Part shown: one piece after another, positions 1 through 64,000 of the stretch | How positions within the stretch are numbered: position 1 is the first letter of the stretch | How the letters are laid out: each line of letters starts with the position of its first letter | NCBI RefSeq assembly: GCF_001679785.1 | Contig: NZ_CP016287.1 | Coordinates: 868,001-932,000 of the forward strand | DNA length: 64,000 bases | Reading direction: 5' to 3' | Origin: Rhizobium leguminosarum | GTDB lineage: Bacteria > Pseudomonadota > Alphaproteobacteria > Rhizobiales > Rhizobiaceae | Position numbers and translations under genes: made by a program | Notes under the pieces: generated by a model | Told to the model about the DNA's origin: nothing | Database searches by the model: none | Seen by the model: only the letters and a program-made list of their open reading frames with translations

Positions 1-1
1 G

Positions 2-217
2 ATCCTCGGCGCCATCCTGTTCTTCGTGATCGAGACCGTCTTCGGCGCAGCCGGCGTCTGGTACCTGATCGGCCTCGGCGCCACGGCTTTGATATTCTCG
101 CTCTACCTGCCGCGCGGCCTTTGGGGCGAAATCGAGCGCCGCTTCGATTTTCAACTTCTGCCGGTCGGCTACCGGCTGAAATTGCCCGGTCCGCATAAAA
201 TCAAATGGGAAGAATGA
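2..217 (+). CDS. Branched-chain amino acid ABC transporter permease (LivM-like), C-terminal end only
   Basis: The frame is open from the window edge to a TGA, giving the last 71 residues of a larger protein. It has a hydrophobic stretch (FVIETVFGAAGVWYLIGLGA), then a short cytoplasmic tail containing LPRGLWG. That tail is typical of LivM-type inner-membrane permeases of the HAAT family, which import branched-chain amino acids or related substrates. It sits 40 bp ahead of the SDR and aldehyde dehydrogenase genes on the same strand, so the transporter may import a substrate for those enzymes. The family call rests on the short tail only and the substrate cannot be inferred. Confidence 0.6.
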   Translation: MLGAILFFVIETVFGAAGVWYLIGLGATALIFSLYLPRGLWGEIERRFDFQLLPVGYRLKLPGPHKIKWEE

Positions 218-257
218 GCCGGCTTGCTTCCGGATTCTGTTGCGAAAGGTGACGTTC

Positions 258-1042
258 ATGCTTTTTGGTAAAACGATCCTGGTGACCGGTGTGGCTTCCG
301 GCATCGGCGCCCGCACGGCGGAACTGGCCGGGCAGATGGGTGCCGAGGTCATCGGCGTCGATGTGCGCGAGCCGGCGGGTGGCAGTGCCGCCTTCATCAA
401 GGGCGATCTGTCCACGGCATCCGGCGTTGCCGAGATCGTTGCGCAGCTTCCGGTGCGCCTCGACGCGCTCGCCAATGTCGCCGGCCTCTCCGGCAACACC
501 GGGGTCGTCTCGACACTCGCCGTCAATTTCTACGGGCTTCGCGCCCTGTCGGAAGCCGTGGCGCCCCGCCTGCGCGAAGGCGGCGCCATCGTCAACGTCG
601 CCTCGATCGCCGGCTACGGCTGGCGCGCCAACCTCGAACGGGCAAAGGCGCTCATCGGCATAGAAGGCTTTCCCGAGGTGGCGGCGCTCGTCGCCGAACA
701 CGGTCTGAAGGATGAGGAAGGTTACCCGCTCTCCAAGGAGCTGCTGCTGCTCTGGACCATGCGGGCGGCCCATCAGCCGCTGTTCAAGAACCGCGGCATC
801 CGGGTCAATGCGGTCAGCCCCGGGCCGGTGGAAACGCCGATCCTCAAGCAGTTCCGCGCCGTGCTTGGCGACGCCAGGGTCGACAGCGACATCACCCGCG
901 TCGGCCGCGCCGGCACCTCCGCCGATATCGCACCCGCCGTACTCTTCCTCTGCTCGGATGGCGCACGCTGGATCAACGGCGCCAATCTGCCGTCGACGGC
1001 GGCCTCGAAGCTTCCATCAACGCCGAAGTCCTCGGCTTCTAG
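258..1042 (+). pseudogene. Coniferyl-alcohol-dehydrogenase-like SDR oxidoreductase with a one-base frameshift near its end
   Basis: Classical short-chain dehydrogenase. It has an N-terminal Rossmann motif (TGVASGIG), an NVAG-type motif (LANVAGLSG), the catalytic Ser region (NVASIAGYG) and YxxxK (YPLSK). The sequence resembles NAD-dependent coniferyl-alcohol/3-alpha-hydroxysteroid-type SDRs. ATG 258 is chosen because the Rossmann strand starts there (MLFGKTILVTG); a TTG 18 bp upstream is possible. Around 990-995 one base is missing. Restoring it changes the end to P-V-D-G-G-L-E-A-S-I-N-A-E-V-L-G-F and a TAG at 1040-1042, giving the usual 261 residues. As read, the frame runs on to 1127 and overlaps the next gene. 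The catalytic core is untouched, so a sequencing error or a recent mutation are both possible. Confidence 0.75.
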
Positions 1043-1065
1043 TTCTTGTCCCAAGGAGACCTCCG

Positions 1066-2511
1066 ATGAATATTTCCCTCCTCATCAACGGTGCAGACCG
1101 CGCGGCCTCCGGCGGCCGCACCTATGATCGCATCGATCCCTTCACCGAGAAGCTCGCAAGCCGCGCCGCCGCGGCAAGCCTGGACGATGCTGCCGCTGCC
1201 GTCGATGCTGCCAGCGCCGCCTTCGGCGCCTGGTCGAAGACCGGCCCCGGCCAGCGCCGAGCGATCCTGATGAAGGCCGCCGATATCATGGATTCCAAGG
1301 TGGGCGAGTTTACCCAATTGATGATCGAGGAAACGGGCGCCACCGCGCCCTGGGCCGGCTTCAATGTCATGTTTGCCGCCAACATCCTGCGCGAGGCCGG
1401 CGCCATGACGACGCAGATATCAGGCGAAATCATCCCTTCCGACAAGCCCGGCACCATCGCCATGGGCGTTCGCCAGGCTGCCGGCGTCTGCCTCGCGATT
1501 GCCCCCTGGAACGCGCCGGTCATCCTCGCCACCCGCGCCATCGCCATGCCGATTGCCTGCGGCAATACCGTCGTGCTCAAGGCCTCCGAACAATGCCCCG
1601 GCACGCATAGGCTGATCGCCACCGCACTGACCGAAGCCGGCCTGCCGGCCGGCGTCGTCAATGTCATCACCAACGCGCCGGAGGATGCGCCTGAGATCGT
1701 CGCGGCGCTGATTGCCCATCCGGCCGTCAAGCGCGTGAACTTTACCGGGTCGACCAAGGTCGGCAAGATCATCGCCGAGACCTGCGGCAGGCATCTCAAA
1801 CCCGCCCTCCTCGAACTCGGCGGCAAGGCGCCGCTTGTCATCCTCGACGACGCCGATATCGACGGTGCCGTCAATGCAGCCGTTTTCGGCGCCTTCATGA
1901 ACCAGGGCCAGATCTGCATGTCGACGGAACGCATCATCGTCGACGAGACGATCGCCGATCAGTTCGTCGCCAAACTGGCCGCCCGCGCCAGCCAGCTCCC
2001 GGCCGGCGATCCGCGCGGCCACGTCGTTCTCGGCTCGCTGATCAGCCTCGACGCGGCGAAGAAAATGGAGGAGCTGATTGCTGATGCGACGGCCAAGGGG
2101 GCAAAGCTCGTGGCCGGCGGCAAGCGCTCCGGCACCGTGGTCGAGGCGACGCTGCTCGATCACGTCACGCCCGCGATGCGCGTCTACGCGGAAGAATCCT
2201 TCGGCCCGGTCAAACCGATCATTCGCGTCTCCGGTGAAGAAGAAGCCATCCGCATCGCCAACGACAGCGAATACGGCCTGTCGTCTGCCGTCTTCAGCCG
2301 GAATGTCCAGCGGGCAATGGCGGTTGCGGCACGGATCGAATCCGGCATCTGCCACATCAATGGCCCGACCGTGCACGATGAGGCGCAAATGCCCTTCGGC
2401 GGCGTCAAGGGCAGCGGCTACGGCCGCTTCGGCGGCAAGGCGGCAATCGCCGAATTCACCGACCTGCGCTGGATCACGGTCGAGGATTCCGCCCAGCACT
2501 ATCCTTTCTGA
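1066..2511 (+). CDS. NAD(P)-dependent aldehyde dehydrogenase, probably for aromatic aldehydes
   Basis: ALDH superfamily enzyme of 481 residues, the usual length. The cofactor-binding region is seen in APWNAPVILATRAIAM and the FTGSTKVG glycine motif. The general-base Glu lies in LLELGGKAPL and the nucleophile is Cys284 in NQGQICMST. The C-terminal PFGGVKGSGYGRFGG motif is intact. ATG 1066 follows a good Shine-Dalgarno (aaggag) and lies 23 bp after the repaired SDR stop, so the two are probably co-transcribed. The general look is of vanillin/benzaldehyde/salicylaldehyde-type dehydrogenases. With an alcohol dehydrogenase-like SDR upstream, the pair would turn an aromatic alcohol into its acid (inference; substrate not determined). 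Confidence 0.85.
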   Translation: MNISLLINGADRAASGGRTYDRIDPFTEKLASRAAAASLDDAAAAVDAASAAFGAWSKTGPGQRRAILMKAADIMDSKVGEFTQLMIEETGATAPWAGFNVMFAANILREAGAMTTQISGEIIPSDKPGTIAMGVRQAAGVCLAIAPWNAPVILATRAIAMPIACGNTVVLKASEQCPGTHRLIATALTEAGLPAGVVNVITNAPEDAPEIVAALIAHPAVKRVNFTGSTKVGKIIAETCGRHLKPALLELGGKAPLVILDDADIDGAVNAAVFGAFMNQGQICMSTERIIVDETIADQFVAKLAARASQLPAGDPRGHVVLGSLISLDAAKKMEELIADATAKGAKLVAGGKRSGTVVEATLLDHVTPAMRVYAEESFGPVKPIIRVSGEEEAIRIANDSEYGLSSAVFSRNVQRAMAVAARIESGICHINGPTVHDEAQMPFGGVKGSGYGRFGGKAAIAEFTDLRWITVEDSAQHYPF

Positions 2512-2531
2512 GCAGGTTTGACAGGCGTCAC

Positions 2532-2562
2532 CGTGCCACGACGCCATTGCGATCGTGGCACG
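2532..2562 (+). terminator. Hairpin terminator after the aldehyde dehydrogenase
   Basis: A perfect 10-bp stem (cgtgccacga / tcgtggcacg) with an 11-base loop sits 20 bp after the aldehyde dehydrogenase stop, between convergent transcription units. No T tract follows, so it may work in both directions or only as a 3'-end barrier. Confidence 0.6.
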
Positions 2563-2666
2563 GCCTATGCTCAGACCGGCGAAAGAGATTTCGCACCGCG
2601 CTTAGGAAAATGCTTCAACGCTTCGATATGGCGTGGGCGGCGCCTGCTACCGCGATCGATCCGAGC

Positions 2667-3700
2667 TCAGCTCTCCAGCCATTGAACGATAAGCTTGGCC
2701 GCCGCCCGCTTGCGCCCTACACGAATATCGGCGGCGCGGGTATCGAAATCCAGGCCGTTTTTCTCGCGCACCTGTCTCAGCCATGTCGGAAAGGCATAAA
2801 GATTTCCGCACCCAAGAACGGGGAGGCCGAGATCGTTCCGGTAGATCTTTTTCTCGCTTTCCGAGAACTCTCCACGTTCGACGATACGCCCGCTCAGCTC
2901 CCACTGCCAGTCCGGGTTCGGCCGGATATGCAATCGCACGACGTTCCTGGCGATCAGCGGATGAACTTCGGTGCCGCGCAGCGGGATCGCAATATGGATT
3001 CCCCAGTCCTCATCATCGCCAAATGGCAGGCCCAGCCTTTGCGCCAGGGCGACGGATTCGGTGGCATTGCGACGCCCAAACTCAATGTCCTTCAGATATT
3101 CGATGAAGCCGCCGATTGAAAAATCCCTGGCGGCGCCATCGCCGCCGAGGCGGAAATGCGGGACCATGGTATAGACCTGATCGGCACTGATCGGCCCGAG
3201 CCGCCGGCGAACCGCATCGAAAACGGGCTTGCCAGTTGTGGCATCCACCCAGCCACGACCATCGAAAACGCTGGCGTCCACGGCGGCAGCTACCGCCATA
3301 TCATCGTCGAAGGGAGGTACGCCCTCAATGACGTGGGTGGTAATGTCTGTGGTGGTGACGGTGCCAAGATTCATATCGAGCGTGATCAGCTTGAATTCGG
3401 ATGCCAGACGCTGACTTCGCCGAATGCATCACGCATGAAGGGCACCATTCTTGCGACGTCGAATTCCGGATCGCCTGCAAACAGCGCATGCAGAACAGGC
3501 ATGATCGGCTCGGGATCGCAGATCCAAAAAAGACCGTCGCGCCACTGCCCGCGCCCATGTTCAATCCAGAAATCAACCATGGCGTCAGGCAGCTTCCCGC
3601 GATAGCCCGCAGCCTGCGAAGCAGAAACCGCTATACCGTCTTTGAGCGGTCCGAATTCATCCAGTATTTCCTGTAAGGGGCGCCGGGGTATAGCAGACAT
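2667..3700 (-). pseudogene. GAD-like / DUF1851 protein (Tdi1-type T6SS immunity protein), frameshifted
   Basis: Two consecutive minus-strand frames form one gene. The first (3386-3700) encodes a GAD-like domain (KLPDAMVDFWIEHGRGQW, then an AFGEVSVW end). The second (to 2667) encodes a DUF1851-like stretch (TTGKPVFDAVRRRLGP, MVPHFRLGG) plus about 130 extra C-terminal residues. At about 3388-3395 the first frame stops after W-H-P-N-S-S, while the second frame read upstream gives F-K-L-I-T-L-D-M-N-L-G; one missing base explains both. In Agrobacterium tumefaciens, Tdi1, the immunity protein for the Tde1 DNase, has this GAD-like/DUF1851 make-up. Here it is the last gene of a VgrG-DUF2169-DUF4150 effector set, so an immunity role is likely. 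Loss of function is not certain if the shift is a sequencing error. Confidence 0.65.
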
Positions 3701-3735
3701 ATTGGCTCCAGATGCTCATCAGCCGCTCGATATGG

Positions 3736-4911
3736 TCAGGGCGATCCTTTGTCGCCGCCACCCTTGAAGGGCCTCTGCGAAAGCTCTTTCGGAATGTCGT
3801 ACTGATTCCAACCCTGATCATCGAATGTGTAATAGCGAAGCCCGTAGTCGAACACGTAGAGCTTGTCGTTTTGAACGAAGATCGCGCTCGGCTGCAGCAC
3901 GAAGGGGGCGGAGCGCATCTTCACCTTGGGCGCGAATGGCTTTGCAAAATGGCCATCGAACCGGAACAGTTCGGTGCCGGTTGCAAGGATCAGTTCGTTG
4001 CGCCAGCAAACGCCGTCCTTGAAATTCTTCTCGCGGTCAGCAATGGACGAGATGTCGGTAAAGCCGGCTTGCGGATTGCCCTTCATCACCAGGCCATCGG
4101 AACCAATGACATAGTTGGCTCCGTTTCCATCGCTCTCGACATCGGCAACATAGGAATAGGCAGGAAGAGACCGGGCGATACGATCCGGTAATGCCTGTTG
4201 CTTCCAGGCGCCGGGGCGGCCGGTGAAAAGTGTTTTCAGGCGTGGATAGCTGTCCAATTCGGCATAAAGTTTTTTCTGAAGCTCAAATTCCTCCTCCTCC
4301 GACATATCCTCCCGATAAAGAGCGTGGCCGGGATAGAGATTGAAATGCCGCGTATTCGCCGCCTGCGTGGCGACGATGAAAATATCGCCGTTCTGTTTGG
4401 TCCCGAGGATCGTCCAATCGGGCACCTTATAAGGATATTCCGTCTGCAGCGGCGGGGAGACATCCTGCCAGGACTTGTCCTTGCCAAGCTTCAGAAAACC
4501 TTCGCCGCCCGCAACCAGCCATTGGTCCTCGACCGGCAAAATGGAGCTGAACAGGATCTCGGGCGCATCATCGGATTCGGCTTGGGTTCCGGGAATGATC
4601 GAATGCTCCGCACCTTTGGGCGTGATTACATAAATGTCACCGTTCAGGCTGAGCGTCACATAAGACGGCTCACCTGCGTCATCGGCCCGCGGCACAACCC
4701 TGACATCCCGCAATTCGCGCCGCACATCGAGGCGCGAGAATGTCCGCGCTTCGGCGTCGCGCGTCAGGATGATGGTATAGGGATCGTCCCAGCGCGGGCC
4801 GCCGATCAAAAGCGCAAAGTACCGATCGTCCGCCATGGCCGCAGCGTAAAGCGTCGGCTCCCATGCTCCGTAGAGCTCCTCGAAATCTTCGTCGTCAGGG
4901 GCGTCGGTCAT
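3736..4911 (-). CDS. Hypothetical protein in the T6SS effector island
   Basis: 391 residues, acidic N-terminus, no signal peptide or membrane segment. The sequence has repeated short beta-type blocks with GD/NGDI turns (LSLNGDIYVITPKG, GTKQNGDIFIVAT, DGNGANYVIGSDGLVMKGN, KLYVFDYGLRYYTF), which suggests a beta-propeller-like fold (inference). ATG 4911 is chosen over GTG 4917. The gene begins 19 bp after the DUF4150 toxin candidate and precedes the Tdi1-like gene, so it may be a second immunity or accessory factor. I do not recognise the family. Confidence 0.65.
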   Translation of the reverse strand: MTDAPDDEDFEELYGAWEPTLYAAAMADDRYFALLIGGPRWDDPYTIILTRDAEARTFSRLDVRRELRDVRVVPRADDAGEPSYVTLSLNGDIYVITPKGAEHSIIPGTQAESDDAPEILFSSILPVEDQWLVAGGEGFLKLGKDKSWQDVSPPLQTEYPYKVPDWTILGTKQNGDIFIVATQAANTRHFNLYPGHALYREDMSEEEEFELQKKLYAELDSYPRLKTLFTGRPGAWKQQALPDRIARSLPAYSYVADVESDGNGANYVIGSDGLVMKGNPQAGFTDISSIADREKNFKDGVCWRNELILATGTELFRFDGHFAKPFAPKVKMRSAPFVLQPSAIFVQNDKLYVFDYGLRYYTFDDQGWNQYDIPKELSQRPFKGGGDKGSP

Positions 4912-4929
4912 CTTCACTCTTTCGATCTA

Positions 4930-6606
4930 TTAGGGATAGCGGCCATTTCGAAGAACATCTGCAATGCGACCTGAAGGGAGTGGCTTTTCCTTGATACGGC
5001 CGGGTGCTCTCAAACCAGTTTTTGCCTTAACCTGCGCTTCCGCGCGGGCATTGGCGGCTTCTGCGCAGACCTTATCTATATCCTTTGTCTGCAAGAGCGC
5101 AGCTTGAGATCTTTGAAGAATTCTCCCCATGGGAGCAGTGCCAGGAAATTCCGGATGGTCAATACCGGCAAACTCTTTCCTGATATGTTCGTGCACGCCT
5201 CCTGAATCATTCTTATTGCTATGCTCATCGCTCGTCAGACAGATTGACTCGCCTTGGCCTTCAGTTGGCGCATTGGGAACACGTTCCGTCGTCGTAATTC
5301 CAGCTCGATCGCCTAACCGGTAGACCATGTCAGGCACTACATGGTGAGTCTTGCCGCCCCGCGCCGTGCATGGTGCAAAAATCTCATCATAAGGTCCTAT
5401 GAGGCACTCTTTCTTCTTTTTGTCATCGATCCTCGTATTGGAACCGGGATCAAGTGGCGGCGGTGGAACTGGCTTCGGCTTCTTCTCCTCTTCCTCCTTT
5501 TTCCGGGCCTCGGTCATCTCCTTGAGCTTTTGCTCGATCTGGTCTTCCGACAACCCCTGAAAGGGAGAGAGGACACTCTGAACTTCGGCATCCGACATTG
5601 TGCGGACGTCCATCGGCTTTCCGGCCAACGTAGACAAAATGTCATTGGCGAGCGGAATGCGTTCGCTATCGTTGATAATGAGGCCGTATTTCCCTTCCCA
5701 TGCTGAAGAATTAAACATGTCCAGAGGATTGCTGACATGTTGGCGACCACCGAGCAGGCGATTCTGAGTCATGACATAATCGCCCGGGCCAGAAAGGATC
5801 GTCTGAAAAGCACGCGCTTCAGCACCTTTTTCAGCCTGCGTTTTGCTGAGGTCGTCCAGGACGAGCGACGCAGCGCTGCCCCAAATGCCAAGTCTTTTGA
5901 GCACCTGCGAACCAATTTGCGATCCGGCGGTTGGAGTCTGCGTTGTCGGCGGAGCGGTTGTGGTCGCTCCTCTCGTTGTCCCGCCAACAGGCACCCCGCC
6001 ACCCACACCCGTCATGGTACCGACATTCGCCTGTGCATATTGCGCACCCATGATCAGCGGCTCGGGCGAGGCATCGCTTACGACACGGCCCTCGTCACTG
6101 CCATTCGCGCGCAGCGATCCGCGGACAGGATCATCGTCTTTCGGCGGCGCATATGTCTCTGTCCCACGCACAAAGATCGCCTCGCCCTGCGTGTTCCGGT
6201 TGTTCATCCAGAAGCGATCAAGGTGGCGGATGACATGCGAGCTTTCGGCACGCACCTGATCGGCATGCCCGATCGGTTCGCAAACATTTTCTACGGTGCC
6301 GGATTTGACACCCTTTCTCGTTCCCGGCGCATCGCCATGGACGTGCGTCGTACGGGATCGCATGACCATGGCCTTCTTGCCGGTAAAGCGGACAGATGGC
6401 GTGTAGTCTTTGTCGTGCCCGCAATAGTCGACGATCGGGTACGGGATGGGAACAACCGAGGAGCCGACCGGCGTCAGGCAAACATCCGGAGACAGCGAGA
6501 CGATCTTTGCCTCGTCAAGATCACGCAAACCTTCGCGCGGCTGCTTCGTCGTCCAGGGCGCCGGGTATTCGGGCTCGCCGACATAGTTGTCGCGCGGGAT
6601 GCTCAT
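4930..6606 (-). CDS. DUF4150 (PAAR-like) T6SS effector with C-terminal nuclease-like toxin candidate
   Basis: 558 residues. Residues about 35-150 match the DUF4150/PAAR-like fold (VCLTPVGSSVVPIPYPIVDY, VRFTGKKAMVMRSRTTHVHG). Such proteins cap the VgrG spike of type VI secretion systems and carry an effector domain. A Gly/Thr-rich linker and an acidic/Lys-rich coiled segment with a PPPPLDPGSN hinge follow. The C-terminal domain has THHVVPD (His421, His422) and a downstream DEHS...GGVHEHIRKEF, a pattern like HNH/Tox-HHH or Ntox15 metal-dependent nucleases. Its ATG overlaps the DUF2169 stop (ATGA), so the two are translationally coupled. DUF2169 proteins are known adaptors for loading PAAR-like effectors. 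Toxicity and the exact nuclease family are inferred. Confidence 0.75.
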   Translation of the reverse strand: MSIPRDNYVGEPEYPAPWTTKQPREGLRDLDEAKIVSLSPDVCLTPVGSSVVPIPYPIVDYCGHDKDYTPSVRFTGKKAMVMRSRTTHVHGDAPGTRKGVKSGTVENVCEPIGHADQVRAESSHVIRHLDRFWMNNRNTQGEAIFVRGTETYAPPKDDDPVRGSLRANGSDEGRVVSDASPEPLIMGAQYAQANVGTMTGVGGGVPVGGTTRGATTTAPPTTQTPTAGSQIGSQVLKRLGIWGSAASLVLDDLSKTQAEKGAEARAFQTILSGPGDYVMTQNRLLGGRQHVSNPLDMFNSSAWEGKYGLIINDSERIPLANDILSTLAGKPMDVRTMSDAEVQSVLSPFQGLSEDQIEQKLKEMTEARKKEEEEKKPKPVPPPPLDPGSNTRIDDKKKKECLIGPYDEIFAPCTARGGKTHHVVPDMVYRLGDRAGITTTERVPNAPTEGQGESICLTSDEHSNKNDSGGVHEHIRKEFAGIDHPEFPGTAPMGRILQRSQAALLQTKDIDKVCAEAANARAEAQVKAKTGLRAPGRIKEKPLPSGRIADVLRNGRYP

Positions 6607-7712
6607 GCAGCGACCTCACCGGCATCAGCATTAACTGCCGCTTTGACTTGGACCCGCGTCAACGTCAGCGATGTTTCGCCTGCCTCCTGAAGGGGAAAGC
6701 GGGCCCGCCAAGTCAGCATCACGCGACTATCGTCCCGCCAGTCGAAATGCACGCCGTCCAGCGAGAGCAGATACCACTCATCGCGCTCATGACCGGCACA
6801 TCGGACCCCCAGCGTGATTCCCGGCAGTCGCCCTGCGGCTAGGGCGAAGCTAGGGTGCAGATGATCCAGCTGGTAGTCTTCATCCCCGATCAGATGCGGC
6901 ATAACAACGAGCTCCGGATGAGCGCATTGCCAGAAGCGTGCGTCGAAATCCCTGGGCAGTAGCGGGTGGCGCTCGCTGAGCCAGACATCGTCATAGGTAC
7001 CGGCATGTTGCTGGCGGAACCGCCACCAGGGCGATACGAGACCCAGTCCCTGCGGCTCGACCGGCTCTCGCCAGTTCAGCACCTCGCCGGGCGAGGTGAT
7101 TTGCGGTGCGGCGACGGACGCGTGATCCCACGGCATGTCGAGATTGACGATGCCGCAACCGAGCGGATTGCGCGCTTCGACATCGGCGGGCGTTTCGGTT
7201 TCCGGGTCGCCGGTACCGGGAATTTGACCGCCATAAGCCTTGCTCCAGCAAATCGGCACCGAAGATGCCGGCTCGGCTTCGGTAAGTTGCCAATCCGTCA
7301 GCACCCGCTTTGCTTCCTTGGCCGAAAAGCCGGCCCATTTTTCCTTGACGACGGAGCGCCAGAAGCGCGCGCCATGGACTTCAAGCTTTTTAGAAAGCTG
7401 CCCGACTTGCAGGCCGATCTGCCATGACGGTGCTGGAGTACTGTCCGGTGCATAGGCATTGCCGAGGAAAGTGATGTCGGTTCCGACCTTCTCTGGCGTG
7501 AGATCGGTCTGACGCAGGAGAGGGCTGGCATGGGGATCGCCGTCATAGGCGTCCTCCCACAGGAAATCTTCCTGTTTCGAGGCGATGGCAAGCGAATCCC
7601 CCTGGCGGTGAACGAAGGTGCCGCGAACCGAGACCACACAATCCAAATCCCCGTTCGCATCGAATTGTCGGAAGGCCATGGCCGGAAAGGGAAGCCGGTT
7701 GATCAGTTCCAA
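6603..7712 (-). CDS. DUF2169 family T6SS effector-loading adaptor
   Basis: 369-residue cytosolic protein of the DUF2169 family (start ELINRLPFPAMAFRQFD; SKAYGG, NPLGCG, and a C-terminal LDGVHFDWRDDSRVMLTWRA). In Agrobacterium tumefaciens, a DUF2169 protein encoded next to a DUF4150-type Tde effector is needed to put it on VgrG. The start is a TTG at 7712, supported by a strong gaggagg Shine-Dalgarno about 7 bases upstream. The gene starts 10 bp after the vgrG stop and overlaps the effector gene by 4 bp, which fits one transcript vgrG-DUF2169-effector-immunity. Confidence 0.85.
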   Translation of the reverse strand: MELINRLPFPAMAFRQFDANGDLDCVVSVRGTFVHRQGDSLAIASKQEDFLWEDAYDGDPHASPLLRQTDLTPEKVGTDITFLGNAYAPDSTPAPSWQIGLQVGQLSKKLEVHGARFWRSVVKEKWAGFSAKEAKRVLTDWQLTEAEPASSVPICWSKAYGGQIPGTGDPETETPADVEARNPLGCGIVNLDMPWDHASVAAPQITSPGEVLNWREPVEPQGLGLVSPWWRFRQQHAGTYDDVWLSERHPLLPRDFDARFWQCAHPELVVMPHLIGDEDYQLDHLHPSFALAAGRLPGITLGVRCAGHERDEWYLLSLDGVHFDWRDDSRVMLTWRARFPLQEAGETSLTLTRVQVKAAVNADAGEVAA

Positions 7713-7722
7713 GCGAACCTCC

Positions 7723-9600
7723 TCAGTTCAGATCGATCGGCTTGCCGCGCATCTGGAAGTGTTCGGTAGCAACGAAGTTGAACGTCTTGCCGAGGATGAT
7801 CACTTCGCCATTGGCTTTCATGATGAATTTGGAATCGCCGCACTCGATGACGAATTCCTCGCCGACGGCGATCTTCTTGAATTTGCCGACGCTCTCCAGC
7901 GATGTCTGGCCGACATTGGTCACTTTGCTCACGCCGATCTGCTCGGCGCGAGCAATGCCGATCGTGTCGGATTTGAAAGAGCCGACGATGGTGTTCATGA
8001 TGCCGGGCAGAGGAAACAGGCCGGAGGCGGCATCGCCCACGCCGGCTCCTGAACCGGCAAGTGCCGTCCCGGCATCGGCGCGCGGGCTTGGTCCCGAGAC
8101 GACCCCCTCGCGGCTGCCAAGACCACCGGCGCCTAGGAAACCGAGCGCCGACGACGCAAGCGTGCCGGCAAAGGCCGCAAGCCCCGGCCCACCGCCGCCT
8201 GCAATTTGCCCGGCCTGCGCCAACAGCCCCGCCGTATGTCCGGAAAGACCGCTGACCGCCCCCATCAGCGCCATCGCCATCGGCCCCGTGCCACCGACGA
8301 CGGTGTTCATCGAGCCGCCGACTTCATGTTTCTGGTTGCCGCCGACTTCGACCGTCCGATTGGCGCCGATCGCCGAAACTTCGTGCCGATCGATGCGCTT
8401 GGTGCGGTCATTCAGCACGCGCGTCGTCTGGTCCTTCTGCGCATGGAAGAACATGTTCTCGCTACCGGCCTCGTCCTCGAACGTCATTTCGTTGAAGCCG
8501 GTGCCTTTATGCGTGTTTGAGCGCATGACCATGCGTGTCTTGTTGGCCGGCAGGTCGTAAGGAACCGCGTTGCTGGGATTGGGGACCACGCCGGTCACCA
8601 GCGGCCGGTCGGGGTCGCCGTCGACGAAGGCGACCATCACCTCCATGCCGATGCGCGGAATGACCTGGGCACCCCAGGTGCCGCCGCCCCATACCTGGCT
8701 GACGCGCACCCAGCAGGTGTCGGAGCCGTCCTTCTTGGCCTTGCGGTCCCAGGGGAACCACAGCTTGATGCGGCCGTACTGGTCGGGGTGGATCTCCTCG
8801 CCGGACGGGCCGGCGACGATTGCCACCTGGGTGCCCTCGATCCGCGGCCGCTTCGTCTCGCGATGCGGCGTCATCGCCACCCGCGACGGCACCGCCTCGA
8901 ATGTGTTCGTGTATTCCGGCTCGTTGCTGTTCGTCTCGTAGGAACGGTCGACGACGGTATGCACCGCCTTGACCACCACATGCTCCTCATAGGCATGGTC
9001 GGGATGGGCAACTTCATAGGGGGTGAAGCGACGCCCCGCCTCCAGGATGCGGGATGTGGAGCCGCCGAAGACCCGGTCGTGATCGGCTTCGGAGGCCTGC
9101 ATCCTGAGTTTTTCCGCCCGCTCCGCCTCGGCGACGGAAGAAATGCGCGCCGGATATTCGTAGAGCTCGCGCTTGGTCGCCTCCGGCATCTGCACCAGCG
9201 ACGGCGTCATGGTGCCGGGCACCATGCGCGGCGTTTCGAAATTCCAGTCGGCGGCGGCGGTGGCTTGATCACGCCCGAGGTATCGGGCGCCGGGATGCCG
9301 TGCTCGGAAAACAGCGTCTCGACGATATCGACCGAGGTCTTGTCCATCCAGATGCGGCAGTCGGAACGGCGCGACAGCAGCCACATCTGCGGCCTGAGCA
9401 CCATGGAATAAGACCGCAGGCCGCGGGTGATGGGCGGTCCTTCGTTGAGTTCGGTCACCAGCCCGTTGAACGGCCGACGCACACCGCCGCCATCCTCGCC
9501 CTGCTGCACCTCGACGGAACCGCGGTTAGTATGCCCCCCGTCAGTTGGAGGGATAGTGGAAATTCTGATGTCGCTCACGTCGACTGCCTGCCGCCGCTTC
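7723..9600 (-). pseudogene. vgrG: vgrG (T6SS spike tip protein) remnant with internal deletion and lost 5' end
   Basis: The 3' part encodes the gp5-like OB and beta-helix regions (HPDQYGRIKLWFPWDRKAKK, VWGGGTWGAQVIPRIGMEV, FVDGDPDRPLVTG) plus a C-terminal extension with DUF2345-like repeats. A short gp27-like piece (RRPFNGLVTELNEGPPITRG, RSDCRIWMDKTSVDIVETL) lies in another frame at about 9265-9510. The two meet at about 9245, where a poly-Pro segment runs directly into DWNFETPRMVPG. In normal VgrG proteins about 100 residues separate these blocks. The usual N-terminal region before KRRQAVDVSD is also missing or scrambled. The gene cannot make a normal spike, so the downstream effector would need another VgrG. 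Confidence 0.8.
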
Positions 9601-10032
9601 GACCAGCGCCTCTTCGGCTTGCCTCCTGTTTTGGGCGCACCGCCGCAAATGCCGCAATGGCTGGCGCCGACGCCGCTGCGGCCATGATTGACGGATTTCG
9701 AGCCGCGGTCGTCGCGGCCCTCCTCGTCAGAACCCTGGGTGGCCAAGCGTTCGGACGCACCTCGCACTTCCGCCACCGATCACTTCGCTTGCCACATCCG
9801 CTCGGGCTTCGATAACCCCAAGCACTCATCAAGCGGCATGAGCAGTCAGCGGTCTGGGCCTCATGAACAATCTGCGAGAATGTGCTGCAGGCATTAGCGC
9901 CGCTTCACCGTTCGGTCTTGGCAAGCATCCCGGCGGCGGCGCGACAGCGGCGCTAGGTTTTCACTGCGGGGGGCTTGCAAGGCCTGGGGCGGCCGGGTCA
10001 TGCAGGTATTCGTCAGCCAAGGAAGAGACGGC
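9601..10032. other. No gene recognised
   Basis: Between the vgrG remnant and ardC. Open frames here are short, Arg/Ser-rich and unlike known proteins. The stretch probably holds the scrambled 5' end of vgrG and a junction with the plasmid accessory region. Confidence 0.4.
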
Positions 10033-10953
10033 TCACGCCGCCTCCTCCTCGTCGAGCTCCGGCTGCAAGGAATGCAGGTAGTCGACGGCGCGCTGCGCAT
10101 GTGCCGCCGCCGAGAATATGGCGCGCTTGTCGTTGCCCAGAACCTTCAGCCAGCCATCGAGATAGCTTGCGTGATCGGCGCGTGGTTCGAGCTCGGGAAC
10201 GATGCCAAGATCGGCGCAGAGAAATGAGCTGCCGAGTTCGGCAATGAGCTCTTCGCGGGCGCGTTCGCTCCGGTCTTTCGCGTAGCGGCTGAGATCGCGA
10301 TCCAGCCGTCGCGGTGCGGCGGTCCAGTGCGCGATCTCGTGGCTGAGGACGGCGACATAGGCGGCATCGTCCCGGAAGGCATCCAGGCATGGCATCTGGA
10401 TGTAATCACGGTGAGCGGCATAATAGGCAGCCGATCCTCCGTGGCGGATCAGCGCCCCGGTATTGGCAAAAAAGCGGCCGGCATCGCCGATGCGGCTCAT
10501 CGGATCCTGGTGAGGTGCGATGTCGTCAAAGCGCCCGTTGAGACCGGCGATCTGATCGGTGTTGAACACCGTGTAGGCTTTGAGGAATGGAATGTCCTGT
10601 TCGATCTCGGTGCCCGTCTCGGTCGTCTCGGTGCGGACGAACGAACTGGCAAAGACGACGGTTGTGCCGGTTTCGCCCTTGCGGACGGCGCCACCGAGTT
10701 CGATTGCCTGGCGAAACGTCATCCACCTCGATGAGGCAAAGCCACGGGCAATGGCTTCGGACCAGAGGAGCAGGACGTTGATCCCGGTGTAGGGTTGGCC
10801 GTTGTGGCGCAGTGGCCGGCTGACCTCACTTGCCGCATGTCCCGTCGTCCAGGGTTTGGTCCATGGCCGCACACCCTGTTCGAGATCGGCGATGATCTTG
10901 GTGGTGATGCGGCTGTAGATATCGGATCGTTGATTGGTTTGTTGCCTGCTCAT
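10033..10953 (-). CDS. ArdC-type antirestriction protein (ssDNA-binding domain plus zincin-like metallopeptidase)
   Basis: 306 residues. The N-terminal domain (DIYSRITTKIIADLEQGVRPW...GINVLLLW) is the ssDNA-binding ArdC_N/DUF1738 type. The C-terminal domain has the zincin motif HEIAHW and a downstream EELIAELGSSFLCADLGI, the helix that supplies the third metal ligand in this family. ArdC-type proteins are carried by conjugative plasmids and protect incoming single-stranded DNA from host restriction. ATG 10953 follows a cggaggt Shine-Dalgarno; an open frame continues upstream but is Arg-rich and not conserved. It supports a plasmid setting for the window. Confidence 0.88.
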   Translation of the reverse strand: MSRQQTNQRSDIYSRITTKIIADLEQGVRPWTKPWTTGHAASEVSRPLRHNGQPYTGINVLLLWSEAIARGFASSRWMTFRQAIELGGAVRKGETGTTVVFASSFVRTETTETGTEIEQDIPFLKAYTVFNTDQIAGLNGRFDDIAPHQDPMSRIGDAGRFFANTGALIRHGGSAAYYAAHRDYIQMPCLDAFRDDAAYVAVLSHEIAHWTAAPRRLDRDLSRYAKDRSERAREELIAELGSSFLCADLGIVPELEPRADHASYLDGWLKVLGNDKRAIFSAAAHAQRAVDYLHSLQPELDEEEAA

Positions 10954-11705
10954 GTCTGAACCTCCGTTTCGAGGTCGCGGCCATCGCGACCTGCTACGGC
11001 GGTCCGAAAGCCGGGCTGCAAGCGCTGCCTGCACCCGCAGGGCCGCAACGCAGTGGAGGACGGCAAAGCCGTTGCGGGCGGCGCGAGCCTGGCAGGACCA
11101 AAAGCCGGGGGCAGGACGCGACGGCCGCAATTCAAGTGGAAGGTTTAGACGGAGGCAGACGTGGCAAAACCCCGAGCCGGTGTTCCGTCGCCCACATCGC
11201 AAATGAACCGAGTGCGATACAACATCACGCGCCAATCAAGATCGTCATCCTGAGCGATGAACATCGAGGCATGGCGCGAGAATGGGCTCAACAGCCGGCT
11301 GGCAACGATCGATCGCGCTCTTGTTCGGCGAGGCAAGCAGCCGGAGGTATGTCGCTTCAAACTCTCTCAGCGATGTCCCTCGAAGAGCGCGAGGTGGGCT
11401 TTGCAATTGTCGCCACGTGGCGGAATGTTCGTGGGATTGTGGTCGGGCAAACTCGCCGGCGATGACTTCACGTCACTGCCAACCGATCAGCCGGGCTGTT
11501 GGTGGAGACCGGGGCCGCCAAGTCACTTCAGTAAAGGCAGGCGGAATCGGAATTGAGCACAGCCCTATGAAAGCCCCGCTGCTCGCTCTCTCACATTCGG
11601 GCAGGAGGCCAACCAGACCTTATCCAGTTCGCGAGCAACGCGGCTCATACCCGTTCCGAGCCAAGGCAAAATGGCCGCGATTGGGTACGATAGGAAATGA
11701 CAATT
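10954..11705. other. Non-coding or degraded stretch between ardC and the SyrB-like genes
   Basis: No open frame here has a recognisable family or ribosome binding site. It includes the ardC promoter side (10954-11150) and GC-rich repeated-looking segments rich in ccgggg/gcaagc blocks. I see no RNA gene. Confidence 0.4.
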
Positions 11706-12263
11706 TCAGCGCTCGAACCGATCCAGCATCCTCTTCAGTTGTGTGTTTTGCAGCCTAAGCTTCGTCGCCAGCTGATCCCGAAGCAGCCTGATTTCTCCAT
11801 CCAGGCTGACTGCGTCGTCAGAAACGGCGGTAGCGCCTGGAGAAGGTGGCAGAACGACAGCAATCGTTTTCGCTTTCTTGCTCCGCCTGCTGCGCTTTCG
11901 CGTTGGACCCTCGCCTACTGGCAATGCCTTTGGCGAGGGGTGCCCGGCTACGTCGGCCTCATTGGATAAGGCCGGATCAACCGCTTTCTCAGGCGTGGCG
12001 CTTTCGACATCTGTCGTGTCATCAACACTGCTTACCGCTTCTTCGGCATGATGGGGGTCTACCGACCCCGCCTCGTGTTGTTCGTGAGTGACCGGCTTTT
12101 CGTTGGCCGCACGGTCTGCGGCTTTCGACCGGTTGTCGGCCGTTTCAGTCGGCTCGGCGATGGCTGATACGTCCGGCTTCACATCATCGGTCGAGCCGTG
12201 TTCTTGCCGCGGCTGCCGTCGCGGCGACACTAGCCGAGCAAGAAGTTTCCATGGAGACGCCAT
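11706..12263 (-). CDS. SyrB-like protein (short paralogue)
   Basis: 185 residues: a basic N-terminus (MASPWKLLARLVSPRR), a long disordered acidic/Ala-Thr-Glu middle, a basic patch (RKRSRRSKKAKT) and a C-terminal heptad helix (EIRLLRDQLATKLRLQNTQL). The last helix resembles the end of the SyrB-like protein encoded next to it (EENQRLRKLLAEKLRAENAD), so the two are probably divergent paralogues. SyrB of Sinorhizobium meliloti negatively regulates syrM, but function in shorter relatives is unknown. The gene lies 130 bp downstream of its neighbour on the same strand. Confidence 0.6.
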   Translation of the reverse strand: MASPWKLLARLVSPRRQPRQEHGSTDDVKPDVSAIAEPTETADNRSKAADRAANEKPVTHEQHEAGSVDPHHAEEAVSSVDDTTDVESATPEKAVDPALSNEADVAGHPSPKALPVGEGPTRKRSRRSKKAKTIAVVLPPSPGATAVSDDAVSLDGEIRLLRDQLATKLRLQNTQLKRMLDRFER

Positions 12264-12393
12264 TTATTCGACCTCGAATTCTACTGCGTATGCAAACTGC
12301 GAGCAAAAACGTTGGCGGCAGAACGAACCGTCGCCAAAATCTTCACTTCAATAAGCATGAGAATGCGGCCAGCGCTTGGCCGTCTGCTGCCGA

Positions 12394-13056
12394 TCAACCG
12401 AGGTTGAGTCGCTTTCGCAGATCGGCATTTTCAGCGCGGAGCTTCTCCGCCAGCAGCTTGCGCAGTCTCTGGTTTTCCTCTTCGAGCTGCAGAAGATCCA
12501 CGATCTCATCAACTGCCGCCACCGACGGTGCAGCCGCTATCGACACAGCCTTCGGAGCACGTTTGACAGGTACACGCTTGGCACTCGTCGTCCCTTCGTC
12601 AGGCTTTGCTTTGCGTCCTCTCGTCTGCTTTCCAGCTTTGGCACCCGAAGCCGCTGCCGGTTGCAAAGAAACGGCGGCTGAGGCGGCTTCAGGCACCACC
12701 TTCTTGGCGCGAGGTTTGCGCACCTTCTTCGGTACATCGGGCGCCGCGGCGGCCGGCGTGTCAGCATTGGTTGTCGTATCTTTTTCGTCGGCCATTATGG
12801 TCTCCTGTAAAGCCGATGCATTTGTCTCCTGCTCAATCGGCAGTGTCAACAACGGCGCGGCCCGTTCTTCTCCGGATACAAGCATCTCGCTGCTTCTTGC
12901 CTGAGGAGCTAATGACATAAATGGCATTGCCTCGTCTTCCATATCTTGCGCAACGGACTTGAGATCCGTGTCTGCCCAGATCGAGCTCGGTTTAGAGTTG
13001 AGTTTTCGCCGACCTGATTTGTACTCGACGGCGAAGCTGCGCTGCACTTTTTTCAC
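12394..13056 (-). CDS. SyrB-like regulator
   Basis: 220 residues read from ATG 13056. The C-terminal third is the SyrB signature: LLQLEEENQRLRKLLAEKLR then AENADLRKRLNLG, a leucine-zipper-like coiled coil. The centre is Lys/Pro/Ala-rich and AT-hook-like (KKVRKPRAKK, KQTRGRKAKPD). The first 87 residues (RSFAVEYKSGRRKLNSKPSS) form a conserved-looking N-terminal region. A second good start lies inside at 12795 (MADEKD) with its own aggaga Shine-Dalgarno, so a shorter 133-residue form resembling classical SyrB may also be made. SyrB-type proteins are rhizobial regulators of syrM and exopolysaccharide/symbiosis genes; the target here is unknown. Confidence 0.75.
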   Translation of the reverse strand: MKKVQRSFAVEYKSGRRKLNSKPSSIWADTDLKSVAQDMEDEAMPFMSLAPQARSSEMLVSGEERAAPLLTLPIEQETNASALQETIMADEKDTTTNADTPAAAAPDVPKKVRKPRAKKVVPEAASAAVSLQPAAASGAKAGKQTRGRKAKPDEGTTSAKRVPVKRAPKAVSIAAAPSVAAVDEIVDLLQLEEENQRLRKLLAEKLRAENADLRKRLNLG

Positions 13057-13199
13057 TTTAAAAAAGCCTTGGGTATCTGCGGTGACGTTTCAGCGACGTT
13101 TTAACCATCGCAACATGGCGTGCAAATAACGACTATTGCGCCGGCGGTCCACACCTGGCGATACCACAGCCACGGGAGCTGAGACGACAAAAGGCTCCA

Positions 13200-13565
13200 G
13201 TGGGCTCATATGGAGCGAACGTTACCGCTCTGGATGGTCATTCCTGGACGCTGCGGTTCGGCGACGAAGTGCGCCCTGAGGAATCCTACTTCGAAGGAAT
13301 CGATGAAGAGGCTGACCCCAAGCTGATCCCGCTAGTCCAGCAGTTGATCAAGCAGAAGACCTCCCGGTGGTCCCCGGACATGGTAAGCGACCCCATCCAA
13401 GAAAGTCTGCTGAAGATCATTGCGGAAAAGAAGAAGGCTCTCAAGCCCGCCAAGAAGGCCGCGAAGGGCAAGCCGGACGCCGCTCCGGCCTCGAACGTCG
13501 TGAACATCATGGACGCGTTGAAAAAGTCCGTGGCCGCAGAGCTGAAATCGAGCAAGGCCCGGTGA
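13200..13565 (+). pseudogene. Ku (bacterial NHEJ end-binding protein), C-terminal remnant
   Basis: About 115 residues match only the end of bacterial Ku: TLRFGDEVRPEESYFEGID, then LVQQLIKQKTSRWSPD, a Lys-rich tail, and SNVVNIMDALKKSVAAEL. The beta-barrel core that forms the DNA ring (about 170 residues) is absent and nothing Ku-like is seen in the 140 bp upstream. The first residues (GANVTALDGHS) do not look like a proper start. A ligD fragment lies 38 kb away in the same window, so NHEJ genes have been broken up here. Confidence 0.8.
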
Positions 13566-13569
13566 CCCC

Positions 13570-13923
13570 ATGCACGACGTGAGCACGATACCGATCATGG
13601 AAATTGCCGTGTCTTTGCCGGATCGAGAGCATTTCGCAACGGCATCCACGATACCGGGCCTGATGGGCATCCTGATGTCGGAGAGATGGCCCAGGCAGCT
13701 AAATGATCCGACATGGAAGCACGCGCTTGCCTCATGTCTGTGGTCGCTTCAAGGCGAACTGCAGCCCACTAGAGCGAGACAAGCTTTCGTGTCTGCAGCT
13801 CGAGCCGCCCATTTGAAGGTTCTGCCCGACGACGAACAGCGGCTTCGGAGCCGTGCCGCGTCTTCGCGCCGAGAGGTTGTCGTGCGAAGACGCGACTTGG
13901 AAGCCGGGTACGTCGACGGGTGA
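13570..13923 (+). CDS. DUF982 family protein
   Basis: 117 residues. The DUF982 pattern is visible: a beta-rich start (MEIAVSLPDREHF), a helix ending in a Trp segment (ILMSERWP), then KHALASCLWSLQGE and ARQAFVSAARAAH. DUF982 is a small family mostly found in Rhizobiales, with several copies per genome and no known function. ATG 13570 or 13597 could be the start; no strong Shine-Dalgarno helps decide. The C-terminal 35 residues are Arg-rich and not part of the domain, so the natural stop may have been lost. It starts 4 bp after the Ku remnant. Confidence 0.6.
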   Translation: MHDVSTIPIMEIAVSLPDREHFATASTIPGLMGILMSERWPRQLNDPTWKHALASCLWSLQGELQPTRARQAFVSAARAAHLKVLPDDEQRLRSRAASSRREVVVRRRDLEAGYVDG

Positions 13924-14005
13924 TCCCGATGACGACCTGGACAAGCTGAGGCATTCTCACTTCCAGGATTTCTGCTATCGTCCACAGGTCACGGGAGTAG
14001 GCGTC

Positions 14006-14233
14006 ATGGTTGCAGCGAGTTTGGTTCCGCATGCATTTTACTGGGCGAAGTCCTCGAAGTATTTCGACGGACGACCAACGATCGTTCGGGTCTCCACGGT
14101 CTTCGGGGAGGATTCGGACTATTGGACGCTGGAGCTCCTGGGAACCGATCAGCACGCCATGCCCGCGGACTTCGAGATCATCGCTCCGGCGGAGCTCCCA
14201 GAAGAATACCCTCTCCGGCAAGCCGCCGAGTGA
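14006..14233 (+). CDS. Small hypothetical protein
   Basis: 75 residues from ATG 14006. Beta-rich composition with VRVSTVFGEDSDYWTLELLG and an acidic end. A longer frame from 13853 exists but overlaps the DUF982 gene and its first 50 residues look non-coding. Family not recognised. Confidence 0.4.
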   Translation: MVAASLVPHAFYWAKSSKYFDGRPTIVRVSTVFGEDSDYWTLELLGTDQHAMPADFEIIAPAELPEEYPLRQAAE

Positions 14234-14409
14234 ACGTTAATCAGCCCGGAAAGCTGTTCCGCTTGGCGGCACCCGCAGTGCCTCGTGCCCGGCGGTCCCA
14301 ATGTTGGTGCGATATCGATGATCTCATCGTGCGAGACGGTCGGATCTTGCTTGTTCCCGGCAATAGCGAACCCGATCCTAAAGCCGGCTTCACGACGGTC
14401 TGGCAGTCG

Positions 14410-14580
14410 CTAAAGTTTCTCGACAGGCTCGCCGTTAGGGTTGGGCACCGGCGCCTCCCTTGTATCTCGGGCCGGGTGTTTGCGATCGTCAGGCTCCTGC
14501 GGTTCCTTATGGTCGGGGCGATTGACAGGCTGCTCTTTAGGATTGCCCCTTTTTGATGGGGCATTATTCTTTTTGGACAT
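14410..14580 (-). CDS. Small hydrophilic hypothetical protein
   Basis: 56 residues, almost all polar (MSKKNNAPSKRGNPKEQPVN, then Asp/Pro/Arg repeats), likely disordered. The start at 14580 has a well placed gtggagga Shine-Dalgarno. Short disordered proteins of this kind are common next to general-stress genes in rhizobia; no function is assigned. Confidence 0.55.
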   Translation of the reverse strand: MSKKNNAPSKRGNPKEQPVNRPDHKEPQEPDDRKHPARDTREAPVPNPNGEPVEKL

Positions 14581-14787
14581 GGCCAGTTCCTCCACTTCAA
14601 CGGTACGAACCGACTGGGGACATTGAAAGTTCCGAGGCAGCCAAACTGCCGACCAGCGCATAAAACTTAAGCTGAAATACATTCGGTGGCGCTGGCGGAG
14701 CGATCCTACTGTCGTCCGAGGAAGTTAAGAACGCTTGGTACCATCGGAAGGCGCCCCCACTCGGATACGGAGCGGTGTTCGTCGGCT

Positions 14788-15270
14788 CTACGGCCGCCAT
14801 TCCTGGCTGTTGCGATCGTCGAGCTCGCGATCTAGGTAGAACGCTGCGCTGATCAGAGCGAGATGAGTAAAGGCTTGCGGGAAATTGCCAGCGAGCTGCG
14901 CCTTGGTATCAAACTCCTCGGCATATAGTCCGAGATGGTTGGCATAATTCAGAACCGACTCGAAGACCCTGCGAGCCTTCTTGGTGTCCCCCGCTCGTGC
15001 GAGACACTCTGCATACCAGAATGAGCAGGCTGAGAAGGCGCCCTCCTCCCCGTCAAGGCCGTCATTACTTCGATATCGGTGCACGACACCGTCGTCCGCT
15101 AGTTGGTCGCCGATCGCCGTCAAGGTCGACAGCCACCTCGGGTCCGTGGCACTGACAAACCTCACCAGCGGCATGAGCAGCAGCGAGGCGTCAAGCGTGT
15201 CGCCTCCCTTTGTCTGCACAAAGTGCCCCTTCTCCTCGTTCCAGAAATTGCTTAGCCAACTCGTGAGCGC
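14788..15270 (-). pseudogene. GH15 glucoamylase/trehalase-like protein, C-terminal remnant
   Basis: About 150 residues match only the last third of GH15-type six-hairpin glycosidases: FWNEEKGHFVQTKGGDTLDA, GEEGAFSACSFWYAECLARA, HLGLYAEEFD, and GNFPQAFTHLALI. The catalytic base Glu in the YAEEFD region is kept, but the N-terminal beta-sandwich and most of the helical barrel are gone. Upstream of about 15270 the frame is Arg-rich and unrelated, so the break lies there, 17 bp from the end of a DUF982 gene. A decayed acquisition. Confidence 0.8.
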
Positions 15271-15286
15271 AATTGTTACGCGATTT

Positions 15287-15532
15287 CTAAGGGCGGAGGA
15301 TACCAGCTTCGATCGCCGCTTCCTGAAAGGCACGCGCTGCCGCCGCATGATCCGCTTCTCCGCTGAGCGACTTCATGCAGGCGCGTTTTGCAATGGCGAA
15401 CGACCTCCCGCCTTTTTCGGGCCAGCAGGTCATGAGGGTCTCAAGGGCCTCGCGGCTGTTTTGGATGCTTTTGAAGTGATCGCCGCCCGCGACGGCGATC
15501 TCGATAGGTGTTTGCCAGATTTCTGTCGGCAT
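15287..15532 (-). CDS. DUF982 family protein
   Basis: 81 residues: TPIEIAVAGGDHFKSIQNSR, a helix ending ALETLMTCWPEKGGRSFAIA, then KRACMKSLSGEADHAAAARA and AFQEAAIEAGI. This is a complete, typical DUF982 domain. ATG 15532 is chosen for its aggagg Shine-Dalgarno 7 bases upstream over an earlier in-frame start. Function unknown; the second DUF982 gene in this accessory block. Confidence 0.8.
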   Translation of the reverse strand: MPTEIWQTPIEIAVAGGDHFKSIQNSREALETLMTCWPEKGGRSFAIAKRACMKSLSGEADHAAAARAFQEAAIEAGILRP

Positions 15533-15838
15533 CGAGTCCTCCTGCCAATGAATCTGATAGTACAAATGCCCCACTGCGAACGGCGTTCCAACGCTAGGAC
15601 CTTGGTCTGATAGGTGCAGTTGATCGCCACCTATACATGCGGGTCATGATCGAGCGGGATTATCAAGAGGAAGCGCGCATCCCCTCGATAGCGGATATAC
15701 CGATCAGCCATTTAGTGAAGTCGTAACGGCGCGCGCTTCGCGAAAAGCACGCGGGAATAGCATTCTCTTGGGACTGCGCAGAGGCGATGGTCAAACAGGT
15801 TTTGGAGACACCTACCAAACGCGCTGCGCCTTCACCGC
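15533..15838. other. Intergenic stretch after thiG with a diverged repeat
   Basis: No gene is recognised and thiE, expected after thiG, is not here. Positions 15776-15840 resemble 47222-47287 at roughly 75% (shared blocks gcagaggcgatggtcaa, ttttggag, cacct, ccttcaccg). In the plus direction both copies can be read as (A)EAMV...LE.P, so they may be 3' ends of a lost gene family. Confidence 0.5.
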
Positions 15839-16612
15839 TCATGCGAAAACGCCCTTTCCGACAACCGGGGTGGACGGTACTGCCATGTCGCGCGGCTCCA
15901 GCATGCCGGAAAGATAAGCGAGCCGTCCGGCCTCGATCGCTTTGCCGAACGCCTCGGCCATGGCAGGCGGATCGCCTGCAACGGCGACCGCCGTATTGAG
16001 CAGCACCGCGTCGTAGCCGAATTCCATCACCGTTGCCGCATGCGACGGTCTCCCGATCCCCGCATCCACGATCAGCGGGATGTCCGGAAAGGCGCTCCGC
16101 ATGGCGGCGAGCGCGGACGGGTTGCGCGGACCTGCCGCAGAACCGATCGGCGAGCACCAGGGCATCAAGACCTGGCATCCGACGGAGACCAGCTTTTCAC
16201 CGACCACCAGATCGTCCGTCGTATAGGGAAATACGCAAAACCCTTCCGCGCAAAGAATGCGTGCGGCTTCGACCAGTTCGAACACATCCGGCTGGAGACT
16301 GTCGTGATGACCGATCACCTCGAGCTTGATCCAGTCGGTACCAAATACTTCGCGTGCCATCTTGGCGGTCAGAATCGCCTCCGATGCGCTGTGACATCCC
16401 GCGGTGTTGGGCAGGACGTGCACCGCGAGCTGGCGGATGAGTTCGAAGAAGGCTCCACCCATCTTTCCGCCGGCCGTTTCGCGGCGAAGCGAGACCGTGA
16501 CGATCTCGGCACCGGACCGGTTTACCGCCTCGGCAAGGACGGCCGGTGACGGATAACGCGCGGTACCGAGCAGAAGCCGCGAAGACAACTCAGCATCATA
16601 AAGAGAAAGCAT
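15839..16612 (-). CDS. thiG: Thiazole synthase ThiG
   Basis: 257-residue TIM-barrel enzyme that builds the thiazole phosphate ring of thiamine from deoxyxylulose-5-phosphate, dehydroglycine and ThiS-thiocarboxylate. Visible motifs: [18 protein letters not shown], the [14 protein letters not shown] segment, [14 protein letters not shown] (active-site Lys region), [10 protein letters not shown] and [14 protein letters not shown] for phosphate binding. It starts 4 bp after the thiS stop and is the last visible gene of the operon. Its length is normal. The sequence ends cleanly (VVGKGVFA) and is followed by unrelated DNA. Confidence 0.95.
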
Positions 16613-16615
16613 GGA

Positions 16616-16813
16616 TCAACCTCCCTGCATCGGGGACAGGATTTCGATACGGTCACCGTCGTCGAGCCGGTGGCCAGCTCGGTCCTCGCGATGGACGAGA
16701 TCTCCGTTGACGGCGGTTGCCAACCAGTCGCCCTCGTATTCCAGAACATGAAGAAGTTCGGCCAGGGTTGCGGCCTCGCAGACCTGGGTTTCGCCATTGA
16801 TGATCAGTTCCAT
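16616..16813 (-). CDS. thiS: Sulfur carrier protein ThiS
   Basis: 65-residue ubiquitin-like protein ending in the required Gly-Gly (SPMQGG). It is adenylated and thiocarboxylated at that end and delivers sulfur to ThiG. It begins with MELIINGE and has the family's EILSPMQGG end. Its ATG overlaps the end of thiO by 10 bp and its stop is 3 bp before thiG, so translation is coupled. Confidence 0.93.
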   Translation of the reverse strand: MELIINGETQVCEAATLAELLHVLEYEGDWLATAVNGDLVHREDRAGHRLDDGDRIEILSPMQGG

Positions 16814-17792
16814 GGGGTTAGCCTTTCAGAAGAATGTCGCGCGAGGAGAATATCGGCTGCCCGCACAGCCATGGCGGGTGCCAACAGGAAGCCATGCCGA
16901 TGCATGCCGGCGATCGCGAGCCCCTCCTCGGTTTCGATTACTTGCGGAATGTTGTTGGCAAACGCCGGACGTATGCCGGTCCCGGTCTCGACGACGCGTG
17001 CCTCGCCAAACGCCGGATGCAGCGTATAGGCCGCGTTCAGGAATTCCATTAACGAACGCGCGGCAATCGGTCCGTCATCTTCAGCCTCGATCATCGTCGC
17101 CCCGACCATGAAACGGTGATCGTCGCGGGGCACGATGTAGATCGGATGGCGTGGGTGCAGCATCCTGATCGGCCTGGAAAGCGTAACATCCGCAGTTTCC
17201 AGGTAGAGCATTTCGCCTCGCACGCCGCGCAGGCCGGAAAGCCGCGGTATCGCCGCTGGCCCGGTGCAGTCGAGCACGCCGGCAAATCGCCGCTCCTGCG
17301 GCTGGCGTCCCCCGAAATGGAAGACTACGCCGTATTCGCGGAGTCTGTCGGCTAGCCCGGCCAGTGCGCGGCGTGGATCGAGATGCGCCTCCTGCTCGAA
17401 GAAAAGAGCCTTTTCGAAGCGGCCGGCAAGGGCAGGTTCTAAGTCGGTTACGCCCTTGCGATCAATCCAGACATGACCGGTCGTGCGCGCGGCAAACCGG
17501 GCGAGATCCGGAAGGTCGCGTGGCTGCGCCACTACCAGAGTACCGCGGCGACGAACCTCGCCGGGCACGGCCTCCTCCCACCATCCGGCCGCGCCCAGCC
17601 CCAGTGTCAGGACAACCTCTTCGGCAGCCTCCCGTTCGCAATAGGGTGCGAGCATTCCTCCAGCAAAATGCGAGGCGCCAAGCCCCACCCCGCCAGCCTC
17701 CTCGATCACCTCAACCGAAAAGCCCCGCTTGGCGAGTTCATAGGCCGCGGCGAGGCCGGCAACGCCAGCCCCTTTGACGAGAAACGTAGACA

Positions 17793-17793
<1 letters not shown>
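16804..17793 (-). CDS. thiO: Glycine oxidase ThiO
   Basis: 329-residue FAD-dependent D-amino-acid-oxidase family protein that makes dehydroglycine for thiazole synthesis. The dinucleotide motif is GAGVAGLAAAYELAKRG near residue 8. Later blocks fit the family: LGASHFAGGMLAPYCERE, TGIRPAFANNIPQV, and GMHRHGFLLAPAMA near the end. The start is a GTG whose first base is shared with the thiC stop (taGTG). It lies between thiC and thiS, as in the rhizobial thiCOSGE operon. Confidence 0.93.
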
Positions 17794-19840
<2,047 letters not shown>

Positions 19841-19841
19841 T

Positions 19842-20798
19842 GAATAGGGCTAAGCTATTGTGAGCAATGGCGCTCCGTCAAGTCCTTAGGGTACCGGGAC
19901 CCATATCCCGACCGTTTGCAACTTGTTTGTCGCCACTCCAAGGATTTCCCGAGACGAGACGCGCGTCCTTACGGCATAACGAGCAAGAAGCCAGATGATT
20001 TCCTGGCTGACCTTCATATTGCGTTTCCCGAGGCGCTTCTTTCGAGTGCCAGACTTGCGCGGCTTAATCTGCGCAAGACAACGCCGACGGTTGGTTCATA
20101 AACGCGCTTCACCAAAATGGGCTGAAGAAATTCGCAGCCATGCTCCGCCAGGACATCAACCGGCTGGACCGATAAGGATGAATCCGATCAACTTGCCGCA
20201 GTCGTCGCTTTCAGTGCTTGAAGCAGTTCTCTCGATGCCATTGCAGGAACTGAGAATGCGGCCGCTCATGCGAACCGCACCCATAATGTCGTCGGTGCTG
20301 CGTAACCCTTATTTATGGAACTGCAGTAAACAAATCGGTCGGTTCAGCTTTGCCGCACTACGGCAGTCAACTGAATTTCAACTATTGACCCACTAGGTAA
20401 CAGCTAACACCCACTGCTGCCCTCGCTCCCACAGCCTCTCCCCCAAGTTTCAGCATGATGAGGTCCGATGCGAAGTCAGCCACTCGAGAGTGATCCCGAA
20501 AATCTTGGGACGCTGCGACGAACACCGTCATTGTGATTACTTCTGATATTCGCTCTCCTGGCGTCAACAAACTACCGGCTGCTCTGAGGGTATTCGAAGC
20601 CGCAAGTTCGACGGCCCCCTAATCATTTAAGGTCGTCATCGCATCTGACGGTGCCTGTTCGCGCTAGCGCACCGTCTAGTCGAGGCGTCATACCAGTGTA
20701 AACGATATCGCGATGACGCTTTGCTAGCCAGTAGTTTGACGCGCGTCGATCTCGGTGATCGTAGTGGAGCGTCATTCGGCGCAGTTTGTCGCGGGGGC
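19842..20798. other. Long stretch without a recognisable gene
   Basis: About 950 bp between the thi promoter and the ferredoxin-like frame. Its AT content is higher than its neighbours. It has only short frames with no ribosome binding site or known motif. It includes the promoter side of thiC (19842-19930). No RNA gene or repeat was identified. Confidence 0.4.
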
Positions 20799-21167
20799 TC
20801 ACAACACCGATTTCTGCGATTGGTCGAGCGCCGCATACCGGGCTGGCGGCGTGAGAATAGGCCGGTCGAAGATGAAAGCAACAAGGACAACTCCAGAGCT
20901 TTTTTCCTCGTCCGTTAATACCGCCATCGCTTCATCTGCGTTGTTGGGAAGGATTCGCCATTGGCCCTCAACAACTCTGCATTTACAGGCCCTGCACGGT
21001 CCCGCTTGGCAGCTCGATCCTATAGAAAGTCCAGCTCCGCAGATTATTTCAAGAAGCGTTCTGCTACTATCAGTAGCGATGGACAAATCACAGTCCAAGA
21101 AACCGACTTTCACGATTTTGGGCACTGGCCCGAGTTCGATTATCCAATGGGCATGGCGTGCGAACAT
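20799..21167 (-). pseudogene. Plant-type 2Fe-2S ferredoxin domain, apparently degraded
   Basis: The centre of the frame has the ferredoxin pattern: LSIATDSSRTLLEIICGAG, then SSCQAGPCRACKCRVVEG with C-x4-C-x2-C spacing. The usual fourth ligand (a Cys shortly after GVVL) is missing; the frame reads GVVLVAFIFDRPI instead. The N-terminal part before residue about 35 is not ferredoxin-like and the tail is unrelated. I take it as a remnant of a ferredoxin or of a larger reductase/cyclase with such a domain. The start at 21167 is a guess. Confidence 0.4.
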
Positions 21168-21258
21168 CTTTGCCAGCCAACGAATCTGGCCGAACCGACG
21201 AGGCCGGTCCGGCCGCCAGCGCTTGAACGTCAAGAGAGGGAACAAACCAGGTCGTTCA

Positions 21259-21912
21259 TCAATCCGCGAGTTCGGCTCCGCCTGCATCCTTCTTGACCGT
21301 GATCGAGACGGGCGCTTCGCCGTTGGCCGCGATCTGCAACTGGAGTGTCTTCGGTGAAGGCGTCGTGTACAGCATGGAGTTTTCATTAGCGCGGTAATGC
21401 GTCTGCGCGGCCGCCCAGTCGGCGACACCTTTGAGATCGAAATGCAGCCCGGTGGTTTTTCCCGCAGCCATCGTGAAACCTGACAGGTCGCGATAGATGC
21501 TTTCGGTCTTGGCGTTCGTATCGTCGGTCAGCGTCAGATACATTTTCAATCCCTTGAGATCGGCCGTGCCGACGTTCGAGATGGCAATTTCCAGATGATC
21601 GGAAACGTCCTTCTTCGTGACCGGATCGAAGTTGTCCTCAACCTTGACGGAGAGAACGCGGATCGTCGCCGGCGTCCCGGTCTGGACAATCGGGTTATCG
21701 AGCTCCGTCGGTCTGGCGTCGGCCTTGTCGTTCTGGCCGTCGCCGTCCGTATCCGCGATCAGGGGATCGGTCGCCAGCAGTGTCTCGGCGATATCGGGGA
21801 TGCCGTCATTGTCGGTATCGAGAGGGGCCGAGACCGCAGGTGCAGCGGAGGCTGTCAGACCCAGGAGAAAGAAGCTCGATACGAGAAAATTCGTCTGTTT
21901 GACGTGGGTCAT
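21259..21912 (-). CDS. Exported protein with thrombospondin-type-3/EF-hand-like calcium-binding repeats
   Basis: 217 residues with a clear signal peptide (NFLVSSFFLLGLTASAAPAVSA). After it come two acidic Asp/Gly-rich repeats, DTDNDGIPDIAETLL and DTDGDGQNDKADA, typical of type-3 repeats that bind Ca2+. The remaining 140 residues are beta-rich (HLEIAISNVGTADLKGLKMY), like a Fn3/CARDB-type fold. ATG 21912 follows a ggact motif and lies 2 bp after the ABC permease stop, so they are probably co-transcribed. Periplasmic or surface location; function unknown. Confidence 0.7.
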   Translation of the reverse strand: MTHVKQTNFLVSSFFLLGLTASAAPAVSAPLDTDNDGIPDIAETLLATDPLIADTDGDGQNDKADARPTELDNPIVQTGTPATIRVLSVKVEDNFDPVTKKDVSDHLEIAISNVGTADLKGLKMYLTLTDDTNAKTESIYRDLSGFTMAAGKTTGLHFDLKGVADWAAAQTHYRANENSMLYTTPSPKTLQLQIAANGEAPVSITVKKDAGGAELAD

Positions 21913-21914
21913 GG

Positions 21915-22898
21915 TCAGTCCTTTTTGAGGTTTGCGAAGTTGGGCGGAAGCATAAACAGGGCGGCGAGAAGGGCTGTGAATAGGCCGATCAGCCAAGCGG
22001 CGTCGCTCCAGCGATCCCGCATGACGGTGACGAGTGGTTGACCGTAGTAGATTTCCTTGATGCCAAGAGCTGCGAAGCTCCAGCGTTCAAGATGTTTGGC
22101 GGGAGACAGCTGTTCAATGCCGTCACGGACCGTTTCATAGGTCGCAAAGGACGTCATGATCTGTTTTTCCCGCGGCTTGGCGATGCCGAGTGTACGAAAC
22201 ACGCCGGCGCCAACCTGGTTGTCGGGATCGAGCGTATCGCCGATCTGCGGCGCGATCAGAACTAGGGGAAGCCAGATGGCGAAGGCGGCCATGATGGCGT
22301 GCGCCGGCCGGCGCATGTGGAGCGCCAGAATCAAGCCGAGCAGGAAGAACGATCCGACGTACAGGGCGGCGGCGGCAAAGGTGACCAGAATTCTGGCCGT
22401 GTCGGCAGCAGTCAGCCCGACCCCGCCGATCAGGGTTATTCCGGCCGCACCGATGATGAACACGATGGCCAGGATCATGACCAGTGCTGCAAGGTTTCCG
22501 AGCATTTTTCCGGCGAGCAGAAGCCGGAACGACAGCGGACGGGTCAGGAGGAGACCGATCGTATTGCGACCACGCTCGGAAGCCGCGGCGCGATGCCCCA
22601 GGACGATGCCGAGGATGGCACCGATGATCTCCAGATATTCGATGAAGCCGCCCAATAGCGCCAACGGCTTAAACGACGGTGGCGCAAGCGCGTCCGCAGA
22701 TTTTCCAAGCGAGAGCAGCAAATCGCGCGAGGCGGCATAATCGGCAACCTCCGCATTCATAGCCACCGCGCCAACGATCAGAGCAGTTGCGCCGCAGACT
22801 ATGAGGAGGAGGCTGACGACGGCAAACAGTCTACCCCGCGCAGCGTCACGGATTTCCTTTAAGGCGATGGTGGTTAGTTGAAACGCGGTATCACTCAT
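21915..22898 (-). CDS. ABC-2 type (NosY-like) transporter permease
   Basis: 327 residues with about six membrane segments. It starts with TIALKEIRDAARGRLFAVVS, then has FIEYLEIIGAILGIVLGHRAAASERGRNTIGLLLTRPLSF, typical of NosY/GldF-like permeases. A large extracytoplasmic loop lies between TM5 and TM6 (DTLDPDNQVGAGVFRTLGI). The ATG overlaps the end of the preceding, broken permease gene by 8 bp. It once worked with that permease and an ATPase, both now damaged, so it is probably non-functional unless another ATPase serves it. Confidence 0.75.
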   Translation of the reverse strand: MSDTAFQLTTIALKEIRDAARGRLFAVVSLLLIVCGATALIVGAVAMNAEVADYAASRDLLLSLGKSADALAPPSFKPLALLGGFIEYLEIIGAILGIVLGHRAAASERGRNTIGLLLTRPLSFRLLLAGKMLGNLAALVMILAIVFIIGAAGITLIGGVGLTAADTARILVTFAAAALYVGSFFLLGLILALHMRRPAHAIMAAFAIWLPLVLIAPQIGDTLDPDNQVGAGVFRTLGIAKPREKQIMTSFATYETVRDGIEQLSPAKHLERWSFAALGIKEIYYGQPLVTVMRDRWSDAAWLIGLFTALLAALFMLPPNFANLKKD

Positions 22899-23460
22899 CG
22901 GTCTGGCTCCGCGTGGGATCAAGGTGCAACACACCGAAGCAGGCGGCGGCAGCCAGTAAAAAATTGGCAACGATCAGGCTCGACAGACCTGCGGCAGTCC
23001 AAGCGCTGCACTATCGGCCGGCGCGAAACCAAGAATGGATGCAGCAAGGTCGCGATAGGTCGAGGTCAACGAAACCGGGGCGAATGCAGGCCCTGTCAGG
23101 GCGAAAAACCAGCCCCCCGGCGGTGGCACCATCGCCTTAACCGGGTTCAACGCCGCCATCGGGTTGATGTTGGAGGTGATTTGCGGAAGAACGAAGGTAA
23201 GTGTCAGCCAAATGGTCACTGGAACGAGCAGCCCCATGGTCTCGGAGCGAAACAGGCTGGCACACGACATGGCAACCCAGCCGAACACTATCAGGAACAG
23301 GCCCGACAACGCGTAGAAGGACAGAAAGGCGATCCAATCCTCGGTCGTGGGAGGAAGCGCCGGTAACAGCAGCAGTGTCATTGCGTTGGTGAGCGCCGCA
23401 CAGAGCAGCAACCATGTCAGCATAACCACCAATGCAAGCCGATATGGCGACGAGCACCGA
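22891..23460 (-). pseudogene. Second ABC-2 permease, 5' part deleted and frameshifted
   Basis: Membrane protein fragment beginning SPYRLALVVMLTWLLLCAAL and continuing through LPQITSNINPMAALNPVKAM and FAPVSLTSTYRDLAASILG. Near 23005 the frame changes: the correct continuation is WTAAGLSSLIVANFLLAAAA ending LDPTRSQTDE and a TGA at 22891-22893. The N-terminal half is missing: at about 23445 the sequence runs directly into the middle of the ABC ATPase gene. The C-terminal half of the ATPase and the start of this permease were lost in one deletion. Confidence 0.75.
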
Positions 23461-23677
23461 TCGGGTTGGCGACGACATCGATGCCGGACACGAAAGCCTG
23501 ACCTGATGATGGCTTCAGGAGTGTCGTCAGGATATTGAGGGTCGTTGTCTTTCCCGCACCATTATGACCGAGGAAACCGAAGACGCTTCCTTGTTCGACA
23601 GCGAGCGAGATGGATTTCAGGGCCTCATAGCCGTCATAGCGTTTCGACAGCCTGTCGATGGTAATGGCCGGGATCAT
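23417..23677 (-). pseudogene. ABC transporter ATPase, N-terminal fragment
   Basis: Starts MIPAITIDRLSKRYDGYEALK and has an intact Walker A (GHNGAGKTTTLNIL). It stops matching after FVSGIDVVANPIGARRHIG, where the Q-loop, signature motif and Walker B should follow. The frame then runs into permease DNA and ends. The ATG overlaps the cytochrome b561 stop by 4 bp (ATGA), so it was part of an operon. Without Walker B it cannot hydrolyse ATP. Confidence 0.8.
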
Positions 23678-24207
23678 CGTTTTTCTCCTTTGGCAGCAGG
23701 AACGAGCATCGTTCTGAGAAGGCCGTCCTTGAGCCAGAATTGGTGAAACAGTGCTGCGCTCGCGTGGAGGACAATCAGTCCGATAAACACCGGTTTGGCC
23801 CAGGAATGAATGTCGCCGAAGGGTCCGTCGGTGTAGAACCCCAGGAGGCCAGTCACTGGGACGGCGACAAGTAGCGCGTAGAAAATCCAGTGGGTGATGT
23901 GCGAAACGAACGACATCCAACCGGGAATGCCGCCGGGGTTCGAAGGCGCGCCATGCGTCAGGCGAACGAACAGGCGCAACACAACGAGCGCGAGGATCGC
24001 TATGCCGAACCAGTAGTGCAGGTTGGCAATATTCTGGTCGAAGGGTGAGGCAGTCCCGCCTTCGGCCATCGCATCGACGCTCGCGGTCATGCTTTCGCCG
24101 AAGGTCAGCTGAAATGCGACAAGCGCGGCAATCAGCCAATGAAGCGCGATTTGCAGACCGGAATAGCTACGCGCACCCGGCTCAGAAGTGTTGGTTGAAT
24201 AGCTCAT
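23674..24207 (-). CDS. Cytochrome b561 family protein
   Basis: 177 residues, four transmembrane helices with the haem-ligating His pairs of the CybB family: LQIALHWLIAALVAFQ, NLHYWFGIAILALVVLRLF, FVSHITHWIFYALLVAVPVTG, and FIGLIVLHASAALFHQFW. Such proteins carry electrons between the quinone pool and periplasmic acceptors. Complete length for the family. It overlaps the ABC ATPase remnant by 4 bp, and COG4705 and the two-component genes lie upstream on the same strand. Confidence 0.9.
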   Translation of the reverse strand: MSYSTNTSEPGARSYSGLQIALHWLIAALVAFQLTFGESMTASVDAMAEGGTASPFDQNIANLHYWFGIAILALVVLRLFVRLTHGAPSNPGGIPGWMSFVSHITHWIFYALLVAVPVTGLLGFYTDGPFGDIHSWAKPVFIGLIVLHASAALFHQFWLKDGLLRTMLVPAAKGEKR

Positions 24208-24293
24208 AAATATACTTTCTCGCTGGGGCTTGGGCTTCGGAGATGATCGCGTCCGCCCGGCGCCTGGCCGGACGGACGTCGCACCGGGTGAGA

Positions 24294-25082
24294 TCAGGCT
24301 TCCAGCACACCGATCTCATCCGAGCTTCGGTGGTTGAACGTCATGTAAACAACGATGGCGACGATGGCTGCCAGGAACAGTGCGCTGGTCATGATCGTGC
24401 CGAAGCCCAAGCCACCGTATTCGACTGGCTGCGAAAGCAGATCGCCGAATGACGCGCCCAATGGGCGGGTGAGGATGTAGGCAAGCCAGAACGACAGAAT
24501 TGCATCGACTTTCAGAGCGAAATGAGCAAAGGCGATGGCGGCGATCACGGCTGCGAAGATCACGCCGGTTGTGAGATAGCCAAGATCGAAGTGCTCAGCG
24601 ACGAGATCACCGGCGGCCGTTCCGAGCGCGAAGGTGAACAGGATGGCAAGCCAATAGAAGGCCTCGCGCCGGGTGGTGAAGACCGCATGGATCGACAGCG
24701 TGCGCTCCGACGCGTACCAGATGACGAACGTGGCGAGGAGTGCCGCACTGAAGGCGATCGTCGTGGTGGTCAGGGGAACCGCAAAATTATCGACCAGATT
24801 GTCGGTGATCAGCGTACCTACGACACTGATGAGCACGACGGTCAACCAATAGGCCCAGGGCACATACTTCTTTTGCGAAAACTGAAGGACGAGCGCCACA
24901 ACCAGAATCGCGCTCATGATGATAGAGGTTGCGGTCAAACCGAGGCCTAGATTGACCGCCAGATAATCGGCGGCGGTTTCACCCATGGTGACGGCCATCA
25001 GTTTGATCAGCCAGAAATCGACCGTGACTTCCGGAACTCGGTTTTGACGTATAGTCGTGGATTCGTTTACTGCCTGCAGCAT
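24294..25082 (-). CDS. COG4705-type multi-pass membrane protein with internal repeats
   Basis: 262 residues, about 8 membrane segments. Three repeats can be seen: FWLIKLMAVTMGETAADYLA, FYWLAILFTFALGTAAGDLV and FWLAYILTRPLGASFGDLLS. In each, a F(Y)WL start is followed by a Gly-x-x-x(A/F)-Asp turn and then a Gly-rich segment. This is the pattern of the uncharacterised COG4705 membrane-anchored protein family, often found near ferric-reductase-like or redox genes. Function unknown. It is followed 86 bp later by cytochrome b561. Confidence 0.75.
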   Translation of the reverse strand: MLQAVNESTTIRQNRVPEVTVDFWLIKLMAVTMGETAADYLAVNLGLGLTATSIIMSAILVVALVLQFSQKKYVPWAYWLTVVLISVVGTLITDNLVDNFAVPLTTTTIAFSAALLATFVIWYASERTLSIHAVFTTRREAFYWLAILFTFALGTAAGDLVAEHFDLGYLTTGVIFAAVIAAIAFAHFALKVDAILSFWLAYILTRPLGASFGDLLSQPVEYGGLGFGTIMTSALFLAAIVAIVVYMTFNHRSSDEIGVLEA

Positions 25083-25163
25083 GGCGCATCTCCTGTCGCC
25101 TCGTTGACAATGAGGGCGCGCGCCATCGGGCGCGCCGGACGATTTTTTGAGATCAGCGGAACT

Positions 25164-25415
25164 TTACTTGCCGAGCAGTTTCATCGCGTCCGCGAAGAAC
25201 ACGTCTGCGCGTTTGTCGTCGTCGGCATTGCACCGCTCGACACCCTTGGCCTCCAGGTCGGCAACTGCCTTGGCGTCGGCCGCATTCAACGTTGCGGAGG
25301 ACGTTGCTGTGCGCAATTCCTTCAGCATGTCTTCGCAGGGCACAGGCGCTGCATAGGCCGACGACACGAAACCGGTGATCGTTGCGATCGCAGCCGCAAG
25401 AAGAATCTTTTCCAT
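25164..25415 (-). CDS. Small secreted protein
   Basis: 83 residues from ATG 25415: signal peptide MEKILLAAAIATITGFVSSAYA, then a helical mature part with two Cys (PCEDML and VERCNADD) and ending ADVFFADAMKLLGK. It resembles small periplasmic proteins often encoded beside PepSY/two-component genes in rhizobia. Between COG4705 and the histidine kinase on the same strand; function unknown. Confidence 0.65.
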   Translation of the reverse strand: MEKILLAAAIATITGFVSSAYAAPVPCEDMLKELRTATSSATLNAADAKAVADLEAKGVERCNADDDKRADVFFADAMKLLGK

Positions 25416-25516
25416 TGGATATCCCATCAGGTTCAGGCGGCGCACCGACCTGGCGCGTCAAGCCTGATGAACCTTTAAGGGCGCAGACTTAGGACTGAAT
25501 TAGAGGATAGACGTGG

Positions 25517-26839
25517 TTAGGCTGGTACGCGGGTCCGTACCTTCGGGAACAAAAGTGTAGCGATTAGCCCGGATCGATCCCGCCTGTTTGAAATCTCTAT
25601 ATGAACGCCGTATCGATCGGCCACAGTTCTGGCGATCGACAGTCCAAGGCCGCTGCCTTCCACTCCCGTATCGGCCACGCGATAGAAGCGGTCGAAAACT
25701 CGGTCCTTGAGCTCTTCCGGAATGCCGGGTCCGGTATCTGTGATCGTTAGCAGTGCCGTTTCGCCGTCAACGCACACGGCAACATCGATTTCACCGCCCG
25801 GCATCGTATATTTGACCGCATTGTCCACCAGGCATTCGATCATAACGCGAAAATCGGTGGCGTAGCCTGAAACCGTGACTGCGTCCGCGCGGACAAGTCC
25901 AAGATCGACGCCCTTGGTGTCTGCAATGGGCGAGAGGACCGCAATGACTTCGAGCGCCAGCGCATCGAGCGCGACACCATCGTCGCGTGCCGGGCGTTGT
26001 TCTGCTTCTTGGCGGGCAAGGCGCAAGAGCTGATCCGTCAGCATCGCGGCGCGGCGCACACCGCTCTCCAGATCGACGATACGGTCGGCGGCTTCCGGAT
26101 CGGTCACTCGCGCCTTCAGATTTCCGACTTGCAGGGTGACTGCTGCAAGCGGCGTGCGCAACTCATGAGCGGCATCCGACAGGAAGGCCCTCTGCTGGTC
26201 GATTACGCTACGAAGACGTGACAGCGCGCCATTCATCGCTTCGACAAGGGGACGCGCTTCACCGGGAACACCATCGAGACGGATCGGCGTTGTGTCCGTT
26301 GGCGACCGTCGCTCAACGTAGCGCGTCACCTCCGTCAGCCGGCGAATGACCAGCCCGACCAGCCAGTACACCAGCCACCAGGAAAAAGGGATGGCGACAA
26401 GGAATGGAACGGCCGCGCCAAGGGCGGCATTTGTGGTCAGTTCATCGCGTACGACAGTCTGTTGTGCAACTTTGGTAACGTGGTCAGCACCGGCAAGCGT
26501 AAACAACCGCCAATGCGTGTTGCCGGCATCGAACTCGCTGAAGCCCTCGGGTGAAGGGTTGGGTATGGTAACCGCTGTGGAGGATCTGCGTGTGGCGCGT
26601 CCGTCCGGATAAACGACTTCGACGATGTAATCTTCGTCCGCTTCATGCGCCGGCAATGCCGTGGTGCTGACCTTGAGCGAACTGCCGTCACCGACAAACC
26701 GGGCGATCTGGTGTTGTTGCAGATCAAGCAGGTCCCAGGTTTCGCCCTGTGCCGACCAGTACGCGAAACCGGCCGCCAGAAAGCCGATCAGGGTCAAAAG
26801 CAACGAGAAGGCGAGAACGAGGGAACGGCTGAGCGACAT
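25517..26839 (-). CDS. Sensor histidine kinase (QseC/PmrB type)
   Basis: 440 residues: an N-terminal membrane helix (LVLAFSLLLTLIGFLAAGFA), a periplasmic domain of about 130 residues, a second helix (AAVPFLVAIPFSWWLVYWLV), HAMP-like linker, HisKA with the phospho-acceptor His in SDAAHELRTPLAAV, and an HATPase domain (N box ECLVDNAVKYTMPG; G boxes DTGPGIPEEL and GSGLGLSIARTVAD). The start overlaps the response regulator stop (TGATG). It should phosphorylate the regulator encoded directly upstream; the signal is unknown. Confidence 0.92.
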   Translation of the reverse strand: MSLSRSLVLAFSLLLTLIGFLAAGFAYWSAQGETWDLLDLQQHQIARFVGDGSSLKVSTTALPAHEADEDYIVEVVYPDGRATRRSSTAVTIPNPSPEGFSEFDAGNTHWRLFTLAGADHVTKVAQQTVVRDELTTNAALGAAVPFLVAIPFSWWLVYWLVGLVIRRLTEVTRYVERRSPTDTTPIRLDGVPGEARPLVEAMNGALSRLRSVIDQQRAFLSDAAHELRTPLAAVTLQVGNLKARVTDPEAADRIVDLESGVRRAAMLTDQLLRLARQEAEQRPARDDGVALDALALEVIAVLSPIADTKGVDLGLVRADAVTVSGYATDFRVMIECLVDNAVKYTMPGGEIDVAVCVDGETALLTITDTGPGIPEELKDRVFDRFYRVADTGVEGSGLGLSIARTVADRYGVHIEISNRRDRSGLIATLLFPKVRTRVPA

Positions 26840-27501
26840 CAGATTTCTTTCCGCACCATCCAGCCGGCGCCGCGAACGTTGCGGATGATATCCTTGTCAA
26901 ACTTCTTGCGGACATAGTGGATCAGCACGTCAATGGCGTTGCTCTCAACCTCTTGCCCCCAACCATACAAACGCTCTTCGAGTTGCGCCTTAGACAGGAT
27001 CGTGCCCGGACGTTCCGTCAAAGCCTGAAGCAGCGCGAACTCGCGCGCCGGAAGCGCTTCCGTGATCCCACGGTAAACGACAGTGTGGCTGGCAAGGTCG
27101 ATCGTGATCTCACCGGCACGAATGGACGACTGCGCCTGGCCTGCATGCCGTCGCTGCACGGCGCGGATACGTGCAAGCAATTCGCCGATTTCAAAGGGCT
27201 TTACAACATAGTCATCCGCGCCGATGTCAAGGCCGGCGATCCGGCTATCGAGGCTATCTCGGGCTGTAATAATGATGATGGGCGTCTTTTGCCCAGCATT
27301 GCGCGCGCGTTCAAGCACTTTGGTGCCATCGAGTTTCGGCAGGCCAAGGTCAAGCAGGATCATGGCGTGACCGCCGACGGCGATCGCCTCTTCTCCGCTT
27401 TCGCCGTCCCTCACCCAGTCGACGCTCATGCCGGCATCGCTCAGCGCCTGAACCAGACTTTTGCCGATCATCAGATCGTCTTCTATCAGCAACATCCGCA
27501 T
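26839..27501 (-). CDS. OmpR/QseB family response regulator
   Basis: 220 residues. Receiver domain with acidic pocket (LLIEDD), phospho-acceptor Asp in MILLDLGLPKLDG, and the conserved Lys in DYVVKPFEI. The C-terminal winged helix (LTERPGTILSKAQLEERLYG, VLIHYVRKKFDKDIIRNVRG) is complete. Partner of the downstream kinase. The nearby cytochrome b561, COG4705 and exported genes are plausible targets, though no operator was identified. Confidence 0.93.
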   Translation of the reverse strand: MRMLLIEDDLMIGKSLVQALSDAGMSVDWVRDGESGEEAIAVGGHAMILLDLGLPKLDGTKVLERARNAGQKTPIIIITARDSLDSRIAGLDIGADDYVVKPFEIGELLARIRAVQRRHAGQAQSSIRAGEITIDLASHTVVYRGITEALPAREFALLQALTERPGTILSKAQLEERLYGWGQEVESNAIDVLIHYVRKKFDKDIIRNVRGAGWMVRKEI

Positions 27502-27613
27502 ACCGAGCGTCCCTCAGATGTCCATATCGCAACTTCTTGTCTGGACGCCGTTTTGCGATTGCGGGGCGGGAAACGCCTATCGTTAAGGGTGATCGCTGTC
27601 ACCTAAACTTCCT

Positions 27614-27874
27614 TTACTCTACGGATATCCACGCTGCGGCCACTTCACCTGTAGCGGGATTGAAGTACAAGTCAGCTGGATCACCGCGGGCCGTCAATGC
27701 CTTCACCTTGTAGCACGAGCCCTCAATAGAGATAGACTTGACGATAGGGTATCCCGAAGCGCGCGCGCGACGACACCTTTCAATGGTTGTCGGGCGTATC
27801 TGCCCGATTGAAGGACTGCGCACAGCGCGATAACAGTTTGGTGGTCCGAACCGGCCACATGTTCGAGCCTCCAC
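27614..27874 (-). CDS. Possible PepSY-like small protein or remnant
   Basis: The last 55 residues look like one PepSY repeat: ASGYPIVKSISIEGSCYKVK followed by DLYFNPATGEVAAAWISVE. The first 30 residues (GTG start at 27874) are not typical and no signal peptide is present, so the 5' end may have been lost. PepSY proteins are often encoded next to QseBC-type two-component systems, as here. Confidence 0.4.
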   Translation of the reverse strand: MEARTCGRFGPPNCYRAVRSPSIGQIRPTTIERCRRARASGYPIVKSISIEGSCYKVKALTARGDPADLYFNPATGEVAAAWISVE

Positions 27875-28033
27875 AGAGTAATCGCAAATTCACGAAATGC
27901 CGACTTGTGACCCGCGGCGTGAGAAAAAGTCCGGGCAAGCGCCCGGACTCCTAGATGGGTGTCTCTAAAGCAGCTGAACTTCGGCACCTTGTACCATGGC
28001 TGTCCATGACTGGCAGTTGCTTCGATCCGCACG

Positions 28034-28595
28034 CTACAAACCCGTTCTCACGCGTGGCCGCTGCAGTTCCGCCACGGCCATGACGAACCGAAGTTCCTCT
28101 TTCCCGCAGTTCATGTAGGCATGCTTCTCTTCTACGTGCCAAGACCGATGAACCCGCGTGAACGAGGTGCTCGCTATCGGCCAATTTCAGGGTCAATTCG
28201 CCGACTTCCACGTCCAGGAGTTCGAGCGCTCCCGGCGAATGCCGGGCGATTCAAAAATTTTTCCGGGAAACAGCGTCCACTGCCAAAGCGGGATTTCGTC
28301 CGGTCCATGCGTTCCAACCAGCAGCGTAGCACTACCACTCTTTGGGCCGAGCCAAAGGATGGAGGCGTCTCCCGGAGGGACAATGCGTACCGGAACCATT
28401 GGCGGCCACTCCGATAAAATCCGCCACTGAAACGCCCAATGCAATAGCGGCCCTGCGGAGCGTCGCGATGCTGGGTTGGCGGTTCCTCACAATCTCGACG
28501 AACATGCCTTTTGCTCAGCCGGACTTTAGAGACAATTCATCAAGTGTCAGGCCGCGTTGCCACCTGAACGCCACCAAGGATGCCGGACGAGACAT
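28034..28595 (-). pseudogene. XRE-family regulator with cupin domain, decayed
   Basis: Reading the minus strand in pieces gives a complete HTH-cupin regulator. From ATG 28595: a helix-turn-helix (RGLTLDELSLKSG, stop, AKGMFVEIVRNRQPSIATLR) and AAIALGVSVADFIGVA. A second frame gives MVPVRIVPPGDASILWLGPK and LLVGTHGPDEIPLWQWTLFP. A third gives SPGALELLDVEVGELTLKLA and HLVHAGSSVLA. A fourth gives RFVMAVAELQRPRVRTGL and a stop at 28034-28036. One in-frame TGA and at least three frameshifts have destroyed it. It lies back to back with the MipA/OmpV gene, which it may once have regulated. Confidence 0.75.
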
Positions 28596-28618
28596 TGACT
28601 GACTAACCGGGACCGGAC

Positions 28619-29509
28619 ATGCTGTGGCGGCTCCGTCCAATGTTGGAGCACAGGATCACTTTGAGGATCGGACGCTTGAGAACTCTGGCCGCAGGAAAAA
28701 CGCTTTTTGTTTTTATCCCGGGGCTGTTTTTCATGGCGTCGTTAGCCGAGGCCACCGATGTCGGGACAACCTCAAATTTGGGGGAAACCGGCACTTGGAT
28801 CATGACGCTCGGTGCAGGCATCGAATACGGCCCGAAGTTTCCGGGTTCGAAGCATCACGGTTTCAGCGCTATGCCCTCCTTCGATATCAGGCGTTTCGAC
28901 GAGCCGGATGAGAACAGCGCGCCGGACGACAATATCGATTATGGCCTTATCGACGTCGGCGGCTTCGAGGCTGGTCCGGTGCTCGGGTTCCGCGACAGCC
29001 GTTCGCACTCCGATGACGACGGGCTAAAAGGCATTCATTCGGTGCATTGGGGCGTCGATGCCGGCGTCTTCGCGCAATACTGGGCGATCCCGAACCGGCT
29101 GCGGTTCCGCTCGGAAATCCGCCAGGCGGTATCGGACGGCAGCGGTCTGGTCGTCGATGTCGGCGCCGATTGGTTTAAGCCGCTCGGCGAGAAATGGCTC
29201 TTCTCGGCCGGTCCGCGCGCCTCTTTCGGCAACGGCGCCTATATGCGGAAATATTTCGGCATCTCTTCGACGGAAGCATCGCAGAACGGTGCCCTGCCCA
29301 CCTTCGACGCAAAAAGTGGTTTGAAATCGATCGGCTTCACGGCCTCTGCCGCCTATGATGTGACGCCGACCTGGACGCTGCAGCTTTACGACCGCTTCGA
29401 CCGACCGACAGGCGATGCAGCCGATAGTCCGATCACCTCGAAGCTCGGAGCCAAGAACCAGAATGTGATTGGCATTTCCCTCAGCAAGGCCTTCAGCGTC
29501 AATTTCTGA
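28619..29509 (+). CDS. MipA/OmpV family outer membrane protein
   Basis: 296 residues with a signal sequence (TLFVFIPGLFFMASLAEATD) and a beta-barrel pattern. Family blocks are visible: WIMTLGAGIEYGPKFPGSK, ISFDIRRFDE-like SAMPSFDIRRFDEP, SEIRQAVSDGSGLVVDVGAD, SAGPRASFGNGAYMRKYFGI and a C-terminal aromatic-terminated strand (GISLSKAFSVNF). MipA/OmpV proteins are outer-membrane scaffolds or porin-like channels. The start may be 28619 or the ATG seven codons later. It is transcribed towards the end of the eight-gene minus-strand operon. Confidence 0.88.
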   Translation: MLWRLRPMLEHRITLRIGRLRTLAAGKTLFVFIPGLFFMASLAEATDVGTTSNLGETGTWIMTLGAGIEYGPKFPGSKHHGFSAMPSFDIRRFDEPDENSAPDDNIDYGLIDVGGFEAGPVLGFRDSRSHSDDDGLKGIHSVHWGVDAGVFAQYWAIPNRLRFRSEIRQAVSDGSGLVVDVGADWFKPLGEKWLFSAGPRASFGNGAYMRKYFGISSTEASQNGALPTFDAKSGLKSIGFTASAAYDVTPTWTLQLYDRFDRPTGDAADSPITSKLGAKNQNVIGISLSKAFSVNF

Positions 29510-29528
29510 TACCCCGCGCAGCAGCCCG

Positions 29529-29894
29529 TCAGTCGTTCCGCTGCGAGGCCGTTGCGATGCACCAGATGCCGATCAGGATGAGGCCGCTCCCGGCAAGCTG
29601 AAGCAGCGGCAATGGCTCGCCAAATGCGTACCAGGCGATGGCCATGATAAAGACATAGCTGATCGCCGTAAGCGGGAACGCCTTGCTGATATCGAGCTCT
29701 GAAAGCACCCTCATCCAGATCGCAAAGCAGGCGATCTCCGCCACAATCGCTGCCAGGAACCAGTGCGAGGAGAGGATCTGCACGAGCCAGTTCCCGCCGG
29801 AATTGCCCGATTCCTCGGCGCTGCGCTTCAGCAATATCTGCTGCACGGTGTTCAGAAGCGGTACGGCAAGCCAGATCGGCCGCATCACGCTCAC
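29529..29894 (-). CDS. Small four-helix DMT (EamA/SMR-like) transporter, second of a pair
   Basis: 121 residues, four predicted membrane helices: IWLAVPLLNTVQQILLKRSA, FLAAIVAEIACFAIWMRVLS, AFPLTAISYVFIMAIAWYAF and GSGLILIGIWCIAT. The LSELDISKAFPLTAISYVFI block is the half-size DMT signature shared with ArnE/ArnF flippase subunits. Last gene of the eight-gene cluster, starting in the GNAT stop (ATGA overlap). A second half-size DMT gene (32721-33071) lies in the same operon, so a heterodimeric exporter or flippase is likely (inference). Confidence 0.8.
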   Translation of the reverse strand: MSVMRPIWLAVPLLNTVQQILLKRSAEESGNSGGNWLVQILSSHWFLAAIVAEIACFAIWMRVLSELDISKAFPLTAISYVFIMAIAWYAFGEPLPLLQLAGSGLILIGIWCIATASQRND

Positions 29895-31063
29895 GCCTCC
29901 ACCTCGCCGCCATCGTCGGCGGTTAGCAGCGGCGATATCTTCTTAAGGATGAATTGCAGCACGGGATTGCGATGGCGGAAATAGATCGCATTTGCCGTCA
30001 GATGGCTGCCGAGCCGAACCTTGTTGCGATAATAGGCCTGACCGCTCTGATAGCGGCCGATACCGTAGCGCAGGCAGTATTCGAGATTGTTGAACCAGCT
30101 GAGATAATAGAGATTGTAACGCCTCCCCTCCTCCGCATCCATACAGAAGAATTTGTCGATCAGCCTGTTCTCGTCATGGACCAAGAGGTTGGCGGCCAGC
30201 AATTCGTCATCGACGAAATACATCGTGCAAAAGGAATGTCCCGGCATGCTTTTCAGGATGCCGTCGAAATAGGCTGGTGTCAGCTCTTCGAACTGCCATT
30301 CGCTCCGCTGCCGCGTCTCCAGATAGAGTTGCATAACACGCGGCAGGAGATCGCCGAATTCGGCTCGGTATTCCACCCGGACCTTCTCACGGCCGCGCAG
30401 CTTGCGGCGCATGTCCTTGCGTGTTCCCGGTGAAAGACTTGCGAAATATTCGTCAATCGTGTTGAAATCGATATCCAGCCATGCTGTCGGCATGCCGCCG
30501 ATCTCGGCATAGCCGCTGGAGGACAGAACCGGCTCGGTTCGCGACGGGATGGGCTGCGGTAGATCCTTCAGCGCCATCAGCGAGCACCTTTCGGCCTGCG
30601 CATGCGCCTCGAAAGCTTCGAGAAGCTGGGCAAGGAGTGCCGGCCGCCGGGCTTGCGCAATTTTCGGATGAAAGCCGATGGCACCCGTCTCGGTGCAGGG
30701 GGAACCGAGACAGGCAAGACGAAGCGTCAAGAAGCCATTGAAGGTGCTGCGGATCTTTTCGACCGCCCGTCTGATGCGGCCGGCTTCCAGCGTCGTCTCC
30801 AGGGCGTAGCGGCAGAGGAATGCCGGCATGGCAGCAACGATCTCGCCACATTCGCGCACGACCACGTAGCGCCAGTCGAACCCCTCGATGCCGGCCTCCT
30901 CGACCACAAGCAGATAGTCATAGGTCTCGATCTCGTCGGGGAAGCAGGCATTCCAGGCTTCGCGGCCAAGCATGCGAATGCTCCGGACGATGGCGGCTCC
31001 GGATATGATGTCGCTTGAGGCGACCGCCTGAGGGGTCTGCACCCTAAGTGCTTGCTGCTGCAT
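29891..31063 (-). CDS. GNAT acetyltransferase, BioF2/FemAB-like (Acetyltransf_6)
   Basis: 390-residue soluble protein. The central and C-terminal parts match the BioF2/CelD-type double-GNAT fold: FASLSPGTRKDMRRKLRGR, LLPRVMQLYLETRQRSEWQF, CTMYFVDDELLAANLLVHDE, FFCMDAEEGRRYNLYYLSW and GIGRYQSGQAYYRNKVRLG. Members transfer acyl or aminoacyl groups to amines. The start overlaps the preceding hydrolase gene by 20 bp and its stop overlaps the next transporter. In this operon it could acylate an amine produced by the aminotransferase (inference). Confidence 0.8.
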   Translation of the reverse strand: MQQQALRVQTPQAVASSDIISGAAIVRSIRMLGREAWNACFPDEIETYDYLLVVEEAGIEGFDWRYVVVRECGEIVAAMPAFLCRYALETTLEAGRIRRAVEKIRSTFNGFLTLRLACLGSPCTETGAIGFHPKIAQARRPALLAQLLEAFEAHAQAERCSLMALKDLPQPIPSRTEPVLSSSGYAEIGGMPTAWLDIDFNTIDEYFASLSPGTRKDMRRKLRGREKVRVEYRAEFGDLLPRVMQLYLETRQRSEWQFEELTPAYFDGILKSMPGHSFCTMYFVDDELLAANLLVHDENRLIDKFFCMDAEEGRRYNLYYLSWFNNLEYCLRYGIGRYQSGQAYYRNKVRLGSHLTANAIYFRHRNPVLQFILKKISPLLTADDGGEVEA

Positions 31064-31859
31064 ATTCCGCCTCGAAGAATTCTGCCGTCACGTCCGCAAC
31101 ATGCCTGTGCTGCCGGTCGACATGGATCATGTGATAGCTGTCATCGAGCCAGCGAAGCTCGCGGCGTCCGCCGATATGCGATGCGATATATTGGGCGTGC
31201 CCCGGGCCGCTCAGATCGTCTTCGCGCGAATGCAGGATCAAGGTCGGTGTGCGCATCTCGGGAAGACGCGCTTTCAGCGCCCGGCCAAGTTCATGCATCT
31301 CGATCAGGCCGCGTCCCGGGAAGGTTTCGAGCATACCCTCGCCGATCATGCCGGCCACCATTCGGCGCATGCGCTCGTCCTTGATGCCCAGCGAGGGTGT
31401 TTCCCGAAAACTCAGGCGGTCAATGAAAGGAATAAGCGATATCCAGCGGATATGCGGTGAGAACAGCGAATAATAGCGCGGCACGTTCCACCCATCGTAG
31501 TGGAAGCAGGGCGAATAGACGGCGACGGCGCGGATCGACAACGGATTCCGGTCGGCCGCCATCATCGCCAGCTTGCCGCCTACGCAAATTCCGGCGGCAA
31601 AGACCATATCGCTGCGTTCGGAAAGCCAGTCGCCTGCCGCCTCGACGCTGTCAAGCCAGTCCTCCCAACGCGAGCGCCGCAGCACCGCTTCGTTTTCGCC
31701 ATGGCCGGCGAGAAGCGGCGCGTAGACGCTGAAGCCGCGGCGGTGGAATTGCCTGGCCACCAGCCGCATCTCGGCCGGCGCGCCCGTCAGGCCGTGAACG
31801 AGGACGACGGCCTTGCCGTTCGTGCCTTCGAGAAAGAAGGAAAGCCCGTCAGCTGGCAT
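31044..31859 (-). CDS. Alpha/beta hydrolase (Est30/monoacylglycerol-lipase-like) with Cys at the nucleophile elbow
   Basis: 271 residues from ATG 31859. Oxyanion motif VVLVHGLTGAP, elbow AGICVGGKLA, acid in LILHSREDDLSGPGHAQYI and His in DDSYHMIHVD, which is the carboxylesterase/serine aminopeptidase_S33 arrangement. At the elbow the usual GxSxG Ser is Cys (TGC codon), giving a Cys-Asp-His triad as in dienelactone hydrolases. Cytosolic; the substrate is unknown, with an acyl ester or thioester suggested by the neighbouring desaturase and acyltransferase. The start overlaps the desaturase end by 11 bp. Confidence 0.82.
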   Translation of the reverse strand: MPADGLSFFLEGTNGKAVVLVHGLTGAPAEMRLVARQFHRRGFSVYAPLLAGHGENEAVLRRSRWEDWLDSVEAAGDWLSERSDMVFAAGICVGGKLAMMAADRNPLSIRAVAVYSPCFHYDGWNVPRYYSLFSPHIRWISLIPFIDRLSFRETPSLGIKDERMRRMVAGMIGEGMLETFPGRGLIEMHELGRALKARLPEMRTPTLILHSREDDLSGPGHAQYIASHIGGRRELRWLDDSYHMIHVDRQHRHVADVTAEFFEAEYAAAST

Positions 31860-32724
31860 GCGGAAACTCTCCCTGCTGCCGGTTCTCCTTCGCCATGAAG
31901 CCCAGGGCATGGCATGTACTGATGACATGTGTGCCGGCCGCTTCCTGCTCCTGCTTGAACTGCTCGTGGAAATTCTTGAGCTTCGTCCAATGCGTCTTCG
32001 GGCGGTAGTGATGTTCGGCGTGGTAGCCGTTGCCGAACCAAAGCCAGTTGTAGAAGCGGTTATGGCTGCTGACGCCCCAGGCGATCGGCTCGTCGGGGTC
32101 GCCGTTCAGGTGCTCGTAATAGCCATTGAGGGAGGAGAGGCAGTTGCCGAGATAATAGAAAGGGAGGAAGAAGAAGGCAGCCTTCCAGTCGTAGAAAAGG
32201 GCAAGCAACACGAAGACGACGAAGGCGATTAGCTCGAAGCGCCCCCATTTCGCCTCGAACGGCCGCTTGCTGGCGATGGCCTGGTGGATGTCGCCAATAT
32301 CGTCACGGAAGAAGCTGAAGAACGTGTAGGAGAAGACGTTTTCTGGCTCGCCATTTTTTCCGTGTTTGTAGATGGACAGGAGGTCCACCGTCTCGCCGTT
32401 TTCATTGGGGCGGTCGCTGTTGCCGGAATGATGGCGCATATGGACCCAGTGATAGTAGACCTGCGAAAAGCCGATGGTCACCGATTCCAGCAGACTGAAG
32501 GCGTAGTTCATCCACTTCGGTTTAAAGTATGGCGTATGGATGAAATTGTGGGAGATGCTGTTGATGTTCCACGAGATCGACACGGCATAGACCGCGCCGA
32601 GGACCGCCGACTGCCAAAGCGGACGGCTCTCGAAGCCTGCGATCAGGTAGATGTTGAAAGCCAGATGCGCGATGGCGGCAAGCACCGGCACGGTATCCCA
32701 TTTCGTATGTGCGAAGATTTTCAT
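31849..32724 (-). CDS. Membrane fatty acid desaturase family protein
   Basis: 291 residues, four to five membrane segments. The three His boxes of the di-iron membrane desaturase/hydroxylase family are seen: HNFIH (in SISHNFIHTPYFK), HMRHH (YYHWVHMRHHSGNSDR) and HAEHH (FGNGYHAEHHYRPKTHW). It inserts a double bond or hydroxyl group in an acyl or alkyl chain at the inner membrane. ATG 32724 overlaps the stop of the small DMT gene by 4 bp (ATGA). The substrate could be a free lipid or one attached to a carrier. Confidence 0.88.
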   Translation of the reverse strand: MKIFAHTKWDTVPVLAAIAHLAFNIYLIAGFESRPLWQSAVLGAVYAVSISWNINSISHNFIHTPYFKPKWMNYAFSLLESVTIGFSQVYYHWVHMRHHSGNSDRPNENGETVDLLSIYKHGKNGEPENVFSYTFFSFFRDDIGDIHQAIASKRPFEAKWGRFELIAFVVFVLLALFYDWKAAFFFLPFYYLGNCLSSLNGYYEHLNGDPDEPIAWGVSSHNRFYNWLWFGNGYHAEHHYRPKTHWTKLKNFHEQFKQEQEAAGTHVISTCHALGFMAKENRQQGEFPHAS

Positions 32725-33071
32725 AGTCCCGTCGCTCCGACACAGACCACGCCGAGCGTCACCAGGACGATGCCGAGCGCGTGGCGAAGATTGATGGTTT
32801 CCTTGAAGATGGCCGCGCCCGCAAAAGCGATCGCCGCATAACTCAGCGCCATCAGCGGAAATGCCACCGACAGCGCCACCTCTTCCAGCACGCGCGTCCA
32901 CATCACCAGCTCGAAGCCCCAGAAAGTGATGCCGAGCCAGATCACCGGCTTCTGCAGGGTCTCAGCGAGCACGCTCGTCGCGCCGTGCTTGAAGCACAGT
33001 TCACGCCCGGTCTCCGCAAGAATGCAGAAGAGGATGGCCGCGAGCGTCCATCCGGTCCGCCCCGTCGTCAT
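32721..33071 (-). CDS. Small four-helix DMT (EamA/SMR-like) transporter, first of a pair
   Basis: 116 residues, four helices (WTLAAILFCILAETGRELCF, WLGITFWGFELVMWTRVLEE, VAFPLMALSYAAIAFAGAAI, ALGIVLVTLGVVCVGATGL). The VLEEVALSVAFPLMALSYAA block aligns with the other DMT gene of the operon (VLSELDISKAFPLTAISYVF), so the two are paralogues. Half-size DMT pairs such as ArnE-ArnF flip lipid-linked sugars; others export amines. Start and stop overlap both neighbours by 4 bp. Confidence 0.8.
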   Translation of the reverse strand: MTTGRTGWTLAAILFCILAETGRELCFKHGATSVLAETLQKPVIWLGITFWGFELVMWTRVLEEVALSVAFPLMALSYAAIAFAGAAIFKETINLRHALGIVLVTLGVVCVGATGL

Positions 33072-34021
33072 GGCATCAGCTCCGAAAGCACTTCGAGCAG
33101 CGCATGATTTGCCGCACTGTTGATATTGCGGGTCGCCATCATATCGCGTCGCCTGAAAGGTTGGTCGATCAGCACTTCGGCCTTTTTCATCGTGCGGGTA
33201 TAGAAATCGCCACCATATTGCGGCGTGGAATAATCTCCGGTCACGTCAGCGCCGATGACGCGATGGTGTTCGCCGATTTCACTTAAGAGCCAGAGGACAT
33301 ACGGAAGCTGCATGCAGCCTTGGTCCCAATTGGTGACGGCATCGGCGTCGGACAGAGCGTCTTTGTCGATGGTGACATAGACCGCCTCGGTCTGGATGCG
33401 TCCGAGCAGCTTGTCGACGAAGTTAGCCTCACCGAGTTCCGATATCGATTGCCAATGCAGGGCACCGTCGACCTGGCTGAAGCTTGGGCCTGACCCATAG
33501 CTCGACTTCACTTTGCTCGGCGGGTGCATATAGGGATAGAGCTCCAGTCGGCCGTCGGACAAAGGCACGAGATTGGCGCCCTTGCGCTCCGGCGACTTGA
33601 GGTCGTGGCTGCAGACGCCGAGCGTTATCACCTTCTTGACGAGCGGCTGCTCCAGCGCCTTGTTGACCCAGGAGCCACAATGCATGCCGTTGTCGAAATG
33701 CACCCAGTCGGGATGGTTGTCGATGTGAACGACGGTCACCGGCTGGCGACAACGCTCCAAAGCGAGCGATAAGAGCAGCGCGGTCACATGATGGAAGTCA
33801 CCGGAGCCCATGAAGCAGAGCCGTGACCCCTCGCGCGCGAGGGGTGCAGCCTTTGCCAGGTTGCGCCATACCCCGTCCAGCGCCTGCTGCCGGCCCCAGA
33901 GCCGGATAGCGCCGCCGCTTTCCTTGTCGCTGACTTCGTGCGCCCCTGCCATCATGCAGGAGCGCACGAAGTCGGGTTGCAACTCCAGCGCATCATCGAG
34001 ATGAAGAAGAAGGAGTTGCAA
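33068..34021 (-). CDS. Ureohydrolase (arginase/agmatinase-fold) family protein
   Basis: 317 residues. The metal-binding pattern of arginase-like enzymes is kept in divergent form: a His in GSGDFHHV, VVHIDNHPDW (like DAHxD) and VYVTIDKDALSDADA (like SxDxDxxDP). Overall similarity to arginase or agmatinase is low, so guanidino hydrolysis is not certain; histone-deacetylase-like amide hydrolysis on the same fold is also possible. Its end overlaps the DMT gene by 4 bp and it starts 3 bp after the aminotransferase stop. Confidence 0.7.
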   Translation of the reverse strand: MQLLLLHLDDALELQPDFVRSCMMAGAHEVSDKESGGAIRLWGRQQALDGVWRNLAKAAPLAREGSRLCFMGSGDFHHVTALLLSLALERCRQPVTVVHIDNHPDWVHFDNGMHCGSWVNKALEQPLVKKVITLGVCSHDLKSPERKGANLVPLSDGRLELYPYMHPPSKVKSSYGSGPSFSQVDGALHWQSISELGEANFVDKLLGRIQTEAVYVTIDKDALSDADAVTNWDQGCMQLPYVLWLLSEIGEHHRVIGADVTGDYSTPQYGGDFYTRTMKKAEVLIDQPFRRRDMMATRNINSAANHALLEVLSELMP

Positions 34022-34024
34022 GGA

Positions 34025-35437
34025 CTATCTCCGTTCCGCGCGGGCTAGCAGCTGACCGAGAAGCGAAATCGCAAGCTCGATCTCCTCGTGGCTGATCATC
34101 AGGTTCGGGGCGAGCGTGATGACGTTCTTGTGGTAACCGCCGACATCGAGCACCAGGCCGTATTTCTTGCCGTCGACGACCAGATCGCCCTTCATGCCTT
34201 CATCGGACATCCAGTCGAGCGTGGCCTTGTCGGGCGTAAATCCATCCGGCTTGCAGATCTCCATGCGCAGCGCCAGGCCGAGGCCATCGACATCGCCGAT
34301 GACTGCGTGCTGCGACTGCAGGTCCTTGAGGCCTTCCAGGAAGTGCGCGCCCTTCACCATGACGCTGGCGCCGAAGTCGTTTTCCGAGACCATCTTCAGC
34401 GTCTCGACCGCGACCGACGTCCCCATCGGGTTGCTGGCAAAAGTCGAATGGGTGGAGCCAGGCGGAAAGATCGTCGGATTGATCATCTCTTCCTTGGCCC
34501 AGATACCGGAAAGCGGATTGAGGCCGTTGGTGATTGCCTTGCCGAAGACCAGCACGTCGGGCGATACGCCGAAGTGTTCGATCGACCACAGCTTGCCCGT
34601 CCGGTAGACGCCCATCTGGATTTCGTCGACCACAAGCAGGATGCCGTGATCGTCGAGAACCTTCTTCAACTCCGTAAAGAAGTTCATTGGCGGGATGACA
34701 TAGCCGCCGGTTCCCTGGATGGGTTCGACATAGAAGGCCGCATATTCAGACTTTCCGGCCTTCGGGTCCCAGACGCCGTTATATTCGCTTTCGAAAAGCC
34801 GGGCGAATTTCTGCACGCAATAGTGACCATATTCCTCCTTCGACATGCCCTTGGGGCCCCGGAAGTGGTAGGGAAACTCAATGAACTGCGCGCGCTCGCC
34901 GAAATGGCCGTAGCGCCGGCGATAACGATAGCTCGAGGTGATCGAGGTCGCCCCCAGTGTGCGCCCGTGATAGCCGCCTTCGAAGGCGAACATCAGGCTT
35001 TTGCCTTCGCTGTAATTACGCACGATCTTCAGCGAATCCTCGACCGCCTGCGAACCGCCGACGTTGAAATGCACCCGGCCCTTGGTGCCGAATTTCTGTT
35101 CGGCATCCTTGGCGATCATCGCCGCGAGCTCCACCTTTTCGCGATGCAGATATTGCGACGCGACCTGCGGCAGCCGATCGAGTTGGCGGTGGGCGACATT
35201 GTTCAGGCGCTCGTTGCGGTAGCCGAAATTGACGGCGGAATACCACATCTGCAGATCGAGGAAGGGCGTCTCCGTTGCATCATAGACGAAGGACCCATCG
35301 CACGATTCGAAGAATTTCGGCCTTTGCGAATAATGGACGGTGTCGCCGTGGGAGCAGTAGGCCTCTTCGAGCAGGCGCAACTCATCCTCGGAGATGACGA
35401 GATCCGTGGTATCGGCAAGTTTCAGATTGGAACGCAT
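34025..35437 (-). CDS. Class III PLP-dependent aminotransferase
   Basis: 470 residues. Family motifs: FNVGGSQAVEDSLKIVRNY (phosphate-binding region), FEGGYHGRTLGATSITSSY, EPIQGTGGYVIPP, LLVVDEIQMGVYRTGKLWS and the PLP-Lys in VLVFGKAITNGLNPLSG. It resembles acetylornithine/4-aminobutyrate/diaminobutyrate-type omega-aminotransferases but has a C-terminal insert (DWMSDEGMKGDLVVDGKKYG) unlike the standard enzymes. Predicted to put an amino group on a carbonyl substrate or produce a diamine. It starts 12 bp after the phosphatase gene. Confidence 0.88.
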   Translation of the reverse strand: MRSNLKLADTTDLVISEDELRLLEEAYCSHGDTVHYSQRPKFFESCDGSFVYDATETPFLDLQMWYSAVNFGYRNERLNNVAHRQLDRLPQVASQYLHREKVELAAMIAKDAEQKFGTKGRVHFNVGGSQAVEDSLKIVRNYSEGKSLMFAFEGGYHGRTLGATSITSSYRYRRRYGHFGERAQFIEFPYHFRGPKGMSKEEYGHYCVQKFARLFESEYNGVWDPKAGKSEYAAFYVEPIQGTGGYVIPPMNFFTELKKVLDDHGILLVVDEIQMGVYRTGKLWSIEHFGVSPDVLVFGKAITNGLNPLSGIWAKEEMINPTIFPPGSTHSTFASNPMGTSVAVETLKMVSENDFGASVMVKGAHFLEGLKDLQSQHAVIGDVDGLGLALRMEICKPDGFTPDKATLDWMSDEGMKGDLVVDGKKYGLVLDVGGYHKNVITLAPNLMISHEEIELAISLLGQLLARAERR

Positions 35438-35449
35438 GAAGTCCTCTTC

Positions 35450-36133
35450 TCACGCAGATTTTGCCACGGGCAGCGCAAAGGGCTGCCGTGACGGGCTGGA
35501 AAGGATGCCTGCGACAGACGCCTGAATATCGGCGAAGCTGTCATAGGGGATGAAGGGGATGCGCTGCGCGTGGCAGTAGTCGGCAAGTTTCGCCTTGGCA
35601 AAGACCAGCATCGGCTCATGCGAGACGCAAAAGTCGCTGCGGCCGTCGCCGACATAGATCTGGTCGCCTGATGGCTTCACCAGGTCACATTTGCAGACGC
35701 CGGAGCCGCCAGCGCAGGCAGCGCTCATAAACGGAAAATCGAGATCGAAGGCTGCTTTACCGGCATCAGAGCCGCCGACCAGCCGGTTTGCGATGATCTG
35801 GATATCGGACAGGCCATGCCGCGCAAGGACGCGGCTGATGAAATGGTCGACGCCGTCGCTGACGATGATGAGGCTGAGCCCCGTTCTCTCGCAGAACTCC
35901 TTGAAGGCCACGAAGGCGCTGTCGATTTCGATCGTGTCGAGGAACGCGTCCAGTTCTTCGCGTGTCGCCTCAATCAACCGGACCTGGCGCCGCATGCACT
36001 GGGCCGAGGTGATCTTGCCGTCGATCCATTGATCTTCGATCTCGTGCCATTCGGGAAGCGCGAAACGCTCCAGGACGAGATCGGTCACGTCCTCTTTCGA
36101 TATGGTCCCGTCGAAATCGCAAAATACCTGCAT
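35450..36133 (-). CDS. HAD-superfamily phosphatase, MtnX/SerB-like
   Basis: 227 residues from ATG 36133 (ggag Shine-Dalgarno 8 bases upstream). HAD motifs: FCDFDGTIS (nucleophile Asp), LIIVSDGVDHFISR, KCDLVKPSG and VGDGRSDFCVS. A Cys-rich loop, CAGGSGVCKC, matches MtnX-type phosphatases. It acts on a small phosphorylated metabolite. First gene of the eight-gene operon, starting 90 bp after the two-component kinase on the same strand. No other methionine-salvage gene is present, so a different substrate is likely. Confidence 0.83.
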   Translation of the reverse strand: MQVFCDFDGTISKEDVTDLVLERFALPEWHEIEDQWIDGKITSAQCMRRQVRLIEATREELDAFLDTIEIDSAFVAFKEFCERTGLSLIIVSDGVDHFISRVLARHGLSDIQIIANRLVGGSDAGKAAFDLDFPFMSAACAGGSGVCKCDLVKPSGDQIYVGDGRSDFCVSHEPMLVFAKAKLADYCHAQRIPFIPYDSFADIQASVAGILSSPSRQPFALPVAKSA

Positions 36134-36223
36134 CGCATGCTCCGTCAAGAATGTGACAAAGCGTTTAGCGCCGCGAACTGAAGGCAGGATGAGGCCAAGA
36201 TGAAGCGAAACTGAATTCGCGAT

Positions 36224-37591
36224 TCAGGCGGCTGGAATATCCAGATCGACCCTCAGGCCACGTCCCCAGGCGGGCGTGCCGAGGGTGATCCCGATCTCGA
36301 GCCGGTTGCCGATATCGACGACGATCGGCAATCCTAGTCCCGCTCCTTCGCCTGCGTGGGCGTCGAGACGGTTGAACCGCTGGAATGCGGTGTCGCGCTG
36401 TTCGGGCGGGATACCGGGGCCGTTATCCATGATGGAGAGCCGCCACCCGCGCGCGCCCGGCTCGATGCGCACCTCGATCTTTCCACGGTCGGGCGAATAT
36501 TTGATCGCATTATCTAGGAGATTGTCGATCATTACGCGCAGCAGGGCGTGGTCGGTCAGGACATTTGCGTCCTGCGCGCCCACAAGCCCGACATCGAAGT
36601 TTCGGTTGTTCAGCAAGGCGCCAAAATCCGCGACCGCCGCAGCCGCAATTTCCCGCAGCGGCAGCGGTTCGAGCTGTAGCGGCTGGTGGCTCACCCGCGC
36701 CAGCCGCAGCAGCTGCTCGATCAGATGCATGGCGCGATCATTGCTGACGACAAGGTCCTTCAGCAGGGCCCGACGTTCGTCATCGGAATCGGCGCGATCG
36801 AAGAGCTGCAGGAGCAGCTTGATGCCCGCCTGCGGCGTGCGCAGCTGATGGGCGGCAAGATCGGAAAAGCGACGCTCCATCGTCAAGGAGCGCCCGAGCT
36901 TCCGCAGCAGGTTGTTCAGCGAATGGACAAGCGGTGCCAGATCCCGCGGCAGGCCCCGCGTGGCGATCATCGACAGGTCATCCGGCGTTCGCGCCCGGAT
37001 TTGCGATACGAGTTCGCGGATGTTGATGAGCCCGTTGTTGATCGCGAGCCAGATGATAATGGCGATGACGGGCACGAGGATCAGGAGCGGAAAGGCAAGA
37101 TTGAGAAGAATGTTCTCGACGAGACCTTCGCGAAGAACGATCTTCTCGGCAACCTCGATGGTGATGTCGCTGTTGGGGATCGGCAGGGAATAGATCCGCC
37201 AGAGCTCCGCCTGATAGGTCACATCGGAGAAGCCGGCTGTGAACTGCTTGATCTCGGCGGGAAATGCATTGCTGCTGGCAAAGGCCAGCGCCCCGCCCTT
37301 CCAAGCGCGAAACGAATGAGCGTCGGCGTAATCATCCGCATCCTCGTTCAGGGCAAGCTGGTTGTCCATGTTGAAGTCGAGGTCTGGAACCTGCACCGTC
37401 GGCCTTGGCAGCGGCCGTGTCAGCGGATGCTTCATCAACGACCACAGCACGTTGGCATCGTTGATCAGTTGAGCGTCGTAGATATTGTCGATCTCGCGCG
37501 TCGCGCTGCGATAGGCGAAAAAGCCGATGACGGCGATCGTGATGATCAGGGTCGGCAGGATGCGCAGAAAGAGGCGTTGGCTAAGTGTCAC
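36224..37591 (-). CDS. Sensor histidine kinase (second two-component system)
   Basis: 455 residues. First membrane helix FLRILPTLIITIAVIGFFAY, periplasmic sensor region of about 130 residues with an acidic NEDADDYADAHSF segment, second helix (LAFPLLILVPVIAIIIWLAI), HAMP, HisKA with His in DLAAHQLRTPQAGIKLL, and HATPase (DNLLDNAIKYSPDRG, MDNGPGIPPEQR, GAGLGLPIV). Its ATG overlaps the regulator stop by 4 bp. It is upstream and co-directional with the biosynthetic operon, so it probably senses an envelope-related cue that controls it (inference). Confidence 0.92.
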   Translation of the reverse strand: MTLSQRLFLRILPTLIITIAVIGFFAYRSATREIDNIYDAQLINDANVLWSLMKHPLTRPLPRPTVQVPDLDFNMDNQLALNEDADDYADAHSFRAWKGGALAFASSNAFPAEIKQFTAGFSDVTYQAELWRIYSLPIPNSDITIEVAEKIVLREGLVENILLNLAFPLLILVPVIAIIIWLAINNGLINIRELVSQIRARTPDDLSMIATRGLPRDLAPLVHSLNNLLRKLGRSLTMERRFSDLAAHQLRTPQAGIKLLLQLFDRADSDDERRALLKDLVVSNDRAMHLIEQLLRLARVSHQPLQLEPLPLREIAAAAVADFGALLNNRNFDVGLVGAQDANVLTDHALLRVMIDNLLDNAIKYSPDRGKIEVRIEPGARGWRLSIMDNGPGIPPEQRDTAFQRFNRLDAHAGEGAGLGLPIVVDIGNRLEIGITLGTPAWGRGLRVDLDIPAA

Positions 37592-38256
37592 TGCTGCCGC
37601 TCGACCATATAGCCGACGCCGCGGATGGATCGAATGAAATCGGTGCCGAGCTTCTTACGTAGACTATAGACAGTCACCTCGATCGTATTGCTCTCCACGG
37701 AAACATCCGTGTCGTAGAGCGCATATTCGATATCGCTCTTGGTGACATAACGCCCGCTCCGCTCCATCAAGAGGCGCAGGAGGTGAAACTCCTTGGCCGC
37801 CATGTGCAGCTGAACGCCATTATGGCGGGCCACCATCGCCGCGGGGTCGATCTCGACATTGGCACAGCGGATGATCGTCTCGTTGCGCCCCTGGCGCCGA
37901 CGCAGCAAGGCGCGGAGCCGGGCGAGCAGCTCGTCGAGGTCGAACGGCTTACTCAGATAATCGTCGGCGCCTTCATCGAGACCGGTGACCCTATCCCGCA
38001 CACTGTCGAGCGCCGTCAGCATCAGGATTGGAACGTCATTGCCACTTCGCCTTAGCGACCGCACCACATCAAAGCCGCTGGCCTTTGGAAGGTTGACGTC
38101 GAGGATCAACGATCCGTATTCGCTGTCGCGCAGCGCATCGAGCGCCGTTTCGGCATCGCGGAACCAGTCGACGCCATAGGCATGTTTCTCGAATGCCTTT
38201 TTCAGCGAGGAGCCGAGAATGTGGTCGTCTTCGACCAAAAGTATGCGCAACACCAT
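37588..38256 (-). CDS. OmpR family response regulator (second two-component system)
   Basis: 222 residues from ATG 38256. Receiver domain with LLVEDDHILGSSL, Asp in SLILDVNLPKASGFDV and DYLSKPFDLDELLAR; C-terminal winged helix (LMERSGRYVTKSDIEYALYD, VTVYSLRKKLGTDFIRSIRG). Resembles PmrA/QseB/TctD-type regulators. First gene of a run that continues through the kinase and possibly the eight-gene operon; the 90 bp gap between 36133 and 36224 could hold a separate promoter. Confidence 0.92.
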   Translation of the reverse strand: MVLRILLVEDDHILGSSLKKAFEKHAYGVDWFRDAETALDALRDSEYGSLILDVNLPKASGFDVVRSLRRSGNDVPILMLTALDSVRDRVTGLDEGADDYLSKPFDLDELLARLRALLRRRQGRNETIIRCANVEIDPAAMVARHNGVQLHMAAKEFHLLRLLMERSGRYVTKSDIEYALYDTDVSVESNTIEVTVYSLRKKLGTDFIRSIRGVGYMVERQQ

Positions 38257-38631
38257 CTCCTTGCGTTTCAATCTCCGATCCCGTTTCATCCGTCGCGATT
38301 GAGGCCGAAATCCGGCTTCATTCGCTCGGGTTCAACGAAAGGCCCTCGGTTTCAATCTCAAATCGTCGACGACATGAGATGAGGCCGGGGCGACCGTATT
38401 CGACAGATCCGCCGAGCGTTATGATCCGCTGGTTATCGAGAATTCTCATCCTAACTCAAGGCCGAAATGGGACCCTAGGACGATCAACGGCAACGATAGT
38501 GCCGCCGACCGGAATAGCGCCATGCCCGATGAGACCATATACCCCTGCTCCGCGCCTCGAACGTCAGCGAACGATCCCAATTTCGGAGGCGGCACTGAAG
38601 TTTTTAGCAATTTTCTCTTCTGCCGACTGCC

Positions 38632-41055
38632 TTAGGGACATGCAGGAAGATCCGGAGCGCCGCACTTCTTCTTTTCTGCGGCCGGCGGTCTCTTCGCCTG
38701 CTGCTCGACGGTCGCCGGCTTGGGCTGAGGCCGGGGCTTGGGTTCAGCCTGAGGCTTGGGCTCAGCCTGGGGTTTCGATTCAGCCTGTATCTTGGGTTCG
38801 ACCTGCAGTTTGGGTTCGACCTCTGGTTTTGGAGCAGGTACCTGCGCCGGCGCTGCAACATGCGGCTCCCTGGGCAAGGCTGGCGGCGGGGCGACCTCTC
38901 GCGATGGCGGCGGCACAACATGGCGCGGATTGCCGAGCTGCGGCTCGCTGTTGTTTGCAACGCTGGATTTTGCTGGCGTATTGTCCATAATTGCCGGTGC
39001 CGTGGGCTTCGTCGGCAGGCCGTAAACATCGGGTTTCGGGCCTGCGCCACCTCCCCTCGGCTTCGCATTCGGAGCTGTGGTCGGTGCAGGGGTCTTGGCG
39101 ATCTGGCTTTGACCGTTGACGGCAGGTGCGTTGGCCTCGGGCGACCGCGGCTGGCCCTTTGAACCTGGGAGCATATGCGCGTCCGGATTTTCGCTCTGAA
39201 GCGGTGATTGGGCGATCGTCCTCGGATCATGAGCCGTATTGGGCTCTGCTTTGAGCGGCTGCGTTTTTTCTGCGGCAGCCGCTTCCGGCTTGTTCGCCAG
39301 CTTGTCGGCGGGCGGCAGCGGCTGGCCGTTGGCGCCGGGAAGTGCGTGGGTGGCAGGATTTCCGGTCGGTGCCTGCGGCTGAGTTTGGGGCTGGACCGAC
39401 GGGATGGATGCCGGCGCCGGCTTCTCGGCTGCGACCGGGGCCTGCTTTTGCAAGACCGCCGCCTTTTTCTGCACCGAGGGCGGCAAGGCAACGTGGAGCG
39501 CGGCTGCACCTGCCCCGGCGACGACGGCCGCGCCGGCGAGCTTTTCTCCTGTCGTCAATCCGGGCGCAGCCGGTGCGGCCTCGCTCTCGTTGACAACCGT
39601 GTTGTTGACGACTGTGTTGTGAATGTTATTGAAAATGATGTTGTTTTCGGGCGGCGCGACATTGCGCGGGGGTTCCACCCATTCGGGGACCGGAACGAAG
39701 ACCGGAGCAGGCAGCACGTAGAGATCGACCGGTGGTCTGGGCGGCGCAAGCGTCACGAAATCCGGCGGTGGTGGTGAAAGGAAGACGACCGGCGGCGGCG
39801 GCGCATAACCGAAGTCGGCATCATCGAAATACAGGACAGGCCGGTCGACATAGACGATTTCCGGTGGTGGTGGCGGCGGCACGTCATACTCGATCACCGA
39901 AAATGACGGGGGCGGCTCGAGTGCTGCCTCGAAATGCTCCAGACGACGGCGGGCATCCCAGACGTGGGGACCACGCGGATAACGTCTCAGGTAGGACCAA
40001 TAGGCCTCTGGCGTATCCGCATTCGACGTTTCGCGCCAGGTGATCGCTTCGCGGCGTGCTGCAATGATCGCACGCACCCGCCTTGCCATGGCGTCGTTCG
40101 GATAGGCTGCAAGGAAATCCTCGTACCCACGCATCGTGTCGCGATCGAGCGCGGCGAAATAGGCATCGCGTTCGTCGAAGTCGCTGATCGGCTTCGTCCG
40201 GTTAGCGTCATTGTCATAGCTGGACACCTGGTCCGGCGGCGGATTGGGAACACGATCGAAAAACGTGAAGGCGTTCTTGAAGTTGGAGGCATTCCAGGAA
40301 ATCTGCGCACCCTTGGTCAGATCGCTGACCCGCAACCGTGTCCGGGCGAACACATCATCGAGCGGAAGCCCGCCGATGCGGATCATTTCCGCCAGGGCAT
40401 GCGCATAGGAACCGTAAGGACCAGCCTCCTGCGGGGCGACCGTGCCCGGCGCGGCATTGAAGGCGATCAGCTGATTGGCGTCCGGGTCGACGAGCGCCAG
40501 ACCACCGGCCAGCGGCTGAGTGGACTGCACGAATGGATTGGCTCTTGCTGCATCGAGCACGACGATGCTGCCGCGGTTGTTGATGCCGGCCAGCGATCTC
40601 GAGAAATCGGTTATCCGCAGAGCTTCGACCGGCACATCCGTAGCGTTGGCGATCTGGGCGTCGACCGGCAAGAAATAGTTATCGCCCTGATACTGCACGC
40701 CATAACCCGCCAGATAGACGAAAACGACGGTATTGGGTCCCGATGCATTCGCTTTCGTCAGAAAGTCCCGCATCGCATCCCGCAATCCGTTCTGGTCGAG
40801 GTCGCGCGCGCCGATCACGTCGAAGCCGGCGGCCTGCAGCGTTTGCGCAATCAGCCCGGCATCGTTGGCGGGCGTCGGCAAGGCGCCTGCCTTATAGCCG
40901 GCGTTACCCACGACGAGTGCTATTCTCTTTTCAGGGGAACCTTGCGCTTCGACTGGATTTACGGAAGCGATACCGGCCAGAACCAGCACAACGACAAAGA
41001 ATGTCCAGATCGTCCTTTTAGGCGACAATCCTGTTGTCCAAAGAAGGCAAGGCAT
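38632..41055 (-). CDS. Secreted caspase-fold protein with both catalytic residues replaced, plus Pro/Ala-rich tail
   Basis: 807 residues. An N-terminal hydrophobic export signal (WTFFVVVLVLAGIASVNPVEA) is followed by a caspase p20 (peptidase C14) domain: RIALVVGNAGYKAGALPTPA, LAGYGVQYQGDNYFLPVDA, and SIVVLDAARANPF. In active metacaspase-like enzymes the last two read xxGHGxQ and LDACRxNPF. Here His is Tyr118 and Cys is Ala170, so it should be inactive as a protease. From about residue 370 the chain is low-complexity: Pro-rich repeats, an Asn-rich NNIIFNNIHNTVVNN block, and Lys/Pro/Gln/Ala repeats (AEPKPQAEPKP). Probably a periplasmic or surface scaffold. Confidence 0.85.
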   Translation of the reverse strand: MPCLLWTTGLSPKRTIWTFFVVVLVLAGIASVNPVEAQGSPEKRIALVVGNAGYKAGALPTPANDAGLIAQTLQAAGFDVIGARDLDQNGLRDAMRDFLTKANASGPNTVVFVYLAGYGVQYQGDNYFLPVDAQIANATDVPVEALRITDFSRSLAGINNRGSIVVLDAARANPFVQSTQPLAGGLALVDPDANQLIAFNAAPGTVAPQEAGPYGSYAHALAEMIRIGGLPLDDVFARTRLRVSDLTKGAQISWNASNFKNAFTFFDRVPNPPPDQVSSYDNDANRTKPISDFDERDAYFAALDRDTMRGYEDFLAAYPNDAMARRVRAIIAARREAITWRETSNADTPEAYWSYLRRYPRGPHVWDARRRLEHFEAALEPPPSFSVIEYDVPPPPPPEIVYVDRPVLYFDDADFGYAPPPPVVFLSPPPPDFVTLAPPRPPVDLYVLPAPVFVPVPEWVEPPRNVAPPENNIIFNNIHNTVVNNTVVNESEAAPAAPGLTTGEKLAGAAVVAGAGAAALHVALPPSVQKKAAVLQKQAPVAAEKPAPASIPSVQPQTQPQAPTGNPATHALPGANGQPLPPADKLANKPEAAAAEKTQPLKAEPNTAHDPRTIAQSPLQSENPDAHMLPGSKGQPRSPEANAPAVNGQSQIAKTPAPTTAPNAKPRGGGAGPKPDVYGLPTKPTAPAIMDNTPAKSSVANNSEPQLGNPRHVVPPPSREVAPPPALPREPHVAAPAQVPAPKPEVEPKLQVEPKIQAESKPQAEPKPQAEPKPRPQPKPATVEQQAKRPPAAEKKKCGAPDLPACP

Positions 41056-41510
41056 TCAGGTTTCTCCCAATCAACATGTGATGCAGTTCACTGTGAGCCC
41101 CGCAAAGTCGGGGCCAGGTGTATAAGCTTTCGCCAGAGACGGCTGGCGAGCTTTGCATCGCTACTTAGCAATCGTTTATGAGCGCTGGATTAGGCGAAGC
41201 TGAAGCGAAACTGAAGACAAGTCTGTCCCTTCGTAAGCCGCAGGCATCAACGTCCCTGGGCTGGGGCGTCTGGCAAGTCGCCGCGCCGTGAGAGAGCCGG
41301 GATCGTATAGGTCGTCTGCGTTATTTCGGTGACGGACGACTCGGAACACATATCGTCAAAACTTCCTGGCCAGGCACGTACAGCCCGCCCGGTTGCGCCG
41401 ATCTCCGCGAATGAACCCCGACTGAATGATGCCTTCAGCTTTCGTTTCAAAGGGAGCGACTAGAAGAAAGTCGTTCAACCGCGGTCTTATCCGCCTGAGG
41501 AGACATAGTC
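41056..41510. other. Divergent promoter region of the pseudo-caspase and curli genes
   Basis: About 450 bp between divergent genes. It holds a cgaagctgaagcgaaactgaag tract near 41190-41220 that is also found upstream of the MtnX-like gene (aagatgaagcgaaactgaattc, 36198-36218). No convincing coding frame. Confidence 0.45.
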
Positions 41511-41948
41511 ATGATCCGCACGTCAATCATTGCAACCGCACTCGTCGCTCTCGTCGGCATCACCGCCGCAGCCCCCGCCATGGCCAATGACGTGCGTATC
41601 GAACAATATGGCTGGTCGAACTCTGCCGGTGGGGCACAGGAAGGATACGGAAACCGGATCAGAACCTACCAGAACGGTGGCTACAACCGGATTCTCGGGC
41701 GTCAATATGGCCGCCACAATCTTTCAGCTGTCGGTCAGGAGGGCAATGACAACTATGGCGCCACCTATCAGCGCGGCAACCGCAACGTAGCGGGCGTTGG
41801 CCAATTCGGCTCCAGCCATACGACCATCCTTACCCAGGACGGTAATGGCAACATCGCGGCCGGCGTCCAGGTCGGCCATGGCTGCAGCGCCAATGTCAGC
41901 CAGGGCGGCAACGGCAATGTCGCGGCTTTTGTCCAGGCCTGCCCGTAG
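41511..41948 (+). CDS. Curlin-repeat amyloid subunit (CsgA/B-like)
   Basis: 145 residues: signal peptide TSIIATALVALVGITAAAPA, then curlin-type repeats with a Q/N-x-G-x2-N pattern (EGYGNRIRTYQNGGYNRI, VGQEGNDNYGATYQRGNRNV, LTQDGNGNIAAGVQVG, VSQGGNGNVAAFVQ). This composition assembles extracellular amyloid fibres. Good Shine-Dalgarno (gaggag) before the ATG. First gene of a three-gene group with a CsgH-like protein and another curlin. Confidence 0.88.
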   Translation: MIRTSIIATALVALVGITAAAPAMANDVRIEQYGWSNSAGGAQEGYGNRIRTYQNGGYNRILGRQYGRHNLSAVGQEGNDNYGATYQRGNRNVAGVGQFGSSHTTILTQDGNGNIAAGVQVGHGCSANVSQGGNGNVAAFVQACP

Positions 41949-42010
41949 GCGGCTGCACGATGACGTAAAAGAGTCAAGATCGCAACAGCAGGCCATCGGG
42001 GGAAACGACC

Positions 42011-42409
42011 ATGCCAAATAGCATGAAACATCCGCACCGCGCGATGGCGCTTCTCGCCCTGGTCCTGCTTCCCGTCGGCGCGGTTGCCGCCATGACAACT
42101 GCCAACCAATCTGACGGCGCGCAGCTTTGCGAAATCAAAGCAACGCCTGGAGCAGGTATGGTGAGATTGGATGCGCTGGTCCACGCCGACAAGCATGTCG
42201 GGGGGACGTACACCTTCCATGTCGAAAAAGTGGGAGACGGCGGAAGCTCCACGATCAACCAGAGTGGCGATTTTGATGCCGTCGAGGGACATACGGCAAT
42301 CCTTGGTTCGGTCTCGCTCGACTCGAAAGGAGCCAAATACAAAGCCACACTGGACGTCGTTATACGGGATAGGAGTTTCAGCTGCACGAAACAGATCGAC
42401 GGCGACTAA
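42011..42409 (+). CDS. CsgH-like curli assembly protein
   Basis: 132 residues with a signal peptide (MALLALVLLPVGAVAAMT). The mature part is an Ig-like beta domain with the CsgC/CsgH pattern: CEIKATPGAGMVRLDALVHA, TYTFHVEKVGDGGSSTINQS, and a paired Cys (SFSCTKQ). CsgH is the alphaproteobacterial counterpart of CsgC, which prevents premature curlin aggregation in the periplasm. It lies between two curlin genes, which supports the role. Confidence 0.82.
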   Translation: MPNSMKHPHRAMALLALVLLPVGAVAAMTTANQSDGAQLCEIKATPGAGMVRLDALVHADKHVGGTYTFHVEKVGDGGSSTINQSGDFDAVEGHTAILGSVSLDSKGAKYKATLDVVIRDRSFSCTKQIDGD

Positions 42410-42576
42410 TCGGCCTCCACACGCTGCAATTTTCGTAAAGGGGCGCCGGTTTCCGGCGTCCTTTTGCTTTCAGGTCGAAACGCCTGAACGACAACTGAAT
42501 GGGCAATTTCGACTGGGTTCAGCTGCAAGATGCGAACTTTGATCATCGGCTGAAGCAGCCGGAGATGGAGATCAGA

Positions 42577-42990
42577 ATGAGCCGCAACATGTTTAAGATC
42601 CTTACCGTTACCCTTCTTGCCGGGAGCCTGGCGCAAGTAGCCTTGTCTGTGCCAGCCTATGCCGGCGGCCGAATCTCGTTCAACCTCGCACCGGACAACG
42701 CCGACGATGCGGGTCTTTTCTCAACCGGGCTGCGGGTCTATTCGCTCTACCGCGGCCGGAAAGACGCCGACATCCGGCAGCTGGGCCGGGGTAACGCGGC
42801 TGGTATCGCTCAGGCTGGCCGTGGCAACCTCGGCTTCATCCGGCAGCGGGGGAATGGTCATTCCGCGACCTTGCGGCAGAACGGCAACAACAATGCCTAT
42901 GGCATTTTCCAGTATGGGCGAAATGCTGAAACCGACGTGGTGCAGGATGGGGTTAACGGCAGTGGTGCCACCTTCAGCTATGGCTGGTAA
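42577..42990 (+). CDS. Curlin-repeat amyloid subunit (second)
   Basis: 137 residues from ATG 42577: signal peptide (ILTVTLLAGSLAQVALSVPA), an N-terminal region, then curlin repeats (IRQLGRGNAAGIAQAGRGNL, FIRQRGNGHSATLRQNGNNN, GIFQYGRNAETDVVQDGVNG). Third gene of the curli cluster. It likely co-assembles with, or nucleates, the first subunit. CsgG-like secretion genes are not in the window. Confidence 0.85.
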   Translation: MSRNMFKILTVTLLAGSLAQVALSVPAYAGGRISFNLAPDNADDAGLFSTGLRVYSLYRGRKDADIRQLGRGNAAGIAQAGRGNLGFIRQRGNGHSATLRQNGNNNAYGIFQYGRNAETDVVQDGVNGSGATFSYGW

Positions 42991-43472
42991 GGCGGTTCAC
43001 AACAGTCCAAAAGGCGATGTCACGTCGTTTCAGCAGCGCATGTTCGCCGCTTTCCCCGAGGCGACCCCAATGGTGATCACCTACACAATCGCGTCGAACA
43101 TCCGGACATCTCTTGGCCGTTGCCTCAGAGGAAGTCGCGCACAACACTGGCACCGCCCCCAATCCTGACCGGCTTTCCATCAGCAATGGCAACAGCCTGC
43201 CGGAGTGGCTCGGCCGGGGTCGTGTTGGGGAAATGGGATGTTGTCCCGCCTGCCGCGCAGACGATCATCGACGTCCAGATCGAGAAGATTCAGAAGATGT
43301 CGAATGGGTCGAAGCAAGCGAGCGCTAGTGACCTGATCGGCTATGGGAGCCGCCACGCGATCGCGCAGCTCCCGCTCTCACTCGGCGGTCGTCAGGTATC
43401 GACGTGGGAAATCGGCGTAGATTTTATCACCAAATGGTGCTATTTAAAGCGCCAGGACAAGGATAAGAAACG
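42991..43472. other. No gene recognised upstream of vapB
   Basis: About 480 bp with only short frames, none with a known motif. It contains the promoter side of the vapBC operon near its right end. Confidence 0.4.
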
Positions 43473-43554
43473 ATGCGATCGACTATCAATCTAGACGACA
43501 CTCTCGTGGAAAGGGCCAAGTCCCTGACCGGCACAAAAGAAACCGCTGCTCTAG

Positions 43555-44558
43555 GTGTTTAGTCCCGGCATTTGATGGTGCATTATTTTCCTTAGAATGG
43601 AGGGAGGCACTATGGGCCAGGTTCTACACGGGAGCGCCACAACGACAGAGGCAATCCGTCGAGCAATACAAAATAGTGAAGAGAGCCTGAGAGCGCTTTC
43701 AAAGCGGTATGGGGTCAATCAGAAGACAATAGCCAAATGGAAGAGACGGACATCATTGGCCGATCTTCCGACAGGCCCGAAGGACCCGCATTCGACAATC
43801 CTCTCCCTTGAAGAAGAAGCCGTCATCGTCGCCTTTCGCAGGCATACATTGCTGCCTCTTGATGACTGCCTCTATGCCCTTCAACCGACGATCCCGCATC
43901 TGACACGTTCGTCCCTGCACAGGTGTCTGCAGCGCCACGGCATTTCACGCCTGCCGGAAGTGAAAGGCGACAAAGAACCGAAGAAAAAGTTCAAAAGCTA
44001 CCCGATCGGCTACTTCCACGTCGATATTGCCGAGGTGCAGACGGCTGAGGGCAAGCTCTATCTCTTCGTGGCGATTGATCGCACGTCCAAGTTCGCCTTC
44101 GCTGAGCTCTATGCCAAAGCTGGCAAGATGAATGCCGCCCAGTTCCTGCGCAACCTGATCGCGGCGGTGCCCTACACCATCCATACTATCCTGACCGATA
44201 ATGGCATCCAGTTCACCAACCGGGCCTGTGACCAAAATGCCTTCCAGCACATCTTCGACCGAGTCTGTGAGGAATACGAGATCGAGCATCGCCTGACAAA
44301 GGTTAAGCACCCATGGACCAATGGGCAGGTCGAGCGGATGAACCGGACGATCAAGGAAGCGACTGTCAAGCGCTTCCACTACGACGATCACGCACAACTG
44401 AAAAAGCATCTCGCCGACTTCATCGACGCCTACAATTTTGGGCGCAGGCTCAAGACACTAAAGGGCCTCACCCCCTACGAGTTCATCTGCAAAAGGTGGA
44501 CTTCCGAGCCAGATCGATTCATCATCGATCCTATCCATCAAATGCCGGGACTAAACAC
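43555..44558 (+). mobile_element. IS481-type insertion sequence (complete copy)
   Basis: 1004 bp with perfect 24-bp terminal inverted repeats, starting gtgtttagtcccggc and ending gccgggactaaacac. It encodes one DDE transposase. It is joined at its right end to an inverted 149-bp copy of its own left end (44559-44707). The composite of 1153 bp is flanked by CTAG (43551-43554 and 44708-44711), the target duplication; IS481-family elements prefer CTAG-centred sites. Confidence 0.88.
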
Positions 44559-44652
44559 TTTGAAAGCGCTCTCAGGCTCTCTTCACTATTTTGTATTGCT
44601 CGACGGATTGCCTCTGTCGTTGTGGCGCTCCCGTGTAGAACCTGGCCCATAG
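43612..44652 (+). CDS. IS481-type DDE transposase with run-on C-terminus
   Basis: ATG 43612 follows a ggaggga Shine-Dalgarno. N-terminal HTH (SEESLRALSKRYGVNQKTIA), then an rve/DDE integrase core: Asp in YFHVDIAEVQTAEG, Asp in TILTDNGIQFTN and Glu in HPWTNGQVERMNRTIKEA. The natural protein ends HQMPGLNT; at an ordinary right end the target CTAG would supply the TAG stop (ACC TAG). Here the right end joins an inverted IS fragment instead, so the frame continues about 37 residues. The catalytic core is intact. Confidence 0.9.
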   Translation: MGQVLHGSATTTEAIRRAIQNSEESLRALSKRYGVNQKTIAKWKRRTSLADLPTGPKDPHSTILSLEEEAVIVAFRRHTLLPLDDCLYALQPTIPHLTRSSLHRCLQRHGISRLPEVKGDKEPKKKFKSYPIGYFHVDIAEVQTAEGKLYLFVAIDRTSKFAFAELYAKAGKMNAAQFLRNLIAAVPYTIHTILTDNGIQFTNRACDQNAFQHIFDRVCEEYEIEHRLTKVKHPWTNGQVERMNRTIKEATVKRFHYDDHAQLKKHLADFIDAYNFGRRLKTLKGLTPYEFICKRWTSEPDRFIIDPIHQMPGLNTLKALSGSLHYFVLLDGLPLSLWRSRVEPGP

Positions 44653-44707
44653 TGCCTCCCTCCATTCTAAGGAAAATAATGCACCATCAAATGCCGGGAC
44701 TAAACAC
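44559..44707 (-). mobile_element. Inverted 149-bp fragment of the IS481-type element's left end
   Basis: Exact reverse complement of 43555-43703, the left end plus the first 31 codons of the transposase. It abuts the right end of the complete copy and ends in the same gtgtttag terminus next to the CTAG target duplication. It shows that a second, oppositely oriented copy was present and mostly lost. Confidence 0.9.
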
Positions 44708-44826
44708 CTAGTCCGCCAGGCGTTGGAGACGCTTGTCCGAGTAGAGTCCGGAAAACGCCTCATCGCGCTCGGCGGAACTATGCCCGATGCAGAGGCAGCT
44801 CCACGTCGCCGGAGCGCAGCTGCCAA

Positions 44827-45210
44827 GTGATACTGGCAGACACTTCTATATGGATCGATCATTTCCGCCATGTTGATGCGGAACTTCGGACGATCATTGA
44901 GGACGATCGTCTACTCTGCCATCCGGCTGTAGTTGGCGAACTGGCGCTTGGCAGCCTTCGAGATCGCGGGCGCGTGATAACGTTTCTGGCAGCCCAGCGC
45001 CAAGCGTTCGTTGCAACGCACGACGAAGTGATGACAATGATTGATCGTCACGGCATTTTCAGTATGGGCATCGGCTATACAGATGCCCACTTGCTCGCCT
45101 CGATACTGCTTGATCGGCGAGCGGCGTTATGGACCAGGGACAAGCGTCTTCAGGCGGCGGCCAAAAAGGCAGGCGCTTCATTGCATAAGCCGGCCAATGC
45201 TCGCAACTAA
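44827..45210 (+). CDS. vapC: VapC-type PIN-domain toxin ribonuclease
   Basis: 127 residues from a GTG that overlaps the vapB stop. PIN-domain acidic residues are present: Asp in ILADTSIWIDHF, Glu in VVGELALGSL, Asp in YTDAHLLASIL and Asp in LWTRDKRLQ. VapC toxins cleave specific RNAs such as initiator tRNA and are neutralised by VapB. Here VapB is disrupted upstream by an IS, yet the toxin frame is complete. Normal translation coupling is lost, so it may be unexpressed. Confidence 0.9.
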   Translation: MILADTSIWIDHFRHVDAELRTIIEDDRLLCHPAVVGELALGSLRDRGRVITFLAAQRQAFVATHDEVMTMIDRHGIFSMGIGYTDAHLLASILLDRRAALWTRDKRLQAAAKKAGASLHKPANARN

Positions 45211-45502
45211 ACACCTAAATAGTTCTGCCGAGCTTTCGCATTTTTCCGATCTTTCGCCTTGAAAGGATCTGAACCGGCGGCGCCTCAACTCAGTAAGCTA
45301 AGCCTGATAAACCGAAATTCTCGGCATAACGTTGATTTATGGAACATTCGCCGACGATATTTGCGAGCCAAGGTTGGATTTCTACTGTCAGATCCTCTCC
45401 GGACGCGCCGGACACTATCCTGCTCGGTGCAACTTTTTCCGGGCACTCGACATCGACAGTTGAACAATTCCTATTGCATTTGTCTTTTCACCGACGGCGT
45501 CC

Positions 45503-45640
45503 TCAAGGGAGGCCGGAATTGACCTTCCGGGAGGAAGGCTCGACGATCACACGCTGATCGTTGACGATCGCGTATGCATACTTGGGATCGTCGGGAATGG
45601 GCGTCACGACCACGGTCTGCGGCAGGGGCTGTCCGACGCC
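45503..45640 (-). pseudogene. DUF1236 protein, C-terminal remnant
   Basis: Reads VGQPLPQTVVVTPIPDDPKY then AYAIVNDQRVIVEPSSRKV before a TGA. This is the typical end of rhizobial DUF1236 periplasmic proteins, usually repeated one or more times after a signal peptide. Everything before it is missing and its last residues are altered. It is directly fused, in another frame, to a response-regulator remnant. Confidence 0.75.
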
Positions 45641-45774
45641 GCCAGCGTGGTCGCGTCATCGGCGCTCGCCCCTTCGCCGACAACGACGAAATCATCAATT
45701 TCGGACAGACTGCGGCTCACCCCTTCTCGAAAAAGAGGGTGGTCGTCCGCGATCACGATCGTAAAGGCTGTCAA
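45604..45774 (-). pseudogene. NarL/FixJ-type response regulator, N-terminal remnant
   Basis: About 50 residues: LTAFTIVIADDHPLFREGVS, RSLSEIDDFVVVGEGASADD, then ATTLAA. This is the first two beta-alpha units of a receiver domain. It breaks off before the phospho-acceptor Asp and runs into DUF1236 DNA. Its start codon is now TTG or lost. Confidence 0.75.
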
Positions 45775-46137
45775 GCTTCCCCTTCAGGTTCGGCGTCCTA
45801 TCCAAGGTGAGCGCGGCTACCGTTTGCTCGACGCCATGCTCATCGTGGTTAAGGCGGAGTCTAATCGAGCTCGACAGCGGCGGCGGGAGCGTGACCGACG
45901 CCTTGCAGACGATTGCCTCCTCCTGCTTGCGACAATTCCGCTTGAACGAAACCATCCTTCTCGCCAACCAAAATACAGAGGCGCTGCATCAGGCCCGCGT
46001 CGCAGACGCCAGCCAATCCTGCAGGACGAGCCGGCTCGTCCCCCCGTGGACGGAACTGCTTCCATAGTTGGGCGTTTTTGTCAGTTAGATCGGGTACTGC
46101 TGGCATTCCGCCGGCGCTGCCGAATGGGAGAAAAATC
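45775..46137. other. No gene recognised
   Basis: Frames on both strands are short and without known motifs. It may contain further debris from the region that carried the response regulator, plus the promoter of the small secreted gene at 46138. Confidence 0.4.
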
Positions 46138-46509
46138 ATGAGAACGATATTAATCGCGATAGGTGCGTTAACTGCTTTAACCGGGTCTGCTTATGCCGCC
46201 GAGCCGGCCAAGATGGTCGAGACGAAAATGGGCAAGGTCCTGGCCACTGAAAAAGGCATGGTGCTTTACACATTTGACAAAGATACAAAAGGCAAATCCA
46301 ACTGCGATAGCGATTGCCTGAAGAAGTGGCCAGCGTTCCACGCTGGAGCCAAGGCCAAGGCGGAAGGCGAATGGTCTCTAGTCAAAGCCGCGGATGGCAA
46401 AGAGATGTGGGCCTACGAGGGCAAGCCGCTCTACACCTATGTCGAGGATAAGAAAGCCGGTGAAGCCAACGGCGATGGCGTTGGGGGAGTTTGGCACGCA
46501 GCCAAATAG
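46138..46509 (+). CDS. Secreted COG4315-type repeat protein
   Basis: 123 residues: signal peptide (TILIAIGALTALTGSAYAAE) and two copies of the secreted-repeat motif, VLATEKGMVLYTFDKDTKG with SNCDSDCLKKWP, and MWAYEGKPLYTYVEDKKAGE with GVGGVWHAA. The family is periplasmic and of unknown function; in rhizobia it is often in stress-response regions. ATG 46138 follows a gggaga motif. Complete length. Confidence 0.85.
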   Translation: MRTILIAIGALTALTGSAYAAEPAKMVETKMGKVLATEKGMVLYTFDKDTKGKSNCDSDCLKKWPAFHAGAKAKAEGEWSLVKAADGKEMWAYEGKPLYTYVEDKKAGEANGDGVGGVWHAAK

Positions 46510-46900
46510 CTGAACCGGCGACCGTTGAACGGGCGGTCGTCGGATTGCCTTCAACCGCAAGACCGAGCTTTGAACTTCATGTCCCTTCTACGGCTGTCGC
46601 CGACGAACGCGGCCTCCGCCGAATGTTCATTCCTTGCCATCTACTAGATTCCAAGTGCTGATCAGAAGCAGGGATCGGGGACGCAGGTCTGCGGTCTTAG
46701 TTTTCCGCGTTGTGCATTTCTTCTGCTGGGTCGGGCGTGATGCGTTGGAGACGGCAATCACTTCCCTTGGCAGGAAATGTATTTAACTTGACGTTCATCG
46801 TCCTCAAAAACTCTTGTGCGGCGAACGGCTGAGACGTGCGGAGCCATTAACGATGATCCGGTATGCGTTGAACTGAACGTGGCAAAGCGAAAGACCGTTG
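46510..46900. other. Intergenic, no gene recognised
   Basis: About 390 bp with no supported frame. An AT-rich stretch near 46770-46800 could be a promoter for the next small gene. Confidence 0.4.
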
Positions 46901-47125
46901 ATGACCAGGTACGAAATTGAGGAGCATGACGGCGGTTGGACGGTCGTGGACCACATCACCAGACTGCCCGCCTCCGGCGCGGCTCTGACGTCCCGTAGCC
47001 GGCTGGAGGCGCAGGCACTTGCAGATTACCGTAACGGTATGGCGAAGCCCACTGCTGAGCGCATAAAGCCGCGCCTCGAGAAAATTCGCCTCCTATGGAA
47101 GGCGGTCTTGGGCACCAACCGTTGA
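46901..47125 (+). CDS. Small hypothetical protein
   Basis: 74 residues: TRYEIEEHDGGWTVVDHITR (beta hairpin-like), a short linker, and a basic helix (KPTAERIKPRLEKIRLLWKA). The composition looks coding, with a plausible start ATG 46901. Family not recognised. Confidence 0.45.
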   Translation: MTRYEIEEHDGGWTVVDHITRLPASGAALTSRSRLEAQALADYRNGMAKPTAERIKPRLEKIRLLWKAVLGTNR

Positions 47126-47651
47126 CGCCTTACCGGAACCCATCGACTCGTCTCCGACGGCACGTCGCGCCTCTACATCGGAACGAAAGCAAGGGTCGCG
47201 TCCCGCTAAAGCCTCGAGGACTTCGCAGAGGCGATGGTCAACGAGTTTTTGGAGGCACCTAAAAACACACTGCACCTTCACCGGTGCAGATAATAAGACG
47301 ACAACATGCGATGTCGCTGTACCTGCGACAGAAACCGGCCGCGCATCGTGATTGAAGTCAAGGGATACGGTGCGACTGGCTCAAAGATGACCGACATCAT
47401 CGATGATCTCGATGCAATTATCGACGCCATGCGCCGTGACAACACATCTGCCTTTCACAACCGAGGGAATGAGATGAAAGAACCGGCTTTCAGACCTGAA
47501 GAAGATCGTCGATCGCATCGTTGCGGAATTTCGCGGTTCAACGCGACGATCTGAAGGCCATTCGCCAGCGAGGCATTTCGCCCCGAAAGTGGTCCGCAAG
47601 TTCCAAGCTACTAGCTGCCCATGACACTTGTAAATGATCCCAGTCCGCCGG
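47126..47651. other. Gene-poor stretch with a diverged repeat
   Basis: No supported gene. 47222-47287 resembles 15776-15840 (downstream of thiG), with shared reading EAMV...LE.P. A short frame around 47386-47540 (MTDIIDDLDAIIDAMRRDN) may be a degraded small gene but has no family. Confidence 0.4.
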
Positions 47652-47780
47652 TCACAAAAACTTAACCGGCACGTCTTTCGTCAGCAGTCTGGCGAGCTCC
47701 TCCGCATCCCAGTTGGTTAGGCGAACACATCCGTGCGAGCCAGTTTTGTCGATCCGGCTCGGCTCCGGCGTTCTTCCTGT
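47652..47780 (-). pseudogene. L,D-transpeptidase, C-terminal remnant
   Basis: Reads TPEPSRIDKTGSHGCVRLTN followed by WDAEELARLLTKDVPVKFL and a stop. It is nearly identical to the end of the complete L,D-transpeptidase at 49896-50966, including the SHGCVRLTN active-site motif. Nothing upstream continues the domain, so only the last 41 or so codons survive. Confidence 0.85.
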
Positions 47781-47863
47781 CCGACGAGGCAACATCCCTA
47801 TTCCCCCCGCCGCGAAATATCCGATACCTCGGTTTGTAATTGGTTCTCGGCGACCTTTTCGAG

Positions 47864-48070
47864 TCAGTCGCCTGCGTTATCGTTAAAGGCGAGTCCGCGC
47901 ATTCGCCAAGCATCTCGAAGGGCATCTTCGATCTCCTCAATGGAGAACTCGTTGAAGCTTGCCCAGAGGCCGACGGCGAGAGCCTTGATATCGACCCCTG
48001 TTTCTGGATTACTTTCCGCCCTGTCGGCAAGTAATCCGATCTCTCTGGTGAGTTCTTCGGTTTCTGTCAT
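47864..48070 (-). CDS. Small helical hypothetical protein
   Basis: 68 residues from ATG 48070, which has an aggtgaagag Shine-Dalgarno. Predicted to be helical and acidic (TREIGLLADRAESNPETG, FNEFSIEEIEDALRDAWRMR). Reads as a genuine gene; family not recognised. Confidence 0.5.
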   Translation of the reverse strand: MTETEELTREIGLLADRAESNPETGVDIKALAVGLWASFNEFSIEEIEDALRDAWRMRGLAFNDNAGD

Positions 48071-48307
48071 CTCTTCACCTAAAACGGCCGAAACGTAGCG
48101 GCTTGCTGTGAATACACAAAAGGCATGGGAGCCGATTGCGTTCCGTCTCACCGAGCGCAGCGAAGCCGCCAGGGCGTCGGTCCCGCCCTCCTGCTGCAGA
48201 ACGATTGCTCGCGCATGGAACAAAGCCGCAGCGCCGTTGTTCACCAGTATAGCTTCCTCATCGATCTGCCACGCCAGACGGCGACGCGCGGTCTGAAAGA
48301 CGAAAAC

Positions 48308-48826
48308 ATGAACCCGTATATCGCGCAGTCCCTGTCGATTGCGATCTCGTCGCTCGCCCTCTTTTCGGGCAGCATTGCTCACGCCGACGAGGCCCCCTTC
48401 CTCAAATCATTGGCTGGAAGCTGGAATGGAAAAGGCACCGTCAAGGTGCGCGTAAATGCGCCAACCATTAATGTGACCTGTCGCTTCAAGTCGGATACGA
48501 CTGCCGCATCTCTGTCGCTGGACGGAAAGTGCACCAGCCTCGCCATCTTCTCCCGCGTGATCACCGCGGATCTCAAGGCGACCGGCAACAGGTACTCTGG
48601 ATCCTATGTCGGCGCGGGCACGGGCACCGCTGGCCTCGGGGGACAACGCTCTGGCGACACTATCAACCTCGGGATCACCTGGGCGAAGGAAGTTAACGGC
48701 GACCGGAAAGCACAGATGACGATCGAGAAAGTCGGGGCCTCGGGGATGCGTCTTACGACAGTCGATACCGATCCAAAGACTGGCAAGGCAGTGGTCACGA
48801 GCCGCATCGATCTTCGCCGGAGCTGA
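48308..48826 (+). CDS. Exported hypothetical protein (duplicated in part at 54.7 kb)
   Basis: 172 residues with a signal peptide (SIAISSLALFSGSIAHA). The mature part is a compact beta-rich domain: FLKSLAGSWNGKGTVKVRVN, NVTCRFKSDTTAASLSLDGK, SGSYVGAGTGTAGLGGQRSG, and GMRLTTVDTDPKTGKAVVTS. It fits a lipocalin/avidin-like barrel (inference). A close copy of its last 83 codons is found at 54650-54899. Function unknown; the neighbours are cell-envelope and stress genes. Confidence 0.7.
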   Translation: MNPYIAQSLSIAISSLALFSGSIAHADEAPFLKSLAGSWNGKGTVKVRVNAPTINVTCRFKSDTTAASLSLDGKCTSLAIFSRVITADLKATGNRYSGSYVGAGTGTAGLGGQRSGDTINLGITWAKEVNGDRKAQMTIEKVGASGMRLTTVDTDPKTGKAVVTSRIDLRRS

Positions 48827-49043
48827 TCTGGAGTAAATCAACTACTGTGCCGCCAGATGTTTCACAGGAGCCGTATTTGGCCGCGATTGAAGAGGCCAGA
48901 TCAACGACACGAAAAGCAAATCGTTAAGCTCAGGGCCGCCTCTTACTGCAGCGGCGCTGTTTCTGAGCCGAAGAGACGTGAGGCGATGGAGATTTACAGA
49001 ACGCCGCAAGACGATGTGAATGCTTTCAACACAGGAATACACC

Positions 49044-49259
49044 ATGCGTCAGTCCAATGAAGAACAACTTCGAGCTCGTGCCTATGCCATATGGGAACGC
49101 CAGGGGTGCCCTTCCGGCAAAGATCAGGAACATTGGGACCTGGCCGTACAGGAAATGAACGGGCAGACGGCGCCCGAACGCGACCGCGGCCCTTGGCGAA
49201 CGCCTCAGGAATTCGGGCCGCAGTCGACCAACCCGCCCCTTAAACCTATATCCGAGTAG
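49044..49259 (+). CDS. DUF2934 family protein
   Basis: 71 residues: the domain RARAYAIWERQGCPSGKDQE, HWDLAVQEM, then a Pro-rich polar tail. DUF2934 is a short helical family in alphaproteobacteria, often tied to general-stress regulons; function unknown. ATG 49044 follows acagga. Complete. Confidence 0.8.
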   Translation: MRQSNEEQLRARAYAIWERQGCPSGKDQEHWDLAVQEMNGQTAPERDRGPWRTPQEFGPQSTNPPLKPISE

Positions 49260-49357
49260 TGGCCGCCACCAACGCGTGTCGATGTCTATTCGAAGCGAGC
49301 GACCATTCTGCGAAGTGTGCTTCATGGACCTTAGTCCTAACCTTCGGGAATGCCGCT

Positions 49358-49560
49358 CTACTGCGTGGGGAAGCGGCTCGGCATCCGGTCGTGGACGTTC
49401 TCAGGCCCCACGATCATCGCAGCAACCGAGATAGCCTTCTCTCGGTCTAAGGCGCTTGTTATGTAGCCCTCGAGCAGGACAACAGGGCCGAGCATCCTGA
49501 TCTCGATGGCACCGCTGTCGAGGTTCGAATCGGCGGAAATGGCTGCTTCGAGATGCGCGA
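49358..49560 (-). pseudogene. BON-domain protein remnant
   Basis: The frame reads HLEAAISADSNLDSGAIEIR, MLGPVVLLEGYITSALDREK and ENVHDRMPSRFPTQ. It closely matches the complete BON protein encoded at 61851-62159, but the N-terminal 35 residues (KFSSDSYGHEECCSQGHSS) are missing. A truncated second copy. Confidence 0.8.
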
Positions 49561-49895
49561 CGCCGGACAGTCGCGGCGGCCGGCTGGGCAGGCCAGGACG
49601 GTCGGACGGCTTCGTCAGGGACTGCTTCCGATGCCATATCGATCTTCGGCGTGCTGCAGATGCTGTAATAGCCGCCGCCCTTCTTGATCCAGGTCAAGCC
49701 GTTCAGGCTGTTGTTCGCCTTATCCAGCTTGTACTGATCAAGGCAGTACGCCGGAGGCGACTGTAAGTAGAGCTTGGCGGTCCCGTAGCTTTCCCAGGAA
49801 GAACAGGTTTTCTGTTTCTTGATTAGCGAACTATTAACCATTTCCAGGGAATGTAATCGTGGGGCGGTTTTCGCCTGCACCAGAGGAATACACCC
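49561..49895. other. Stretch with an uncertain frame
   Basis: On the minus strand a frame from ATG 49841 reads NSSLIKKQKTCSSWESYGTA, KLYLQSPPAYCLDQYKLDKA and NNSLNGLTWIKKGGGYYSIC. Its composition looks protein-like but it runs into the BON remnant without a proper end. It may be the 5' part of a lost gene. Confidence 0.4.
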
Positions 49896-50966
49896 ATGTC
49901 GCCACCGTTCGGCTCACTGATTTTCAACGGTGCAATGATCTGGTGCTCGATAGGTGCTGCATTCCCCGTGGCAGCAAGTTCTTTGACGCCGGAAATGATC
50001 AATGCCGCACCATTGGATGTTATTCCCGCGATCTATACACCGACGCCAAAGGACATCGATCCGACGTTTACGGCCAGCACGGCGCTGATATCTGTCGATC
50101 CGGCCGCAGTTGCCCTACCGTTCGACACGAACACGCCATCCGCGTCTGTCGCACGCCTTCAAGTTCTGCTTGACCGTGCCGGAGCATCTCCAGGGGTCAT
50201 CGACGGGCTGGATGGTGGAAATCTGCGGAGCGCGCTTGCAGCATTCGAAGCCATGCAGGGTCTCAATGTTGATGGCAAAATCGGGTCGCAGGTAATTGAT
50301 GCGATTGATGATCCAAAGCAGGTCATTGGCAGTTACGTGATTACCGGCCAAGATATTTCGATGGTTGTTGGTGCGATCCCCAAAGACTACGCGCAGATGG
50401 CACAGATGAAATATCTCGGCTATGCGACTGTGACCGAGGGGCTGGCCGAACGGTTTCACATGGGTGAGGATTTTCTGAACGCGCTCAATCCGAATGCACG
50501 ATACGTAGAAGGCGAAACGATATTCGTTGCCGATCTTGGGGTAAACAAGACCGGCAAGGCGGTCAGGCTCGAAGTTGACAAAACGCAGGGCCAGGTCAGA
50601 GCGTATGCAGCCGACGACTCGTTGCTCGTCGCTTATCCTGCGACGATCGGAAGCGAAACAAACCCATCGCCATCAGGGACGCATACGGTCAAGACCGTTG
50701 TGTTGAACCCTGAGTATACTTACAATCCCAAGGTCAATTTTCAACAGGGAAACAATGACAGCGTTCTAACACTCCCTCCCGGGCCCAATGGTCCGGTTGG
50801 AACTGTGTGGATCGACCTGTCCGAGCCAACCTTCGGAATTCACGGCACACCCGAACCCAGCCGGATCGACAAGACAGGTTCGCATGGATGTGTTCGTTTG
50901 ACTAATTGGGATGCGGAAGAACTTGCCAAATTGCTGACGAAAGACGTTTTAGTCGAATTCATGTGA
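49896..50966 (+). CDS. L,D-transpeptidase with N-terminal peptidoglycan-binding domain
   Basis: 356 residues with an N-terminal export signal. Residues about 85-145 form a PG_binding_1 domain (VARLQVLLDRAGASPGVIDG, ALAAFEAMQGLNVDGKIGSQ). A LysM-like segment follows, then a YkuD catalytic domain with IHGTPEPSRIDKTGSHGCVR; the Cys in SHGCVRLTN is the nucleophile. It makes 3-3 cross-links or attaches proteins to peptidoglycan in the periplasm. Complete; the remnant at 47652-47780 is a partial copy. Confidence 0.9.
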   Translation: MSPPFGSLIFNGAMIWCSIGAAFPVAASSLTPEMINAAPLDVIPAIYTPTPKDIDPTFTASTALISVDPAAVALPFDTNTPSASVARLQVLLDRAGASPGVIDGLDGGNLRSALAAFEAMQGLNVDGKIGSQVIDAIDDPKQVIGSYVITGQDISMVVGAIPKDYAQMAQMKYLGYATVTEGLAERFHMGEDFLNALNPNARYVEGETIFVADLGVNKTGKAVRLEVDKTQGQVRAYAADDSLLVAYPATIGSETNPSPSGTHTVKTVVLNPEYTYNPKVNFQQGNNDSVLTLPPGPNGPVGTVWIDLSEPTFGIHGTPEPSRIDKTGSHGCVRLTNWDAEELAKLLTKDVLVEFM

Positions 50967-51129
50967 CTATGTCGGTTGGTTGCGGCTTTGTTCGCTGGGC
51001 GAGGCCATGCCGTTATTGCTCCTTCTGCATTGGTCGATAACTGGCAGCTATTCGAAGGCTGGAGCTCCCGCGCCTTGACAGGGATAGAACCGTCGACCCG
51101 CACCGCAAACTGTATCCATGAGTATGTCC

Positions 51130-51664
51130 ATTTATGATGGAGATAGTTTGCCCTGTGGATGCCGGCGCATGCTGAGTTCGGAATTTCTGAGATCGTGGCC
51201 GTCGAAATAGAGCAGATCGAAGGCCATGAAGATGGCGTCGTTTGAGCTCTTCTTGCCGCCCCGGCCGCCGAGCGATTGCTGCAGCAGGCCGAAATCCGAC
51301 CGGCCCTGCTTGTCGAGGACCACCGCCTCGCCGTCGAGGATCGCCGTGCCAACAGGAAGCCACAAGGCCGCTTGTTTGATTGCGGGGAAACGATCAGTGC
51401 AGTCATGGCCGCCGCGCGTCAGGATGCGAATACCCGTCGGCTCGACATGCACCGACAGGCAATAGCCATCCCATTTGATTTCATAAACCCAGTCGTCGCC
51501 CTTCGGCGGTCTCGCTTTCAGCAGAGCAAGACACGGTTCAATGCGATCTGGCATAGGTCGAGGGGAAGGTTCGGCTGCGCAGGATCTCGCGCTTTGCGCG
51601 GCCGGGATCGAACCGGTTTGTCGGCATCCCGCAGGAGCGGTTTTGACTTCGGGGTTTTGGTCAT
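51130..51664 (-). pseudogene. LigD-type ATP-dependent DNA ligase, N-terminal remnant
   Basis: From ATG 51664 the frame reads TKTPKSKPLLRDADKPVRSR and ARDPAQPNLPLD. A one-base shift near 51556 moves it to MPDRIEPCLALLKARPPKGD, DWVYEIKWDGYCLSVHVEPT and GTAILDGEAVVLDKQGRSDF. These are the ligase adenylation-domain motifs, with KWDG holding the adenylated Lys; the usual Arg after KxDGY is Cys. It ends after FDLLYFDGHDLRNSELSMRR with the OB domain missing. It matches ligase-only NHEJ LigD proteins of rhizobia. Confidence 0.8.
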
Positions 51665-51975
51665 GGAACCATCACATCAGCAAGTACTTAAAATGCCGTC
51701 TACGGATGAATGAGTCCACGCAATGAGTGGCCCCTACCCCCATTGGGGCGTCAGCGCCTGTCTCTCGTCCGGTACCCGCCGGACGCGGTAATGCAGCGCT
51801 CAACAAGCCGCAGGAGGAATGGTCGAAATTCTGATCCGAGCGGAGACAGCACAAGCCCGGGTAGCGATATCCGGGTTGGCCTTATGCCGCGACGCGGCTA
51901 TGGTTAGGATGCACGATTTGCGAACTATTATTCCTACGCCGGTGGCGGTGGAGACTGGCCAGCAACAAGGCAGAC
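51665..51975. other. Intergenic, no gene recognised
   Basis: About 310 bp between the ligD remnant and the AI-2E family gene, which are divergent. It contains their promoter regions; no supported frame. Confidence 0.4.
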
Positions 51976-53043
51976 ATGTCTATCCAACGTACGAGCTTTT
52001 ATGTCATGTTAGCGCTGGTGACGATCGCGTTCATCTGGCTGCTTATCCCCTATTACGCGGCGGTCTTCTGGGCGGTGATACTTGCGATCATCTTCTTTCC
52101 AGTACACATGCGACTGGCGCGTTTGCTAGGGGGCCGCCGCAGCATCGCTGCCCTGCTGACCGTGCTGATGTGCATTGGTCTCGTCATCGTGCCGGCATTG
52201 GTTATTCTCGCTTCTCTCATCCAGGAAGGCACCAGTCTTTACCAACGGATAAGCAGCAACGAAATCGACCTCAATGACTATCTGGTCCGGATTCAGAATG
52301 CCTTGCCCGGCTTCGTCGACAACTGGCTGAACTCATTGAAGCTTGGCGGCTTTGCGGAACTTCGCGCTAACATCTCCTCAGGCGCAGTACAGGCAAGCCG
52401 GTCGGTCGCCGGCAGCCTGCTGAGTTTTGGCCAAAACACGCTGCAATTCTTCATCAGCTTCGGGATCATGCTTTATCTGCTTTTCTTCCTCTTCAGGGAT
52501 GGCGCTGACCTCGGCCGCGCGATCCGAGATGCAATCCCGCTAAACGACGACTATACCCGGCAGTTTCGCGACAAGTTTTCCGCTGTCGTTCGGGCCACCG
52601 TCAAGGGAAATATCATCATTGCGATTCTTCAGGGCACGATCGGTGGCGTGACATTCTGGGCTCTGGGAGTCGAGGCCGCCCTGTTGTGGGGCGTCACGAT
52701 GACGTTCCTGTCGATGCTGCCTGCAATTGGAGCAGCGCTCGTATGGGTTCCAGTCGCCATCTGGCTAGTCCTCATGGGTGCCTGGTTGAAAGCAGCGATC
52801 CTGGTTCTCGTCGGCGTATTTGTCATAGGGCTAATCGACAACCTGCTGCGTCCGCCACTGGTGGGCCAGGGGACGCGGCTGCCCGACTATGTGGTGTTGA
52901 TCTCGACGGTCGGCGGTATCTCCCTGTTCGGCATCAATGGTTTCGTCATTGGCCCCCTGATTGCCGCCTTGTTTATCGCGGCATGGTCGCTTTTCGCCGA
53001 ACAGCAGAACGCGGAGAAATCGAAGAGCAAGGATATTGAATAG
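51976..53043 (+). CDS. AI-2E family transporter (TqsA/PerM-like)
   Basis: 355 residues, about 8 membrane segments: an N-terminal pair (YVMLALVTIAFIWLLIPYYA, AVFWAVILAIIFFPVHMRLA), a middle periplasmic/cytoplasmic helix bundle, and the C-terminal core with ILQGTIGGVTFWALGVEAAL, FLSMLPAIGAALVWVPVAIW and DNLLRPPLVGQGTRLPDYVV. The DNxxRP motif is typical of the family, which includes small-molecule exporters and Na+/H+ antiporter-like members. Complete. Substrate unknown. A second member of the family lies at the window end. Confidence 0.9.
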   Translation: MSIQRTSFYVMLALVTIAFIWLLIPYYAAVFWAVILAIIFFPVHMRLARLLGGRRSIAALLTVLMCIGLVIVPALVILASLIQEGTSLYQRISSNEIDLNDYLVRIQNALPGFVDNWLNSLKLGGFAELRANISSGAVQASRSVAGSLLSFGQNTLQFFISFGIMLYLLFFLFRDGADLGRAIRDAIPLNDDYTRQFRDKFSAVVRATVKGNIIIAILQGTIGGVTFWALGVEAALLWGVTMTFLSMLPAIGAALVWVPVAIWLVLMGAWLKAAILVLVGVFVIGLIDNLLRPPLVGQGTRLPDYVVLISTVGGISLFGINGFVIGPLIAALFIAAWSLFAEQQNAEKSKSKDIE

Positions 53044-53639
53044 AAACTTTATAGGCTTTCCGGCATGTTGGCCAACGGAGGGGCACTGCCCTTCATTGAT
53101 ATTTCATGCCTCCCATGTACTCCACCGACATAGTTCAATCTCGACGACGCGCTTGGATAAGGCGAAGTATCGCTCCTTTTTCGAGATCCCCTGCCTCCGA
53201 ACGAAAAAGCGGTGACGAAACCAGCCCTGTTTCATTGCCGCTGCATTCGGCGCCATCGGTCTCCGATATCAGGTAGCGGTGCGCGTGACGTGGTTTTTAA
53301 CGCGCAGGATGGCCTGCTAAACTAGCGAGATGCTGTCCATCTTGTCCATCAAGAACTGGCCGATCGGTTGGAGCTGCCAATTGGGCGGTGCCCTGGAAGT
53401 ATCGGCCGCGCTCGCCGAGCTTTTATATGTCCACCAACGTTTGAGCGGCGCATCTGGGGTGCCTCCCCGCCTTGAGCTTTCCACTCACGACGTTGCCTCA
53501 CCAAATAAAGTAAGAGGTTTACGTACTTTTTATCGATGCCCTGACCATATGAATGTCTTAAACGACGGCTTGCGCGCGCTCAGAGGAATCCCACCATGGC
53601 GAGAACCACGGCGGAATACCCTGACCCGGCACTTAGAGA
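53044..53639. other. Gene-poor stretch
   Basis: About 600 bp with no supported gene. An AT-rich part at 53500-53560 may be a promoter for the transglutaminase gene. A short Leu/Ala-rich frame at 53330-53671 has no family and no clear start. Confidence 0.4.
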
Positions 53640-53645
53640 GTGGCG

Positions 53646-54512
53646 ATGACGAAACTCAGCATCCGACATAGCACGACCTACCGTTATCGTTATCCGATTG
53701 CGCTCGGGCCCCACCGATTGACCCTTCGCCCTCGAGAAGGGCGCGAACTCCTGCTCGTCAGCCATGACGTCGTTTCATGGCCAGATGCAAAAATGAGTTG
53801 GGCGACCGACGTGTTTGCGAATGCCGTCGCGACGGCTAGGTTCGCGGAGCCAACGGATTGCCTGAAAATCGACAGCAAAGCGGTGGTCGACCTAACGTCG
53901 GCAGCCTGGCCGGTTTTCGATATCGCAGCGTCCGCCATCACTTACCCCTTTTCCTATGGTGAGCACGAATGGAAGGACCTTGGTGGCCTGCGAGAAGTCC
54001 AATACCCCGATCCTTCCAACCTGTTTCAGCAGTGGGTACGGGCGTTCGTTAGATCCGGCTCGACTGATACCCTCTCGCTCTTAAAAGACCTCAGCGGCGG
54101 TGTGTCGAACGAGATTGCCTATCAAAGCCGGGAGGCCGAGGGGACGCAATCACCACTGGAAACTCTTGCTGTTCGATCTGGCAGTTGTCGCGATTTCGCG
54201 GTCCTTTTTGCTGAAGCCGCCCGGCTTCTGGGTTTCGGTGCGCGGATCGTGTCAGGATACCTTTTCAACCCCAATCAGATGCTTTTTGGCTCGAGGGACA
54301 GCGGATCGACCCATGCCTGGGTAGACGTGTTTCTCCCCGGCCCCGGATGGATTACCTTCGACCCGACAAATCGCTCTATGGGTGGTGTAAATCTCATCCC
54401 TGTGGCAGTGGTCCGTGATATTGCGCACGCAGTGCCGATCTCCGGTGGCTTCACTGGCGCCGCCGATGCGTTTGTGTCCATGGACGTTGCCGTCGAGGTT
54501 TCTGAGTTGTGA
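53646..54512 (+). CDS. Transglutaminase-like cysteine peptidase family protein
   Basis: 288 residues. N-terminal beta domain (LSIRHSTTYRYRYPIALGPH, LTLRPREGRELLLVSHD) typical of bacterial transglutaminase-like proteins, then the catalytic core with Cys in VRSGSCRDFAVLFAEAARLL, His in STHAWVDVFLPG and Asp in GWITFDPTNRSMGG. Such cytosolic proteins cleave or cross-link peptides; the true role is unknown. The start is ATG 53646 or GTG 53640. Confidence 0.85.
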   Translation: MTKLSIRHSTTYRYRYPIALGPHRLTLRPREGRELLLVSHDVVSWPDAKMSWATDVFANAVATARFAEPTDCLKIDSKAVVDLTSAAWPVFDIAASAITYPFSYGEHEWKDLGGLREVQYPDPSNLFQQWVRAFVRSGSTDTLSLLKDLSGGVSNEIAYQSREAEGTQSPLETLAVRSGSCRDFAVLFAEAARLLGFGARIVSGYLFNPNQMLFGSRDSGSTHAWVDVFLPGPGWITFDPTNRSMGGVNLIPVAVVRDIAHAVPISGGFTGAADAFVSMDVAVEVSEL

Positions 54513-54554
54513 CAGACCCTCAGCGTCACCAGGGGGGCTATATTGCGATTATCG

Positions 54555-54640
54555 TTTAGTGAGGCTGAACGCGCCGGTGGCCTTCGACAGACGCGGGCCA
54601 TTGGACCATCGGTCCATCTCATCGTAGGGTCCGCCCTTAT
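54555..54640 (-). pseudogene. Remnant of the 3' end of an antiporter gene
   Basis: The minus strand reads DPTMRWTDGPMARVCRRPPA then RSAS, matching the end of the antiporter at 57665-58930 (TPTMRWIDGRRSRAARRQPA, RSVH) at about 80% in DNA. Only this end is present. It is directly next to a copied end of the 48308 gene in the opposite direction. Confidence 0.7.
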
Positions 54641-54649
54641 ACAAGTTCG

Positions 54650-54899
54650 GGCGACCGGCAACAGGTACTCCGGATCCTATGTCGGCGCGGGCACTGGCAC
54701 CGCTGGCCTCGGCGGGCAGCGTGCCGGCGACACAATCAACCTTGGCATCACCTGGGCGAAGGAAGTGAACGGTGATCGACGGGCGCAGATGACGATCGAG
54801 AAGGTCGGAGCGTCTGGCATGCGACTTACGACGGTCGATACCGATCCGAAGACGGGGAAGTCGGTTGTCACGAGCTGCATTGATCTGCGCCGGAGCTGA
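54650..54899 (+). pseudogene. Remnant copy of the exported protein at 48308-48826
   Basis: Reads ATGNRYSGSYVGAGTGTAGL through GMRLTTVDTDPKTGKSVVTS to DLRRS and a stop. It is about 90% identical to the last 83 codons of the complete gene, with the signal peptide and first half missing. Confidence 0.85.
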
Positions 54900-55069
54900 T
54901 CCGGAGAATTCCCGTTGAGTAGCGATCAACCATGTCGTCCCATATAATCAACCCAACTTCAGCCCAGCACACCTCAGCCCCGTGGGTGGCAAGCAGATCG
55001 TCCAGTGCGCGATCGAGGCCAGTCCACGCGGATAAGCAGCACTCCGCGCGATGGAAGTGATGCTTCCGA

Positions 55070-55225
55070 TTATTTCTTTCGCTTAGAAGCCGCCCAACCG
55101 CACGCCGCGCCAACGGCTATGCCGATTGCCATTCCAATTGGGACGCTGTCGAGCATCGTTGCACCGAATGCCGCCCCCAGACCGGCACCTACCCCGATCC
55201 CGAAAGCAGTTGCTCGCGCGGTCAC
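55070..55225 (-). CDS. Small Gly/Ala-rich membrane protein
   Basis: 51 residues from a GTG that overlaps the upstream small gene's stop (GTGA). Two glycine-rich membrane helices (ATAFGIGVGAGLGAAFGATM, VPIGMAIGIAVGAACGWAAS) and a Lys/Arg end (KRKK). It resembles glycine-zipper membrane proteins. Function unknown; coupled to the gene before it. Confidence 0.6.
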   Translation of the reverse strand: MTARATAFGIGVGAGLGAAFGATMLDSVPIGMAIGIAVGAACGWAASKRKK

Positions 55226-55386
55226 TGGCCGCCCTCTCTCACTGTCGGCGACGCCGATGGACGTGGCTCGACTTCTCCTGGGGTGAAAAAAGTGAGATAC
55301 GCCACAGCAAGAATGATCGCGATGACGAAGATAGTCAGCACCAATTTGATCATGCCTTTTGCGGCTTTTTGGTCTGTTTGGCTCAT
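55222..55386 (-). CDS. Small single-pass membrane protein
   Basis: 54 residues: a polar start (SQTDQKAAKGM), one membrane helix (KLVLTIFVIAIILAVAYLTF) and a polar tail (EVEPRPSASPTVREGGQ). Not long enough to stand out by length, but with a sensible ATG and a 4-bp overlap with the next small gene, so it is likely real. Function unknown. Confidence 0.6.
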   Translation of the reverse strand: MSQTDQKAAKGMIKLVLTIFVIAIILAVAYLTFFTPGEVEPRPSASPTVREGGQ

Positions 55387-55558
55387 GCCGATTACAACAT
55401 CGAGTTAGCATAGAAGTTCCGGGCACTCGGCATCGATTGCGGTTTGCCCGCGACGGATCGATTTTCACCCTCGGCAGAGTGCCGCTGCTCGGGCGATCCG
55501 TGTCGTTCTTGGGCGTCTGGTGAACGGCTGGCGCTCCCGGGTCTCGGGTGGCGGCCGG

Positions 55559-55753
55559 TTAAGCCGTTAGTAGCTTGACGACTTCATCAAGCGTCTCTTT
55601 GACCGGATAATAGCTCGGTTCGCCATCCTTCTGCAACACGGAGACATAGATGTGGGTGCTGCTGGGAAAAGGCCGGACGGCGACAACGTGTTCAGGATTA
55701 ATGAAGACGAGTGGATCGTTAGGTCCTACGTAGTGGAACCGTACCAGTCTCAT
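55559..55753 (-). CDS. Small hypothetical protein
   Basis: 64 residues, beta-rich with one helix: MRLVRFHYVGPNDPLVFINP, EHVVAVRPFPSSTHIYVSVL, ETLDEVVKLLTA. A strong gggagga Shine-Dalgarno lies just before the ATG. An ISNCY-like element begins 22 bp upstream of the start and must have cut off its native promoter. Confidence 0.65.
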   Translation of the reverse strand: MRLVRFHYVGPNDPLVFINPEHVVAVRPFPSSTHIYVSVLQKDGEPSYYPVKETLDEVVKLLTA

Positions 55754-55775
55754 CTTGTCCTCCCAAGATTAGCTA

Positions 55776-57436
55776 GTTTCCGTCCATAAACGCTGGTTTT
55801 CTTGAGCTTGCAGCGCACTTGGGTTCCGCTTGGTGGCCGCTTTGAAGCCATGCGGTGTGGCTCATGGGTGCTAATTGCGGCGGCCAGGATTTCTGGTGGA
55901 CATGCGCGCATTGGCAACTGCCGGCGTCACGCCGGTCCGGTTTTGGCTGGCGACATGGGATGTCAGGTCGGCCTGAGGCGGGCGAAGAGGGCGAGATTGT
56001 ATGCGACCACCGAGGACCAGACATAAGCCTTGAAGTGGTCGAGCCCACGCCAGGTGCAGCGCCCCAAGCCGTAGGCGCGTTTGAGGCAGGAGATGCCGGC
56101 CTCGATGCCGGCGCGGAAGTTGCGCAGCTTGCGATAGACCCAGCGGCTCTTGACCATGTCTTCGATCCTGAGGCCGCACTTCTTGTGGAAGGCCATGTCG
56201 CAGATGCCCCAGGCTTTGGCTCGGCTCAAATTATCGCGGCTGGCATAGCCGCCGTCGGCCGCCGCCTGACGCGGCGCCTCGCCCCAGATGCCGATGTGGC
56301 GTTCCAGCATCGGCAGCAAGCGCTCGCTGTCGGCCGGGTTGCCGGTTTCGACGACGAGGTCGAGGATCAGCCCGCTTGTGCCGGTGGTCAAATTGATCTT
56401 ATGGCCATACTCGACGTCGCGGCTGCCTTTGACGATGATGTCGGCATGCGGCTCGAACAAACTGACCAGCTTGTCGCCAGCCGGCACCGCCTCGCCGGCC
56501 AGGACCCGCCGCTCGGTCTGGGCGATGATCCGTTCGATCAGCGGCTTATAGTGGCGGAGTTGGGCCTGCCAGAGTTCGACCGCCGGGCCCGCCGCCAAGG
56601 GCAGTTGCGCCGCCGCCTGTTCGAGATAGCTCAAGGTGGTGCGCGTGATCCTGAGCAGCGCGCGATAGTGCTGAACTCGTTTCGGACGACCGCGGGTAAA
56701 TTGGATCGCCCGGGATCGCTTCTTCGCCGCGCGGCAGTGATCGTGCCATGAGATGGCGCTGCCCAAGGAAGCCGCCTGCTGCAACAGCCGCACCATCACC
56801 CGCACGCAGTCCCACAAAAGACTACTGTCGCTCGGTTCGTGCATCAGCGCCGAAGTGACGGTGCTGTCGATGCGCACGACCTTGCCGCGTTCCACCTTGT
56901 CCTGCCGGGCGCTCGTCAACAGCACGCGATTGATCGCTTCAAAGGTCCCGGCCCGGATCGCGCTGATCGTCTTGTGCAAGACCGACTTCTTCGGGTTCCA
57001 CCCCCACGGCAGCCGGGCAAAGGCCCGGAACGAGGCGGAATCTTCCAGATGAAAGGCCAACTCCTCATAACTCAACTGACGGTGTTGTTTGAGCAGGGCG
57101 CAACGCAGCACGGCCTCCGCCGGCAGGCCCTCGCGGCCGGTCTCCTTGACGCCGTGGCGGCGCAGGTCCTGCGCTACCAGCCCGAGCAGATCACGATGCT
57201 CATCCAGCCATTGCGACATGGCTTTCAGCTCGCGGCCGATCTCGTGTTCGGCGAAAAGATCGAATATATTGGCTTGGACGGTGCGTTCTTGGCGCATTGT
57301 CGGCTCCGGCGGTTGCGGGTTTGTCTTTAGAATCAATGGCTTGATCTAAAGTATACCTGAAACCGCCGGGCTTTGCCCGTCGCAATATCGCTATTCCTCC
57401 AATAATTTCAGTGGTTTACCGTTTGTGGACGGGCAC
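55776..57436 (-). mobile_element. ISNCY-like insertion sequence
   Basis: 1661 bp flanked by TAGCTA direct repeats (55770-55775 and 57437-57442). Imperfect terminal inverted repeats: gtttccgtccataaacgctg at the left and, read inwards, gtgcccgtccacaaacggta at the right. It carries a single transposase gene. The element is apparently complete. Confidence 0.82.
55963..57297 (-). CDS. ISNCY/IS1202-like DDE transposase
   Basis: 444 residues from ATG 57297. N-terminal domain (LFAEHEIGRELKAMSQWLDE, LRCALLKQHRQLSYEELAFH), catalytic block with Asp in VVRIDSTVTSALMHEPSDSS, a central Arg-rich helical region, then DIIVKGSRDVEYGHKINLTT, AAADGGYASRDNL (second Asp) and FRAGIEAGISCLKRAYGLGR (Glu). The start after a Shine-Dalgarno-poor leader could also be TTG/ATG slightly upstream. 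Complete, no frameshift. Confidence 0.88.
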   Translation of the reverse strand: MRQERTVQANIFDLFAEHEIGRELKAMSQWLDEHRDLLGLVAQDLRRHGVKETGREGLPAEAVLRCALLKQHRQLSYEELAFHLEDSASFRAFARLPWGWNPKKSVLHKTISAIRAGTFEAINRVLLTSARQDKVERGKVVRIDSTVTSALMHEPSDSSLLWDCVRVMVRLLQQAASLGSAISWHDHCRAAKKRSRAIQFTRGRPKRVQHYRALLRITRTTLSYLEQAAAQLPLAAGPAVELWQAQLRHYKPLIERIIAQTERRVLAGEAVPAGDKLVSLFEPHADIIVKGSRDVEYGHKINLTTGTSGLILDLVVETGNPADSERLLPMLERHIGIWGEAPRQAAADGGYASRDNLSRAKAWGICDMAFHKKCGLRIEDMVKSRWVYRKLRNFRAGIEAGISCLKRAYGLGRCTWRGLDHFKAYVWSSVVAYNLALFARLRPT

Positions 57437-57664
57437 TAGCTATTCCCGCCTAGAACGAGAAAAGTCGCGGTTGCTTGCAGGGCATCTCGTGGTGCCGGCA
57501 GGTATTTGAAGGTGCTACGGATCCAATTATGGAGCTGATCTGCGCTTCCGCCTACAAGGAGAACGGACGCTCGCCGCAGTGGCGACGCTCCCGGATGGCT
57601 CTGAACCGATCAACGGAGCGGCTACCTTGATCGTCCCGCATGGGATAAGGTTTCGATCATCGTT

Positions 57665-58930
57665 TTAGTGAACTGAACGCGCCGGTTGCCGCCGAGCGGC
57701 TCGGGACCTTCGACCATCGATCCATCTCATCGTGGGAGTAACCGCGATACCGTGCACCACGATCGAAACAAGGATGATCAGGAGCACTGTCGCCCAGACG
57801 GTTTGGACGTTCTCGAACTCGGCTTGACCCGTGGCGTATGCGAGATAATAGATCGACCCAAGCCCTCTGATGCCGAAGACGGCGATAATCACAGTTTCGC
57901 CGGGCGAATGTCCGGCTCCGAGTAAACTCAGCCAGCCGATGATTGGACGAACGAACGCGATCGCCAAAACGACGAAGGCCGAGACCCGCCAATCGATACC
58001 TGCCAGAAGCTGCCCGCTTGCCGCGATCGACCCGAGGCAGACAAGTAGGACCATCATCAGCAAGCGTTCTATCTGCTCCGAGAAATCATGAAGCTGCTCG
58101 TGAAAATCGTGGTCTCGTTCACTCGCTCTGAACGCGATCGCCGCAAGGAACACGGCGACGAAGCCGTAGCCACCGATTAGTTGAGTCAACCCATACGTGG
58201 TGAAGGTCATTCCAAGAGCGACGAAGCCGTCCTGCGTTTTTGCGAGGCTGCTTCCCATCATCCTGAACGACAAAAAACCGAAAGCCTTCCCCAGCGCCCA
58301 TCCCATAAAGGCGCCCGCGGCCAGTCTCCAGAACACGTCCAGAAATGCCCAATGTTGCAAAAGGGAGACGCCCTCCTTCACGGCAAGCGCCAGGGCGATG
58401 GCAAGGTGGACGAACGGGAAGCTCAAGCCGTCGTTAAGCCCTGCTTCGGAGGTGAGCGCAAAACGGACCTCGTCCTCCTCTCCAGTCTGCGGTGGCCCGA
58501 CCTGCACATCGCTGGCGAGGACCGGATCGGTCGGGGCAAGGCAAGCTCCGAGCAAAAGAGCAGACGCCGCTCCGAGACCCAGTATCCATGATCCGAGGAA
58601 TGCGAGAACAACGATCGTCAGCGGCATTGCTATGCCCAGAAGCCGCCATGTCGTCATCCACCGCCTCCATCCAATCGGACGGTCTAGTTTAAGCCCTGCT
58701 CCCATCAGCGCGACAATGACGACGATCTCGGTCATCCGTTCGGTGAATTCGCGGTTCTCGAGAGGATTGAACTGCGGCAGAAGTGGGAACGGTGACCACG
58801 CAAGAAGCGCGCCAATGGCTAGACAGGCGATCGGGAGAGACAGTGGCAGTCGTCTCATTACCATCGGCAACCAGGCTGTCAGAAGCACGACCACGCCAAC
58901 GATAGTAAGAGTGATGATATAAAGGTCCAT
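57665..58930 (-). CDS. Cation:proton antiporter (CPA1/NhaP-like)
   Basis: 421 residues, about 12 membrane helices. Typical blocks: LGACLAPTDPVLASDVQVGP (ion-binding Asp region), ALTSEAGLNDGLSFPFVHLA, FFGIRGLGSIYYLAY-like VFGIRGLGSIYYLA. It exchanges Na+/K+ for H+ at the inner membrane. Complete; the tail (MRWIDGRRSRAARRQPARSV) is also found as a fragment at 54555-54640. Confidence 0.9.
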   Translation of the reverse strand: MDLYIITLTIVGVVVLLTAWLPMVMRRLPLSLPIACLAIGALLAWSPFPLLPQFNPLENREFTERMTEIVVIVALMGAGLKLDRPIGWRRWMTTWRLLGIAMPLTIVVLAFLGSWILGLGAASALLLGACLAPTDPVLASDVQVGPPQTGEEDEVRFALTSEAGLNDGLSFPFVHLAIALALAVKEGVSLLQHWAFLDVFWRLAAGAFMGWALGKAFGFLSFRMMGSSLAKTQDGFVALGMTFTTYGLTQLIGGYGFVAVFLAAIAFRASERDHDFHEQLHDFSEQIERLLMMVLLVCLGSIAASGQLLAGIDWRVSAFVVLAIAFVRPIIGWLSLLGAGHSPGETVIIAVFGIRGLGSIYYLAYATGQAEFENVQTVWATVLLIILVSIVVHGIAVTPTMRWIDGRRSRAARRQPARSVH

Positions 58931-59262
58931 TCACTCTGGTTTCCCGATGATCGATTTCTTACGCTCTAGCACACCGGGGCGAGCGATGTCCGGCGACAAT
59001 CCGTTTCCAGCGGCCTTGGCCAAGGCGCTCCCGCGCCTTTCGCTGTTTACTGAACGTTCTTAATTTCACTCAGCTAATCGGCGAGAATGATACTTAAGTC
59101 AGATGATGCCGCGGGAAAGTCGGACTTAAGTCGGGCTAACAACCTCAGAAGCCACTTGCGTATTTCGGAAGAACGGGACAGTCGTTTCACTAAATCGCGG
59201 ACAGTGGTTTCACTAATTCCGGGACAGCATGGTGTGGTCGATTTTCGCCTGCCTGGTTGAAG

Positions 59263-60039
59263 TCATGAGCGATTGATTTCGCCGTTTTCAGCGCCGGTCA
59301 AGTGGGATGGTGTTTTTTGCCGTCGCATGCTGTCGCCTTCAAGGGCAATGCGGTGCGCATTGTGGATGATCCGATCGAGGATTGCGTCTGCGATGGTCGG
59401 TTCTCCGATCATGTCATGCCACTGGGCGACAGGAAGCTGCGCGGTGATGAGCGTTGATTTCCGGCGATAGCGTTCCTCGAAGATTTCCAGCAGGTCGAGG
59501 CGTTGTTGATCTGTGAGCGTGTGCGTTCCCCAGTCGTCGAGGATCAGCAACTGGACGCGGGCGAGTTTGTCGACCAGGCGTGGAAAGCGGCCGTCAAGCC
59601 TGGCAAGGCCCAGATCTTCGAACAGACGCGGCATACGCAGGTAGAGGATGGAATGATCGAGCCGGGCAGCCTGACGGCCGAAGGCGCAGGCGAGCCAGGT
59701 TTTTCCCGTGCCGGTCTGGCCGGTGATGATCATATTCTCATGTGCCTTCAACCACGCCCCTTGCGCAAGCGACAGAGTGTTGCGGCGGTCGAGACCACGA
59801 TGAGCGGCAAAGTCGATGTTCTCGATGCAGGCGTCGGGAAAGCGGAGCTTTGAAGCTGCAAGCCGGTTGGTCAGGCGCTTGTCGGATCGCAGAGCCGTTT
59901 CCCGATCGAGCATCAGGCCGAGCCACTCGTCGCGGCTGAGATCGCTGCTGTTGTTCTGAGCGGCAAGTTCGCGATAGGCCGTTGCCATTCCGGCAAGGCC
60001 AAGGGCCTGCATCTGATCGAGGGTTGGATGTGTCAGCAT
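59263..60039 (-). CDS. istB: IS21 helper ATPase IstB
   Basis: 258 residues from ATG 60039. AAA+ ATPase with Walker A in [20 protein letters not shown], Walker B in [16 protein letters not shown] and sensor/Arg region SLLITAQ-like [16 protein letters not shown]. It assists IstA in strand transfer and target choice. It starts 17 bp after the istA stop. Confidence 0.93.
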
Positions 60040-60055
60040 GGGTCTTTCCTTTCCT

Positions 60056-61609
60056 TCACTGGTAATAGGAGCCGCCGCGGATGTTGGTGTGCGGCGGGGT
60101 GGGTTTTGCCGGGTCTGTCTGGGGTTTGGTTCGATCGAGACCGGATTTGAGAATGGCGGCGACAGAGGAATAGGTGATGGAGTTGATGACCAGCGCCCGC
60201 TCGCACGCCGCTTCCAGGCGATCCGTCTCGTAACGGCGGGCAAGGGACAGAATGCCGAAGGCCGAGCGATATCCTTGTTCGGGATGAGGACGATCGCGCA
60301 TCATCCGCTCGACCAGAATGGCGGTGTTCACCCCGATCCTTGCCGCCTGGTTCAAAAGCGATGCCGGCGTCGTGTTGGCATAACGCTGGTGGGATTTGGG
60401 CATATGCTCGTTGACCGTCACATGCCCGGATCGCTGAGAACGCCTGATATGGCTGGCAATCCGCTTGTGATCGAGAAATACCTCGACCACCCGGTGGGTC
60501 AGACGCACATCAACCTGTCGGCCGATCAAGCGGTGCGGCACAGAGTAGAAGGTCTTGTCGACCTCGACATGGTAATCGGGATGGACCTTCGCCGATTTCC
60601 ATTCCGCATAGTCGAACGGCGTTGCTGGCAGCGGCGCAAGCGCCTTTCTCTCTACCTCCTCGAACAGGTCTCGGCGCGACTTTCCGATGTGGCGCATCGG
60701 GCGGTTGTTCAAGTCGTCAAGCAGAACCGAGATCGCGGCATTCAGATCAGCCAGACTGAAGAAGCGTCGGTTTCTGAGGCGAGCCAATATCCAGCGCTCG
60801 ACGATCAGCACTGCACCTTCGACCTTGGCTTTGTCACGCGGCTTGCGGCTTCTGGTCGGCAGGATGGTCGTATCGTAATGTTCGGCCATAGCAGCGAAGG
60901 TGGCGTTGAGCGTCGGCTCGAACCACAGCGCCTTGGCGACGCCTGCCTTCAGGTTGTCGCACACGATCGCCTTCGTGACGCCGCCGAAGAAGCTCAGCGC
61001 GCGTTCCTGGCCCTCGATCCAGTCCGGCAGTTTCTGGCTGAAGCTGGCACAGGCGAATGTCAACGACGAGGCGGGAAGCATCGCCACAAAGATTTGTGCC
61101 GAATGGATGACGCCGGTCGAAGGGTCGATGATGGGGATGGTGTGGCCGGCATAATCCGTCTGCATCACCGCGCCCGCCTCATGACGGTTGCGGAACGTCG
61201 CGTGAGCGCGGCGTTCGAAGACGGCAAAACGGTCGCAAAACCATGTGTAGCCGTAGCCGTCGGGATGGCTCGCCCTGTATTCCTGCCAGAGCAGCGTCAG
61301 CGTTACACCCTTGCGCTTCAGCTCGGCGGAAACGGACCGCCAATCCGGCTCGACCAAGTCCTGTGGCGGCCGGCCAACGCGCCGGAAAAGATGTCGCTCC
61401 AGCGCGGCATCATCGTCCAGGCCCGCAGGCAACGGCCAGACCGAAAGTCCGGTCTCCCTCGCTCGCAACAGATACGTCGCCACAGAGGTTTTGCTGATCT
61501 TCAGGCGTTCCGAAACGGCGCGAACCGAAAGGCCCTGCTCGTGCGTCAGTCGCAGTATCGATCGAATGTCTTTCACTGTCGTTCGTCTCGCTTGCTTCCG
61601 TCTTGGCAT
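60056..61609 (-). CDS. istA: IS21 transposase IstA
   Basis: 517 residues from ATG 61609. HTH at the start ([37 protein letters not shown]), then the DDE core: [19 protein letters not shown] (first Asp), [12 protein letters not shown] (second Asp) and [20 protein letters not shown] (Glu), and a C-terminal beta/Arg region ([20 protein letters not shown]). Intact. Confidence 0.93.
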
Positions 61610-61850
61610 GGCCCCTCTCAACCGATGATGAGGAGGCAATCTGCCAGAACGGCGCTTGCGAAAATCGACCTTAAATCCACGTCCGAGACTGTCCCGGAAT
61701 TAGCGGAATCGCTGTCCCGTATTTACTGAAATCGCTGTCCGCGAATTACCGGAATCGCTGTCCCGAAATTAGTGAAACACGCACCACTACTCATGTATTA
61801 GATTGAGGTCACGTATAGGTCCGCTGAGGGGGGCGGAACGGGAGGAAGAT

Positions 61851-62159
61851 ATGAAGTTCAGCTCTGACAGCTACGGCCATGAAGAGTGCTGTTCACAAGG
61901 CCATAGTTCGGCGTCGACCATCGCGACAATCGAAGCAGCCCTTTCCGCCGATTCAAACATCGACAGCAGTGCCATCCAGATCAGGATGCTCGGCCCTGTC
62001 GTCCTGCTCGAAGGCTACATAACAAACACCGCAGACCGCGAGAAAGCCATCTCGCTTGTGGCGATGATCGTCGGCCAGGAGAACGTCCAGGACCGAATGC
62101 TGAGCCGTTTCCCCAGCAGTAGCCGACGGGATTTAGACGGGCTGGGACTAAGGTACTAA
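61851..62159 (+). CDS. BON-domain protein
   Basis: 102 residues. After a polar N-terminus with HEECCSQGH (possible metal site), a BON domain follows: IATIEAALSADSNIDSSAIQ, MLGPVVLLEGYITNTADREK and MIVGQENVQDRMLSRFPSSS. BON domains bind membranes or sugars in the cell envelope, but no signal peptide is present here. A ggaggaag Shine-Dalgarno precedes the ATG. The remnant at 49358-49560 is its partial copy. The IS21 element lies just upstream. Confidence 0.8.
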   Translation: MKFSSDSYGHEECCSQGHSSASTIATIEAALSADSNIDSSAIQIRMLGPVVLLEGYITNTADREKAISLVAMIVGQENVQDRMLSRFPSSSRRDLDGLGLRY

Positions 62160-62508
62160 GGTAGATAGCCCCGGTATGAAGTCCTCGAACAGTTCCTCTG
62201 TTTGACGGTGGCCCCCAGCGGAGCCAACCGCATCAACGGAGGACGGCGGCGCGCTACCGTTTCCCGCAGGCACCGCAATCGTAGAGCACGTTGGCTAAAT
62301 TCCTGCACCTTGTCGTAAAGCAAGAGAAGTGGTCGACGAAGCATCCGACATCACGTTTGTCGCTCATGTCGCTCCGATGAAATAGAAAAGTGACATATAT
62401 GGCAAAGGGGTCGCGACCGCGTCGGATTGAAGGCGACTCTTTCAGGGCGGCGGGAAACGAAAGCACCTGCACCGTCAAGGAATACGAGCGGCGAAGGAGA
62501 ACCGATTT
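62160..62508. other. No gene recognised
   Basis: About 350 bp between convergent genes; no supported frame and no clear terminator hairpin was identified. Confidence 0.4.
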
Positions 62509-64000
62509 TCAATTCGATGCAGCGGATGGCCTGTCGGAAGGCAGTCCGCGCCGCGCTATCTTCCGAACTACGGTTTTGAGACTTACGGGCGTCGACATGA
62601 CTAGACCGGATCGGGCCGCCTGCGCTATCGACGTCTCGATGAAGTCGGCATCGATCTCGGACGGGTCGATCGGCGCATAATCCAGACCATTCGCCGTCGG
62701 CATGAGAAGCCCTACGCGCAGGTCAGGCTTAAGTCGCTTCAGTCGTCGAACGATCTGACGGGCGCGAGACTTCGAATTGCCGTTTAGAAATATGACGATC
62801 GCCGTGTCGACCCCGTCGATGGGAACAGCGAGAGATCCTCGCGCGGCATGATCGGAGTATGATGACGTCGTTGACGTTGCTCCCTGGACCTCCAGCACCT
62901 GCGAAAGCATCGCGGCGGCCGCGTCGTCCAAACCGCCGCGGCCTCCGATGCACAATAAGGAGCGGCCCTGGCCATCGGGAAGTTCCCGTTCGGAACCCGT
63001 TTCGAGACCGGCGTCCGATGCGGTCTCGTCCTCGTTCTCCTCCTCCTCCGCAATGTCCGACAGGTTCTCCACCAAAGACAGCGAGCTGGACGCCACCAGA
63101 ATGATCTGGTTTTCCGACAATACGCCGCGCTGACGGTCGGTCTCGCCAAGCAGGAGCGCAGGAAGGCCCACATTGTCGTAATAGTCGACGAGATATTCCT
63201 CTTGCAGGAACTCCTCGGCGTTGTCGGAGGCTTCGTTCGGATCGCCCGCGAGGAGACGCTGGTAGAGTTTCTCGTGAGGCTCCAGAACCGGCTCGTTGCC
63301 AAGCAGGACATCGAGGACGCCGAACTGGGGAACATGTCTTCCGAGCACGACCAGACAGACAGTCAAAGGCGTCGATAGCATCAGTCCCAGCGGCCCCCAC
63401 AGCCACGACCAGAAGATCGCCGAGATAATGATCGCCAGAGGCGAAAGACCGGTGTTTGCCCCGTAGAGCCATGGCTCGAGCACGTTGTTGCTGACGAGTT
63501 CTGTGGTCAGATAGAGAGCGCCGACCCAGACCACGAGCGACCAGCCAGGCGCGATCGCGAGGGCCAGAAACAACGGAAGGATCATGCCGATGATCGCGCC
63601 GATATATGGTACGAACCGCAGAACAAGTGTGAGCAGCCCCCAGAGGATGGCGTTCGGAATGCCGAGCGCCCATAGGCCGATGGAGATCGGCACGGCGTAG
63701 AGCGTGTTCACCACCAACTGCATCAGCAGGTATCGCCCGACCCGGTTGCCTGCGTCCTGCAGAGCCGCGGTCGTCCGGTGGAGATCTCCCAAGCCAACCA
63801 GCCGGATGAAACGGTCGCGCAGGTCTTCTCGCTCGAGGAGCATGAAGATCACCAGCACGACCACGAGACCAGCAGTCGCGAACGGGCTGATGAGCGGCAG
63901 AAGAAGGTTGCCTAGCGTCTGGATCGGATCGGAACGTGTCACGATCTCGACTGGCATTGGTTCGCGGGTCGTGGGCGTCTGGGCGGTCGGGCTCTTGCTT
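62509..64000 (-). CDS. AI-2E family transporter with long C-terminal extension (5' end outside the window)
   Basis: The frame is open to the window edge, so at least 496 residues are seen and the start is missing. The membrane core has VNTLYAVPISIGLWALGIPN, LRFVPYIGAIIGMILPLFLA and VSNNVLEPWLYGANTGLSPL. The family's end is followed by about 250 soluble residues: SDIAEEEENEDETASDAGLE (acidic), and a Rossmann-like stretch (LLCIGGRGGLDDAAAAMLSQ, AIVIFLNGNSKSRARQIVRR). This long cytoplasmic extension occurs in alphaproteobacterial AI-2E-type proteins and is of unknown role. Confidence 0.85.
   Translation of the reverse strand, partial: SKSPTAQTPTTREPMPVEIVTRSDPIQTLGNLLLPLISPFATAGLVVVLVIFMLLEREDLRDRFIRLVGLGDLHRTTAALQDAGNRVGRYLLMQLVVNTLYAVPISIGLWALGIPNAILWGLLTLVLRFVPYIGAIIGMILPLFLALAIAPGWSLVVWVGALYLTTELVSNNVLEPWLYGANTGLSPLAIIISAIFWSWLWGPLGLMLSTPLTVCLVVLGRHVPQFGVLDVLLGNEPVLEPHEKLYQRLLAGDPNEASDNAEEFLQEEYLVDYYDNVGLPALLLGETDRQRGVLSENQIILVASSSLSLVENLSDIAEEEENEDETASDAGLETGSERELPDGQGRSLLCIGGRGGLDDAAAAMLSQVLEVQGATSTTSSYSDHAARGSLAVPIDGVDTAIVIFLNGNSKSRARQIVRRLKRLKPDLRVGLLMPTANGLDYAPIDPSEIDADFIETSIAQAARSGLVMSTPVSLKTVVRKIARRGLPSDRPSAASN

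Follow-up and report, generated by a model that had tools for sequence, protein, structure and literature searches.

In the ornithine-lipid (OlsBA) and bacterial ceramide pathways, a GNAT-type N-acyltransferase builds an amide-linked aminolipid. The Arn system modifies lipid A with 4-amino-4-deoxy-L-arabinose under PmrAB, DevBCA-TolC is the glycolipid exporter of heterocyst-forming cyanobacteria, and MprF and FemX are aminoacyl transferases. Here we describe an operon of Rhizobium leguminosarum that appears to share the amide-forming logic of the first group and single features of the others. The window, i.e. the whole stretch of DNA that was analysed, is 64 kb long, and all positions refer to it. 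To judge from sequence and gene neighbourhoods, the operon is, on balance, probably an envelope-stress-controlled module for making an acyl lipid that carries an amine and resides in the cell envelope.

Organization of the operon

The sequence-only reading had claimed an eight-gene operon on the minus strand, and all eight ORFs (29529-36133) are indeed open and contain the stated domains according to Pfam. In the order of transcription they are as follows.

35450..36133, minus strand: PHO, MtnX-like HAD-IB phosphatase, first operon gene (PF12710/PF06888, HAD/Put_Phosphatase)
34025..35437, minus strand: AMT, class III PLP aminotransferase (PF00202, Aminotran_3, 249 bits)
33068..34021, minus strand: URE, arginase-fold metallohydrolase with a divergent substrate pocket and a TTG start (Arginase, 44.5 bits, cut-off 22)
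32721..33071, minus strand: DMT1, half-size DMT (EamA/ArnE-like) membrane protein (EamA, 24.1 bits, below the cut-off of 28.2)
31849..32724, minus strand: DES, membrane protein of the fatty acid desaturase family (PF00487, FA_desaturase, 92.1 bits, cut-off 29.7)
31044..31859, minus strand: ABH, monoacylglycerol-lipase-like alpha/beta hydrolase with Cys at the nucleophile position, GICVGG (PF12146)
29891..31063, minus strand: GNAT, tandem-GNAT N-acyl/aminoacyl transferase of FemAB_like type (FemAB_like/Acetyltransf_6)
29529..29894, minus strand: DMT2, half-size DMT (EamA/ArnF-like) membrane protein (EamA, 40.5 bits)

Reading of the junctions bore out the claim that six of the seven are 3-bp gaps or overlaps. 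PHO and AMT are separated by 12 bp and AMT and URE by 3 bp, followed by 4-bp ATGA overlaps at URE/DMT1 and DMT1/DES, overlaps of 11 bp (DES/ABH) and 20 bp (ABH/GNAT), and a 4-bp GTGA overlap at GNAT/DMT2, provided that DMT2 starts with the GTG at 29894. Only three of these overlaps are thus 4 bp long (ATGA twice, GTGA once), instead of the four ATGA-type junctions originally counted.

Conservation of the gene set

To compare gene neighbourhoods, we used URE as the query and considered the best 80 of 517 confirmed stretches from named genomes, a sample that is rich in Rhizobiaceae and not made up of independent loci. Each locus reaches 10 kb to either side of URE, and many are shorter than 20.9 kb because they lie at contig ends (L050, L063, L065, L080 and L098 among others), which lowers the counts. 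PHO, AMT, URE, one half-size DMT, ABH and GNAT occur together in at least 70 of the best 80 of 517 loci, a lower bound, as the merged listing misses AMT and GNAT in L075, ABH in L086 and URE in L092 although they are present. All eight genes are kept in 49 of these 80 loci, and each of the eight is found in 56-80 of them. Nine control ORFs, chosen mechanically as the longest open frames of at least 110 aa and located at about 22.9-44.7 kb of the window, within reach of the loci, were found in 0, 0, 4, 0, 2, 1, 0, 0 and 0 of the same best 80 of 517 loci, in window order. The proposal that the genes act as a set is supported by this difference (56-80 loci for each operon gene against 0-4 for controls), and neighbourhoods that never keep the genes together, which would have spoken against it, are the opposite of what we observed. 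No DES gene was detected in 24 of the best 80 of 517 loci, some of which are truncated at contig ends, and this makes desaturation an optional step.

In Pseudomonas, Xanthomonas and further families the core is present in a different gene order; as far as the compared sequences go, linkage of the core is thus maintained in both Alpha- and Gammaproteobacteria. The distribution is patchy: URE homologues occur in 13 of 297 genomes of the order and 16 of 398 of the phylum, counting the window's own genome. AMT was found on 33 plasmid records, five of which were read. One genus has URE only (L114, L115), with the other seven genes absent within the 20-kb regions; three of its genomes contain no AMT homologue at E ≤ 1e-60. 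AMT is also missing at that threshold from two further genomes (G198, G121), where a distant class III aminotransferase (23-25% identity) adjoins DES. One Bartonella record has AMT and GNAT, together with a protein that weakly matches the arginase fold (20.6 bits, cut-off 22), next to AlgX-like and MBOAT genes, and no further core gene is annotated there within 12 kb.

The two-component system and its predicted operator

Directly upstream of the operon lie genes for a two-component system and a repeated motif, a second copy of which is found further along the window.

36185..36215, minus strand: predicted RR binding site, 11-bp tandem repeats TTCAGTTTCGC / TTCATCTTGGC / CTCATCCTG (a 0-mismatch site and an overlapping 2-mismatch site)
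36224..37591, minus strand: HK, QseC/PmrB-like sensor histidine kinase, directly upstream of the operon (PF08521, HisKA, HATPase)
37588..38289, minus strand: RR, OmpR-type response regulator, partner of HK (Response_reg and Trans_reg_C)
41196..41215, minus strand: another RR site with 0 mismatches, preceding a caspase-domain gene (38632-41055)

HK scores below the equivalog cut-offs of both QseC (172.9 vs 475 bits) and PmrB (158.6 vs 314 bits). According to the merged listing, HK is present in 62 and RR in 64 of the best 80 of 517 loci; in the comparison that included the control ORFs, the pair is retained in 57-58 of them. The window has another regulator pair, HK2/RR2, with counts of 58-59 of the same 80, which we tentatively read as cross-hits to HK/RR.

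The 11-bp repeat motif precedes PHO in 52 of the 64 loci with RR nearby, against an expectation of 0.004 per 160 nt, and in 3 of the 13 loci without RR nearby. Among further genomes and records, it is found before PHO with at most one mismatch in 14 of 18, while a reversed-pattern control gave no site in any of the 18. The 8.57-Mb genome contains only two zero-mismatch sites, one before PHO and the other before the caspase-domain gene. The latter gene has no evident lipid role, which counts against the envelope-lipid reading. In four Phyllobacterium loci the same motif, in one case with two mismatches, stands before a gene for CFA synthase (a cyclopropane-lipid enzyme). The home genome of L030 (G659) has two extra motif sites (L170, L173), and no gene there, among unannotated ORFs, can be tied to the operon. 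The arrangement is of the PmrAB type, i.e. adjacent genes for HK and an OmpR-type RR with a tandem-repeat site, the predicted operator, before the targets. It seems that the operon is switched on by a dedicated HK/RR pair through this conserved predicted site.

Companion genes and the nature of the product

Several other genes recur around the operon. One of them is convergent with it:

28619..29509, plus strand: outer-membrane protein of the MipA/OmpV family (PF06629, 145 bits)

MipA homologues are present in 51, and a CFA synthase homologue anywhere in the locus in 40, of the best 80 of 517 loci; in the comparison with the control ORFs, MipA was retained in 45. FabF-like/ACP pairs were detected in five loci (L082, L086, L122, L123, L143). 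On the Agrobacterium fabrum plasmid pAt2788a the operon is followed by EptA (590.8 bits, cut-off 500) and DgkA, a link seen on this one plasmid, with EptA absent from the 97 other loci compared. Genes for ArnT, ArnB-like and ArnA-C-terminal-like proteins lie upstream in only three of the best 80 of 517 loci (L078, L079, L084). All three come from MAGs and may represent one lineage. The idea of acyl or envelope-lipid chemistry gained independent support from these companions, namely CFA synthase under the same motif, FabF-like/ACP, a DevCA-like/TolC exporter, EptA/DgkA on one plasmid and Arn genes in three loci, as well as from the similarity of ABH to monoacylglycerol lipases.

The exporter genes also bear on another explanation, according to which the same enzymes would make a small secreted N-acyl-amine natural product (a signal, an antibiotic or a metal-binding compound), exported by the DMT pair and in certain species also by the DevCA-like/TolC system, with incidental effects on the membrane. 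TolC, ABC and adaptor genes adjoin the operon in Agrobacterium and Xanthomonas, and the exporter permease is found in 11 of the best 80 of 517 loci and in 6 of 17 loci of a second set. Since the exporter is confined to a minority of loci, and its ATPase and permease, for which DevA and DevC are the best family models, score below the curated cut-offs, the operon might instead make a small molecule that is released. The patchy spread and the plasmid records of AMT likewise resemble accessory metabolites. On the other hand, CFA synthase, EptA/DgkA and Arn genes are among the companions, and no NRPS or PKS was found in the neighbourhoods that were scanned; the giant ORFs that flank the cluster in L127, L128 and L129, considered as NRPS/PKS candidates, proved to be UvrA-like and to carry ABC signatures. 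We regard a secreted product as rather unlikely, and the envelope lipid as the better reading.

Predicted proteins of acyl chemistry and transport

The eight box histidines of DES (H59, H63, H95, H98, H99, H235, H238, H239) are present in 15 of 15 rows and form the HxxxH/HxxHH/HxxHH boxes of membrane desaturases; no PDB relative of DES was found by sequence at E ≤ 1. ABH, scanned as the longer frame 31044-31928, matches Hydrolase_4 (PF12146) with 75 bits, and its top PDB relatives are monoacylglycerol lipases (E = 4.5e-29). Across 91 loci the nucleophile position is occupied by Cys in 70 and Ser in 20, with one locus without a call.

GNAT had been described as a BioF2/FemAB-like acyltransferase. 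The FemAB_like domain is confirmed, whereas an exclusively acyl role is not, because the protein is a FemX/MprF-like tandem GNAT and could therefore move an aminoacyl group as well as a fatty acyl group. Tandem-GNAT matches span residues 18-385 of its 390 aa, and the synthase fold is shared with the lysyl-PG synthase MprF. The nearest folds belong to aminoacyl-tRNA-dependent enzymes and not to fatty-acyl transferases, which counts against a fatty-acyl role; only 6 of 32 rows keep the CoA motif. RtxC-like (rhizobitoxine) and ceramide-synthase-like readings were also weighed as candidates and not adopted; the nearest paralogues of GNAT are weak (E = 3.7e-5 in a Caulobacter and 1.2e-8 in a Pseudomonas genome). 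In an alternative reading, a FemX/MprF-like system, GNAT would load an amino acid from aminoacyl-tRNA onto a lipid or onto a carrier linked to one, while the remaining enzymes would make or edit the acceptor. GNAT differs from MprF in having no N-terminal multi-pass flippase domain, shows 8-16% identity to the listed FemX and MprF rows, and has operon partners that are presumably unlike those of MprF/FemX. Such a system appears improbable.

The proposed likeness of the DMT pair to ArnE/ArnF held insofar as the models were matched, but the scores are far below their cut-offs (DMT1 vs ArnE, 50.4 bits, cut-off 92; DMT2 vs ArnF, 42.9 bits, cut-off 99). A modification of lipid A with an undecaprenyl-linked 4-amino sugar (Ara4N-like), as such a pair suggests, would agree with the Arn genes upstream in three loci and with the DegT-type aminotransferase that 8 of 17 loci, as well as L074 and L143, have close to the DMT genes. 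Given these low scores, and as the eight window proteins include neither a glycosyltransferase nor ArnA, ArnB or ArnD, we consider it very improbable.

Putative head-group enzymes

PHO belongs to the MtnX-like HAD-IB superfamily (TIGR01489, 92.7 bits, above the cut-off of 81.55), but is below the cut-offs of the MtnX equivalogs (PRK09552, 103.1 vs 292; TIGR03333, 84.9 vs 303.2). Residues D6, D8, K148, the GDG(x)SD motif and C140/C147/C149/C169 are kept in at least 27 of 30 aligned rows. AMT is the most conserved member of the operon, with 70-94% identity across the compared loci, and K300 is invariant in 30 of 30 aligned rows, two of which (L116, L120) are a distant aminotransferase, so that AMT conservation counts are lower bounds. 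Alignments A2 (33 rows, with L086 and L088 omitted from 35) and A3 (32 rows) were hand-picked.

URE has the arginase fold and retains the ligands of the binuclear metal centre; its conservation counts are lower bounds, as 3 of the 32 aligned rows (L123, L124, L128) look wrong-frame. The Glu that follows GGLxxR, which we take to be the guanidine-binding residue of arginase and agmatinase, is not conserved: in an HH alignment with five same-genome ureohydrolases, out of seven ureohydrolase loci in the genome, Pro240 stands opposite, and the URE family has P, A, G, Q or D at this position. For this reason URE cannot safely be taken to indicate a head group derived from a guanidine, as the name "ureohydrolase" might suggest. 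Its nearest relatives, however, are guanidine- and amidine-cleaving enzymes, which counts against a non-guanidine role. Catabolism of an amine or guanidine by an agmatinase and an aminotransferase among unrelated neighbours, with which the fold and metal ligands would agree, can hardly be sustained given the replaced Glu, the low score of the agmatinase model (22.6 bits, cut-off 174.3) and the acyl and flippase genes that remain with URE across families.

A possible pathway

If the operon makes an amine-bearing envelope lipid, PHO would dephosphorylate a small head-group precursor and AMT would add an amino group. URE, as a binuclear-metal hydrolase, may cut a C-N bond other than that of a simple guanidine, e.g. 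a protecting amide. GNAT would attach either an acyl or an aminoacyl group to the amine. ABH, with Cys as its nucleophile in most loci, might clip or move an acyl ester, and DES (in relatives also CFA synthase or FabF-like/ACP) would tailor the acyl chain. The DMT1/DMT2 pair could then flip the product to the periplasmic side, from where the DevCA-like/TolC exporter of some relatives would send it outward. The likely purpose would be to reduce the negative charge or to tighten the membrane, as a defence against cationic peptides or acid.

More tentatively, the product may possibly represent a previously undescribed class of stress-induced outer-membrane lipids with an amine head group, widespread but patchy in Proteobacteria, with an arginase-fold enzyme working outside guanidine chemistry and with a relative of monoacylglycerol lipases, its nucleophile a Cys, serving as acyl transferase. 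Rhizobia, agrobacteria, Caulobacter relatives, pseudomonads and xanthomonads would then share an unnamed surface-lipid pathway, provisionally novel, with its own regulator and operator. It would be relevant to the resistance of root bacteria to acid and to cationic peptides of plants, and would offer an arginase-fold enzyme a role away from guanidines that can be put to the test. With the predicted operator conserved, the inducing signal is directly accessible to a reporter.

Comparison with known systems

The Arn system resembles the operon in its two half-size DMTs, an aminotransferase and an adjacent QseC/PmrB-like two-component system, and Arn-type genes adjoin the operon in the three loci mentioned above. 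It differs in that the aminotransferase of the window operon is of class III and not DegT, ArnC and ArnT are missing along with the other Arn enzymes, and a desaturase, a tandem GNAT and arginase-fold and monoacylglycerol-lipase-like enzymes are present instead. MprF and FemX share the fold of GNAT, but neither the membrane domain of MprF nor close sequence identity is found in the latter. The likeness to DevBCA-TolC lies in the exporter ATPase and permease that flank the operon in some lineages and best match DevA and DevC, with scores below the curated cut-offs; unlike the genes considered here, they are not part of the window operon. In the OlsBA and ceramide pathways the amide-forming logic is the same, whereas the eight operon proteins contain no PlsC-type acyltransferase or serine palmitoyltransferase domain and have PHO, AMT and URE as putative head-group enzymes.

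Conservation of the gene set

The eight minus-strand genes have open frames and carry the expected domains: in transcription order, an MtnX-like phosphatase (PHO), a class III aminotransferase (AMT), an arginase-fold enzyme (URE), a half-size DMT protein (DMT1), a desaturase (DES), an alpha/beta hydrolase (ABH), a tandem-GNAT transferase (GNAT) and a second half-size DMT protein (DMT2). Junction lengths read from the sequence are gaps of 12 and 3 bp followed by overlaps of 4, 4, 11, 20 and 4 bp, and thus six of seven are a 3-bp gap or an overlap, as the sequence-only reading had it; its four ATGA-type overlaps are reduced to three (two ATGA, one GTGA). PHO (35450-36133, minus strand) has four cysteines, C140, C147, C149 and C169, all conserved, possibly as a metal site or structural feature. 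The window lies on a 1.25-Mb contig of an 8.57-Mb genome in eight contigs, and its nearest URE relatives among named genomes are in Rhizobium.

Using a URE alignment (A1, 15 rows) as a query, we collected the best 80 of 517 loci, from Rhizobium, Neorhizobium, Agrobacterium vitis, Phyllobacterium, the Brucella/Ochrobactrum group, Pleomorphomonas, Caulobacter, Phenylobacterium, Brevundimonas, Sphingomonas, Bosea, Vineibacter, Rhodanobacteraceae and Pseudomonas. By tblastn, whose tallies are lower bounds owing to merging losses and cut contigs, at least 77 of these 80 loci have PHO, 76 AMT, 79 URE, 69 DMT1, 56 DES, 77 ABH, 76 GNAT and 75 DMT2, and at least 64, 62 and 51 have the upstream response regulator (RR), its histidine kinase (HK) and MipA, respectively. 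PHO, AMT, URE, ABH and GNAT occur together with a DMT protein in at least 70, and all eight genes in at least 49. As a control, nine other window ORFs within about 10 kb of URE (MipA and regulators set aside) recur in 0-4 of the same loci. Comparison shows both the gene set and the enzyme families. Past MipA the window encodes another kinase and response regulator (25517-27501, minus strand), whose matches in 58-59 of the 80 loci are probably cross-hits to the operon's own HK/RR pair.

In 17 further regions from order-level and phylum-level searches, PHO was found in 11, AMT in 12, URE in 17, ABH in 12 and GNAT in 14, the core often recurring with changed order and orientation; two (L114, L115) have URE without the rest.

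Predicted operator and regulator

The region between HK and PHO contains 11-bp tandem repeats. Among the 77 loci with a PHO call, the motif TCANNTTNGNNTCANNTT occurs with at most one mismatch within 160 nt before PHO in 52/64 loci with RR nearby and in 3/13 without, the expectation, from all sequence of the scored loci (sites included), being 0.004 per 160 nt. In four Phyllobacterium loci where the cyclopropane-lipid (CFA) synthase gene stands apart, the motif also begins 92 bp ahead of that gene's first matched residues, with 1 mismatch in three loci and 2 in the fourth. Comparison shows a conserved putative operator and its linkage to the regulator; RR would control the operon, as well as CFA synthase in Phyllobacterium. 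One Phyllobacterium locus has a 1-mismatch copy before RR itself (L053:5550, plus strand), a hint of autoregulation.

A more stringent 20-mer matches the whole genome without mismatch at exactly two places, before PHO and before the caspase-domain gene described next; at 2 mismatches its 7 sites (one overlapping the PHO site) are close in number to the 5 of the reversed control. With up to 1 mismatch, 15 of 18 further genomes or records have a match (reversed control, 0 in all 18): it lies before PHO in 14, one of which also has it before CFA synthase, and at two sites elsewhere in one.

38632-41055, minus strand: caspase-domain protein (PF00656) with a long proline-rich tail

Despite its perfect site, this gene occurs in just 2 of the 80 loci. 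Its caspase His and Cys motifs are YLAGYG and DAARANP, so that the fold may be inactive.

Distribution and transfer

URE homologues are patchily distributed: the order-level search found them in 13 of 297 genomes (two weak), the phylum-level search in 16 of 398, with the window genome counted in both; 33 plasmid records carry AMT. In the AMT tree (37 rows), Pleomorphomonas pairs with A. vitis (97/91), and G265, a genome of the same family as the window, pairs with Bosea (100/99) and not with Rhizobium, which suggests transfer.

Companion genes and reduced loci

On A. tumefaciens pAt-B441 the operon is followed by TolC, ABC permease, ATPase and adaptor genes, the best family models for ATPase and permease being DevA and DevC, with scores below cut-off. 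The Xanthomonas sacchari cluster contains a FabF-like synthase, ACP, a DegT aminotransferase and HlyD/ABC/TolC genes; the synthase/ACP pair reappears in L082, L086, L122 and L123. On A. fabrum pAt2788a the operon is followed by genes for CFA synthase, MipA, EptA (a phosphoethanolamine-lipid A transferase; 590.8 bits against a cut-off of 500) and DgkA; EptA was found in none of 97 other loci searched. Three MAG loci, L078, L079 and L084, have genes for ArnT and for ArnB-like and ArnA-C-terminal-like proteins upstream of the HK/RR pair (families checked in L078).

In the one Bartonella record examined (HY406, a bat-associated plasmid; L144:11956-17959), AMT, GNAT and an arginase-fold protein with a weak score (20.6 bits against a cut-off of 22), perhaps the minimal pathway chemistry, adjoin genes for AlgX-like and MBOAT O-acyltransferase proteins. 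Loci L116 and L120 lack the operon-type AMT; next to the divergent DES gene each has a class III aminotransferase that is only distantly related to it (23-25% identity; L116:12864-14210 and L120:12493-13839). At L118:9273-10197 (genome G085) two open frames share a split URE, with exporter genes nearby; no AMT was found across that genome at E<=1e-60, and this is possibly a decayed copy.

Possible function

The reading that we favour, with slightly better than even credence, is a pathway under envelope-stress control that makes an amine-bearing acyl lipid: stress would switch the pathway on, and the lipid would be made and then flipped. Its substrates, step order, flipping, signal and purpose are what we infer. 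Among the best rivals, a secreted N-acyl amine as the product appears rather unlikely, and aminoacyl-tRNA-dependent modification distinctly improbable. Provisionally, the operon would be a form of envelope modification under two-component control, which as a kind is already known. No family model or annotation that we met names the gene set as a unit, and each of the five plasmid records examined annotates the genes singly.
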